64,000 nucleotides of DNA. Source: Owenia fusiformis (taxonomy: Eukaryota > Annelida > Polychaeta > Sabellida > Oweniidae). Position numbers and translations under genes: made by a program. The notes under the pieces are model-generated. The model did no database searches, had not been told where the DNA came from, and saw only the letters and a list, made by a program, of their open reading frames with translations. Shown piece by piece: positions 1 to 64,000 of the stretch. The stretch lies in NCBI GenBank assembly GCA_903813345.2, contig CAIIXF020000004.1, positions 21,302,477 to 21,366,476 on the forward strand. Direction: 5' to 3'. Position 1 is the stretch's first letter. The number at the start of each line of letters is the position of its first letter.

Positions 1-888
1 TGGTACTGTTGGAGATTGGCTGTGTAATCTTAAGGGTTTAACTCCCTCACCTTAAACAATATTTAAAAATGTTGATTCATTGATTCATTAATTTGTCATT
101 CCCTTGAATTTATCAAAAGTCAACATTCTCTGCATGAAATCTCCATTTACCCCTCCCCCTTATTGAAATTAACTTTGTTCTTCCACAACTGTTTAAAATC
201 GGACACAACCCAAATTGAGAATCAAAATACAATGTGCCAAAATGAAAACAATGGTAATCTCATAAGAGTCTGACCCCCTCCCACTTATAACAATAGTGAA
301 AATGTTGATTTGCCTTTCTCAAGAATCTATCCAAAGTCAACGTTCTCTGCAAATGAAATCATCATTAACCCCCTTCCCCTTATTGACATTAACTTAATTC
401 TTTCACAACTACGGAAAATATTCGACATCAACGAGGGCATTGAATGCTGTGATGTGTTAAGTTGCGGAGTAAATAGTAGCTTATGTGTTAAATAATTTTG
501 AGTTGCTCTTTTATAAAGAGGCGCTGTCACTTGGCAGGGATAATTTCAATACGCCTTGTAATTATTTTTACATTTGGAGGTGTGGTTTATGTTTATTTTT
601 CTCCTATCCAACTGTCAGATTTTGAATTTTATAAGGTGTTGGTGAACTGATTATAAACTTTATATTTGTTGGATGTTTAAAACACATTTTATGTTGATGT
701 AGAGGATACATATCAAAAAAGTTACTGATTTGTACAATAAGTTTATGCATATGTTTTCAGAATGTATTTCTTGCAACACACAAAAAATCATGAAATAATT
801 TTTTTCCTTTTGTACAATGAATTAAATGTATATGAATAATTTCAAAAACTTAATACAATTTTAATTCATTGCCATTTTCATTTTTCAG
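1..888. repeat. Intron upstream of the PDZ2 exons, with an imperfect tandem duplication
   Basis: No exon is visible. Bases about 25-200 recur in diverged form at about 252-425, an offset near 234 bp: AAAATGTTGATT, GTCAAC.TTCTCTGCA and CTTATTGA.ATTAACTT occur in both copies in the same order. The first 30 bases (TGGTACTG, GATTGGCTGTGTA) resemble 25070-25105 at the end of the 27-bp tandem array, so this may be the edge of the same repeat family. The rest is AT-rich sequence with no recognisable feature. Confidence 0.5.
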
Positions 889-976
889 TTCGTAAAGAGA
901 CCTAAGACTGGTGATGACAAAGTCGTAGAATACAATCTAATCAAAGGCAGCAAAGGATTAGGCTTCAGTATAGCAG
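889..976 (+). CDS. dlg1: Dlg exon: start of PDZ2
   Basis: The acceptor is TTTTTCAG at 881-888 and the donor is GTAGGT at 977. Phase is 0 in, 1 out. It encodes the residues just before PDZ2 ([11 protein letters not shown]), beta strand A (VVEYNLIKG) and the carboxylate-binding loop GLGFSIAG. In DLG proteins this segment reads similarly (basic linker, then [18 protein letters not shown]), which fixes the frame. The linker before it and PDZ1 must be on exons outside the window. Confidence 0.93.
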
Positions 977-3900
977 GTAGGTACCCAGAATGCACTTTGT
1001 TTTCCCCATAATGCCCCAAATTGCTTAATTTCATACATATTACTTCAAGATAGATTTTAGAAATTCTAAAGATTAATGTTGAGGTTTTCTAATAGGTGGC
1101 ATTAGTTTACATATGTAGTTATATTTGCTATATTCATTAAAGAATAGACCACCTTATCCTGGTATGCTTTTCAATTTGAAACATGATTTAAATATTCAAA
1201 AATTCTGAAACTTGATATGTTCCTATTCTGTAAGACAGTATTGTAATCAATGTATTTCAGATGACTAGTATTCCATAATCCACATAGGTATGTCCCATAA
1301 TGCATCTGGCTTTAACAGACGGCCTATTTTTATTTTCAGGTGGTATTGGCAACCAACACATTCCAGGTGACAATGGCATATTTGTCACCAAAGTCATAGA
1401 AGGCGGTGCAGCTGAGGTAGATGGAAGATTACAGGTACACATATTTCCCAAATCAGATTTTTTCTCAACATGGTCCTTCATCCTGATTTTATATGTTTTG
1501 GTCAAAATAGCTTAGTGCTTCATCCTTTTAGAACTTAACAGATTTTCAAGGGTGGTTTTCAAACAATCAGCAGGTTGTAGCATTTAGGGGCTTATATGCT
1601 GGGGAGGTCAATTATAATTACACTTTCAAAGAGTAGTATCCCATAATGCACCAGATTCTAGCAGACTATTATCCCATAATGCATCAGGTTCTAGAAGACA
1701 ACATTTGTTTATTTACAAGGCCAAAAATCATAACTTTTATCTACTATATTTCCAGGTGGGAGATAAACTGATAGCAGTAAATGAAGCAAACCTAGATAAT
1801 GTCACTCATGAAGATGCTGTTGCTGCATTAAAAGCTACTAAAGAACATGTGAAATTAACAGTAGCCAAGCCTAAGTTTTATGCTGAGCATGAGTCTCCTC
1901 CTGAAAGTTCACCTCCCCCTGCAACTCCCCCAGGTAAGAAAATCTATTGAGTGATTTATGTTTTTTCAGTAAAATAAAACGTCAATTTTACAAAAGACAT
2001 TGAATTTCAATCTTTGAAGTGATTTGGATTTTCTCTTTTACTCGTGTTCGTGAAAAAAGTACATTTCACCCTACTAGGATAAAGGACGTGGTGATGACAT
2101 ATTGTTATAGTCTCCAACTTTCCTTTGGACAGTGTTTGGCTGTTGTTGTTAGGTCCTTGGTGTTTGGTGTCTGTAACAAATGGTAGGTGGTGACATTTTG
2201 CATGTTAGTGCCTTGTTTAACGCTTGAAATTGAAATGGTATTCATTCTCTAAATTTCCAGCTAAAACAGAGTATGTCCAAGAGACTGTAACCACGACAAC
2301 CAAGACCACGTATCCCACAAGTACGCCAAAAGCTGGTGGCCCTGCCCCTGGACCTATAGAGGCAGACGAAAGTGTTCCTACTAGGTAAGGAACTTTGTAA
2401 TATGCTTTGAAATTCTTCAGCAAAGGCAATTTAAAACATTCATAGACTTTCATGGTATGTCTTATTTGTGATGTCTAAATAATTTATAAGATAACCAAAT
2501 CACACCTGACCACCCTGACAACAGGAAAGTCAGATAGCATTGTCACAAATGGTGAACGTAACCGTCCCTTCAACTACGGGTGTGAAAATTACTCAACTTG
2601 GTGTTGTGTTATGTACCTTAAATTTTGCAGTACTGATGATGGATTTTAGAGTTGTTTCATGTTGCTGCTGTGCTTCAGGCTGTGATACATGACATATTTA
2701 TCTAATCTAGAAATGTACTAGTCCTTTATATGTTGTGTAAGTTTTGCACTGTTTCATTTTAGGACACGTCTGTTATGTATACTGTATTTGTAACCTAAAA
2801 GTTCCTAGATGCAGTCCTAGACAAGAAAATTCCCCAAATTGAGCTAATACTGTGTTACCTAAGTCACGCTTTTTTATATTTATGGTTAACTGGGATACAT
2901 GATATTTTTCTTGTTTAGAAATGCTCCACTTGCCCATGCTATTTTTTATTATCTGCTCATTTCTGTTGAAAAAGAGGGGATTCAAATGGGTTGGTAACAT
3001 GACTGGGAGACTTGTGCGATAAAGTCCCCCTTGCCCAAAAATGCTTTCTTTTTCACCATTCTGAGCACTTTTCAAGTAGTTTTGGGCCTAAGTTGTCAAA
3101 TGTGAACCACTGGAATTTTTGAAGCCTGCAACCAGTCTTGGCAAAAGCTTGATACGGGCCTGATACACAATTCTATGTCATTTCTTGTTTGTATGCAGAA
3201 CTATGTAATAGTGTGTGTTTGCCTATCATTATCTTATCGACAGACTAAGTTTAGAAGTCACTACTATTTTCTGTCAGTGGCTATCAGTTGAAGTAATCTC
3301 ATGAGTTAAAATGGTTTAGGGGTCATGTTTTAGAATGTGGCATAGATTAAGACTTACTCAGTATAGTGTTTGAGATGACATTTGTGGGTGCATACTATGC
3401 ACAGAAGGTGAAAGTTATAGGGGTCATAATATTACAAAATGTAAAACAGAATTGAGTGGAAAAGGAGTTACAAGGAATGTAATAAATAGGTGGAGACAAC
3501 ACACAGAAGCATCATTAAATTATAGAAAGAAAGGTGTAGAGTTAAGCTTCCCTTTAGCTTGTATGATGAATGAGATATGGCTCTGTCATATTGATGCATT
3601 TGAGCATGGTACCATGTAATTGTATTATTCGTAGTTATATGGGCAATAACTTGGTCTGTTTTGATTAGTACATGGTACGTTGCAATTCCTAAGTAAAGGA
3701 TACATTCATTAGTTATAGTTGTACCTAAATAGATTGCTTTTCACACCTAAGTGGTGTATTTGTGGGATAAAAGGCTTAGTGCTATTGACATTTGAATGAA
3801 TGGACCCTTTGTGAACATAGCACAAGGAAAGCAGACGACAATTCACACACTAAGGTCAAGGTCACAGGAAGTCAGCCATATTGGAAATATAAACATTTAT

Positions 3901-6900
3901 AACTGACTTTAAATTTTGTGTAGGGAGAACAGGGATTTTACAACAAATAGATCAAAGTAAAGACTTAGGATATACTCAAAAGGATATTCACATATTGGAA
4001 CACATTTTAGTGGATTTTTAGCAGGAAACATAGACAACTGTGACTGTATGCAGCAAAAATAGGTTTGAAATATTGAAAGGAAATTCAAAAAATTGTCACA
4101 AAATTGAAATAATTTATTTTGTGGATGATTTATTCATAGTTATGGTTTGCAAATTATTGGTGTGCATCTGAACATGGTTTCGCCTATTTCGAAATATGTC
4201 TTTGTATCTTTAATTGGAAAGTTATATGATGGAATTTAGTTCAACAGGTGGTTTACTATTGAGTTATGTACTCGTTCATTGTTACTGTGTTCGATATGCA
4301 ATATAAATCGCTTTTATTAAATTCGAACGGGTAGCACTTAATGAAGCAATATCAATTGAATGACGATTGTTTTTGATAATTAGAGTAAGGCAATCAGATT
4401 TTACATAATACTAAATAATTCCGTAACTTGTTGGAATTAATTAATCTGCGTTATTATAAATCTTATGTTTTTTATGATATTATTTCTAAAACTAAGCTCT
4501 CCAACATTTTCCTTGTAGTTGGACATCCATATCATAGATATTTATATTTAATTGTGATGTGATACATAATTCTGTCTTCAACCCCCCCCCTCCTTCTTTA
4601 CTAGCTTATTATTAGTAAATTACTAATATGTAAAATATACTCAGTTTATACTTTTGAAGCGTAACTACTAAAATAGCCCATAAATGCAAACTGTAATCTT
4701 ACATGACATATGGTCATTACTGATAAATGTCCCTTCATATCTGATAACTGGATAAATATAAAATAGTGTTTGGAAATGTTTTACGATGTTCCTGATTTAT
4801 TGAAATGTAGGTCTTGTCAGGAAGGTAAATTGAATAGATTGTTTGAGGAATAAATATATATTTCTTTTTAAAGCTGTTCTTTTCTGAATTAGCCAAAGAA
4901 GTTCTTTTTTGTTTGTAAATACCGTTGGTTGAAAATCAATTTCATGAAATTATTTCATACTGTAAATTCAGCTTTACAATGACACAAACCTGTCATATGC
5001 CAGTTTTAAAACTAAGAATACAGAATATTAAAACAATTTTTCTAAGTCTTCAAAACTAAAAGCATTTCATGAAAACAACAGACAAAGTCACCCCTGTTAA
5101 TATTATAACAGGGTGCCAATCTTCTTCACAGTTGACATAGAGCTTCCTGTAGTTCCCTTGATGTTGATACGCAAACAAAACAAAGATAACTCGGCTTATT
5201 TACACTTTATCTTTTGTTTAAGTTGGTTAATTTAAACTCAATTGCTAATTAGTATCTTGGGAAGTTATAAGTTATCTTCTTGTAGTAGAATCTGTTTGTG
5301 TGTATAACTTATAATATAACTTATATATCAAGTGAAGATATGTTAGAATTTTGAAATTCCAAAATATAAACCATTCTGAATTTGAGTACCCTTTGCATTC
5401 GTTTGACTTCACTTCTTAAAAGAGAGCTTCGTCTTCACTCTTTCAAACTTAAATAAACCCGTGAACTCACTGCGCCAATCAGTGTTTGTCGGCCAAATTT
5501 GACCGATGTTCTTTATATGGTCATTCCTTCTGACGTCATCGTTGAGCCCGGAATTGACCAATGACATGCGCATATTTAATTAGAACGCATTTGGTCCATG
5601 TTTCTTCAAGCTCGCTGATTGGTGGAAGGTCAGCGCGTAGGTCAAAAGTGATATACTCAAACTGTCACCGGTACCCGTCGTGGGGGCGGGGCTACTAAAC
5701 TGTAATATGGTCTCTACTAGGCAGAGTGTAGTTTAACTAGACTCTGCATGCAGGGTAGAATTTGAGGCAATTGAAAATTTCAGCCAGATTGACTCAGAAA
5801 CAACATTTTTAGAGTATCTTTGCACGAACTTAATGAACAAGTTCGTGCAAAGTTTGTATAGTTTGATGCATATCATTGGTAACTGTTACCCAACAACAGG
5901 GTCAAATTTCTTTGTTATGAAACATTTTGACAAAAAGCTTCATAATGCAGGATTTTGTGTCAGTGTAACATCTCTAAAATCCATCATTCATGTCATTATG
6001 AAGCGTTTTTGCTGAGATAAGATTTAGGCAATATTTAAACATTTTATAATATTTTGTATCAAGTTTTAGCAGAAAAATGGTTATAGTTGAAAATGCTGAC
6101 ATAAATGACGGGTCTCTATTGTTAAATGGCAAGATACACTACAGAATGGGGTGTGGTAAACTCAGTCAGCGTACCAAATTGCCTCTATTTAATTCAGAAT
6201 GGTTTATATTTTGGAATTTCAAAATTCTGACATATCTCCACTTAAGTTACATTAACAAAGAAGTGAATAGAATGGTTCTCATAGCATGTTTTTCTAACTA
6301 CAATAAACAAGTCATGTCCTCTATTGTACGATTCAATACTCTATTGTATGATTAAATATTGTTACTTATGCAGTAAGTTATATCCCTATTGAAAAAGCCA
6401 GTCCTAGTATAAACATGTATTCACATGATTTGGTCTGTTACAATATGTATTAATGATAGCATGCTATGTTAGGGTATAAACCTTGGAAATGTTGAATATG
6501 TTATTTATATGGGATGTGTTTACATATTTTTTGGCATGCTGAAAAGCATTAAACAGCCATCTTTATTATATCATCATATCAATCTGTTTTTTATGTTGCT
6601 TATATATGATATAGTCCTTAGTGGTATATTATCATTTCCGCAAATAAATTAAGCTGAACCAAAAAAGTTTTTACAATCACTTAATCAAAGGCAATGAATA
6701 CACATATAGGGTGGTAGGGTATATTCATTTCCTGTTATCTGATTGGTTACTTGATATCACATGCTTGTTAAAATGGATCATGGGTTATTACTTCCACTGA
6801 GATAATCTCTGTGGTTGATCCAATGTATTTAGTAATAAATTTAAACATATATTGGCTAAATATTGAAATGTTACATCAACTCTATCCTAAACACCTGCTA

Positions 6901-9900
6901 CATATGATGGACTTCATTTGATGACCTGATTTTTTGAAAAAATATAATTGGGTAGAAAGTCAATACTTCACAACATTTTGTTAAAGATGCATATATATTT
7001 GTTCACCTCAGTATGAAAAGCATTTGATAAAGTAACACAGCAATACTTACCCTTTGCATTTGTTCGACTTAGTTTCTTAAAAGAGAGCTTCGTCCTCATG
7101 GTTTATAACTAGACTCTGCGTACAGGGTGAGCAAATATTACAAGAAAGTAACTTAATGTGCCATTTTGATTTTGCATATTTGTGTTTAAGTTAATGAGCA
7201 ATATTTGATATTTTGAGATAATTGTTTTTGAATTATCTTGCTGCATGGAATAAATCATCTCTGAAGTTTTAGATTTAATTTATACACCAAATTGAAAGTG
7301 CTAAAATTAGTTGAATTATATCCTGTTGAATTATGTAACAGGCCATTATAACCCATTAGGTAATGAGCAAATATACATCAATCTCAGTATAGCAGGCACG
7401 TATGAAACAGTTATTTGCTATTTTTTACCATATTCTATTCTATATTATTCTGTTTTATGGGCTGAAGACGGGGGTTTATGGAACAGAGATTGAAGATTTG
7501 ATCCTCATAGATTTTTGACACTGGATCTTGTCTGTCCCCCATCAAGTGTGATTGAAAGCTCCATCTGTGTTGGGTGGTCGGGCGTTGCATTAAACTAATC
7601 ATCAAACATAAGATCCCAGGAAAACTGCTTTCCTGTTCAACTTGAAATCTTTACAGCTGCAAGAGCGGACTTGTGACAGAGTCTGATCAGATTTTAGGCA
7701 TGCTGGGTATTTACTTGGTGGCCATTTTGAAATTTTCAATAAAAAGTGTGATATCCCTGTGCATCTTATGTATTATGGTATGATTATTTTAGAGTTTAAT
7801 TTGGTTGATGTTACTATGATTTAATATGCTGGAATTCAATGGTTGATTAATGGCATTAGAAGATTTCAAAGGGGAATTACTTCACACATTATAAGTCATT
7901 AAAGTAATTATGCATGTAACTTATATCTACTGTACTCTATAGACAGTTGGATGTACAACTACATTGAGTTAGGAAATATTCAGTACTGAGCAGAGCATAT
8001 TTGAAACACCAATAGTTTGCAAATCATAACTCATATATTCTATTACATTTAACAGGAGTAAACCAGAAACTCATAACCTTTTGTGACCTTGACATTCAAG
8101 GTCATATTTGAAAATTAGTCAGAAAGCGGGTTTTAAATATTTAATGTCGTGTATACATAAGAAATAGACCATGATATGAAAAGATATTTAAGTATTGCTG
8201 TCTGAGATGAATGACAATGATTTTACCATATATGGAAACAGAATAGTGATGATGTCTTAACAGAAACAGTTGCTGGAAGACCATAGTGCAATATAGTACA
8301 TGAACAAAGTGCAATAACTGCACTTGTAAGTGCAATACAGAAAGTGCATATTTTAGAAATCAGCACCTCAAAGTTTAAATGTAACTGAGTATAACAATAT
8401 ATTGTGAGAGGAACGACATATTTTATATATAACCATATTTGGGTGTAATGATGGTCAGGTGACATATGAACAATGTATAGTCGCCAGAGGCAACTGCGTC
8501 AAGAATTCTACAATAAAGATCGGTAAGTTTCATAATCATTTGTGTCATTGTTTGTCACTACCAAGAATTTGTAACATATTGTTACAGCCACTATTTTTGT
8601 GTTCAGTTTGATCTTAGTATCAGTAATAAATGATTACACATATATTATGGCAAGAGAGTGGGGCGATTCTAATGTTACTAGTATGCCTCATCATGAGAAA
8701 TCATGGCCTTTTATTAGCTTCACTCAAAGACAGAAAGATGTGATGAGTATCAGAATGAGTCTGCCTTGTTTTGGCTGGTTTAATCAAAATTTCTACCATT
8801 TGACGACGAGTGCAAGTATAAATTGTTTGCAAAGATTGTTATGATCTTTAAGATGTGTTTGCCTACATATAGCTTATGATACTTTTTCGCTGAGAATCTG
8901 AATTGATTTCATTGTCCAATTGGTTTTTTACTTCATTTGTTTTCATTCTTCACTTTAACACTAGAATGAACATGAATTTTGTTTTTACTCCATTGAGATA
9001 ACACAGGTCACTTAGGGATGAGCTAAAAACTTCTTGTATTCATAATTATTTTGTAGTGATAGCTTGATTTATAAGCTTTTTGCATTCTTCTTTCCTTTTT
9101 TAAGGAACCATACAAACATGTTCATGGCTTGAAACTACTCAGCAATATCACGTCAATGTGTGATACACTTGTGCATGGATAGGTGTCAGTAGCGTATACT
9201 GAATTGTATTCAATATCTGAGAAAAAAAGAAACCCTGAAATTCACAAAAACATATTCTCTGGAAAACTAATGCTTATTAAAGGTTTTAAAAAATTGATGT
9301 TGAAAAGTGATTCTTGACAATAGATAATAAAGGCATAGATAAAATCATTTAGTAAATTCAAGGAGGAAAAATTCTCCATCCTGTTTCATTTGCTCATTAG
9401 TAGATTCTTTAGTAATGAAGCTAATAAGGAATATTGATAATATCTGATAGGGGATAATTTCACTGGCCTCAGAACATTTGTGATCTCAAAACAACATAGC
9501 AACTATATTAGAATTGTGAGGGAATACTCGTTTTCAAGGATAATAGGAGCATACTGTAATCCTCCCTTGGCCTGACAGGCTTATAATACACCCTTACCAA
9601 GGGATCATGGGAACTTCTCTTTCTTAGAATCATGGGAATTATACAGGGATTGTGGGATCGTTCTTTTTTAAGGATTTCAATATCATCCATTTTTATTAAG
9701 GGATCCCGAAGCATATCTTCATTTTCTATGTATCATGGGAATCATCCTCTTTTCCAGGAATCATGGGAATATATTTTATTTTTCCGAGGGTCATTAGAAT
9801 CCTCCTCCTTTATCCAGGGATGACCCTTTTCATCATAAATCTCAGTGCAGTAATACAACTGTTAGGTGCATCTTTACATTTTTTGTACAGGTCATTCTCC

Positions 9901-12900
9901 CAGAGGTTGATTTGTTTAGAGTTTCTTAGAACAGATCATATCAACAAACAACATTGGATGGTGTTGCTTTTCAGTTGCAATGTCTTCTATATAATTTATA
10001 TATAACCTTTAGGTTTATTTTCTCTCTGTGAATAATGGAATTTCTTGTTTTCTTATAGGTGGACATATGTTTCACACTTGAGCGATGTCAAAGTTTTTTA
10101 TGCTTTCAAGTCATAGTGCTGCAGTACAATACCATACATTTACTCAATTGCATGCCAGGAACATGTTTTACATGATTTTCCCGAAAGAAATCGAATTATC
10201 TACTTTTTATAATAAACTTTATTTTGACATTTAACTCTGGCCATCCTTTTCAAGTAAATGCAAGTAAATCCTAGTTCCCAATTGTGTAAAATATTGAATG
10301 AGTATCTTCTTTTATTTTCAGTTCAGAGATAAAACTGTGAAACTTTAATAGACTTCTCCAGTCAAGTATACATAAACAAAGCATCAGTCCCATACAAAAT
10401 AATTATGGGTTACACTTTCATTCTTTAACTTATGACAAAGAGACAAAAAGAACAAATTTGTATTCATATCCATTTTCATAAATGCCTTAAATTATTTAAA
10501 AGCCTGGTATTTTATGTGTTTTTTTAAGAAAACTGTTTTGGTAATTCTGTGTTTACAACTCTGATTCTCATGGTTTATTTTTGAGAAGTTCTTTTTTCAC
10601 CTACTTTTCCAGATTCACTAGTGTTTCTGGTTAATGAAGGAACTTTATAATATTTTGTGTATGGTGTTATGTTGAGGAAAACTTATAAATGCCACGTCTG
10701 TTTCTAAATTGGGCTATAAGAAGTATTACCAAATGTGATAGTCATATTTCTGGGTTAATCAGATTTTTATGGATAAAGCTGAGTTTTTTTGAACTGTGTT
10801 ATGAAGAGGAGTGCAATACAGTCATAAGAGACTCTGGACACAGGATTAGCATTTAGCCTCAAGATCACCTTTTTAAATGCAAGAAAACAATTTTGTGGAT
10901 CCATGGAAGGAGCACCAATAAAGTGACACAATAGAGCAAAAATTATATTTATATCATATTTCTGAAGGAATTTCATTATCAATAAGATTCACTATCCTCA
11001 AAATCACTATTCTACCATATATTTTTGGGGAAAAAGGAATTATCAGATGGGAAACAATATTATGTGAAGTCGTAGAGTTATGATCAAATGGCGGGATGGA
11101 TTATCATTTTTCGACTCTTATAGGTAATTTTCAAGAATTTTCTACAACATTCTACAACAGGAAAACGCAGAGACACTAATGGAAGATTAGATATTATTGA
11201 CTCATAATTCTTTTTGCAGGAATACAATTTCTATTTTAATGAAAGGAAGGATTGAGATGGAAAATTTGTTTTATTGAATGAAATACTTGTTTTACTTTCT
11301 TACCCATTTTTACGTACAACTAACTTTACGATGCTTTCAGTGTTAAGTAGATCATAAAAGGGAAGAATGGCGAGGAAATATTTATGGCATCTTTCAAAAA
11401 TCAATTATGTGCTCAAACTATTTTACTACATTTCTTTACTTGCAGGGAACCAAGAAAGATTATCCTCCACAAAGGCAACAATGGTCTAGGGTTCAATATC
11501 GTAGGAGGAGAAGATGGCGAGGGAATATTTGTGTCGTTTATCGTGGCTGGCGGCTCAGCTGATTTGAGCGGTGAACTAAGACGGGGAGATCAACTTTTAG
11601 CTGTAAGTAACATTTTGATATTTATTTGAACTAAACAATTCTTGTCTTGAATCATGTGTACCATCGCATCATCATTATCTCTAGTAGATGGCAGTTCTGT
11701 ACCTGGATCTGAAATATCACATTTGCACAATAGAGGGAAGGAAGATAAAGAAGAGGGGTCCGACACAATCTCAGTGTGGTAACTTTAAAACTTGTGTCAA
11801 TCCTTGCAAAAATGCTAATATCTGACCTTTGTTGCATCTACATAAAGTATGCCAGCAAGAGGTAAAGAGCAGATGCAAGGCTAAAAACATTTCATACACA
11901 TTTGTATGATTTTGTATTTAAGCGGAAGTATAGATGGCAGTATAAGTAATAAATATAAAATCATATAGCTTCCATAGATGAATGCAGCCTAGGCACTCAT
12001 GTTTCCCTCATAAGCAAATGAGACATTAGGAGGCTGAAAATTAAAGTACAGTAAACTTGACTAAACTGAATCTTTACTGGGACCAGCTAAAATGTCCAAT
12101 TTGAGAAGTTATAGAACTAGAAGTTCTGATAACATGGTTTTCATGGCACTGGGATGTCCAAACCTGACAACCAAAGAAGTTTTCACATTGAGCAGTGTTC
12201 TTATTCATGGTGTTCCGATTCAAATTGCATATAGACTGGTTTAACTGCACCAATAAAGTATTGGAGACTACTGCGCCATCTTTCATTAAGATAATACATG
12301 AACAGAAGAAAGAAATACATTTAGTAAAAAGCATCGAGAAACATCTGAATTCTCCAAGGACAAAAGTGACGTCTTACCTAGTTTTTGGAAGACGTGTAAG
12401 ATTGTTACAAATTATTTTAGTTATTGCCTACAGTAAAACACTGGGGAGTCTTATGTTGTTGCAAATTGCAGAGATCAATACTGCAAGTATTCTCCACAGA
12501 GACAGTCTCGTGCACAAATGCAATTATTTGATGAATACTGATTTTGCCAGATATTGTGTATTATGCATATACTGTTGTCAGATCCTTTCAAATTGCAGAG
12601 ATCCTGTAAAGAGACAGTTTAGCACATAGATATGAGGAAAAAGCTAATATTGAGTTAATTTTCATCATTACACATGGAAGGGATCTCCCCCGATTTTTTT
12701 GCGAAATCTTAATTTGGCCTGTTTCGGTCAAAACATCTCAATATGAACAGATTTCCAACAGATATGAACACATGTATTCTTCAAATTTGAATTTGGGCAC
12801 AGTACCCCCTTGATGTGACACTTGGTGAATCCCTGAATGGTGATTTCTTGGAGGACTCACTCCATATAATCCTACCAAAATACCTCAAGATTGAAAAAAC

Positions 12901-15900
12901 ATGATTATTGGGCCAGGAAGTTCAAGTTACGATCTCCGCAATGCGGGGTAATCCCTGGATGCCAGTTATGTTATTACTGTGATTTTCTCATCATTCGTTT
13001 CAATGTTTTTCAAATTGGATTCAGATATATTGATCTTGGTAACATGTTGGAAGATAAAGATACCCTATACATTGATCTCCCTGGGATTTTTTCTCAGGTG
13101 GATGAAAAATTCTAATTTTCACAATTCAGACCAAACCAAAATTGGTCAAAATATGCCAATTTTTGATGATTTTTCTCATTTTCAAGTGGGTGCAAATGGA
13201 TTTTCAGGTGGGTGCAAGACTATTTTCAAAACCTCAGGTGGATGCTGCACCTACTTGCTTTAATGCTGGGGAGATCACTGCTGTACAAAAGAGATAATTG
13301 GTGTATCACACTCTTTAAATGAGCATTAATCTTTGAACTCTTTGAGCCAATCAGACTGCCATTGGTGGCCATTACTGATCTGTGAATATAGGAATCTGGG
13401 TATGCCTACACTGTTTAGTTATTGTCTATCAATTTATTGTTTTCAAATCATTTGTTAAATCAATTTCATTTGTTCATCTGTTAAGAAAGGGACATGTTGA
13501 AAGCTAATAAGAGAAATGTAAATAGATCAAAGCAATAACTCAGATGCGAGTAGGTAGTTACCAGTTTTACCACCAGGTGGCTCGTTCGGGTCAGATAGCA
13601 TGGCGGGTATAGTAGAAAGTTCCCTTTAACTTAATCTAGTCTAGTCTATTCATCTAGTCTATTCATTCATTCTTAATCAGAATATGAACTCAATAGTGAA
13701 ATAATGTATTGTTTGATCTTATCTTGTTCTCTTTGCTGATATGTAATTTTGAATTGAAAATGATAAGTCACGTTGTGCATGTATGAAGCCACTTTCCCGC
13801 CAACAGTTTTTAGATCATACTAAATAAGGGACTAAGAGTTAAGAAGAGGGGGGCTAGAGTTGATGTAGAGATGAAGAGTTAGGCAGGGGTAAAGCATGGG
13901 GATGCAGTTGATCAAAAAATGTAACTATGACCATGGTCATGAAAACTATGTGCTCAATTTTATCGGAGATGGGTCAGGATACCCAAGCGCTCAAAAATAA
14001 CATTCCCTTGTTGAACAGTTTGAAACATCACATCTCAGTTTATTCAGTAGCAAAGCATCACCAATATTTGAAAAGAATTGATTGACGTATCACTTCAATA
14101 AATATGATAAAATTCATTGTTGCATTTCTCCTCAAATTTTTCACCTTCCTTTTGAGATATGTTCAGCATGTATACAGCTCATCTTGAAATGTTTCTGAAG
14201 TAAGGTCTATATATTAAGATGCTATTGACCTTACCACTGGAATGATCATAGACATTTTTGGGCAAGCTCAAGTGGTTACTCATTCAAAATATTTCATATT
14301 TATTACAAGCAGTAAAGCGCAGTTTCCTCTTTAAATCTGATGATTTTTGTTGATACAAGATTTGTGATTCTTCATTTCATGTTCTACAACTAACAACTTT
14401 CTATTGAAGGAAAATGGGCAAATATATTTTTATATATTTTTTTTTATAATTTTTTTGTACAGTCAGTTGAAGTGAAAGGTATTATTTTAGGCTGACCCTG
14501 CTAGACTCCTACAGCAAAACCATTTCAGCAAACTTATATTTTCACATCATAAACAAATAACATATGTTTGGAGAATTCTTGTAAAAATAAACATGTATGT
14601 GCAGCATAATGTGCACTACTTTATGTATATTGGAGCAAAAGTCAAAAATAAGTAATGGGTTCTTTTTGAGCTGTCTTAGAGAAAATCTTCAAATTCTCAA
14701 AAGGGTTAAGTGCACTTATCATTGTTCAGAGAATTCTCTCTGGTATAACTAAACAGTATAAACTCCATCAGGTTATTTTAGCCCTATGGCCATACCCTTT
14801 TCACAGAATTTATTTTGGATTTTTGGATAATCCGGTCTTTTTGGAATTTTTGAATAAACACGTCTTTTGGGAAATACTCTATATTTAAGGTATAATAATT
14901 TAAGGTATTATCTAAATGCCTATCTACTTTATTTACATGCATGAAGTGTCTTGTAAATTAGATTTATCTTTTGAATTAAGAGAGTAGTTACTCTAGATAT
15001 TGAAAAGGGTACACTTACAGCAAGTCAGAACTTATCTTGTATAAGTTGTATGAACAAAGAGAGAAGATCATTATAATGTACTACTTACAAGCCTAGGTCA
15101 AGATAAGTGGCCTTCTTTTATAAGAACACAATACTGTGTTAATCAATCAAGGAATCAACCGACCGAACAATCAATCAGTCAGCTAATCAATCAATTAATG
15201 AGCTAATCAATCTAAAGCAATCAATCAGTCAGTGATCACTAAACAAGTTAATCAGTAAGCCATTCAAACAGTCATTAATCAGTTAATTAATCAGTCAATT
15301 AACAGTTGATCCAACCAATCATTAAATTAATTAATAAAAAGTCTTTATATTATTTATATATCAATCATTTGGTATGTTCATTGTGTTGGCAATAAAGCAA
15401 TTTGATATAGTTTCATGGTCAATACAAGCAAATAATCAATCAATCAATCAATCAAACAAACAAACAAACAAACAAACAAACAATCAACTGATCAATTAAA
15501 ACAGCATCAATGTGCAACCTGTCAGTGTCAGTCAAATGTGTTTTTTTGTAATCAATCTATGAGCATGCTCTAAGCAGCAAATACAGTTGATCCTCTGTAT
15601 AAGGGATTCCCATACAACAATTAAGATAATTGCATTATAATAGTATAGATTTGCCAATATATAAGAACAGTAATATTCCGATTTGTATTAAAATGCCATG
15701 AAAATAGACACTCCATTAACATGTACTTAAAGTAATGAAATTGATATGATTAGGGTAACCCTTTAAACAATTGGCATTTTTCTGCATTTCAAAGTTGAAT
15801 TAATGAATTTAATTCAAATTATGTTGTGGCATTTCAAAACTTTGTCCCAAGTTTTAGATTAGTGTTAAAACTTCTTTTTTAGACTGAGCAAACATTACAG

Positions 15901-18900
15901 AATCACATGTTCATACTTGAACTCTAATTTATTGAATTGTAAAAACTTGTGAAATTCTTGGCAACAACGAGATTTAAAAGATTAACTTTCATCAGGTCAA
16001 TGTGATATTAGAATGTGTTAATTACAGTTAACACATAAAGAAAGATAAAGATAGTTAAAGATAATAGTGTGAGAATATATATATATACACAGGAACCTGT
16101 GATCAAACACCTGTTAAAAGTGCTGCTGGATTACACTCTAAAAATCGTGAAGACCCCTTATACAAGTCAGTTCAAATATTCATGTGATAATGATTACAAA
16201 AGGAGATTTTTGTAGAAATATATTTCAGAGAAAGTATGCTTGATTATTAGCAATTTAGGGAGGTATTTGCTGAAAAAAGTATTTATCAGACAGAAGTATT
16301 CACTAGAGAAGTGTTCACGGGAAAAGTGTTCACTGGAGAATGGTGCTCATGAGAAAATAAGAATGAAAGTGAATAATTCACAAGAGAGAAATTCCAGAGA
16401 GATTCACTGTTCACTCCTACATGTTGCACTGTATCTCAGCTTTCATTGGTTCAGTGTGCTAGAAAGTGGAAAATCATTTAATTCAATCATAGCTGACTCA
16501 GAGTTCTAGATGTAGCAGTTAATTATGAATATGTAGGAATCAGATATAACCATTTACAGGAAGGAGTGAAACTTAGTGGAGCTACTAGGAGGAAGTGGAG
16601 TTACTAGGAAGTGGAGTTATTAGAAAGTGGAGCTACCAGGAGGAATTTGATAAATATATAGTTGATACTATTTTGGAATATAGAACATGGATGTATACTT
16701 GGATTAGTCTCATAAAAATTGACTTATTTGGTGAATGCCATTGAATCACTTTATAAATTGGAACTTTGAGGATTTACGACTTGGGATTTATGACTGTACT
16801 GTAAATATCTTCTCATCTGAAATCTGGTTGAGGAAGAATCATCCATGTCTGTATTGATACTGATTCTTCTAGGATACCCTGAGCCATCAGTCAGTAATAC
16901 TACCCTCTAACTGACTACGATTGATCATATATTTTGGCTTCCAACCAATCAGTAAGCACTGAACCACTCTAATATATTTATATATGGGAATTATCTCTAT
17001 TGTCTCTATTGGATGACATGCTCTTATTGGCTCTGAGATTTTAGATGTTCATCTGTGATAGAAAGAGTATGTGGCTGTCAGTTACTCTTTTAAAGGGTAG
17101 ACACACTTACTGGGAATGCAAACCCTGAAATGGTTATGTAAAATCAGTATATTTAAGCCATCTTCTACTGATATAATACACCCTCATGTATTCTACATTC
17201 CAAGCTTGGAAGGTCTAAATATACAAGGGCATTCAATAAATTTCAACACAAATGTTTTCATTTTTTCATGTTTTTTAAAGAATCAGCATGGCATTTTCTA
17301 AGATTGAGAGTAATAGTATACATTTAATGAAATAACTGGTCAAATGTTATATATAAAGTAAATTGCCATTAATCTCATATAATGTCATCCTTGATTCCTT
17401 TATATACATGAAAATAATAGCAATTGTATAAGTATTTATTGAGTGATCCTCGTACAGCAGGATTCACTTGTCTGTACAGTGAGAGTGATATAAGTAACAG
17501 TTTGTAATATACAGTATTACATTTCTTGGGTGGGAAACTTCTAAAATGATTCAGTTCTCAGAAAATACCAGAGAGGCTTGTGGCTCATTATGATAGAAAG
17601 ATTAGTGAAGGATTTTTAAATTGTGAAATGTCATCTTTTCAAAAGAGTGAATTTATAAATGAAAAGTTGGATTTATAAAGAAACATTTGCCAAGGAATGG
17701 TTAGATTTTACAAAGTAACCTTTACATTTATCAAGGATTATTTCAAAGGAATGGTTAGATGTATTAAGGATTGCATTAATAAAAAGTTGGATTTACTAAA
17801 GGCTCTAGTATGTAGTTGGTTGGATTTGCAAAGAAATCGTCGGATTTGCATAGAAATGGTCAGATTTGTGAAGAAATGGCTAGAATTGTTAGATTTACCA
17901 AGGAATTCATGTAGTTGAATTTGCGAAGAAATAGATGGATATACTGTAAGGCAATGGAAAATTTACATAGTTCCGTTTACAAAAAATGGTTGAAGTTAAG
18001 AATGCATCTTGACCTTTCTTGCACCTGTAATAAACATCATTGCTGAAACTATTATTAAACCATTACATCAGAGCTAGGGAAGTCTTGATAACAATCAGAT
18101 ATGAAATAGATTTCTGACAATTGTGCATATCAGTTTTTAGCAAATTATGAATTTTAGTGCGGGGGGGGGGGGGTCAGATGCATAACATGGTTGGCTGAGG
18201 TTCTCATTTGGCATCATTCGAGTGGTTTCACACAATGGGCTTAATAGCTAAGCATAACAGATTTGCTTAAGAAAGTAAGTGGGAAAAGAAAGTTTTATTT
18301 GCTGTGGGGAGGGGTTAACTTTCAATGCAATAATCTTTCAAGTTTGTCAATATTTTTGGTTTTACCTGATTTGATTTTAGCAACAACCCTACACTGTACT
18401 CAGATATTGTTGTTTATAGATGTTAGGCAGGTAGACATGATGGTAATCTAAACATAGTTCTGAGCATTTTTCCGAGATATATACAGATTCAAGAATTTGC
18501 TTGAATCGTTAATGATTGTTGTAGACCTCTTAAACTTGGTTTTGCATGGGTGGACGAATTGTCTGTTTTTAACAATTTTGTATCTGACTTTTAGGGGTCG
18601 GGGTTCATTGTGCCATATTTCCATAGACTCACACTTTTTCCCACACCTCTTTTAGGCATTTTTCTGAATCATAGCCTCAAAGCCCTGGATTTATAACTCC
18701 ATGTTTCTATCAAATACCAATTACACACTCCGTCTGCAGAACAACAATAACCCAGATGCATTATGGGATCCATTGAGACCATTTAACCCATATCATAGCC
18801 AATAAGTAATGTAGTATCAGGGTTGATTGAAAAAGCAAGAACCAAAATTAGTCAGTAGTAGACATATCTCCTTATAGATATAGAAATGCAAGTTTAAAAG

Positions 18901-21900
18901 AGAATGGGCATGGAGAAAGTCGGGCCCTTGGATTCCATACTATCTCTATTAACCTACAAGATATGACCTTGAACATCATAATATAGATGAGGTTCTACAA
19001 GCAGATTCAAGTGGGAGATTCACACATGCTAGGAATGTACATCTGCTCATGCTTTTTGTTGTCATTTTCCCTTTAAAGGGTTCCGATTAGCATCCCGTAT
19101 AAAAACAATATGGCGGCTCCAGGCGAATCAACTGGATCAGTCCATTTTTAAGAAATAAGGGGAGTTCTGTAAAATCCAGTTTATTGAAATTGTCTTTGAG
19201 ATAAAATAATCTGTTTATAATGATTTTGAAAACGTTATCCAAAGAGTGATTGCGTTCAAAGAATACATGTACAACAGCCAATATAAATCCTTGTATTAGA
19301 ACTGCTTCGTTTCATTTGTAGGATATTTCATATGCCAAGCTCTGTGCTATTACGTTATGGGGAAATTTAGATGCCAATTTTTCCTTATTATACACAAATA
19401 GAAGATCCTGAAACTTCACCCATAAATGTGGAATTGATTTGTCAAAATAAAAATCACCCTTTTATAAATGTGTGACGATCTATAATATACTTATGCTATA
19501 TAACAGTTAGAGGTGTTGACACAACGACCTCGAACCTGTGAACCCTTGAGTATTATTCCGGGATCAGGCCTTTTATACTAAACGGTGAGCAACACCAGAA
19601 ACGAGCGTTCGATTTGCTAAACGATATGCGTCACCCTTTAAGCTGAATGTACTTTCTGTTTTGCTGGTATTTCTTTCCAATTTAGAGTTTTTACTTCATG
19701 AGTTCACTGTTCAGATTTTGGAGTTTGGTATCTGTAACAGTTTGCAATAACTTACAAGGTGATGACATTTTGTCATGTTAATGCCTTGTTTGATTTTGAG
19801 TTTCAAATAGTGACCCTAAAGTGGTTCTCCCTTGAAGGGCACCATCATGTCACTTATAAGAGCTTTTTATTTTATTATATGGTTTGTAAGCTCATAAAAT
19901 CACTTAACATTGAAAGAGCTAAATATCAAAAGATGAAATAGAAAGATGAGGACGGTTTTCCAGCATTTCATTCTTTACTTGTCTCATTCTATTCTTTTTC
20001 AATTTTAAGCATGTTTTCTATGACCTTGACCTTATATTACACGGACGGAACTAATTAGTAGATATCAATTGAATTTATAATATATTCCCTACAAGTTTCA
20101 CACTCATGTCAAGAATTGCTGTTTGATAGACACTTCTATTAAAACATTGATCCACTGCTTGTTTTCCGTAAGGTACACATCCATAAAATCTATATTCAGA
20201 TATTTCAGATTTTGTGCGATTTCTTCCTTAAATTTGAATGACGTGCCTGATTTTTTGGCAGTTCTTTACAAAATGGAGTGTGAACTAAATGCCTTGCTGA
20301 ATCATTCCTTGTTTTTTCCTCTGTTTTTACTAGATTTTCTCTTTTAAAAGATTACCACCATGAATTTTCTTACTGGGTGAAATCAATATATTTTTCTAGT
20401 TTCTTGTTTTAGATGTAAAAATAGATAATTGCCTGTGGTATTTATGTACTACCTATTAGAAAAATCATGTATATTATTATTTAGTTGTCATAGATTCGGA
20501 TATTTCATCAAGTTGATATGAAATACAGCTGTATTAAAATCACCTTCATCTTGAGCATTTTGAAATACGATGGGTTACCCCTTAATTTAATTTTTACCCA
20601 ACCGCTAAAAATGATCATCATGTCTGACTTCTCTTTTATTGGATTTTGAGTCACTGATGGTCTTCATATTTTTACTTGACTGACTGATAGACATCAAGTT
20701 TCATCAGCGTTCGTGATCATTTTTTTTTATTTATTCATCAAAATTATATATTTATAAAGATCACCAAATAAATATGGCAAATCTGAACTACTATATATAT
20801 GTTTTTTTTAATTTTAAAATTTTTACTTTTGAAATAGAAGGATCGGATATGTGGTTAAAAGAGCAAATATCTTTGAGGATGTTATTGATTATTATACATA
20901 ATAGAATAATAGAAAAATATACTTTCAAGGCATTAGGCACCTCCAGCTATATCATGAATATAATAAACTTATATTTTTTAGTAAACTGTAATTCTAGAGA
21001 TTGATTAAACCTTTGGGCATTAAGTAATAGAAAGAAAGAGTATATCATACAGGCTGGTAGAGTGGTTCATATCTAAACTTAGTAGTACTATTAAGTCGCA
21101 ATTGATCATTATTATTTCATGAGCCATTTAGATTTCCAAATGTTAAGGTTGTTTCAAGAATGCAGATATGTTCTTTATTTAGGTTATGCTGATTTGTAGC
21201 TGAGATAAAATCAGTCATTACAATCAAAAAAGAGAAAAAATGGGAATAAGTGAAATGTTAAAGTCAGCATTTACGTCAATTATGTTATAGTCTCCAATCT
21301 GTAACAAATTTCAGTCCTGACATTTTGCATAAATGCCTTAATTGTTATCGTATTGAAATATTTCTAAGGCTTGATGATTTTACATAATGTTAAAACTTAA
21401 TTGATTGATTCATTGATTGAAATGTGCCAATTTAGAAAATAGGTCTTGGAGAAATGGCCCAATTTTTCAAAAAGTAAGCATAACTTTTCAGAAATAGTCC
21501 CAAAGTAAAGTGAAATAACAAAATGAATGCAAAAATATGTTCGTGTTTATTTAAGGTCTAATTTAGATTCAAGAATGTAGAATTGTTTTAAATAAGTCAT
21601 GCTGAAGAATTAATTAATCATTCAACTAGGGGTCAAATATCAGCACAAGTCTTAACATGAAATAAATAACAGTAATTGCCTCTCCCGAGCAGTGTTTTCG
21701 AGTCAATTAAGTACAGTTAAATGTTATAGTATCAAATAGAAATCTATTTTGCCAAGGAACAAATCTAGTTTCACCTTGATTCATTTATCATATGAAAAAT
21801 CTTATGGTTGTCATTTCAGATACTCAAAATTGAGTAGGTAAGAGTAGACTCAACAATGAACTCAACATTTTATATTGAAACTTGAGTATATAGAAATACC

Positions 21901-24900
21901 AAAACATTCCCCCCCCCTCCCTCTCATTCCCTACTAGCAAGCTTACTAAGAACGGTTAAAGGACCTTTGTGGTCTAGGAAGTCAGAAAACAAAGTTAAAC
22001 AATTCACTTGTAGGTATTTTATCCTGTAACAAGACAGCATAATTGGCACAATTATTCCCATATTAGGATTCTCGTATTTTCTCAGTGAGAATAACAAGCA
22101 AAATAACCTCATTATGGGAACAAGATGTTCTTGCCAATGTTTGAGGTTTAAAATGATGGCATATTTTCTTACTGATACTGAGTGATGTCATGTTTTGTCT
22201 AATAGAATGTCTTGTTTTTGGGACATTGACCTAGACATTGATCATATCTGGGTTTTCAGTATTAGAGGGGGAGTCTATTGATTTGGTGTCTATTTAGATA
22301 AAGGTGCAAAGAGATGAAGTCTGTTCTGATTGGGTCTATTGAGATATATGTGTTCATTAGGGATAAGGTCTTTTGAGATATATGGTCTATTCAAACAGGG
22401 TCTTTTGAGATATAATGGTCTTAGGGGCGGGGTCAAAATATCGATGTTCATATGGAGACGAAAGTACTTTCGCGAGGGGGGAGGGGGTTTTTGGGCACTT
22501 TCGTTGACCAAAAAAACATTGATAATTCGGATCTGATATACAAAAAATAATTGGGACTTACCCACTTTTTCTGGCGCTATGTTCTGATAAAAAGGCTTGT
22601 TTTCAATAGTTCGTGAGCTTTTTTGTGTGATAGGTCCAAAATATCGGTAGATAAAGACGATAATTCGATCATTTTTCAAATAAATTCCGTACTTTTCCCT
22701 CCTCCTTTTGAAGAGTTCAATGCAGTTAAATTGCGAACGTGTGTTAATTCACCGTAATAATAACCCGGCAAATAGGATACGATTATGCCTCTCATTTGAC
22801 AGTCACTGAAAATCAATGTTTTTTTGAAGTGACCTAAGCTTTCGTCTAGAGGGGGGGGGGGGTGGGGGGGTTGTTGTCCAAACGAAATTACTTTCGTCTC
22901 CATATGAACATTGATATTTTGACCCCGCCCCTTAGGATAAGGTCTTATGAGATATATGGTCTATTCAAACAGGGTCTTTTGAGATATAATGGTCTTGGGA
23001 TAGGTTATTTTGTAATATAAGTTGATATAGGTTCTTTTGAGATATAGGGTCGGTTAGGATAAGTTCTATTCAGATGGAGTCTATTGAGATAAAATACCTG
23101 TTGATGGTATTAATTACAGAGATAAACTACACCATATCAAGGAAACATATACTCTTGAATGCATAACAAAAAATCTCTGAACTTGAAGTGACAGTCTAAT
23201 GCACAGGCCATCTACATGTTCTTATTCACAGCATTTTCTGTGAGACTGTGCAGTAGACTGTAATTATTCTCTATTATAACAGGTAGACTGTGTTGAATCA
23301 AAGTGATATGAAAGTGAAGGAATAAATTAACATTGGCCAGAAACAGGATGTATGATTATATCAATGACAGAATGAGCAATGATTATACTAATCAATACCA
23401 GGTCTTGTATGATTATATCAATGACAGAATGAGCAATGATTATACTAATCAATACCAGGTCTCAACAGTTAATGGTGACCATATGAACTCTATTAACAAT
23501 TATATTGATTCAACTGAGATGTTGCACATTTACATGTTTTTAAGCCATCTTATCTGGAAGGAAATTGTTGAAGGGAATAATGATAACATTAGTGGAGTTT
23601 GAACTTTTGTTAGATTCAACTTCATTGCAGGTTTGGAACAATTTGAGACTTCGCTGAAGTTTTGAAATATGTGAAATCACTTGAAGAAATCTTAGGTATT
23701 CAAAAAAGGATTCATTGTCTGTCAGTGAGGCATAAGTTACATTGATTACATTGAATTGTTAGGATTAACAAAGGTCCACATTTTTAGGAATAATTTTATC
23801 CTTAAGCGAAATATTGGAATAAAAGAAATAAGTATTTATGATTTCAGATCAGATTAGTATTGATGATAGCTAGGACAGTGGTGAATCATCGATATGATCT
23901 AAAAATACAATGTATATACAGTACTTGTTATTATTGGATTTCTTTGGTGTAATGTGAAAGCTGAACCAAAACATGTGCAGGCACGTATTGAATAAAACCA
24001 ATTGATTGCTTGGTATTAAAATATCAAATATAGAAGAGTTATCATAACAAAAACTGCAAGTGACATTTGTGATGATAATAACAATATCCAGGATTTGGTA
24101 TTAACAGATTTTTAAGACAAATGTAAGGTATACTGCTCCAGATCTTGAACAGGAAAAAGTTAGCATAATGTCCTTCTTTAACGTATACTTTCTGACAAAG
24201 ATTAGTGCAATTTTGACTAGCTTTCCAATGGTACAATTGATTTTGATATTTCATTAATTGTTTTCTTCGGCTGGTGTAGGGAAATCTAACCCATCACTTC
24301 TGTCTCATGAAAAATTTTGTATTTGGGTTTCTACACACAACAAGTGCACTTCCGGAAAGCAGATGAAGCCTCAAAGCGCGGTAACAACTACACCCCCAAT
24401 CCGTACTCTAAAATCATGGTACCAAACAGTACATTAAGAGTATGGTACAATTTGAGTATGGCACCGCAATCAATGGCACAGTATGGTACCATATTTCACG
24501 GTACCATACAGTACCATAACCAAAGCGATACTGTATAATACCATAACCGAAATGGTACTGTACAATACCATAATCAAAATGGTACTGTACAATACCATAA
24601 CCAAAACAGTACTGTACAATACCATAACCAAAACGGTACTGTACAATACCATAACCAAAACGGTACTGAACAATACCATAACCAAAATGGTACTATACAA
24701 TACCATAACTAAAATGGTACTGTACAATACCATAACCAAAATGGTACTATACAATACCATAACCAAAATGGTACTGTACAATACCATAACCAAAATGGTA
24801 CCGTACAATACCATAACCAAAACGGTACCGTACAGTACCATAACCAAAATGGTACTGTACAATACCATAATCAAAATGGTACTGTACAATATCATAACCA

Positions 24901-27900
24901 AAACAGTACCGTACAGTACCATAACCAAAACGGTACTATACAATACCATAACCAAAATGGTACTGTACAATACTATAACCAAAACGGTACCGTACAGTAC
25001 CATAACCAAAACGGTACTGTACAATACCATAACCATAATGGTACTGTACAATACCATAACCAATATGGTACTGTACAATACTGTTGCAGATTGGCTGTGT
25101 ACCCTTTCCAATAAGTTTGATTTTGGCTCTTTAAAAGAGAGCTCCATCTGTTTTACTCGACTCTGACATTTAGTTTAGATAGATCAGAACATAGGGTGCT
25201 GGGAGAATAGTGTTTTAATTAACTGTGACCTTTGCAAGTGTTGAGAGACTTGAAAGTTAATAATAAATAGAGAAGCATAACAAATACCTGTTGAAATGTC
25301 AACATCAGAGACAGTGGCTGAATGATACACACTTACGATATAGCATGTGATCCGTTAATTCAAAATTATAATGGAATGAAATGTTAAGATTTTTGAGGAT
25401 TGTTTCTACTTAGTGACTGGTAATACGAAATTCAAAGTGTTATAATATCAAACCAATATATTCAAGACAAAGAGGAATTTGAATGATTATTATAGCATAA
25501 CACTGATACTATAACTCAAAGTATTAAACTACTTCAAACTTAACTTTATAAAGAGAGGGAATGGTCACAAAAATGTAAAGGATTAAAAAAGAATTGCATT
25601 TAAATTAACTGTGTAATGATTAAAATTTACTATGACATTTACAAGGAGCTATTAATAACATATGAATCATATCCATAAACAATCCAAACAATACAAGTAA
25701 TATATATCGGATATACATTAAGTCAAGAGGATATCCAATATGTTTAGATAGTGCAACCCTGGGGTTCAGATGATAACATAAGAATTCAACACTCTTAAGA
25801 TCTGTTGACTAGCTGACCAATCAGCTGTGATCTGTTGGCTGACAGTACAGTGATTGACCAATCAGATGTGTAGGTTTTTTTGTGATACATAAGGCTTCTG
25901 ATTAGAAAGGCTTCATAGTTCAATGCAAGGATTATTTCTTATTTTAAGAGTCTAGATGAAGCTCCTGTGTGAGACTATTTGAAAAGGGTAATTGTAAGAG
26001 ATAGTATATGTACTACTACAGTATTACAGCAGACAATAATCTATTTGTGTTATAGGTGGATGATACGAGTTTGAAACTATGTGAATAACATCATATTTGG
26101 AAGATATCCAGATCAAAGGCAAAAACATTGGATATAACTGTTCTCTTGTTTTATAAGTATATGTCAAACATTGTCCTTGTGGCGGTTAGAAATGCATACA
26201 AACATGAACTGGGCTGTTGGATAGATAACAAATATCATAAACGATTGTATGTGAATATCTGTAGACACTACACGTTGGGAGCAATACTTTGGAAATATAT
26301 TGATACATCATGCTCAAATCAAACCAGACTCTTTCATCAATGGAGAAAGCATGCTCAAAACTGTGTTTGAAAAGACAGTAATATATATGCTAATAAGATA
26401 ATATGGACTGTTTACTTAACATATACATGAAGTAAACGTACAGTACAGGAAAAAAGGAGCTAAAATAATTTGGATTATTAAGTGAACGTAGATAAATAAT
26501 TGGATTATGAAATCAGGAACAGTATAATAATTGGATTATAAGATATGATAATAGACATGCCTGGTGAAATGATGCATGGATCGGGAACTATGACCAGACT
26601 GAAGCCTCTCAAACCATGTGTTTGGTGGTATACCCCCTCAGTAAGTATTTCTGTGAAAAACCCCTATTAAAACCTATTGGCATCATACACTATGACCAGG
26701 CTGAAGCCTTTCAAGCCATGTGTTTGGTGGTATACCCCCTCAGTAAGTATTTCTGTGAAACACCCATGTTAAAACCAATTGACATCATACACTATGACCA
26801 GGCTGAGCCTCTCAAGCCATGTGTTTGGTGGTATACCCCCTCAGTAAGTATTTCTGTGAAACACCTCTGTTAAAGCCTATTGGCATCATACACTTTGTTT
26901 TGGAGTCCCCTCTACAAGACATGATTTCATTATCACAATTTCAATTATAGACATAGATATCTTTAGATAACTGTTATTTTGCGAAATCATGTTCATTACT
27001 AAATCACAGTAAATGTAAAATGATGAAAAGAGGATGTTGGTTAGACTGTATCATAGGTTGTGCCAGTATTGCAAATAAACAGAGAAATATAAGAGGGGTG
27101 TGGGATATCAAAATGCCTTTTATGTTATATAGTAAAACCTTTATAAGTGGACCACAAGAAAGTTTTCTACTTAATAAGGTGTACTACTTGGAGAGTGTCA
27201 TCAACTAAGTCATTGGTTCACATGATTTGTAAAAACTGTTCTACTCACAAGGTGTACTACTTACAGATATGTTCCACATCTTGACAGTTGTTATATCACC
27301 ACCAAAAGTGGTGACCTATTGTTAGTCTCCAACGCTTTTGTAGACAGTGTGTGGCATTGGAATTCAGTGTCTGTAACAAATGGCAGGTGGTGATATTTTG
27401 CATGTTGTATCAATGTCAAACATGATGGCTATCTGGTGCCAAGCTAATGTTACAGATCTATGAGACACTATACACTATATCAGCAAACTGTAATATATAA
27501 CGCTTAAATTTAAAGGGTAATGTAGTGCCATCCTTATTTAAAGGTTTGTGTTACAAATCTGAGAAATAACACATCACCTATGAAAATGATATCCTAATGT
27601 AGCGCCATCTTTATTTTCAGGTCAATGACACAGATCTAAGAGAAGCTACACACGAACAGGCGGCAACAACATTAAAAAATGCCGGAGACACAGTTGAGAT
27701 TGTGGCCCAGTATAAGCCGGAGGAATACAACAGGTTCGAGGCGAAGATTTACGATCTTCGGGAACAGATGATGAACACTTCGACAGGGAGTCTGCGAACC
27801 ACCACAAAGAAAACTCTATATGTCAGGTATGTGTCTGCATGAACAACCCCAAATGTTTTACCCATGACAAGAAAATCATTTGAATTGTAAATAACAAACA

Positions 27901-30900
27901 TTATTTGTAAATTGTTGGAATGCAAAGTGTAGTTAGAAATTCATAATATTTATATTTTTATTTGAGTTTTATATTTTGATGATACACAGTCATTTTGGCA
28001 CTTAGGTTTATGTTATGGTTATGTTACATGAAGAAACCTTTACTTACAAAGGATCATTATCAGGATTTCAGAAAATTGTGAATCATTCATTGTTACCATG
28101 GATATCATGATGTCATAGTTAGAAATAACAATTGACCTCAGAATTCTCGACTTTACAAAAGCCACTTGCAAAGACCCCAAGAGTAGCATAAGCATTTAGA
28201 CAATTTCATCCAATGATTCTTTGTTAACGTATGCTTTGTTTTATTTCAGGGCTTTATTTGACTATGACCCTACTAAGGACAGCGGTCTACCTAGTAAAGG
28301 CCTACAGTTCAAATATGGTGACATCTTACATGTTACAAATGCCTCTGACGATGAATGGTGGCAGGTTCGTAGTATTCCTTAGCTTAGGTTAAGGAGGGGG
28401 TAACTGAAAATTTTTGTTTTTTTTGTAAAATCATAGATCTTTGGCTCTGGAATATACAGTAAACTTTTCTTATATGATATGAAGATGGTTGCATCATATC
28501 AAAATTATCTTGTGTTCAATGAATGGTGAATACAAATCACTTTTTCTTTGTCTTTCCTATAGTGTAGTGAGCAACCTAGAGTTTTCACATATAGGGGTAA
28601 CATTTTATGCCCATTATATATTCTCTATATTTCACGCATATCTTATTCTTTGTTATATTTTAGGCACGTATCATCACCACAGATGGGGAGGAAGAGGGAA
28701 TGGGGATTATTCCAAGTAAAAAACGAGTGGAGAGGAAAGAAAGATCTCGATTGAAAAAAGTTGAATTCAAAGGAAAACAGGGAGAAAAGGTAATGCATCT
28801 GTAACAAATGGCAGGTAGTGATAAATAAATAGTTTTTTATGTTACCACCAGAAGTGTCTTCAACTTTTTGTGGATGGTGTTTGGCGGTTGGTGTTCAACA
28901 TTCAGCATCTGGCGTCTGTAACAAATGGCAGGTAGTGACATTTTGTATGTTATTGCCTTGTATGATTAAGTAAAATGTGCACCAAGGATTTTATTTGTAT
29001 TATCGCCTTTTAACTGTCATAAAGCAATTTGCTTGGCAATAATAGTCTTAAAACTTGGCCTTCCAGCCTCTGTTTAATTGTCCATTATGGCCTAGTCACA
29101 TAGCCCGGCTGATGTCCGGCATCGGTAGAGCTCGGTGGATTTTTTTGGTGCCACCGAGCTCTCCTCATCGGAAGCAGAGCTCGGTGACGTGAACAGACTC
29201 CGTCCGGACATCTTCAGGCGACCGACCGAACACCGGCCGGTGACCGTACGGAGTCTGTCTCAAAATGGTAGTTTTTTTCTGCCGATGTGGCAGCAACTAC
29301 CGGCCGGAGGTCGGCCGGACATCGGAAGGAATACAGCCGGTACCCGAGCAGGTAACAGGACACCGTGCGATCGCCGGCCGGGCTGTTAACGGGCTTTGAA
29401 CAGTGACCGGTCGATGCTCTGTCCCACATCGGCCGGAGCTCGGTCGGAGCTCGGCCGCTGTCCGTTAAAAAACCTCGTCATCTGGTTGTATCAGATGCAC
29501 GGGACACCGGCCGATACTCGGCCGTGCACTGGCCGACGTGTTTTCCGATGTGGTTACGATGGGGCTGCGATGACATGATGAGGGAGCTCGGTGAGAGCCC
29601 GGTGAAATTTAACTCCGAAGTTAAAATTTCACCGAGCTACCACCGATGCGGTTTTAAGCAACAAACGCCACGGATGTCCGGCCGGTGTTCGGCCGAGTTC
29701 GGTGAAAATTGCATCGCTGGCTCATCGTAACCTCATCGGCCGGGCTATGTGACTAGGCCATTAGGAACCTTTTGCTCTAAATCACCCAGAAATCATTGAA
29801 TCCTGGACTTAAATTCCATTTAATTGGCAATGCTGTTATCTAGTCTTACCTTTAGCATCTGTTGTATTAATTCTGTATTTATTTATTTTTGGATTCTTTT
29901 GGTGATAATTATTTTATTTTTTTAATTCCATTTGATATTTCTCTAGGCTGGTGATAAAGACAAAGGCAAGAAGAAAAAGAAGAAGTGGTGGTCCAAGGGA
30001 AAGGAACCGAAAGAAACAGAAGATGTCAGCGCTGATGAACGTACGTATTTAAACAACCTATCAGATTTAATTCACAAATTCACACCGAATATACCTTTCT
30101 GGCAAATCAATTCTTTTTTCTGATACCTGATAAACAGACAAACAGCTAGTTGCATGTTAGATTAATTAAAAAACTGGCTTTAAAAATGTAATTTGTTTTT
30201 CAAAATTGGGTTTGTTATGACAGCAGAAATTGTTTAGAATCAATATTTGACATGATTAACAGTGGCGTAGCGTGGTAATTTTGTGAATGTACTCCAAATG
30301 AGATTGCGTTTGAAGCCATCTGGGACATTTTTAAATACTAAATTTTGATTAATATGGACCAATAAGATGTAAATTATTGGCCATATTTCAGAATATCCAG
30401 TAAAGTGTTAAATATAAAAAGTCAACTTTTCTATAAATTCGAGAGTACGCCATGGCGTTTTATGCTTATATGACACTACAGCATTGATTAACAAGAAGGG
30501 TGTATCTAGAGCATCATGGTAAACTGCACAATATTGGAAAAAAATATTTTAAATTAATCACTTGGTGATAGCTTGCATTGTCCACTTGTTTTATATACAC
30601 CTTCTGACTTAAACACATATCAGTATCTATATAACCATTTTCATTGGTCAATTCCTGTCACATGATCAAATACTGAGTATTATGGGAAGAGTTCCCTTGT
30701 GGGCATGTCCTTAATAGGAAGAGTTATCAACAGGAAATTATATGTCTTCTACAGGAAATGACAATTCTGAATTCTGTCTTTCATTATTAAGATATTGCTT
30801 CAGACATATATGGTTTAAAATCCAAAAAGAGTAGCAAAGAATGGAATTAGCAAGGAATAAGATAAACAGGCTTGATGTAAACATCCAAAATTGTAAAGTG

Positions 30901-33900
30901 CCAGAAAATCAGGAGTTCATTTTGAATTTAGAGAATTTTTTCTGCCACTCAGATAATTTGCTAGTGGGTCGATCATTGCAAAAGCTCATTCTTGGTATGT
31001 TGAATAATCTAAAAGCGATGGAAATTATTCTAGAAGTTTAATTTAATTCAGTTTAACCTGTTAATGGAATCACCTTTGTAAATTAAAAAATATGTTCTTT
31101 GTAAATTATATTCACATTTTCTAACATCATAATCATTAGACACCAACTGTAATCGTACTTTCACCTTAGAAACTTACAAATGGAAATTATAGGATACAAT
31201 ACAATTTAAAACTAACTGTTGGAAATTAAGAGAATGAAAACTATCATAATTTTAGCTGAAATTGAATTTTTCGGTTGATAACGTTTACTATTGCTGATCC
31301 CAATCTATAGGTGTTCACCCAACTCGAGAAGTGTTCACCCAACTCAATAGGTGTTCGCACAACTCAATAGTTGTTCACCCAACTCAATAGGTGTTCTCTG
31401 TATTCTTCAAATAAAAAAGGTCATTCTGTATAGACTTTATATTTCATTTGATTTGCTTAGACAGCTTTTGTAGGGTGTATAATACTTGATGGCTTTTTTA
31501 GGGTGTATACTATTTGTTGTGTACAGTTAAATGTGACATCTTGCATTCACATAACCTTCTGTGACATCACATTCCCACTGTGACATCACATTTTCCACTG
31601 TGACATCACATCCCCCTCTGTGACATCACATCACATGAAATCATTTGTCCTATTATTCGGCCTCGTATTCACAACTTTGACATCATATTTCCCACAGTGA
31701 CAGAAGTCATAAAATACACATTTTGTCACTTTATCACTTAAATCTTGACTAATGTGTATTAAAACACTAGACAGTATTTTAGTATTTTGTATTTATTAGG
31801 TAGGTTGAGTAGAGATTGTAATGTGAGACATCTTTTATGCAAATACAAACCTAAGTGTAAACAATCTGTTTTTAAAGATTTCATGAATTATGATAAATAA
31901 ATCCAATTTCTTACAATGTTGCCATAGTAATATTATGAAATATGATAATGGAATTCATAGTTTACTCAAAGTTTCTGATTGTACGAGACCTACCTAATAT
32001 GTTTTGTATTATATTGTAATTTACTAGTTCTCCATACTAGAATACTACTTTACAACATGGTTGTCATGGTGCTTTTCAATGTTTCTGAAAAATTTAATGA
32101 AAAGAGGAATGGGGTTTGATATAAAAGGCATAATAGTATACAGAATAATGAAGAAAGTGATTCAATATTTTAAAGAACAATCAAACATTAAAATTGAAAA
32201 TAATATGCTATTTTATGATCTATTTTGAGGTTCAGATCATTCTAAACATTTTAGAAATTCAGTATCAAAAGCACTTGCTAGAAAAACATACAAAATCAAC
32301 TCCTATAAACCATGAATACTGTGTAGAACCAGAAAGCCCATGACAGCTATGATATCTGTGGTGTATTGGTGTTTGTTTATATGTGCATTTTTACATTATA
32401 GTCGGAGGTCTGAATGGGTCTACTGGTGATTTGAGTAAGTTGTATTTTAACCCCTTATGGTCTCAACTTAACCCCTTCCTTGCCACGGATGTCTATATTT
32501 TGATTTGATGCATTCTGCATTTTATGTAAACAATAAAATCTGTCTAATTTTGATAAAAATGTTCATTTGGTTTATATCTGTATTAGTATTTAAAATGATT
32601 TTAATATTGACATACTTGATTTCAATTATTTTGCCAGATTAAGTTGTATCTGTCTAAATTGATAGAGAATTAATCTCGGATTTGCTGATTTATTTAAGGT
32701 CAGCCAGGGATCAAGGTCAAAAATCTATCTCAAGGTCAAACTGCTCTCATAGAATTAAACAAGGCTTTAGAGTTTTTGCAAAAATCTCAAGATGAACTGG
32801 ACAGTTTCTCAAAATCTAAACCTCAAAAGAGAGTCTCTATTGGTAAAAATAGTGTGTGTTATCCAATTTTGGGACTTTTTGTGAGAATAATTGTGGAGAT
32901 GAAATTTTTGTGAAATATTTAGTGGCATATATGGTCATGTTGTAGTATAACAATTACCCCTGTTCGATGATGATAGACTTCTCCATGTATCAATTTGGAA
33001 TAGTCTATATGAGTCAATAGGGGTGATAGGATGGTTTTGAATCTGGTGGCATCTTATCATTTGCATCAAAATGTTGAATATTCCTATTTTTGGAATGTTT
33101 TCAGTTGAATTTGTAACATACAATGAATCTCATGTTCTTCTGTTCTCATTGATTCTTTGACTATTTCATTTTCATGAAATTCCTGCCATGCATGGATACA
33201 CTTTGCTTATATGAACATACTTTTTTGCTAAAATTGTGCTTTAAGTGTTTTTATTTGTGTAATTTAAATGTATATTATTTAATTTTTGATTATTTTCTTG
33301 CTTTGTTATTCTTATCATCATTATTATTACAATGGGCGTGCCCTTATGTTAATCAATGATGATTCAATCCTGTTTTCTAAGAATATCCCTCTTTAGAAAT
33401 CATGGACTCTGCTTTCTTGCAATTTAGAACATTCCATTTGTGATAAAAGGGGTGTTAAATTGTTGTCTGCTTTATTTTCCTCAGAATCAATACAGTCTTC
33501 GCACACATCTCTACCATTCTTAGTGTTACATAGTGCAGGTATAGACACATTTTGCTTTTCGCATGCTGTCAAATGTGGTTCGACAATCCCATAATTCAAT
33601 GCATGTTATGCTGCTAAGCTTGATTCTGATTGGCTAAGCAAAGACTGAATGTGAATGCAGCCAATCACAGGACAATATAATGTGGATGTTTTATTGGCTA
33701 AACAGGGTCATGTGATGAGCAGATAAACTAGCATGAACAGAACCACATTTGTCAACTTGATTTTGCACATTTTGTTTGTATTTGAAATAATTAAAAAAAT
33801 AACCAATCAAAAACACTGATCATCAAAATAATTTCAGTCAGATTACAACATGAAAAACCTGACTAAAACATGAGTAAAGATAAATCCTGGAATATTTAAA

Positions 33901-36900
33901 AAATTAATTATAAAAAAAATTAATACTGTTATCCTAATTTTGAATCTAACACCAGTTCTATATCCTTAATTAAAATTGACATTTTTATATTTCTTCCCAA
34001 GCATTTCCCTTTAGATCAGACATAATGTTTTGATATGGCATGGATTTCTAAAGTTGAATATAGAATGTAAAGGATTTAGATTGCACTTCATTTGCACTTT
34101 TTGATAACTAACATTTGGCCAGTTTTGTGTTGATTGAATTGAAACAGTTGTATTATTAAATACATTTCTTACAAACACAACTATAATCCATTGAATGTTA
34201 AAAAACGGTATGTGTATGATTAAAACCTTGCCACCCCTTTTATAACATAATAACCATTGAATGGTACTTCCACCAAGAAAATAGTGCCAAATTAATTGGT
34301 GCCATTTGTCATTGACATGGTACTTAGACTCTCTCCTCTAGATATAGTAACAAGTATAAGATCTAACTAACAATACAATCATTTCGCTCCTTTATAAATT
34401 TATGAACAATTATGTTACTTCTTTTTCACTAATGCCCTATTAGTCACATTTGATTTACGTTAACTGTATGGTGTGGCGGCAGTAGCTTCCCAAAATCAAG
34501 AGATATATGCTGCATAAAATATAGGGATAAACAGTACGATGTAGATTTTCTATATCCATTTTGTGAAGCTACGGCCGCCGTGGAGCAAATGTGACTGAGG
34601 CTTTAATGTCCGTCATTATTTGCATAAGTTATTATATATATTTGCTTTGTTTCCACATACATCCCTCCTTGCACTGACATCTTATTCGTGATCAGGAGTC
34701 ATTTCTCAAATATATCAGGTTACCTGAACTGAGTTGCTAATAGTTTTTCACATATCATATTTAAACACAAAATAAATTGATGTTTCATCAGTGTGATTTA
34801 TTTTTGAAGCTGTTCTTACCTTCTATCAATTTCAGTTTTGATTAACCCAGTCCAGTGCTACCATCTATTGGATTAAAGAAATTCACAAATCATATGCAAC
34901 ATTGATACAAATTCAGTTTACAAATCTTATACACCAATATGAATTTCAGAAATGGCACCAAATTGTGTAGTGCACATCTGTCCCTTTGCTTTATCCTATT
35001 TCTACTTGTTCTTCACACCAGATAGATGCATGTTGGTAATACTGATTTTTTGTTTTACAGGAGGTGATGAAGCCATCTTAACATATGAGGCTGTAGTTCA
35101 ACAAGAACGTAAGTAAAATTGTCATTTTAGAAAAAATATTCAAATGAATTTTAAATAATTTGTTTCTCTGTTATATATAATCATTTACAGTTTTTATAAT
35201 AAAATCATTTAGGCCTTTAGGGCCGTCTATATATTTTTTTATGTTATCATTCACTAGTAATAACTGTATTCCTCTCAAATTATACTCTGTATTTGTTTTA
35301 CATACAAACTGAAAGCTTATCAAAGTTAAAGAATGAATATTAAGAATATTTTTACTAAAAAAAGCCTGAATAATGTACAAAACAAATGAAATATAAAAAC
35401 AGGGTGACCCCAAAAAAGCAGAACTCATAAGTTTTATTCTAAGACTTGTGTGTTCTGTAGTATTCTCCTTTTTGGGTCACCCTGTACAATTCAAACACAT
35501 AACACAGGATTGTAAGCTTCATTATTTGTTTGTTGTGGTCCAGTCTACCTTGCCAGACCAGTTATAATGTTTGGCAATGGGAAGGAGGAACTCTGTGAAC
35601 TGCTCATTCAAGACTTCCCCAATGAGTATGGGGCAGCAATTCCTCGTAAGATATAATAACATGTTGAAGGTATAGACTAAAACATGGCAATCTACTTTGG
35701 TTAAGTGCCAGTGCCATAGAGGGATTCCATGATTTGTTTTATGCCTATATACGAAATGCTAGAGGCATGGACTTGAAGGTGGCCTTCTTTGGTTTAGTGC
35801 CAGTGCCATATGGGAAGGGTGCCATGATTTGGTCACTGCCTATATATGAAACGCTAGAGGCTAAAAGGTGGCCATCCTCTATGGCTACTGTGCCAGTGCC
35901 ATGATTTGTTAAATGCCTTTATTTATGATGATAGAGGCATGGACTAAAACATGGCTTAGGTACTTGTATGGCACACCTTTCTCCACCAAATGGTTGAACA
36001 CCATAGGAGAATGCCATGTTTTGCTGTTTGCCCATACTTAATGCTATATTCCTTTGTAGAGATGGTTGTATTTCTGTGAAATTTTGTTAAACAATTCAAA
36101 TTGATGGGTAAAATCACAGAAATACTTTTCCATAAATAAGGCCGCTTAAGAAGGATGGATGCTCTAATACTAAATAAGTTATATTAATTCCTTATTATAG
36201 ACCACACCTGGGATACAGATTCAGATACAATCTATATTGCTTATATGTATGACCTTATATGGTAATTATTATACAAGCTTTGCTAACCTACACCTATTTT
36301 CCTTTCCCTACAGTTAAATGGACTAGACCAGTAATTATACTAGGACCTACAAAGGATAGAATTAACGATGATTTAATATCAGAATATCCAGATAAATTTG
36401 GAAGTTGCATACCACGTAAGTATTTTGAACCAATAGTTTGCAGTAAAACAAACTGAATAAATAAACTTCAGTTTGATAAATCTATGACTTGACTATACAC
36501 AGTACACAGATCTGACTCCTGATAGATATTGATCGATTAATTATATAAAGTTTGAAATGAAACTTTGGTTTCAAAATTATCTTCTCAGGATGAGACATCT
36601 TATGTACTCAAGCTTATTTTAGAATAATTAATTACTGCATTTTCTGAATTTTTTAAAAGATTGCTTCCTCTCTATCCCTTTTTATTCATTTAAGTTTTAA
36701 TAAAGTTCCTTTGGCTAATCTTAATATCTATGTAACCTAATTACGAAAATCTTCAAGAAGAATCTTCAGTAATGAATTTTCAGTAATACATACCCTCTTC
36801 AATATTTATGCAATTTAGACTTTGATAAAATACTAAATTAAGAATGTAAATATTCAATAACTCATTCATTAGTTCTGTTCACCTCATTATTCAAGACACA

Positions 36901-39639
36901 ACCAAAATGAAGTTTAAATATTGATTCCATTCCACAATTTCACTTCCCTATTTTAGATACCACCAGGCAAAGGCGAGATTATGAAGTTGATGGACGAGAT
37001 TATCACTTCGTAGAATCACGAGAACAGATGGAGAAAGACATACAGAACCACTTATTCATTGAGGCGGGGCAGTATAATGATAACCTGTATGGCACCAGTG
37101 TGACAAGTGTCAAGAATGTAGCAGAAAGGGTATGTATTTCTAGACATCACATTTAAATTCAAATAAAGTTTCTGCATTCATTTATTTGTTAGGTAGTTTT
37201 AAAAGAAAATATAAAGTTTGTCAAATTTGGGAATCGATTTTAGAAAGAATATGTCTGATAAAAATTTGTTTGCTTTACCAGATGTGACACTTTATTCTTA
37301 TAGTCCCTAATACTGGAAAAATAAGCTAATGGATTATTGGTCAAATTGACATTGATTTATGAGTATGGTCTCCCCAACATTTTTGTGGATGGCGGTTGGT
37401 GTTTGGCAGTCAGTGGTTGGCATATGTAAGAAATGGTGTCTATAATAAATGACACAAGGTGACATTTCGCATGTCAATTCCTTGTTTAAATTAAGAATGG
37501 ATTCTTCAACATTTTGAGAACATTAATGTTAATTTTTCTATTCTCTTTTTTCAGCAAAAGCATTGTATCTTAGATGTCAGTGGTAATGCAATTAAACGCC
37601 TCCAGGTGGCGCAGTTATACCCTATCGCCATCTTTATTAAACCTATCTCTATCGAATCAATCATGTAAGTATACCTTTTTCATTCATTTTTTGGAACAAA
37701 TTTTTCATTTAACACAAAATTAAAACCTTATTTACAACATATAGATTATATTAATCAAAATATCAATGTATAAATTAAAGATAGATAAGACATTTAATAT
37801 TTAAAAATGTGTATGTATATCCATCAGAGAATATATCGAGACAGTTTCTAATCACAATACCGTACAGTTTAATAACTCAAAGCCTAAAACCCGTTGACTC
37901 AATTTATTATCATTTTGGTTCAGACTCAGTAAGAGCTATATTATAACCAGTCCATTTGTATACTTTGTACATGTTAACATATGTTCTCTATTTTTAAAGA
38001 TGTCAATTTCTATCAAAATATTGCAGAACCGTCAGTAACTATTTTTTCTGTTGACAGGGAAATGAATAAAAGAATAACAGAAGACCAAGCTAACAAAACA
38101 TACGAAAGAGCGATTAAATTAGAGCAAGAATTTGGCGAATATTTCACAGGTGAGTAAGGAACTATGTTACAAGTCTTTTTGAAGTATGAAACTTATGCCT
38201 TAGTCACATTTGGTCTACGGCAACTGTACGGCGGCTGAAGCTTCACAAAACCAATATAGATATACCAATCTACATCGTATTGCTTATTCCTCTATTTTAT
38301 GCTGCATATTTATCTAGATTTTGGGAAGCTACAGCTGCCATATGGTTGCCTTAGAGCAAATGCGACTGAGGCATAAAGTCCACATGTCAGCTGGAAACTT
38401 TTTCCAGCTGAAATGCAGGTTGATATACAAGATGACATCAATTTAAAAAGTTTAATTCATGGTATATTAATCTAATTTTTTCAAGGGTTTTGTATTTTAT
38501 AGAAGACATTTTTAATCACATTTTTGTGTTATATTTGATTGGTCTTGTACTGGATGAGAGGGATCTACATTATTCTGCAAAAGCCACTAAATGGGTACAT
38601 CTAATAGTCACCATTTTTGTGACTGGTGGTCATTATCCCACCGAACGAAGTTCGAGGGGGATATAGAGAAGCCGTTCATCCATCCGTCTGTCCTTGTGTC
38701 CGGGCGATAACTCCAATACCGGTTGGTTCAAATTTTATAGGCTTATGCCTTATGAGTGTAGGACCTGCTCGAGAAGGAATTTTCAATATGGCCACTCAAT
38801 TCAAAATGGCTGCCATTTTTCGTAAAAAAAGTAATCGTTGATAACTCAAATACAAGTTGACGGATTTGGTTTAAATTTTATATGCTGATGCCTAGAGACA
38901 AAAGAGTTTCGCACAAAAATAGGCCATTTTTCGTAAAAATATGTAATCTTTGATAACTCAAATACCAGTGAACGGATTTGGTTCAAATTTTATATGATAA
39001 TGCTTAGGGACACAGTAGCTATGTTCGACAAAATTTTTTCAAGATGGCCTCTTAATTTCAAAATGGCGGCAATTTTTCGTAAAAAAACGTAATCTTTGAT
39101 AACTCAAATGCCTAGTTCACAATGGTATAAACTAACTTTGTGCCAAATTTCATGCTTCTATCACAAAGTGCACAAACATTTCAACATTTACACTAGCTAT
39201 AATAAGCATAATATATTTTGTTCAGTGGGATTTGCTACTCCGTGGAGTTGCTGTTTTTCTAGTTATAACTGATTAGCATATGTAACATATTGTTAAGCCT
39301 TAGTCGCATTTGGTTTACAAAATGGATATAGAAAATCTCAATTGTACTGCTTATCCCTATATTTTATGCTGCATTCAATTTTAAGAAGCTTTAGCTGCCA
39401 TACAGTTGCCGTTGATCAATTGTGACTGAGGCATTACAATTTTGATGCCATTTGCAATAACTTCTAGATGATAACATCTCTTCATACTTTGTCTGGGTGT
39501 CATGGTAACTAATATTTGTTGTTGTTTTTCAGCGGTTGTGCAAGGCAACACTCAAGATGAGGTCTATGCAAAAGTGAAAGAAGTTATTCGAGACCAGTCT
39601 GGCCCTACAATATGGGTACCAGCCAAGGAGAAACTATAG
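889..39639 (+). CDS. dlg1: Discs-large family MAGUK scaffold (PDZ2-PDZ3-SH3-hook-GK), 5' end outside window
   Basis: This gene encodes a membrane-associated scaffold that clusters receptors, channels and polarity proteins at cell junctions and synapses. Joining 889-976, 1340-1434, 1756-1933, 2261-2384, 11446-11602, 27621-27826, 28250-28364, 28664-28789, 29947-30040, 32402-32434, 32699-32842, 35061-35108, 36314-36415 (or 35544-35645), 36957-37129, 37555-37664, 38058-38149 and 39533-39639 gives 1992 nt: 663 residues plus stop. Domains seen are PDZ2 (GLGF loop, GNQHIPGDN), PDZ3 ([16 protein letters not shown]), SH3 (ALFDYDP, DEWWQ), a lysine-rich hook and a GK domain ([38 protein letters not shown]). 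The order and the C-terminal VPAKEKL ending are typical of DLG1-4. PDZ1 and any L27 domain must lie upstream. The MAGUK GK fold is known as a phosphopeptide-binding module, not an enzyme. Several hook and GK exons look alternatively spliced. Confidence 0.95.
984..1683 (+). repeat. Five copies of a CCCATAATGCA motif in the introns around the PDZ2 exons
   Basis: The motif occurs as CCCAGAATGCA (984-994), CCCATAATGCC (1005-1015), TCCCATAATGCA (1293-1304), TCCCATAATGCA (1639-1650) and TCCCATAATGCA (1672-1683). The last three are followed by related sequence (CATCTGG/CACCAGA, then AGCAGAC or AGAAGAC), so they look like copies of one short repeat unit. The core matches the known Staf/ZNF143 binding element (CCCAnAATGCA). 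A reverse copy is at 18757-18768. Regulatory function is inference only. Confidence 0.4.
1340..1434 (+). CDS. dlg1: Dlg exon: PDZ2 core
   Basis: The acceptor is TTTTCAG (1333-1339) and the donor is GTACAC. Phase is 1 in, 0 out. It encodes [20 protein letters not shown] followed by [12 protein letters not shown]. The GNQHIPGDN insertion between strands B and C is diagnostic of DLG PDZ1/PDZ2 domains. Confidence 0.95.
1756..1933 (+). CDS. dlg1: Dlg exon: end of PDZ2 and proline-rich linker
   Basis: The acceptor is TTTCCAG and the donor is GTAAGA at 1934. Phase is 0 in, 1 out. It encodes [20 protein letters not shown] and LTVAKP, which complete PDZ2, then a Pro/Ser/Glu linker ([14 protein letters not shown]) that leads towards PDZ3. 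Confidence 0.94.
1934..2260 (+). repeat. Intron with a copy of the AACAAATGGYAGGTGGTGAC dispersed repeat
   Basis: Bases about 2085-2220 belong to a short interspersed family with at least six more copies here (19709-19795, 21285-21345, 27290-27410, 28838-28972, 37362-37485, 47885-47995). Common landmarks in order are GTCTCCAAC, TGTCTGTAACAAATGG, AGGTGGTGACATTTTGCATG and TGCCTTGTTT. The 27290 copy starts with a small palindrome (CACCACCAAAAGTGGTG). No coding capacity was seen; it looks like a nonautonomous mobile element of unknown class. Confidence 0.55.
2261..2384 (+). CDS. dlg1: Dlg exon: linker between PDZ2 and PDZ3
   Basis: The acceptor is AATTTCCAG and the donor is GTAAGG. Phase is 1 in, 2 out. 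It encodes a Thr-rich low-complexity linker ([20 protein letters not shown], then [15 protein letters not shown]). The linker has no domain of its own, but length, phase and splice sites fit, and it joins in frame to [11 protein letters not shown] at the start of PDZ3. Confidence 0.85.
5387..5757. mobile_element. Mutator-like short transposon (371 bp) with promoter-like interior
   Basis: It begins TACCCTTTGCAT and ends GCATGCAGGGTA (inverted ends). It is flanked on both sides by the 9-bp direct repeat GAATTTGAG, as expected of a Mutator-type target duplication. The outer parts match 7048-7128 and 57798-57882 (TTCTTAAAAGAGAGCTTCGTC and TTTAACTAGACTCTGC). Only this copy has a roughly 270-bp, comparatively GC-rich interior with CCAATCAG, TGACGTCA (perfect CRE), GCTGATTGG and GGGGGCGGGG (GC box). 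It could act as a promoter in the PDZ2-PDZ3 intron, but no transcript evidence is available. Confidence 0.6.
7048..7128. mobile_element. Short copy of the TACCCTTTGC element (81 bp)
   Basis: It starts TACCCTTTGCATTTG and ends near ACAGGGTG. It shares TTTCTTAAAAGAGAGCTTCGTC and ACTAGACTCTGCG with the copies at 5387-5757 and 57798-57882, without the long interior. The flanks AGCAATACT and AGCAAATAT are similar but not identical, consistent with an aged 9-bp target duplication. Confidence 0.55.
11446..11602 (+). CDS. dlg1: Dlg exon: first part of PDZ3
   Basis: The acceptor is TTACTTGCAG and the donor is GTAAGT. Phase is 2 in, 0 out. It encodes [40 protein letters not shown] and [12 protein letters not shown]. 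This is nearly the canonical DLG PDZ3, the domain whose PSD-95 version is the textbook PDZ fold. The GLGF loop and the [10 protein letters not shown] turn are intact, so peptide binding should be preserved. Confidence 0.96.
13549..13632 (+). repeat. Dispersed repeat carrying CCACCAGGTGGC
   Basis: GCGAGTAGGTAGTTACCAGT, then CCACCAGGTGGCT, TTCGGG and a tail near TTCCCTTTAACTT, recur in the same order at 61003-61083. The 12-mer CCACCAGGTGGC (13570-13581) fits the CTCF core consensus CCASYAGRKGGC exactly. The repeat class is unknown. The CTCF match is a sequence observation, not evidence of binding. Confidence 0.45.
15138..15486. repeat. AATC-type simple repeat region
   Basis: From about 15138 to 15330 the sequence is degenerate in AATCAATCAGTCAG-like units. 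At 15433-15486 it becomes a clean (AATC)n run followed by (AAAC)n. This is an ordinary microsatellite with its eroded flank. Confidence 0.85.
22290..23060 (+). repeat. GTCTATTGAGATATA tandem repeat, split by an insertion
   Basis: Units like GGTCTTTTGAGATATATGG repeat with period near 31 bp at 22290-22423 and 22932-23060. A segment of about 60 bp left of the Harbinger-like element is repeated almost unchanged to its right. Confidence 0.6.
22424..22931. mobile_element. PIF/Harbinger-like nonautonomous element (508 bp)
   Basis: The ends are long inverted repeats of about 45 bp: GGGGCGGGGTCAAAATATCG at the left and its near complement ending CCCCGCCCC at the right, continuing through TGTTCATATGGAGACGAAAG. 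Flanking bases on both sides are TTA, the 3-bp TWA duplication typical of PIF/Harbinger. G-runs lie inside both arms. No transposase is encoded. The element sits inside a short tandem repeat whose units (GGTCTTTTGAGATATAATGG) occur on both sides. Confidence 0.7.
23349..23462 (+). repeat. 57-bp tandem duplication
   Basis: Two adjacent copies of a 57-bp unit starting TGTATGATTATATCAATGAC and ending AATCAATACCAGGTCT appear identical by eye, implying a recent event. The length is a multiple of three, which leaves a reading frame open by chance; nothing suggests it is translated. Confidence 0.85.
24503..25083. repeat. 27-bp minisatellite, about 21 copies
   Basis: The unit is GGTACTGTACAATACCATAA followed by CCAAAAC. 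The period of 27 is a multiple of three with no stops in one frame on each strand, which creates spurious open frames of more than 220 codons on both strands. The first half of each unit is nearly self-complementary (GGTAC.GTAC..TACC), so transcripts could form repeated hairpins. The flank at 25084-25105 resembles the first 30 bases of the window. Confidence 0.93.
26589..26895 (+). repeat. 102-bp tandem repeat, three copies
   Basis: Copies start at 26589, 26691 and 26793 with TATGACCAG.CTGA and end with GGCATCATACAC. The period is divisible by three, so a frame stays open. Each copy carries TCAGTAAGTATT, which fits a 5' splice-site consensus, but no acceptor or coding pattern accompanies it. 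Confidence 0.85.
27621..27826 (+). CDS. dlg1: Dlg exon: end of PDZ3 and lead into SH3
   Basis: The acceptor is TTATTTTCAG and the donor is GTATGT. Phase is 0 in, 2 out. It encodes [20 protein letters not shown] and [19 protein letters not shown], completing PDZ3 with its extra C-terminal helix, then [20 protein letters not shown] and KKTLYV at the SH3 boundary. The Tyr-rich [10 protein letters not shown] segment is typical of DLG PDZ3. Confidence 0.95.
28250..28364 (+). CDS. dlg1: Dlg exon: SH3 core
   Basis: The acceptor is TTTATTTCAG and the donor is GTTCGT. Phase is 2 in, 0 out. It encodes [38 protein letters not shown]. The ALFDYDP and DEWWQ motifs identify the SH3 fold; the DSGLPSKGL insertion in the RT loop is a MAGUK feature that weakens PxxP binding in this family. 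Confidence 0.96.
28664..28789 (+). CDS. dlg1: Dlg exon: end of SH3 and basic hook start
   Basis: The acceptor is TATATTTTAG and the donor is GTAATG. Phase is 0 in and out (42 codons). It encodes [20 protein letters not shown] and [20 protein letters not shown]. The IIPSK..VERKER..LK sequence is the conserved strand and helix that lead from SH3 into the hook, known in MAGUKs as a calmodulin and protein 4.1 interaction region. Confidence 0.95.
28790..29087 (+). repeat. Intron with AACAAATGG dispersed repeat copies
   Basis: A fragment TCTGTAACAAATGGCAGGTA occurs directly after the donor (about 28798). A fuller copy spans 28838-28972, with ACCACCAGAAGTG at its start and CATTTTGTATGTTATTGCCT at its end. 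It belongs to the same family as 2085-2220 and 27290-27410. Confidence 0.55.
29088..29760. mobile_element. GC-rich fold-back transposon (673 bp), TTA target duplication
   Basis: The left end is TGGCCTAGTCACATAGCCCG and the right end is its exact complement ending CTATGTGACTAGGCCA, with TTA directly flanking both ends. The interior is strikingly GC-rich for this region, dominated by CCGGCCGG-like words and nested small hairpins (AGCTCGGTGG with CCACCGAGCT; GGTGAAATTT with AAATTTCACC). No transposase is encoded. The TAGTCACAT terminal core is shared with shorter elements at 34433, 38196 and 39296, suggesting one superfamily, probably PIF/Harbinger-like by the TWA duplication. Confidence 0.75.
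29947..30040 (+). CDS. dlg1: Dlg exon: lysine-rich hook segment
   Basis: The acceptor is TTTCTCTAG and the donor is GTACGT. Phase is 0 in, 1 out. It encodes [20 protein letters not shown] followed by [12 protein letters not shown] run of six lysines and a Trp pair then an acidic stretch replaces the basic insert that mammalian DLG1 splices in here (known to bind protein 4.1). The basic patch could bind acidic lipids or 4.1-type proteins; that is inference. Confidence 0.88.
31309..31396 (+). repeat. 21-bp tandem repeat, four copies
   Basis: Units of GTGTTCACCCAACTCAATAG with single-base differences (one CTCGAGA, one GCACAAC). Confidence 0.8.
31540..31640 (+). repeat. TGTGACATCACA tandem repeat
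   Basis: Four copies of CTGTGACATCACAT are spaced about 20-25 bp apart, joined by C- and T-rich spacers. TGACATCA differs by one base from a CRE or AP-1-like site. No further evidence of function was seen. Confidence 0.7.
32402..32434 (+). CDS. dlg1: Dlg 33-nt microexon in the hook, probably optional
   Basis: TTATAG precedes it and GTAAGT follows. Phase is 1 in and out, adding [11 protein letters not shown] and no stop. It is symmetric and short, so it can be skipped without a frame change; skipping joins DE(C) to GT of the next exon, giving Arg. DLG hooks are known for small alternative inserts. No known domain is present, so confidence rests on frame and splice sites only. Confidence 0.6.
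32699..32842 (+). CDS. dlg1: Dlg 144-nt hook exon, probably optional
   Basis: The acceptor is TTTATTTAAG and the donor is GTAAAA. Phase is 1 in and out (48 codons). It encodes [40 protein letters not shown] and PQKRVSI. The middle is a likely amphipathic helix ([19 protein letters not shown]) and the end looks like a basophilic kinase site (KRVSI). I know no equivalent in vertebrate DLG hooks. It could be an alternative exon. Confidence 0.65.
32843..35060. other. Intron in the hook region
   Basis: It holds one short inverted-repeat element (34433-34602, listed separately). The rest is AT-rich and no exon was recognised. Confidence 0.6.
34433..34602. mobile_element. TAGTCACATTTG short inverted-repeat element, copy 1
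   Basis: It starts TGCCCTATTAGTCACATTTG and ends CAAATGTGACTGAGGCT. The interior has GTAGCTTCCCAAAATC, GCTGCATAAAATATAGGGAT and ACAGTACGATGTAGATTT, which recur (inverted) in 38196-38373 and in part in 39296-39433. TAA/TTA flanks suggest a TWA duplication. No coding capacity. Confidence 0.65.
35061..35108 (+). CDS. dlg1: Dlg exon: short segment before the GK domain
   Basis: The acceptor is TTGTTTTACAG and the donor is GTAAGT. Phase is 1 in and out (16 codons). It encodes [16 protein letters not shown], equivalent to the YEEVLSYEPVxQQE strand of mammalian DLG that pairs SH3 with GK. Confidence 0.9.
35400..35484. mobile_element. Mariner-like short inverted-repeat element (85 bp)
   Basis: CAGGGTGACCCCAAAAA at the left pairs with TTTTTGGGTCACCCTG at the right. 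The CAGGGTG terminus is typical of mariner-derived short elements. It lies between the 48-nt exon and alternative exon 13a. Confidence 0.7.
35544..35645 (+). CDS. dlg1: Dlg alternative GK exon 13a (variant nucleotide-loop segment)
   Basis: GTGGTCCAG precedes it and GTAAGA follows. Phase is 1 in and out, exactly 102 nt like exon 13b. With the split codon it encodes [34 protein letters not shown]. Thirteen of 34 residues match exon 13b at the same positions (RPVI, G, K, LI, P, G, IP). The loop reads FGNGKEE where 13b has LGPTKDR. There is no stop, and the flanking junctions are conserved with 13b. I read it as a mutually exclusive alternative to 13b. Using both or neither would also keep the frame. 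Confidence 0.82.
35646..36313 (+). repeat. Intron between the alternative GK exons, with about 110-bp tandem repeats
   Basis: Three diverged copies from about 35696 to 35960 share GTGCCAGTGCCAT, CCATGATTTG, TGCCTATAT and GCTAGAGGC or ATAGAGGC in order. The repeats fill much of the 668-bp spacer between exons 13a and 13b. Whether they pair in RNA to enforce exon choice is unknown. Confidence 0.65.
36314..36415 (+). CDS. dlg1: Dlg canonical GK exon 13b (nucleotide-loop segment)
   Basis: The acceptor is TTTCCCTACAG and the donor is GTAAGT. Phase is 1 in and out, 102 nt. It encodes [34 protein letters not shown], very close to what fly and vertebrate DLG proteins carry at this position. The loop GPTKDR replaces the catalytic GxxGxGK(S/T) of true guanylate kinases, as usual in MAGUKs. 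Confidence 0.95.
36957..37129 (+). CDS. dlg1: Dlg exon: GK domain, GMP-binding region
   Basis: TATTTTAG precedes it and GTATGT follows. Phase is 1 in, 0 out. It encodes [57 protein letters not shown]. [18 protein letters not shown] is the conserved GK subdomain, used by MAGUKs for phosphoserine peptides. The exon joins in phase with both 13a and 13b. Confidence 0.96.
37130..37554 (+). repeat. Intron with an AACAAATGG-family repeat copy
   Basis: A diverged copy lies at about 37362-37485 (GTCTCCCCAACATTTTTGTG, GGTGTTTGGC, ACAAGGTGACATTTCGCATG). No other feature was seen. Confidence 0.45.
37555..37664 (+). CDS. dlg1: Dlg exon: GK domain core
   Basis: TTTTTTCAG precedes it and GTAAGT follows. 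Phase is 0 in, 2 out. It encodes [36 protein letters not shown](M), almost identical to the fly and vertebrate GK core. Confidence 0.96.
38058..38149 (+). CDS. dlg1: Dlg exon: GK lid helix
   Basis: CTGTTGACAG precedes it and GTGAGT follows. Phase is 2 in, 1 out. It encodes (M)[11 protein letters not shown]-like residues, read here as [30 protein letters not shown], the lid-region helices of the GK domain. Confidence 0.95.
38196..38373. mobile_element. TAGTCACATTTG short inverted-repeat element, copy 2
   Basis: The left end is TGCCTTAGTCACATTTGG and the right end is CAAATGCGACTGAGGCA. The interior shares TTTTATGCTGCATA and GGGAAGCTAC(A)GCTGCC with the other copies. It lies in the intron after the lid exon. 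Confidence 0.7.
38620..39265 (+). repeat. Dispersed repeat with CCACCGAACGAAGTTCGAGG start
   Basis: It opens with a small palindrome (CGAACGAAGTTCG) and a run of CATCC/CGTC words. It then has three internal units of roughly 110-130 bp containing AAATGGC.GCCATTTTTCGTA and ATAACTCAAATACCAGT, and ends near GGGATTTGCTACTCCG. A second, partial member is at about 63170-63455. No intact protein was seen. The class is unknown. Confidence 0.55.
39296..39433. mobile_element. TAGTCACATTTG short inverted-repeat element, copy 3
   Basis: It starts AGCCTTAGTCGCATTTGG and ends CAATTGTGACTGAGGCA, with TTA on both flanks. The interior shares GCTTATCCCTATATTTTATG with copies 1 and 2. It is shorter than the others through an internal deletion. 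Confidence 0.65.
39533..39639 (+). CDS. dlg1: Dlg terminal coding exon
   Basis: The acceptor is GTTTTTCAG. Phase in is 1; it ends at the TAG of 39637-39639. It encodes [34 protein letters not shown], the invariant C-terminus of DLG GK domains (IWVPAKEKL in DLG1). Confidence 0.97.
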
Positions 39640-42010
39640 AACAGTATTCTGACTGGACAATATAGCCACAACAGATCAGGAGTGAATAATTCCAGCATTT
39701 TCATTGGTCAGATTCTGCATGGATGAAATAATGAACGCTCATTTGTAATAGCTAATATTTGTCCAGTTCTCAGAGCAGAGAAGTGAATTTTTAAACACAT
39801 TCGATTGGACAGAACAATGTTTTATGTAATATTTGACGACCTGTAGCTGTACTTTATATGGTGTATAAACACAGTATATATTTGTGTATAAAAATACTGT
39901 CTTTCCATATATAGTAGAAAACTCAAGACACTGTATGAGGAACACCAATCATGGAAATTGATTTAAAAATCATAGAAATTGAAAGTTCAAGATGGCGCAA
40001 TGGGTGAGATTTTGTGATATACCTTTCTTTCACTAATGCCCTTATTTAGCCATCTTAGAACCATATGTGTTCAAATGCTAGTATTCTATATGTAAATGAC
40101 TGTATATAACAAATCTTTATAAATATTGGTAACAAATATATAGAAGATGTGATTTTAGTGTATAAAGGGCCTAATGCCAAAGTAGACTCTTCCATTTTTG
40201 ACATTTGATATGTCTTATAAGTAGTTATAAAGGGGTGGTAGGATAAGATGTTACCACCCTTTTACCCCTTCAACTTAGATTTATCTGCAGTATGATTTTG
40301 GAATGAATAGGGGTTGTGTTTGAAAGTTCGATTACTTCAAAAAATGCACCAAAATATTTCAGCTTTTATGTAAAGAATTCACTCATAACATGTAATACAA
40401 TTTTTTTTCTTTACATTTAAATCAATAAAGCAAGCCACAGGTTTCAGTGCCTTTACTGAGGTGTTTTCCCTCATTAAAGGGCAAATCATGTCACGTCACA
40501 GGTGAAATAATTTCTCACATCATTGGATGCATTTACAACCAACCACTGTAACATATCTGACAAACCCCTTATCATAAATAATGGACTAGCCCATGCCCTG
40601 TAAATTGTTGTCGATGTCCCCTATCATGTTATAAATGAAGGGGTGGTAGGGTGGTGTATAGATGTGATTTATGTACATATTCAGCAATATATAATGTAAT
40701 AATGCTATATTTTATGTGATTTCGAAAAATCATGTACAAAACATAAGCTATATGTAAATTTAGTTTTAGCTTCAATGTGTCATTTCATATAAAGTCTGCT
40801 TGAAATCCACATTGATGGATGCAAACCAGGAAAGTCAAGGTCAGGTCAAAAATCACAAAAGACTAAAATTCTAAAAAAATATTTTATAAAGATAAAATGC
40901 TCTTTGGATGTCACTCTGCATTGAACTTTGACCTTGACCTTCAAGTAACCTTGAACTCAGGATTTTAAGGTATGAGTTGTTTTAAGTGGTGTAATATTTA
41001 TATTTCTGATTTGGATGTTTATTTTTGATGATCACAATTGTATTATTTATCTCAGCAGTTTTTGTGAACCACGCATACAATGCTATCTTTTAGTTATACA
41101 AATGTTGGAATAAATAACATGTGATTTGTCAAAAATAATTTTTCAAACTGGCAATATAATTTTTTTCAAATATGGTGCATATATAAAGTAAAATCATCAT
41201 TTTGTCTATAAATATTTATGACATTTAAAGATGCATATCAGAAAATGTATTATAATCTAACACAAATGTGAGATGATGCATGATGGGATTGGTTGTCCTC
41301 TCTTGCAGACCTCCTTTATGAAATTATTGTATTCAAGTCATTTTGTTTTCATTTCTGATAGACTTTCCTGATATAACATTGGTTGAACTGTCTTATACAT
41401 AAAGACTAACATTTTTGAATGTAAACTATTTCCATATATATATTGACACTTCAAATGTGATGCCATTTATCAATTTGAATTTCAAATTATGAACCTGATA
41501 CAACGCCATCTATCTGTTGTATCATGTAAATTTTAGTCGACATTATATGTATTTATATTATTTTTTAGGATTTTTGTATAGAAAGTGATAACCCGAATTC
41601 ACTAAATATTACTTGAAATTAAGCATATATTTGCCTTGCCATGGAATTAGGCATTGTATGGCTTGTCATGAAGTTGATTGTTTTCACAGTTTACACAACC
41701 TTCATGAATGGAATCATTGTAACATCTTGTGGTGTGCCTTTTCAGTTATGTAATACTGAAACGATGTATTGATTCACAGGATGTTAAAATAATTCATAAA
41801 AATCTGCAATATTGTGGCAGGTCCAAAAACTCAAAATTCTAATGTTAATGAAATAATGATTTGCTAAATGTAAAATAAATTTAAAACAATCCATGAATAT
41901 TCCTGAACAGTATATGACAGGGTAGGGGTATACAGGGTGTTCCAAAAGACACTCTGCAAAATTGACAAAATGCCAGCACCAGTCCTGTTATTACTTTTGG
42001 AACACCCTGT
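39640..42010 (+). other. Dlg 3'UTR and downstream sequence, several possible poly(A) signals
   Basis: No coding frame follows the stop. AATAAA occurs at 40424-40429, 41109-41114 and 41874-41879. Which is used cannot be decided; the first would give a 3'UTR of roughly 0.8 kb. GGGGTGGTAGG-like words at 40214 and 40641 are the only visible repeats before the mariner-like element. Confidence 0.5.
41933..42009. mobile_element. Mariner-like short inverted-repeat element (77 bp)
   Basis: CAGGGTGTTCCAAAAG at the left pairs with CTTTTGGAACACCCTG at the right, with TA on both sides. This matches mariner-type ends and the TA target site. Confidence 0.8.
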
Positions 42011-42540
42011 ATATGTTACAAACTCATTGTTTTAGAGTTGATTGTTAATCAAATCAAATTGTTCAAATTTAAAATCTAAAATAATTATTTGGTTTATAAT
42101 GAGTGGGTCTTCATTCTTCATTGAAAAAAAATATGGAAAAGTGTCTGATATATAAAATATAAATATACAAGTTATTGAAGAAAATATATTCAGAGTTTTT
42201 ATTGAAATGGACAATTAATTAGTCAAGTTTAGAGAAGAAATTCAAAGTGCTATCTGTTGCTACCTTAAGGTACCACTGCTGACACCTATTGGCAAGTATA
42301 AACACCTGAGCAGAGTATTTATGTGAAGTCTTCTAGTTTTTGGTCTATGTAATGATTTCACTGTCACAATATTTATCATTTAGTTGTACATTTAATGCAA
42401 TTTTGTAAAGTGATATCATCTGTCTAGGAAATGAATACCAAGTTAATATAATATTAATTTTGAAATTATATAAAACATGAGTTTTTGTTATTATTTTTAG
42501 TAAAAGCTGTTATGGGAAAGCCATGTGACCCATCAACCTA

Positions 42541-43825
42541 ATGTAAAATGAACCTCTGTAAGTGGAACACCTCCATAAGTGGAACATCTCTTATGTAAAA
42601 TGAACCTCTGTAAGTGGAACACCTCCATAAGTGGAACATCTCTTATGTAAAATGAACCCCTGTAAGTGCAACACCTCCATAAGTGGAACATCTCTTATGT
42701 AAAATGAACCTCTGTAAGCGGAACACCTCCATAAGTGGAACATCTCTTATGTAAAATGAACCTCTGTAAGTGGAACACCTCCATAAGTGGAACATCTCTT
42801 ATGTAAAATGAACCTCTGTAAGTGGAACACCTCCATAAGTGGAACATCTCTTATGTAAAATGAACCTCTGTAAGTGGAACACCTCCATAAGTGGAACATC
42901 TCTTATGTAAAATGAACCTCTGTAAGTGGAACACCTCCATAAGTGGAACATCTTATGTAAAATGAACCCCTGTAAGTGCAACACCTCCATAAGTGGAACA
43001 TCTCTTATGTAAAATGAACCTCTGTAAGCGGAACACCTCCATAAGTGGAACATCTCTTATGTAAAATGAACCTCTGTAAGTGGAACACCTCCATAAGTGG
43101 AACATCTCTTATGTAAAATGAACCTCTGTAAGTGGAACACCTCCATAAGTGGAACATCTTATGTAAAATGAACCTCTGTAAGTGGAACACCTCCATAAGT
43201 GGAACAACTCTTATGTAAAATGAACCTCTGTAAGTGGAACACCTCCATAAGTGGAACATCTCTTATGTAAAATGAACCTCTGTAAGTGGAACACCTCCAT
43301 AATTGGAACATCTCTTATGTAAAATGAACCTCTGTAAGTGGAACACCTCCATAAGTGGAACATCTCTTATGTAAAATGAACCTCTGTAAGCGGAACACCT
43401 CCATAAGTGGAACATCTCTTATGTAAAATGAACCTCTGTAAGTGGAACACCTCCATAAGTGGAACATCTCTTATGTAAAATGAACCTCTGTAAGTGGAAC
43501 ACCTCCATAAGTGGAACATCTCTTATGTAAAATGAACCTCTGTAAGTGGAACACCTCCATAAGTGGAACATCTTATGTAAAATGAACCTCTGTAAGTGGA
43601 ACACCTCCATAAGTGGAACAACTCTTATGTAAAATGAACCTCTGTAAGTGGAACACCTCCATAAGTGGAACATCTCTTATGTAAAATGAACCTCTGTAAG
43701 TGGAACACCTCCATAATTGGAACATCTTATGTAAAATGAACCTCTGTGAGTGAAAAACCTCCATAATTGGAACATCTTATGTAAAATGAACCTCTGTAAG
43801 TGAAAAACCTCCATAATTGGAACAT
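42541..43825. repeat. 52-bp minisatellite, about 25 copies, with higher-order structure
   Basis: The unit is ATGTAAAATGAACCTCTGTA, AGTGGAACACCTCCATAAGT, GGAACATCTCTT. Inside it, ACCTCTGTAAGTGGAAC and ACCTCCATAAGTGGAAC are two 17-bp sub-repeats; the remaining 18 bp (ATCTCTTATGTAAAATGA) looks like a diverged third. Some units lack 2 bp (50 bp). Marker variants (AACTCTT, AGCGGAAC) recur 414 bp apart (eight units), so blocks of units were copied. The last few units are more diverged (GTGAAAAACC). Open frames inside are artefacts. Confidence 0.95.
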
Positions 43826-45045
43826 GTTTCATATTCAAAACTGACATCATGTAATGACTAACTCTTGTTGTAGCTACTGGAATATAGGAAACTGCCCTAT
43901 TAAGTACATTGATTCCAAGGGTAGATGCCCCCTCAATACAATGTATTTGTCAAACACCTTTCTCTAAACACAGGGTAGCAGAAGTTGTTCCTATTTTGAG
44001 ATAACATGAGCGAAAGTTTGTTAGTGCATGGTGTCAAAAAACGGCTCTGTTAATACAATTAGCGTGTATAAAATATCAACTCGATTTTGATACATTTGTT
44101 ACAGACGCTGGTAAAAAAACAATGTCTTTGTCACCACTTTTGGTGATGGAACAAAAAATGGTCACATTTTCAACAGACTCAACAGACTGTACAATCGGTC
44201 TGCTACAAGGTGGGCAAAAAACTCCATCTTTTTTTATTTGCTTAATCTTTTTATAGCAGTAAGATATATGACTTAAAGATATCATCCTTATAGCAATACG
44301 CGATAACGTTTAATTTAGTTCAGTTTAGTTACCTGCCGTTTGAAGAGCTCTCATGTATGGTACAACTTCGTCTACATCCGGGTTCTTTCCCATTGAATTA
44401 CACAGGGGTGCTATTTTCAATGCCGCACTGCGACTCTATTAAACATTTATGTAGAGTTTCATTTGCACAAACGATAGGTATGTATGTAATTAAGATATAT
44501 AAAAAGGCTTTTTGAACTATAATCCCCAAATCCGAAGAAATCTGTAGTTGAAAATGCCGTCCAATTCCAGTGATGTCACTGATTTCCCAGAAATTGCCCA
44601 GACGCCATCGAAGATCTAAAAAATATAAATAATGTTACTTTGAATCTCCGATTATCTTTCTAATTATTGAATAGATTGGATCATATAACTATGCTTGAGT
44701 GCTGATGGAAGATCAGAAGCTGAGAAACGTTCAGCGTAATCGACTCGTTCGGGGGCCAATGAAAATGTGTCCCATCCAAAGCGATGCATCATGGGAGATA
44801 TTTAAGTAAATTACCACCTGAACTCTTATCGCGAATAGGAGTATTGAGGAATAAATCAACTCCTTTGAATCAGGTATGAAAGATTGTCTCTCAAGACTTC
44901 TTGGCCCACCCTATATACAGTATATGGTGTGTTTAGATGGCCGCAGAGGTCAACAAACAATATTAATCTAATACTGTAACAATAGTTTTAATTAAATAGA
45001 AATGATTCCCTATCTACACTATACTAGAATATATCTTACATCCTA
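43826..45045. other. Intergenic sequence after the minisatellite
   Basis: No gene was recognised. A reversed fragment of the AACAAATGG/CACCACTTTTGGTG repeat lies near 44095-44160, and GATGCATCATGGGA (44784-44797) resembles the CCCATAATGCA motif in reverse. The rest is unassigned. Confidence 0.4.
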
Positions 45046-45313
45046 CACTCCCCTAAAATATTAGCAACCCATTCTCTATTGGATAGCATTGGGAGACATG
45101 TTTATGCTCATCTGAGGGAAATATGGCGATCCCTGTCTAACGGACAACTGTCAATTTATGATTTTTATTTTCAATACCACAACAAAAGCTAACACAAAAC
45201 TTCACAGGATTTTTCATTAAGGAGTATTGTAACTACACATATGATGGATGGAAAACCTGACATTATTTTCGCTTTAACACGTTATCCGGGTGGCAAACCT
45301 TTGAAGGGGAGTG
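45046..45313. mobile_element. TA-flanked short element with CACTCCCCT ends (268 bp)
   Basis: It starts CACTCCCCTAAAATATTAGC and ends TTGAAGGGGAGTG, flanked by TA on each side. The ends match those of the larger 60811-61991 element. No open frame. Probably a Tc1/mariner-type derivative. Confidence 0.65.
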
Positions 45314-45824
45314 TAATTTGTAATTGTACACAAATATTTGATAGAATTTGCTCGTTATCTTACTGACTTTGGCAACATATTAAATATCTATTTGCCCATT
45401 GCAAATATTAAACACAGGAGAAAGACATTAAATAATTTCAAATATATTATATATTGAAAACTAGATATATTGTGTATTTATTTTTTCCACTTTTGGATTT
45501 TTTATTTTTTGCCAAGCAATCACACCCGACTTGTATACGAATTGGCCTTGTGAAACCTACACTCCCTTTCTTACAGTGCAATTAAAATATCTTTAATATC
45601 CTTTCGTTTTCTCTGGGAATCCTGTTTTACACTCCTCTTCAAAGTTTGGAGTATGAACTCCCTGTTGAACCACAAAAAGTTATTAAAATATAACATACGC
45701 TATCCAATCGGAGTTCTGATGACCGAACATTTTTATGGGGGAGGGGGTACCTCTGTACTTGATGATAGTATAGTGATTAACTACAATGAATACAATATAT
45801 GCATCATATTTGTGCACTGATCTA

Positions 45825-47146
45825 CACTGTTGCTCATAAATATGGAATATTTGATTTGGCAGCGTAGAATTCAAATTTCGGAGTAAGAGAACATTTATTT
45901 GGAGTTGGTTCAGACATTTATTTTCTAGGCAAATCATAACCACATATATCATCTACAAATCAACATTTTTAGAGAAAAGATATGCACATTTGAATTTAGA
46001 AAATTACTGTTATTTAAACAGGGGTAAGCTAAGACTTTTTTGTAATTCAAAACACCCCGATCCAAATCGTCATGTAAAACAGATCAAACAAAATAAACAT
46101 CTCGTCATGAAGATTGAAATGTCCTCTATCCAATGATAGCACTAAAATGCGTTATGTTCTCTTTGTGCTGCAATCAGAGCATCAACCCTACGGGACCAGC
46201 ATTGAATGAAACATCTGACATTTCTAAGTAAAATAGGCCCCATTCCTCAATCTGAGCAGTGCGTAACGTGTCTAAATTTTGAGGTTGGGGTCCAAGTCAC
46301 GAATCTCATTGCCAAGATCATCCCACATTTGCTCTGCATTAGCCTGATTGGCTGACTTTTGTGCCCATGGTAGCTGGTCCACATTGCCTGCCCTGATGTA
46401 ATCCAACACGATGCCACTAGCATATGCAAAAGCATGATCATTCTGCAGATGAATGTTGCCCCCAAACTTTGTTATGATCAGTCAGCTGTGGTTCCTTTAA
46501 AGGTCTCATGCCCTTGCATCCGTTCTAAAGAAATCACCGGTTGCCTATAGCTCTGGATCACAGGTTTTGAGGTGAGACAGCCATTCATTTCGTAGCCTAC
46601 TGGTTGACTTAAGGCGATTTTGATGACATAAATGCAGCAGGTGGTGGTCTTTTCTTACACTATTCTCTCTAGGGCTACTATTGCTGTGACCTGGAGTCAC
46701 ATTCCAGTGGCTTTGGTACCACTGCAGAATTTTATAGACTGTTCCTGTGACACACCCCTAGGGTCCTGACAATGGCAGTTTGTATCATGCCAGAGAGCGC
46801 CATCTCTATGATCTGCCTTGATCTTTTTCGCTAAATTTATGGGGCTTGCCTTCTAAAAACTCTTCCAGCTGTAAATTAAAGTTTTATAAAATGCGCACAA
46901 TGGTTACAACTAAGATTTGGACACCTCTTTCAAGTTACCAATATCATGAGGTCATGGGGTCACCTGAGTGAATACAAGTTTAATCAACCATAAATGTTTT
47001 AACTTTTCATACCAATCAGTTTTATTTGCAAAACTGATGAGGGAATGAGAACACATTACAAATTTTTATCAAAATGTTATCATTTTGTAGAAATTCCATC
47101 AAACAGTTCGTATCTATAAAATATTCCATATTTATGAGCAACAGTG
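45825..47146 (-). mobile_element. Decayed Tc1/mariner transposon (1322 bp)
   Basis: The termini CACTGTTGCTCATAAATATG (left) and its complement (right, ending GCAACAGTG) are flanked by TA. The minus strand encodes broken pieces of a Tc1-type transposase. Around 46300-46460, read across a frame, are QNDHAFAY..GIVLDYI, NVDQLPWAQKS and MWDDLGNEIRDLDP, matching the Tc1 pattern QDNARPHTA, LPWPARSPDLNPIEHLWDEL. Stops and frameshifts show it is dead. Confidence 0.85.
46160..46900 (-). pseudogene. Tc1-type transposase remnant
   Basis: This is the coding part of the 45825-47146 element. The DDE-domain portion is recognisable only in fragments. The PWPxxSPDLNPIE box has become PWAQKSANQANAEQ, so the catalytic motif is lost, and an in-frame stop follows the LDPNLKI segment. 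The N-terminal helix-turn-helix part could not be read with confidence. Confidence 0.7.
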
Positions 47147-47755
47147 TATACCTACCATATGTTAGTGTGATCAAAATAATTTGACTCATAGTGTTCTACC
47201 TTTCTTTCCATACATACATTTCTATGTAAATATCCTCGAAGTCTAAAGTTCTACTCGTCTTATGATACAAGGAACATATATTACGTTTTAAATTACATAC
47301 GTATTTCTTCCAATCAAAACTGAAACTAGAAAAAATAAAAAGCAAGAATTAAAGTTTAAGTTCCTGTATGTGTATATCAAATTGTTTTGTAGTATATTAT
47401 TTACATATCAGTTGTTCTACTCATTCAGACAATAAATCTCATAAAAATCTTTAAGTGAGGTATATAGTTTAGTAGTAAACGTACATGTATTAATGTTTTT
47501 TAAGTCCATGATACATTACATTACATAGTTTTTTATATCATCAAACTTCTTCAACAATGTCTCGAGATTACAGCTTCTTCTGATCATCACGATGAAGGAG
47601 TATCTTACATACTTTAGGACGTTTCCATTTTTTCGATGAGTAGTGTGTTTACTTACATTTTGACCTCGAGTCATATGCTTTCATTTTCGTTATTTTGCTC
47701 TTTAACCTTCTGAATCAACGGCAGAGAAGGTAATCACAAGTTCACAGAATCAAGA
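47147..47755. other. Upstream region of the amylase gene
   Basis: It is AT-rich with no repeat recognised. The promoter and 5'UTR of the amylase gene are expected here. TTTTTTATATCATC at about 47528 is a weak TATA-like candidate; nothing fixes the start site. Confidence 0.35.
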
Positions 47756-47860
47756 ATGGAAGCAACTAAAATAATTGTTGTTGCCATAGTAGCCGCTTTG
47801 TCTGTGTGCTACTGCCAATGCAAGTCAAGGGAGGAATGGAAGACAAGGATCATTTACCAG
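47756..47860 (+). CDS. Amylase exon 1: signal peptide
   Basis: The ATG at 47756 begins the only frame that gives a signal peptide (IIVVAIVAALSVCYC core) followed by KSREEWKTRIIYQ, the lead into strand 1 of the barrel. The donor is GTGAGA at 47861. Phase 0 out. Confidence 0.9.
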
Positions 47861-50800
47861 GTGAGACTTTTGATTGGCTTATTGTATCACCACAAAAATG
47901 CAACCATAAATGTCAGTTTTTTGCGTCCGGCGTAACAATTCCAAATTAACATGTTGTGAGTGGTGACATTTTGTCATTACATGACGTTAAAGGTGCAACA
48001 ATTATTAGTGCAGTTCAATACTTCAGTATTTTGCATTCAACGATCATCGACCAGTGTCAAAATATATTTAAGTTTGGATATTTCATCAAGACTAACATAT
48101 ATTTTTATTATCTACAAAGAATACCCCAGAATGAATATTATTTCAGCTGATATTCCTCTTGAAACATGGTGAATCTTAAAATATATAAGTGGGACTCCCT
48201 AAAGAGGCTTTGAACTGAATTTACACTTCTTAATGCTGAAATTGATAGTTAATCCATTCATTTTAAGAAAATAGGTATGTCAAAGATGCTAAGCCAAATG
48301 TTGCCCTGATAGCTCAGAAAAACTAAACATTTTCGAAATTTCTCTCTATATGCTTTGTTGCCCCTTTAATGCCTGCTTAATATTTCGGGGTTTATATTCT
48401 TTTATGTCAGTGTATTAGAAGTGTTGGATCGTTCAATTGATGGAAGAAATTGAAACAAGTAAAATACAACGAAACTCAGGGAAATGACTCATTGTCCTGT
48501 GTCATCAATTCTTGAGCTGATTGTTTAAATTCATTACTAACTGCTCCCATAGATAGAAAGATGGCGATATAGTAGATCTATTCTCTCCACCACACTGCCA
48601 TCTTTTTTCGAATCAGTCACTATTTAAGGAATAAATAATGATAGGCCATTCAATATGGTGAAATTCAGCACGAGTTGGACAGAATGTTGTACAAAGCACG
48701 AACCGAAGGTGAGTGCATTTGTACTAACATTCTGTCCAACGAGTGCTGAATTTCACCATATTGAATGGCCTATCATTATTTATTCCGATTCAAACATAAA
48801 AATTAGTAAAAGCCGTGTCTGTGGAACGGGCATGAAGGAAGAATACGCATGCTGTCAAGATTCTGAAGTCGGCCGGAAAAATTTTAGAATTTGTTTGGGC
48901 TGTTCTATTTTACTCCCCGTTTTAGATTTTATACGGTGTATAACTTGAAGTCAGCCATAGTTAACTAGTTACAGTAGTTACGGAGGGAGTAAAAAAGAAC
49001 AGCTATCCCCGGACAGAGCCCCAGATGTGCAGCTGAGATGTGACGTCACTTAAAACAATGCAAATTGCAGATTAAATAGAGCATGGTCGTGCATCTATGG
49101 AGAATTAGAGAACGTTCTATATTGGCTATGCTGCATTCTGATTGGTTGAGAAATTCGAATAGAGCACGGTCATGTTTGAATTCTCTTTACTGCATTTGAA
49201 CTTTAGGCGCAATTGTAACATTTAACAAACATTATAAATACAATGTTAGTAAATGTGAACCAAGGTGAGGGTAGTTCAGAAATGTCGTCCAGAAATTAAA
49301 ACTCGGTATTTTATTTTCATAATTTCTGACCAAATGTTCGTGCGAAAGGCTTACAATGAGTGTCAGAAGCATATACATAATGTACATAAAGCTCTCTATT
49401 GAAGAACCAATATTTATTGAAAAGAATAAGAAGATATAGACAAATTCTGGAGATGTCAATTTCTTAGGATATTAGTCAATTGAATAAATAAAGATGAAAC
49501 AATGCACTGTAATTATTTCCTAATTAAACAGTCTTCACCACAAACCACACAACATAATATCACATATATTATAGGATTAAATTGGAGCCAGCAGCCCGCG
49601 TTTATTGGAAAAGCGTTAAGTACATCTGGTACAAAGAATGAGTGAAAAAATGAAAAAAATGAAGCCAGTTCGCGATGCATCCAGGTACCTATGACGGCCA
49701 CGATGCCAATGTCATAGCGGCCACGATGCCGATGGCATTAATGCCAGAAACCCCTTAGGTTCAAATATACCCAACATCCGTCCTCGGCTCTCAACCTCGC
49801 TGCTGATTTACGATGTTAACTGCCTTCAAGACACCAATAAGGCACCGTATACCTAATTAAAACATCTAAATCCAACAACCCATATCCAATGATCAACTGT
49901 CATTAAACCCATTGTGGCTACACGTTTGTTAACACGTCAAAGATCTCAAATAAATTCACAACTTTCGGAATAAACCAAATTCTGAATTGTGACTGTATCT
50001 GTCAACTTGCACTATAAAAAATTGTATAATGACCATACTCGTATATAATGCCTTCTAGCACTATGCAAAATCTGTGAGTAATATACCTCACTATCTAATA
50101 CAGTAATCACAAACTGTCATTAATACATATTAACAATAATCTAAATAACTGTCTACAGACTTGCACTGTAACCATATCATTGCCTCTTGGCAAAAAAACG
50201 TAACTTAGAAAGTTAATGAAACTTACTTCTTTAACAGACTGTCGTAATATGCGACATTGTTGGTCACAATAGACAAAAATTCCGTGATTATCACAAGAAT
50301 ACACGAACGAACGTATACAAAAATCCTAGGATCTTCTAAACTATTGTGATGAAAAATATAAAATCTGGAAAGCACCATGCTTTGCAAACCCTTATACCAA
50401 CTGGTCTCGTGTTGCAACAAAAGCAAAAGTACAACTCTTGGAAACGTTGTAAAATCTAAATACTATAAGAACTGTTTAATATAAAATGCAATTAGCTGAC
50501 AAGCACTTCTCTTAATGTGTTTGTCACATTAATATAACACAACTACTGTAAAATGTTGTTGATGAACATAGCTATCATCTTAAAACACCAAGACTTGATG
50601 CCCTTCTGGGAATAGATATTACATATCTAAAAATATAAAGGATTTTCGAATATAATCAATATCTTAAAAAGCAAAACTTTGTGCTTTCCTCGAAACAATG
50701 TGACAGAAACGCACTTAAATACATGTTTATTCGCTAAGATACAATGCGCTGTCAGTAAAAATTAAACCATGCCTTGAGATTCAGATTTATATGCAAATTA

Positions 50801-53800
50801 CATAATTGCTTCTAAGAAACCTAATATCTAAATGTTTTAATTAACATCCTATATTATGCAATGCATTGTAATAATTGCAGAAAAATATACTTCCCAAGAT
50901 AGTAATAAATGGGAACAGGTTACCTCAACGTCAGAACACATATACTTTATTCAAAAACGTTGATTTGGTCAAAAGCACTTACAAGAAAGTGTTCACTAAC
51001 TTCAATATGAAAAACGTTAGTTTATCGACCTGACACCGTTAAAACCCAGATCAAAATCTTTGTGACTTCGAAAGGGAAAAAGGTATGCCTCCTCGAACAA
51101 TAAAACTAAATTTTCGAATCCGTTGTATAACAACTTACAACATAAACTAAAACTGTGTATAAACGCTTAGGTTGCTGCTCGCAGAATAACACGATCCCAT
51201 CGTGCATCTACTCACATAACCTAACCTACTCATGATCACATCATGTTATCCAATCAGTTGAAATCGCGTTCGATTTCACTAACGTTACGACGTTATATCA
51301 ACCGGAAATAAAATAATTCAACTCTAATTTCAAACGTGTTGAATTTTAATTATTTCCTAATTAAACAGTCTTCACCACAAACCACACAACATAATATCAC
51401 ATATATTATAGGATTAAATTGGAGCCAGCAGCTACGCCAGAACCTTCTAAAAAACGGGCAAACTAGTGACCAAAGCTCGAAATGTCTCTTCTTTGAGACT
51501 TCCAACAAAGGTAGTCTTCCTTGAATCAGTCCAAGGCATCGTATCTGTATCACACGTACATGTATCTGTCTTATATGGATCTCAATCCAACAAAGTAGTC
51601 TTCTTTTAATCAGCTCAAAGCATCTAATCTATATCATGCTTGTATCTATCTTATATGGACAAATGTGTCCCAGTGTTCACATACGCTTGTGTCCATACCT
51701 TACTATTGGTTGTATTTCTTGTATCTATCTTATATGGATCTCAATCCAACAAAGTAGTCTTCTTTGAATCAGTCCAAACCATCTTATTTATATCACACTT
51801 GTATCTATCTTATAAGGACAACTTGTGATCCAATGTTCATTTAGGCGTGTGTCCATACCCTACTATGGGTTGTATTTCCTGAAATTACACAGAAATAGCA
51901 TTAAAAACATGTAAATATCGCATTGTCGCTCCAAGCGACTAACCCCTTTTTGAGGTTGCTAAATTGTACCTGCGTTCGACGCATTATACGAATCCGTCAA
52001 CCCACGATACAAGTAGACTTAAAGTCTTTTACGTCAGAGTTCGAACTGTACTGCATCAGAACAACTGCTCGACGTAATGGCTATAATGCCAAACATGATA
52101 ACATTCTTTACGTCGGAGTTCCAACTGTACTTCAACAGAACAACTATTCGACATACTGGTAATAATGCCAAACATGATAACAATTTTCATGTCGGAATAT
52201 CAACTGAACTTTAACAGAACAACTGCTCAACGTAATGCCAAACACGTTCAATATAGAATGCAATTAGCTGACGAACACTTCTCTAATGTGTTTGTTGCAC
52301 TAATATTGTAAATGTTGCTAGGAACACAACTATCATCTTAAAACCATATTAACTACTATTCGACGTCATGGCTATAATGTCAAACATGACAACAATTCTT
52401 ATTCAACAAAAGAACTACTCAACGTAATGGCTATAATGCCAAACATAATAACAATCCTAAGTCAGAGTTCCATTACGTAATTTTACTAAGTGCATTTCTT
52501 GTTGCAGGTTAAACATAACAATCAAGTAGTCTATCTGAATTGACAACTTCAAAAATCAATTCACCAACCAACACAATCGCTTGAACTAAACTATTCCAAA
52601 ATAGATTTTATCATCTTTCAAATAACCTGCTCAATTTCAACCAAAATCATATGCATTAATAAATATTAAACATCAATGTTTGCAAAAACATGGATAATCC
52701 AGAGAACATACCTGAATCCAAATATCCAATGTATCAACTCAAACCATTTGTCTATCGTACATAGATTTCTCTATGCTATACACAGTAAACTCTAAAAATG
52801 TACAATTATCATTTGGACCAGGAATCGACACACTAAGCTCACGCTTATTTCAAAATGTATCAAGTATGGAGCAACTCCCCAATTTTTCATTTAATCTTCT
52901 AGAATTTATTCAACATGCAATAATCGTGCATTTAACTAACAATGTAACCAAAGTAAATGTCCAAATCCGACTACTCCCAGTCTCTAATCAAGACAATTCA
53001 ACTATCTTCTAAAGAATAGTCAATCTTATGTAAACTCGATCCAGGTTTTAAACCTAAATGATTATATTAGGGAATTCAATTCACCTGCCTAATCAGACTA
53101 CTTAAAGTATCTATTCAAAATCTTCAACTCGCCTTAGAAAAGTATCGATTTTCAAACAAATAGAAAACAAGAGTGATAAAGACGAAAAGTAAGCAAATAC
53201 AACCATTGTAAAGTATGCGTACCAAGCATATGTCTGAATCCGACTACCCGTGTATCGATTCACAACATACCTTCAAAGATAACCATCTTCTTTATCAATG
53301 TTATAAACAGAGAAACTGGACCGAACTGTTGGTATAAACACCCTATCAGAAAACCTAAAATGCTGATATTACACAATGCAGTTTTATAGGATTTCACTTC
53401 TATTTTACATGACCAGTATTCAACAATATCGATCCACGACATTTTAAGCTAAAAGAGCTATTTATAAACATAAATTAAAATATACTAGTAACCTTTTTGC
53501 ATCTATCAACATAAACTGTTTGAGCCTGAATACGACTACTCTTAGAACTCATTTGATCAAGCAGTTTATTTAACTGAATCAGTCAAATAAAATATTCTCC
53601 ATAATTTACCAACTTGTCTATGAAGACAAAAAGTTCTGAATATAGAAACTTATACAGGATACAATTTGTTTTTGTACGGATATTCAGTATCTAAAAAGAT
53701 ATGCCTGAACCCTACCCTCCTGGTAACGATTCACGACATTTCCCAACCAAAAAGTTCTTTATGATTACTCTCAGAACCCCTTAATGGCATTTTGATCATT

Positions 53801-56800
53801 TCTAAATATGAATCAATGTTGTGAGTAGCAAACAAACATGTTTGCGGTAACATAGAGCCTACAAAAAATTAAGAATCTGTCTAATCCAAGCATCCTCTTG
53901 ATAATAAAAGTTATGAAAGTGTACAATTTCATTTGCAGGATATGAAGTATCCAAGGTGTAAGTATGAATCCGACCCTCCTGGTAGCGATTCACTGCAATA
54001 ATGTCATAAGCTTATAACTTAAATACTATACAAATATAGATTACCAAACAACGACATTTAACAATTCAATGACTCCTGAGTAACACAACTCGTTAGTTGT
54101 TTGTCATGACTTACAAAATTGAAATGCTTACGTTGCACAACTCTATTAGTTTATACAAAAACTATAATGTAATATCTATCTCTGTATATGCGCAACATAA
54201 CAGTTCATTTGAAAAACGTTTGCTATAAAATAACATTTTAAAATCTTTGCCCAACACTGCTTTTTGCTGAACCGAGGGAGCATATTTGCACCTTGCAATT
54301 ACCATGTCTGAAACAAATCAACAAGCATAAAACCGTAACTCTGGCTTAAAAGCTGCCAAATCTAAATAGGATGTTTGTTTGTAAGGATTCCATCTCCCTA
54401 TAACACATAAAATGCAGTCTTTGTAAATCTTCGGAAAACGTACCCGTTTGCGTAGTGACCTAAATATCTGAAACAATTTCAAAAACATGAATATTTTGAC
54501 AGTCAAGTTACAAACATCCAACGTCTGTAGCAGTGTGACGTCTTGCCCATGACTGAACGATAGATCTTGCAATCTTTACTGTTTAGTGCTCTTGCACCTG
54601 TGACCAATCTAAATGTTGTTTTTTAGCAAAACTTACAAACCCTCTATCCTTACATTAATAAAAAGGATATTTGATATGCTAAGCAAATCTGTATAACAAT
54701 TACTTATCTTATTCATTGCGATAGCTGAACCCTCTTTGTTTAGCGTTCTCGCAATCCAAACATTGGTCCTTAGCGTTGACTTCTTCTCATGAACCAGCGC
54801 ACCTCTCGGGTAACGTCGCATCGTTCGATGTTACTGAAACTCAAACGATTACATGGTCACTTTTCGGGTTTACATGTATAATATCGTTTCAATCGTTTAT
54901 GCAGAGCATTTTGATATGTGGTCGATTACTCTAACCAATCAACAATATTTTCTATCTGAGAAACACCTTACGAAATGGCCAAACATTACTTATTTCAATA
55001 TAAACTACTTCTTACCCTTGCCAAATCGCAGGTTTTCTTACTGCATGTAAGACGAGTATCAATCCCAATGTAGAAACACATTGACGGTATTGCAATATCC
55101 TCTGTTCATCGTGTATAGGTATCAGTATATGCATATAACAAGGGCTAAATGATAATAAAAACCGAATGCACCCATAATAGTCGCATCTAGCTAAAACTGT
55201 GTATAAACGCTTAGGTTGCTGCTCGCAGAATAACACGATCCCATCGTGCATCTACTCACATAACCTAACCTACTCATGATCACATCATGTTATCCAATCA
55301 GTTGAAATCGCGTTCGATTTCACTAACGTTACGACGTTATATCAACCGGAAATAAAATAATTCAACTCTAATTTCAAACGTGTTGAATTTTAATTCCTTA
55401 TGGCAATTCTTGATCGCTTGAAAATAGAGAGGTATGAAAAGACAAGGGCATGTATTAAGTGAAGGCATGTTTTGTTCAACATTTTGAATGATCGATGTGC
55501 GGATATATTCAATGTTTCTTTTTGTCTGTTTTAGCTTCTTACGGATAGATTTTCTAACGATAATTCCAATGATGGGGCGTGTGGAGGTTCAAACTACTGC
55601 GGTGGCACCTTCCGAGGAGTGACCAATAAGTTAGACTACCTACAAGGACTGGGTGAGTCATTGATCCCTCCCCTCCCTACACCCCCCCCCCCATCGCTCC
55701 TCCCTCGCTTATATATATGGACATCCTTTGGATTTTAGACTTATATCAGACTTTTAGATCACATTTTCCCATGGGATTGCCAACCGGAAGTTCTTTCGGA
55801 GGCACTGATTTCGTGTAAATGTATTTTACACAGGCAGGCTTTTACAAGCTATCTAATGGAGCCGGGGCTATTAAATAGTGGATAAATAGATGGCAGCACG
55901 TGTGTTGGTTGGGCCAAAATATTATATTTATAATATGCAAACAACTGGCAAAAAGTCACTTAATTTTTTGATTTCGAAAGTATTTACATTTTGATTTGTG
56001 TAAAACCCTTAACTTTTGAATGATAGATTTTTTAACTTGTCATCCCACTTACTTTTCACATTTGCGTTTCAGGTATAACTGCAATCTGGATATCCCCTGT
56101 GGTAGAGAACACTGATGGCGGTTACCATGGCTACTGGGCCAAGGATCTTTACGCCATTAACTCTCATTTCGGTAGCGCAGACGACTTGAAGAATCTTGTC
56201 AGCGAGTGTCATAAAAGAGATATATGGGTCATGGTTGATGTGTAAGTATTACTAATTAAACATTTTTTTATTTATACGCATTTATAGGTCGTCGTCGGTG
56301 GGAGGGGGGGGGGCACAACAGGCCTGGTAATTTGTAACCCACTTCCACTGAATTTCCCCGGTGACCCCTTCACTTACATTACTTAGATTGTCTCATAATA
56401 CAAAAAGAAAAACAAGCAGGAGGGTATATACTCCCCTTCGACTAAACCCCATATCCCGAAAACATTTATCACATTATCACATTATAATTTTGTATTTCCT
56501 ATTGTTAACAGTGGTTTATAAGCCCAAGGTGGGCTGGGTAAAATCGTAATTATTTTTTATATTTTATAATTGAATTGTAAGACTGACCACTATAAATAAT
56601 TAAATAAACTAAACTAAACTATAACCCCTAGTTAGAATACTAGTGGGGTGGAATAGGGATAGAGATAGTAAAAGTAGAACAACAAAACTCAAGCATGTAA
56701 ACAATTGTATTTATACAATAACTAGATTTTTATTGTTTAGCCATTTCCAACAGTGATATATTATCTTATAATATACTTGTACAAATATCTAAAAAATAAT

Positions 56801-59800
56801 TTACAAATTTAAAACAGACATATAAACAACAAAAACAATGATGTGTCTCCTAGAATATAGTCACTGCAAAGTAACAACAATAGATAGCGCCACGTCCAAC
56901 GTGTATGTAAATAAAAATATATTATTCAAATATAAATAAATTAATAATATAATTAAATCCATAAGCATTTTCTACAACATTTTGCACATTGCGATTTAGA
57001 AAAGTTCAACTTTTAAGGCAATGAGTACAAACTAAAAAGTTGAATTGATTTATAATCGGTTTAAAAACGACCAAAAAGTAATTATCGTTTTTATTCGAAA
57101 CTAATTAATAGTCGGTGTATCCACTTTCCCATTTCGGAGTCCAATCTGGTCCATTAGGCTGTCCATCATTAAAATCATAAGGGTCCATTCCCGCTAACTG
57201 GCGAGCGTTTAAACTTCGGGCAATATCGGGAAGTTCCGTAATTGTATTTTCTGGTGTACTCCGTGTGTCCTGCCAAACGCGGCCGCCTTGCGAAGCCCAA
57301 TGTGTGGTTAGAAACATATTGGTATAAGCTTCACGTTTATTTCTGAGTGTCTTTTTAGTTCCCCATATAGCGGGAGTCATCGTGGTAAAAACACAATAGC
57401 GCCATCTTTCTGTAAGTAGAAATAGAAACACCAAGATAAAGACAATGCTCTGGTATAAGTATATAAAATGTGTGGTATTGAATCGAAAATAAAAAGCTAT
57501 TTTTGTAATGTATAAACCATGAGTACTGGCTGTTAGGTAAAATAATGGCCAAGGGTGCTGACTCTCATGGAAGGTAAATGGTCCATGATCAATTTAGCTT
57601 ATAATGTACTATTCAAATGTAAAGTCTGATTTCTTTTGTATTGACTATTCAAGTATTGATACTATTGATAGTAATCCGCTCATTTAGTCATCGTGTGATT
57701 CGTTCATCTGAGGGGCAAATTAGGGCTGTAGCAAGTGGTTTGGCAAGCTTAGGATGAACGAAACTTCAACGTTGACTGGAGTTGGTTTCGTAAATTGTAC
57801 CCTTTGCATTCGTTTGACTTCACTTCTTAAAAAAGAGCTTCGTCTTCGTCTTGTAGTTTAACTAGACTCTGCACGCAGGATACGTAAATTGTATCAATAG
57901 CTAGTGATCCGATTTGGATATATTTGATAAATGCCCTTGAAACTAGTATTATAAAAAATCAATAAAGCATTACAGCTGCTCAAATCGTACTACAAACGCG
58001 CAAGGTTGTTTTGACATTCAAAATGTAAATATCTTGGTATCAGTTTCGTAGTAACTAATTACACACATGTAGTTTCGGTTCCGAAAAAAGGATTTGAAAT
58101 TGAACACATTCCAACGCATTTTACCAGGTGAAGCCTTTTTGAATAAAAAGTAGTTGCATTTCGAAACCAATAAAGTGGTTGCATTTCGAAACCAATACAA
58201 GTAGAAGTAGTTGCATTTCGAAACCGAAATAAGTAGAAGTAGTTGCATTTCGAAACCAATATAAATAGTTGGTTTCGAAATGCAACCGGTTTCGGTTTTG
58301 TTACGTAGAACGAACCCACATTACATACAGGGTTGGGACATCATAAAGTTGCTCGATTCGAGATTTCATTTTATGTTACACTCCCGTTACACTAAACTAA
58401 TGAGCGTAATTATATTCCACAAAGGCATGGTGGAGGTAATTAAATCATCCAAGATCCAATACAAATATTTGTATTTATTGAAAAAGAGAGTCAAGTAATA
58501 GTTTCAAACCACGTACCTCGGTGTTTCCGATTTTGTTTTGGGAAGGCATTCGCATGAACGAGTCGCGCGTCCCATATGACCATGCCCCCTTTTGGAGCCC
58601 CGATTCGACGCACTGCACAGCCTCGTTCCAGAAACCAATCAACCTCGCTTTCGAGCAGATTACGTGGTCGGAGTGAGCTGGAGTTATTGGTATCGGATGT
58701 TGGACAATTATTGAAGAATGTATCATGGAACTTGTGAGAGCCCTCCATCACTGTGAAACACCAATCTATACTTGTGGCTTCCTCGAGATAAACTGCTCCT
58801 TGGAAGGCATGGAGACCTAGCCGTTTATGTTTCTGGTCTATATGGAGCCAATGTTTTTTTGGCTTGCGGTGGATGTTACCTTTGGAATCAATAAATTCAT
58901 TATCACCTGTAAAACAATATTTAAAATGATTATTCCAGATTTTGAGTACTCCTAGAATTATGCAAATGTTTTTGACATTGAGATTTTTTTTAAATTAAAA
59001 TAAAAGATTAGACCCACCTGCATAGAATTCAGTTGTGCCATCCTCTGGGGGTCTTCCGATCGCCACGCCATCTATACTGGTCAACAGCTTTTGGGTATCC
59101 CAGAGTTCTGCATAGACTCGTTTTGCATGAAGCCGGGCGCCCCAAGTTGCAGCAAAATGCCCTGTAAATGTATTTCATGATTGTAGAAGTGTTTAGAAAG
59201 AAATTCAAATACAGTAGTGATCAACTCAACGTTTTTAAAGACTGTCACTATGACAGATGATGCAGAATAAATTGTATACTTTAACAAGTAAAAATTTCTT
59301 CAAAAATCTCCAGATTATTGTCAATGAGAATACCCAAAACATTATGACATTAATTGAATATTAAAGCATGTTCGATTTGTAACATTTAAAGTATCCAGCC
59401 ATATCCATTATATACTCGTCAGGGGCACATCTGAGAACCAACAAAGGGGGGGGGGGGCAAATGATAAGTATGATAAAAAATGGTGGGGCCCTAAAACTAA
59501 AAAGTGGGCCCAAATTTTGAAAACTTGAGGGCTATATAGGGCTATACTCCTTTGTACTAAAACCTACCTACCTATTCTGTATCCTTGTATTAAGGAGAAC
59601 CCACTATTCTCAGTGTTCGGAAATGGAATCCCTTCAGCATTGGAGAACTTTTTCAACCACTCTTGGTATTCGTTTATGTATTCGTCGCATGTTGTTGATG
59701 GAATAACATTCTCTACTACAGTCACGCCCTTCTCGCGCAACTCCTGTTTGTGCCTTTGGCTGAAAAAATCAGTAATATTAAATGTTATAAATAAAGACTT

Positions 59801-62800
59801 GGTAACGTCTTCGGTACAAGACCCTGACGATTTTACTGTGAACATGTTTGGGATTGATGGGATTTCATATTTTGCTCGTATTGTATTCTTGTAATTATTT
59901 AAAGATTGTGAATCTTGCGCTGCGCCTCTCCGCCTTTCCACATACAACTGCTATGGTTAAGCTAGATATTTTATAAGTATTGCGATCGAAAATACAGTAA
60001 AACAAATCTGGATATTTAGGCCCTAAAAACTTTTCAGTTCAGATTATTTCTCCTTCATTTTGCAGTGGATAGAAACGCGTCCAGTATTTTCGTCTGGTAC
60101 AACTGGAAATACTGGACGCAGACCTCCATTTTTTGATCCAGAAATAGGTAGGTGTAATTTTACTCGGTAGCGTGTGATCGTTTTACAGTTTACCTGTTTT
60201 ACAGTTTTTATCGTTTTACCTAAAAACAGGCTTATCAGATTCCCAGTACATTGGGGAACAGCCAATTCTTATAAAATGACAGCTATCCATTTAGTTTTTT
60301 CTGTAATGTGGGGTTAAGCACAGAAATATTCTAATCTTTTTCAGGAAATACACGAATCCAGTTATATTTATTTTTATTTCAATTTTTATTTCAATAATTA
60401 AAATTCTGGACAAAATGAAAAATGCACTGGACGCCAGCCTGTTAATTCCGGATGGTTTGCGTCCAGTACATTTTCATTTCGTCCGATATTTCTTTAAATG
60501 TCATTTTTCTATTTTCGATCATTTCAAAGCTAAAATCTGCCGACTAGAAGCTGTATGCTTACTCCATACACAAGAAAATCAAAAATGGAGGTCTGCGTCC
60601 AGTATCTCGGTTTGTACCAACGAAAATACTGGACGCGTTTCTACCCCCTGTTTTGTATTCCACCTTTGGTAAAACCGAAGACGATTTCAATCAATCAATG
60701 CATTTTATGTTAATTTAATATTTGTCTTTAATCATTAAAGACTAAGACTAATTTTTCCAATAGTAATAGCATATCAGTCACATTGTAAACATGTTAACCT
60801 ATCTAAATTACACTCCCCTCATTAAGTTTGGCAACCTTAGCTCCCCCATTGAACTACGTTTTAAAGCCTCTTTACGTTTGAATTTTTATTAACTCAACCT
60901 GCGATGAAGATACTTATAATATTGATGGACGGAAACGTCACTTGACTTTATTTTCAAAACCTCCAAATTTTCTCATTTTTCACCTCAATTACTCATATGC
61001 GAGTAGGTAGTTACCAGTTTCGCCACCAGGTGGCTGATTCGGGGGAATTAACATGACAGGGTATTACAAAATTCCCTTAAACTTGAATATGCATCAGTTT
61101 TAGTGGTTCACTTTTCATATTACCTTTATGTTTCTGATAGTTATACAAATTAAAATATGTCCAGTAAAAGAAAATATTATCTGCCCAACACAAGAAAAGA
61201 TATTTTACTTTTGATGGTTTTACAACATGGGGTCTATGGGGTATCTCCCCGAGCTAGAAGTCACATTTTCAAAGAAAATTAAATTTTCAAAGTTGATAAA
61301 CTCTTTTCAAAACCACATTTCTAAATGTAATTTTACATGTAGATTCCAAATATGACATCAGTTTGACTGAATTGTGAATTTTTAATGACGTAAATCAAGA
61401 TTATTTCTAATCGCATCTGGGATATTACAATAGGTCGCAAATTGATGATAAATTTGATGGATTTCTGAAAATTGTCATTCCCATTTAAACCAATTGGAAA
61501 TGGTAGATTTGCCGCAAGTCAATTGACAGAATATCCATCCATCCAAGTCCTTGCAAAAATACAAGTTATGTAGGAAATTGATACGTTTCTTCGGGTTCTA
61601 TTCTAATAAGCTCTATAACTTTAGTAATCATCAAGTCAAGTAAACACTTAGTGTACAAAAAGTTAGACAATTCAATTTTCTATATAGAAATATTTTTTGC
61701 TGAATCTTTTACTGAACAGATATCCTGACTTTTGATTTGCCCCAAACCACCATTTCCCATTAGTTTACATGGGAATGAATTCAATCAAATTTATCATCAA
61801 TTTTCGACCTATTGTACTTGAGGAAAAAATTGGGAAAATTTGAAGGGATTGGAAATAGAGTTAAGCTACGTTTCTATTAATATTATAAGTAATTTCATCG
61901 CAGGGTAAGTAAATAAAAATTCAAGCGTAAAGAGGCTTTAACACGTAGTTCAATGGGGGAACAAAGGTTGCCAAACTTATGGAGGGGAGTGTACATTCTT
62001 TTTTGCCAATTCTGCGAAACAATTATCTGACTTCACAAGTTAAAAGTCAGGTCTAAAATCAAAAGATAACAGCTATGTGCATCCCGTGACTATTTGAACT
62101 CGAACGAATATATTTACTGGTCTACAATCGATTATGTATGAGAGCTTTTCATAGATGCAAATAGATTTTTATTCTAGCCAATGAACAATTGCAAAATACA
62201 ATTTTCGGTAACATCGCACCATATATCATGGAATCTCTGTCTTTATTATTATGCATTTAATAAAGTTGTTAGTTGCAGTTGTTGTTTATATATGTATACA
62301 AAACAAAATTGAAAATAGTATACACAATTTGTCATGAAAAATAAAATAGAACCTGATAAATTTTGTAATTCTAAAACACAATATGAACGGTACTTGTGAT
62401 ATGCGTCCATTGTTTACGTAATAAATATGATATGGGATATGTATGACCACTAAATTTCATATTTATCATATTAAAATCATAACAAAGACCTCGATTTTAT
62501 TATTGCCAAAGAAACCGAGATTATATGATTTGAACAATGAACAGAATAAATCATAGAATCTCGGTTTTTATTCTTTAATTTTAAAATCAAATCAAATAGC
62601 CACGGCAATATCATTTCAAACACAAATTAAATGTATTGCTTTTTATAATCTTATTTTATAAGTAATATTATGGTCGAATATCAATTATGATTAAAATCAA
62701 ATACTTAGCTTACCTTAGCAACGTGTGTGTCATGTTTGTTTGTATGTGTAAGTAGATTGTTCGCCTGAATTTGGCCCTTTAAATACTCAAAACATTGTCA

Positions 62801-63771
62801 CTTCTGAGAAATATTGATTTTCTGCATTGCAGACTTGGAATTACCAGTTTCGTGGTCCGATGACATCATCGATCTAGATTGATCTGAACATATTGGCACT
62901 TAGCCAATTCCGAGAATATGGTGATCCCGGGGATTAGAAATTCCGGGAAGTACGACACGTGATGTATTCCTGAGGATACCTGATGGTGAATTTCTCGAAC
63001 CTTCTACAAATCAAAGAATTGCTATCGTGATCGTTGCTCCTTGTGTTTATTCATTTCAAACTAACAAATACTTCTCCCTTTTGGGGAATGGCACATGGAA
63101 AAGACCACGTAACATCATGAATGATTTGATCCTATGTTTCAAATTGACTTCTGTTTAATAAGAAGAAAAATATTTCCGCTCAATTCAAAATGGCGGCTAT
63201 TTTTTGTAAAAAAACAATATGGCCGCTCAATTCAAAATGGTTCTCTTTTCCAGATGGCTGCTGTATTCAAATACATTTTGTGAAAAAAATTAATCTTTGA
63301 TTACTCAACTATGTAGAAATTACAATAAGGAACCAATATTATTTCTCGCCCCGATTTCTATCGTGAATTTTTTTAATACGAGCTATGCAGTTGATTAATA
63401 CATGTTTTGCTCGACGGGGTTTGCTACTTAAAAAACGGGGTTTGCTACTTAAAAATCCACTGATTACATCATTGTTATCAATCCTGAAGATGAATGAAAC
63501 TATTGAGGAATTCTGAATGTTCAAGGCAGTATGGAGTAAAATCTCTTTTCTTAAGAGATGTGCCCCTATACATGAGGAATATAACATAACAACATCTTTT
63601 TTCAATCTTCTATCACGGCATTACAGGGTTGCAAACCATGTGGGCTATCCTAATGGATGTCCCGGATGTTCCATGCAGCAAGAGACAGACTTTTCTGGTT
63701 TCCCACAATTCAATCACACGGAACATTACCACAATTATTGTGATATCAAAGACTGGAGTAATCAACCTGAG
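47756..63771 (+). CDS. Secreted alpha-amylase, fungal (Taka) type GH13, 3' end outside window
   Basis: It hydrolyses alpha-1,4-glucan bonds in starch or glycogen, outside the cell. Exons 47756-47860, 55535-55652, 56073-56241 and 63627-63771 join in frame to 179 codons. Residues 1-20 (MEATKIIVVAIVAALSVCYC) form a signal peptide. Next come IIYQLLTDRFSN (strand 1), YCGGTFRGVTNKLDYLQGLG, ITAIWISPVVENTDGGYHGY, DDLKNLVSECHKRDIWVMVD and VVANHVGYP (GH13 conserved region I, spelled across an exon junction), then YHNYCDIKDWSNQPE. DVVANH and GYHGYW follow Aspergillus amylase; ordinary animal amylases have DAVINH. The catalytic Asp, Glu and Asp lie in later exons beyond the window. Intron 3 contains a complete antisense gene. 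Confidence 0.92.
48628..48786. repeat. Near-perfect hairpin, 68-bp arms, 22-bp loop
   Basis: The left arm 48628-48695 (starts GGAATAAATAATGATAGGCC) and right arm 48718-48786 (its complement) differ only at CGA/TCG and one inserted base. RNA from either strand would form a long dsRNA-like stem. It may be a short fold-back transposon; no clear target duplication was found. Confidence 0.85.
49510..51351. mobile_element. Noncoding repeat element, copy 1 (1.8 kb)
   Basis: It begins TAATTATTTCCTAATTAAAC (an 85-bp block, 49510-49595) and ends with a 205-bp block (51147-51351, CTAAAACTGTGTATAAACGC to GTTGAATTTTAAT). The same two blocks bound copy 2 and look identical. Internal sequence is partly shared with copy 2 (TGCAATTAGCTGAC.A.CACT at 50487 and 52259). 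No protein frame is present. TAATT occurs at all three junctions. Confidence 0.7.
51348..55395. mobile_element. Noncoding repeat element, copy 2 (4.0 kb)
   Basis: It directly follows copy 1, sharing its junction. The 85-bp left block is at 51348-51432 and the 205-bp right block at 55191-55395. Inside are tandem repeats: a 159-bp unit twice (51570-51880, CTTATATGGATCTCAATCC) and a roughly 75-80 bp unit about four times (52030-52470, GTAATGGCTATAATGCC). No open frame has a recognisable domain, so it is nonautonomous or a remnant. Class unknown. Confidence 0.7.
55535..55652 (+). CDS. Amylase exon 2
   Basis: The acceptor is TCTGTTTTAG and the donor is GTGAGT. Phase is 0 in, 1 out. It encodes LLTDRFSNDNSNDGACGGSN, YCGGTFRGVTNKLDYLQGL. 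The two cysteines in GACGGSNYCGG match the first disulfide of Taka-amylase. Confidence 0.95.
56073..56241 (+). CDS. Amylase exon 3
   Basis: The acceptor is GCGTTTCAG and the donor is GTAAGT. Phase is 1 in, 2 out. It encodes ITAIWISPVVENTDGGYHGY, WAKDLYAINSHFGSADDLKN and LVSECHKRDIWVMVDV. The final GAT GT is completed by exon 4 to give DVVANH. Confidence 0.95.
56242..57104. other. Amylase intron 3, left part
   Basis: A G-run lies near 56300-56314. No repeat family or exon was recognised. TTTATT at 57090-57095 is AATAAA on the minus strand, about 10 bp past the stop of the nested gene, and could be its poly(A) signal; that would make a very short 3'UTR. Confidence 0.4.
57105..57409 (-). CDS. 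PhyH-like exon 5 (terminal)
   Basis: The acceptor (minus strand) is TCTACTTACAG. It encodes RWRYCVFTTMTPAIWGTKKT and on to KWESGYTDY and TAA. The C-terminal tail after the fold is rich in Asn, Pro, Asp and Gly (PYDFNDGQPNGPDWTPKWES). Confidence 0.88.
57105..62733 (-). CDS. Phytanoyl-CoA dioxygenase-like oxygenase, nested in amylase intron 3
   Basis: This is an Fe(II)/2-oxoglutarate oxygenase of the PhyH family. Reading the minus strand, exons 62714-62733, 59572-59759, 59018-59161, 58517-58906 and 57105-57409 join in frame to 1047 nt (348 residues plus TAA). The N-terminus is MTHTLLSQRHKQELREKGVT, then VVENVIPS. Later segments are GARLHAKRVYAELWDTQKLL, KKHWLHIDQKHKRLGLHAFQ, GGMVIWDARLVHANAFPKQN and YCVFTTMTPA. 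HxD in WLHIDQ and the distal His in ARLVHANA are the expected iron ligands; the Arg for 2-oxoglutarate is probably in NRKHRERWRY. Substrate cannot be told. It looks intact and lies wholly inside the amylase intron on the other strand. Confidence 0.9.
57410..58516 (-). repeat. PhyH-like intron 4 with GTTGCATTTCGAAACC repeats
   Basis: At 58145-58290 the 16-mer GTTGCATTTCGAAACC (palindromic TTTCGAAA core) occurs four times in direct orientation, spaced by AATAAAGTG or AAGTAGAAGTA, and once inverted. A TACCCTTTGC element is at 57798-57882. No exon was seen. Confidence 0.7.
57798..57882. mobile_element. TACCCTTTGC Mutator-like short element (85 bp), 9-bp target duplication
   Basis: It runs TACCCTTTGCATTCG to CACGCAGGATA, flanked by CGTAAATTG on both sides (9 bp, exact). 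It shares TTCTTAAAAAAGAGCTTCGTC and TTTAACTAGACTCTGC with 5387-5757 and 7048-7128. Confidence 0.75.
58517..58906 (-). CDS. PhyH-like exon 4 (catalytic core)
   Basis: The acceptor (minus strand) is TTTTACAG and the donor is GTACGT. Phase is 1 in and out. It contains HIDQ (iron ligands His and Asp), GAVYLEEATSIDWCFTVMEG, SHKFHD, and GGMVIWDARLVHANAF with the distal His. Confidence 0.93.
59018..59161 (-). CDS. PhyH-like exon 3
   Basis: The acceptor (minus strand) is CATTTACAG and the donor is GTGGGT. Phase is 1 in and out. It encodes HFAATWGARLHAKRVYAELW, DTQKLLTSIDGVAIGRPPED, GTTEFYAG. xVYAELWxTxxLLxSxDG is the usual PhyH segment ahead of the HxD strand. Confidence 0.93.
59572..59759 (-). CDS. 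PhyH-like exon 2
   Basis: A strong acceptor GATTTTTTCAG (minus strand) sits at 59760-59770 and the donor is GTAGGT. Phase is 2 in, 1 out. It encodes QRHKQELREKGVTVVENVIP, STTCDEYINEYQEWLKKFSN, GYRIG. The open frame continues upstream of the acceptor to about 59947 without a Met start; I treat that as intron. Confidence 0.9.
60063..60650. mobile_element. Fold-back short transposon with CAG(T/G)GG ends (588 bp)
   Basis: The left arm CAGTGGATAGAAACGCGTCC and right arm (complement CAGGGGGTAGAAACGCGTCC) continue for about 75 bp through GTCCAGTATTTTCG and ACTGGACGCAGACCTCCA. TTTTG lies on both outer sides. The ends resemble hAT termini, but an 8-bp duplication was not found. Inner repeats of TGGACGC occur. 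No protein is encoded. Confidence 0.7.
61003..61083 (+). repeat. CCACCAGGTGGC dispersed repeat, second copy
   Basis: It matches 13549-13632: GCGAGTAGGTAGTTACCAGT, then CCACCAGGTGGCTGATTCGG and a TTCCCTTAAACTTG tail. The CTCF-like core is at 61023-61034. Confidence 0.5.
61428..61814. mobile_element. TA-flanked short element nested in 60811-61991 (387 bp)
   Basis: The left end CAATAGGTCGCAAATTGATG and the right end (complement of CAATAGGTCGAAAATTGATG) are flanked by TA. The arms extend about 75 bp (ATAAATTTGAT, CATTCCCAT, GGAAATGGT). The insertion is younger than its host element. Confidence 0.72.
62714..62733 (-). CDS. PhyH-like exon 1 (20 nt coding)
   Basis: ATG ACA CAC ACG TTG CTA AG is followed by the donor GTAAGC (minus strand). 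Phase 2 joins exactly to exon 2 to give MTHTLLSQRHKQELREKG. It was chosen because exon 2 has no in-frame Met at its acceptor and needs a phase-2 donor; this is the only short Met exon of fitting phase that I found upstream. Confidence 0.7.
63170..63455 (+). repeat. Partial copy of the 38620-39265 repeat
   Basis: It shares TTCAAAATGGCGGC, TTTTTTGTAAAAAAA, AATCTTTGATTACTCAA and the GGGTTTGCTACTTAAAA end, with that last word duplicated. It is truncated and rearranged. Confidence 0.45.
63627..63771 (+). CDS. Amylase exon 4
   Basis: The acceptor is GGCATTACAG and the donor is GTAGGC at 63772. Phase is 2 in, 0 out. It encodes (V)VANHVGYPNGCPGCSMQQET, DFSGFPQFNHTEHYHNYCDI, KDWSNQPE. Asn in VANH is a calcium ligand in Taka-amylase. 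Reading through the donor gives an unrelated tail, so the splice is preferred; the next exon lies beyond the window. Confidence 0.92.
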
Positions 63772-64000
63772 GTAGGCTGCCCTACGACTACCAGTAAAAT
63801 TGGGAGCTTTTTATATGACGATCAAGACGTGATTATTGTTCTAGCTACCGTTTTTGTGACTGCCCTCTGTGTTTGTCATTTTCAAGTACAATGAAATTGT
63901 TTTTATAACCTGTGGTAACATTTTGTCATGTTACACTTATATCTAGTAACTTAGAAATTTCCAAATTCATATTTAAAAAAATAATATATAATATGGGATA
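63772..64000 (+). other. Start of amylase intron 4
   Basis: This is sequence after the GTAGGC donor. Bases 63905-63935 (TGGTAACATTTTGTCATGTTA) resemble the GGTGACATTTTGCATGTTA repeat. No exon was seen before the window ends. Confidence 0.5.

Follow-up and report, generated by a model that had tools for sequence, protein, structure and literature searches.

An old, selected duplicate of a guanylate kinase exon in the DLG gene of Owenia fusiformis, probably exchanged by splicing and predicted to lack a PAR-1/MARK site

The window analysed in this work is the whole 64-kb stretch of DNA from Owenia fusiformis, and positions given without a contig name refer to it. The window carries a DLG gene on the + strand where PDZ2, PDZ3, SH3, HOOK, and the C-terminus of the GK domain are encoded in that order. 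The window lies on contig C4 of the assembly. Three of the query pieces that were used to place the DLG domains are human peptides. The positions of the exons are shown in Table 1. The GK piece joined with exon 13b has fly Dlg (3tvt) as its best solved match (E 5e-73), followed by mammalian DLG1 and PSD-95. This match and the collinear domains bear out the identification of the gene as Dlg in the initial annotation, and the PDZ-SH3-GK order and the DLG-like GK domain are features of a DLG-type MAGUK. DLG is a core scaffold of polarity, spindle orientation, and the synapse.

The exon that follows the pair studied here, which encodes the phosphate site, reads TTRQRR where the solved DLG chains read TTRPKR (P569 -> Q and K570 -> R). 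An open stretch between the HOOK and GK exons (32698-32910) possibly encodes a helical peptide and has no Pfam match. Long open frames on both strands at 24456-25163 run over repeated peptides (e.g. QYHNQNGTV), and this region resembles a minisatellite more than a gene. Downstream of DLG, 56036-56242 encodes part of an alpha-amylase (PF00128, E 1.5e-16). The search against Rfam at gathering scores gave no match in the 64 kb. Elsewhere in the genome, contig C6 carries an FMRFamide-type precursor around 23756702-23757375 with 23 FMRFGK copies, many of which are parted by acidic spacers (e.g. KDGEDEKR). A precursor of this type points to a lophotrochozoan. The COX1 family had no match in the assembly.

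Table 1. Positions of the DLG exons and of the intron between exons 13a and 13b in the window.
Feature	Position	Strand	Remarks
PDZ2	1339-1434, 1756-1929	+	Window search; weak match also at 913-978
PDZ3	11447-11602, 27621-27827	+	Window search
SH3	28251-28364, 28664-28777	+	Window search
HOOK exon, basic	29947-30039	+	Window search
Upstream DLG exon, ends in phase 1	35061-35108	+	Flanked by AG and GTAAGT; in frame with 13a or 13b
Exon 13a, diverged copy	35544-35645	+	102 nt, phase 1-1, open, AG/GT
Intron between 13a and 13b	35646-36313	+	
Exon 13b, canonical DLG copy	36314-36415	+	102 nt, phase 1-1; 29/34 identical to fly Dlg
Next GK exon, taken as constitutive	36957-37129	+	Holds R568, R571, Y580, and Y609 (PSD-95 numbering)
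GK exon	37555-37664	+	
GK exon	38058-38149	+	
Last GK exon with stop	39533-39639	+	Stop codon at 39637-39639

Two exons in this gene, 13a and 13b, had been proposed to be alternative versions of one segment of the GK domain. Their positions, equal length, phase, and AG/GT borders hold, and so does the identity of 13 of the 34 residues between them (the count takes in the first codon, whose first base belongs to the upstream exon). The nucleotides are identical at 49 of the 102 positions. The label of 13b as the canonical copy is also borne out since its identity to fly Dlg over the exon compares with 11/34 for 13a. Of 26 residues that do not vary among PSD-95, fly Dlg, and SAP97, 24 are kept in 13b and nine in 13a. 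The splice sites of both exons are good, and by eye those of 13a are weaker than those of 13b. The donor of 13a is CTC/GTAAGA compared with CAC/GTAAGT in 13b, and pyrimidines occupy 11 of the 17 positions from -20 to -4 in 13a compared with 15 of 17 in 13b (both by eye).

The likeness between both exons was compared with that of candidate exons, namely 102-nt segments that follow an AG, precede a GT, and are open in phase 1, scored against 13b with BLOSUM62. Of the 24 such candidates on the + strand of the window and the 26 on its - strand, none but 13b itself (187) and 13a (70) has a positive score. The best score among the 654 + strand candidates of 40 first-order Markov windows is 0, and one of the best-per-window candidates reached nine identities. 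Searches of the 498-Mb assembly point to the same origin. Searched with its DNA, 13a has no match but itself; its peptide also matches 13b, though weakly (19.4 bits, E 0.83). The peptide of 13b matched itself, then an exon at C9:11115070-11115159 (RPVLILAPLAESLISKLILESPDKF; 20.0 bits), and then 13a (19.4 bits). The exon on contig C9 is GK-like (48% over 31 columns), its locus also codes for another GK-like piece, and we take it to be DLG5. In the window search 13a matched 13b with 31.6 bits, compared with 23.1 bits for a PALS1-like exon, 22.3 bits for another MAGUK exon, and 18.9 bits for the exon on contig C9. The nearest relative of 13a is therefore 13b, in place, which is the pattern expected of a tandem duplication, and the score of the exon on contig C9 lies below that of 13b so that an origin from the DLG exon stands. 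No further copy of the exon was found in the window by tblastn at E 1.

It is extremely improbable that 13a is an open reading frame that arose by chance, or that it was copied from a repeat or a different MAGUK gene. The PALS1-like exon does resemble 13a weakly (33% of 33 aligned columns). However, the score of 70 is far from the maximum of 0 among the random candidates, the DNA of 13a matches nothing but itself in the genome, and at the protein level nothing else matches it as well as 13b. The length and phase of 13a also equal those of 13b exactly, whereas the PALS1-like segment needs a gap of three residues. The random-window scores and the genome searches thus rule out chance, paralogue, and repeat origins, and the exon duplication that had been claimed on the equal length, phase, and protein likeness of both exons is well supported by the sequence comparisons.

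The codon positions show how the two exons diverged. The first, second, and third positions are identical in 18, 23, and 8 of the 34 codons, where 8.6, 9.0, and 8.7 are expected by composition (Fisher p 0.0007 for positions 1 and 2 against the third). The third positions are saturated and the first and second are not, which indicates that the duplication is old and that 13a has been kept under selection at the protein level; had selection on the copy been lost soon after duplication, identity should have fallen close to random at every codon position. The change since duplication is far greater in 13a than in 13b, as seen in the invariant residues kept. Neutral decay was simulated in 20,000 runs where one copy alone, starting from present-day 13b, decayed to the observed nucleotide identity. 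Of the decayed copies, 11.8% are open, 4.9% keep both splice dinucleotides, and 0.53% have both properties. Thirteen identities were found in 10 runs and the observed third-position count in eight, and none of the 20,000 reached the protein score of 13a (maximum 49). The codon-position pattern and the decay simulation rule out a long-standing neutral pseudo-exon. We read the divergence of 13a as old with the constraint of the fold retained, and there is good support in these patterns for 13a behaving like a coding exon under selection.

These patterns also bear on whether 13a is a relic that was functional for long and is no longer spliced in this species. The weaker splice sites of 13a, the alteration of 17 of the 26 invariant residues, and a dispersed repeat close to its acceptor are consistent with such a relic. 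However, 13a has no stop, frame, or splice-dinucleotide damage, and the simulation rarely kept the frame together with the splice dinucleotides and never the protein score. Only a recent death would fit these observations among the relic readings, and we consider it unlikely. The repeat lies at 35399-35485 on the + strand, 58 nt upstream of 13a, and has at least 11 further diverged matches elsewhere in the genome. It can form a hairpin from 17-nt inverted arms (94% complementary) with 53 nt between them, and it could affect the branch point or the pairing of 13a. The intron between both exons holds three degraded direct repeats at 35661-35955 (about 77-95 nt from start to start), and the first 475 nt of this intron matched only themselves in the genome.

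The segment encoded by the exon pair was placed in the GK fold with PSD-95 numbering, which was set by fitting 14 residues named in PMC9005747; one register fits 14/14. The initial annotation had placed the segment in the nucleotide loop next to the phosphopeptide site. The segment does lie within the GK fold, but the phosphate-site residues R568, R571, Y580, and Y609 belong to the next exon. D579, A601, G602, Q603, T611, and D629 also lie outside the swapped exon. The segment itself holds D545 and D549, which are contacts in the P-loop and helix 1, and the hinge and interface residues S561, C562, and P564. In the simulations described in PMC9005747, D545 and D549 contact the arginines of peptides, and S561 and C562 also touch peptides. 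Exon 13a differs from 13b by D545E, D549E, K558 -> E, S561A, and C562A at these and nearby positions.

The hinge has been studied in an ancestral GK enzyme, and in DLG it is a much-examined example of the change from enzyme to scaffold (PMC4718807). In that study the ancestral enzyme became able to bind Pins through the hinge substitution f33S or s36P, and s34C was treated as an interface change without effect on Pins binding. By our own mapping on spacing and letter, positions 33, 34, and 36 would correspond to S561, C562, and P564. With this correspondence 13a retains the proline that confers scaffold function and alters the other two sites. P564 (position 36), a feature of GK interaction domains that are not enzymes, is kept in both 13a and 13b. 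The GK piece scores 203.3 bits against Guanylate_kin when it includes 13b, 181.6 bits with 13a, and 158.0 bits with neither. Ahead of its intron, the PALS1-like paralogue of this genome has FAAAVP, with alanine at both hinge positions, and the solved MPP5 chain reads FASAVP. An A-A hinge is thus tolerated in a GK domain.

The initial annotation had also suggested that both isoforms could have different GK partners. Such a difference is possible because D545, D549, S561, and C562 touch peptides in the published simulations. The nine invariant residues that remain in 13a may mean different or poor binding. A regulatory change through the loss of a phosphorylation site appears at least as likely as a change of partners.

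KxGS is a MARK motif. Exon 13b reads KFGS at the S561/position 33 site, where the serine is present, and 13a reads EYGA, where it is absent. It has been reported that PAR-1/MARK phosphorylates fly Dlg, and PSD-95 at the conserved Ser561 (PMC4709733 and PMC4416788). A review describes the phosphorylation of Ser561 as a switch between the open and closed forms of PSD-95, and the phospho-deficient PSD-95 mutant as favouring the open form and scaffolding (PMC6502786). The search of open-licence papers for Ser797 together with Dlg gave nothing. We infer from these residues that 13a would give a splice-encoded phospho-null Dlg isoform.

The remaining question is how both exons would be joined to the transcript. 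Mutually exclusive exons are recognised in PMC3228551 by similar length, same frame, splice sites, and homology. Exons 13a and 13b are neighbouring internal exons that share length, phase, and AG/GT borders and have homology beyond chance. In its Drosophila X-chromosome set, with 16,180 exon entries from 1,705 genes, the same source counts 90 entries in six genes that share these features and are annotated as constitutive or differentially included. This proportion makes the features a strong, though not certain, sign of mutual exclusion. A swap of 13a for 13b by alternative splicing, as had been proposed, is likely on these features.

Exon 13a might also be alternative without being swapped, so that it is added along with 13b or both are skipped, and this would give a Dlg with an altered GK domain. 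The spliced products are open in all four combinations (13a only, 13b only, both, and neither), so exclusivity is not enforced by the frame. Pairing of the docking/selector type between the three introns was no better than in shuffled sequence; the best ungapped helix scores (26, 23, and 25) are within or below the range of 12 mononucleotide shuffles of each pair. The outer two introns share a 12-nt near-complement. Inclusion of both exons, however, would repeat strand 1, the P-loop, and helix 1 in a compact fold, and skipping of both would delete them, as judged from the GK fold. Replacement also agrees better with the constraint that has kept 13a similar to a GK segment, and homologous neighbours that are not mutually exclusive are rare in the Drosophila count above. 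We regard such non-exclusive use as improbable.

Motifs of splicing regulators were counted as raw matches at 35040-37000. Neither TGCATG nor ACTAAY (QKI) is present in this region. The region has two GCATG, and the middle intron has four YGCY pairs and one YCAY cluster. Three overlapping YCAY clusters precede the exon at 36957, one TGTTTGT lies just before 13a, and one TTCTCT lies near 35164.

The reading we prefer, to which we give a probability of about two in three, is that 13a is functional, arose by an ancient duplication of 13b, and replaces 13b in some transcripts. Exon 13b, with its stronger splice sites, would be the default, and 13a would be taken in its place under regulation; the weaker donor and pyrimidine tract of 13a are in keeping with regulated inclusion next to a default exon. 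The 13a isoform would retain the phosphate-binding pocket, which is encoded by the next exon, P564, and acidic residues at the two arginine-contact positions (D545E and D549E), so that its GK domain should still be of the binding type and not enzymatic. The changes S561-C562 -> A-A and K558 -> E would remove the PAR-1/MARK phosphorylation site. The most likely effect would be that PAR-1 can no longer switch Dlg at this position, with some shift in peptide preference, and such a Dlg would be comparable to the phospho-deficient PSD-95 mutant in its open, scaffold-competent form. The more specific proposal, that the exon choice encodes a PAR-1/MARK-blind Dlg where the hinge through which the guanylate kinase enzyme evolved into a spindle-orienting scaffold is swapped between phosphorylatable and permanently unphosphorylatable versions with an unchanged peptide pocket, is tentative, and we hold it at somewhat less than even odds. 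The duplication itself is, on the sequence evidence, real, old, and selected.

The initial annotation knew of no DLG isoform pair of this kind. We likewise found none among the open-licence papers listed, judged by their titles and the starts of their abstracts, and the main texts of PMC3228551, PMC5740500, PMC3303723, PMC9013439, and PMC9741552 contain 0 occurrences of 'dlg'. Exon duplications of this kind are already known; within the reach of this search, the novelty lies in the place in DLG and in the PAR-1 switch that 13a is predicted to have lost. If 13a is used, the exon choice would be a natural experiment on the GK hinge and the PAR-1 switch, and kinase sensitivity could be set per tissue.

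The exon pair resembles the tandem mutually exclusive exons described in PMC3228551 and, for a human set, in PMC9741552 in being adjacent, internal, equal in length, the same in phase and frame, homologous, old, and in encoding the same part of the protein. Exon 13b and the GK exons that follow are ordinary DLG sequence, similar to the GK domains of fly Dlg, SAP97/DLG1, and PSD-95, whereas 13a supplies another version of the hinge and P-loop; the DLG chains in the three alignments compared are all 13b-like. Exon 13a shares alanine at positions 33 and 34 with the PALS1/MPP5-like GK domain (the best solved match of the paralogue is MPP5, E 6e-14), and a phase-1 intron follows the same proline in both. 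However, the P-loop of the PALS1/MPP5-like domain is three residues longer, and 13a is nearer to 13b (31.6 compared with 23.1 bits). Exon 13a also resembles the phospho-deficient PSD-95 (Ser561) laboratory mutant since it has no serine at that position and has alanine instead. Unlike that mutant, 13a alters 20 other residues, and the isoform would be natural and controlled by splicing.
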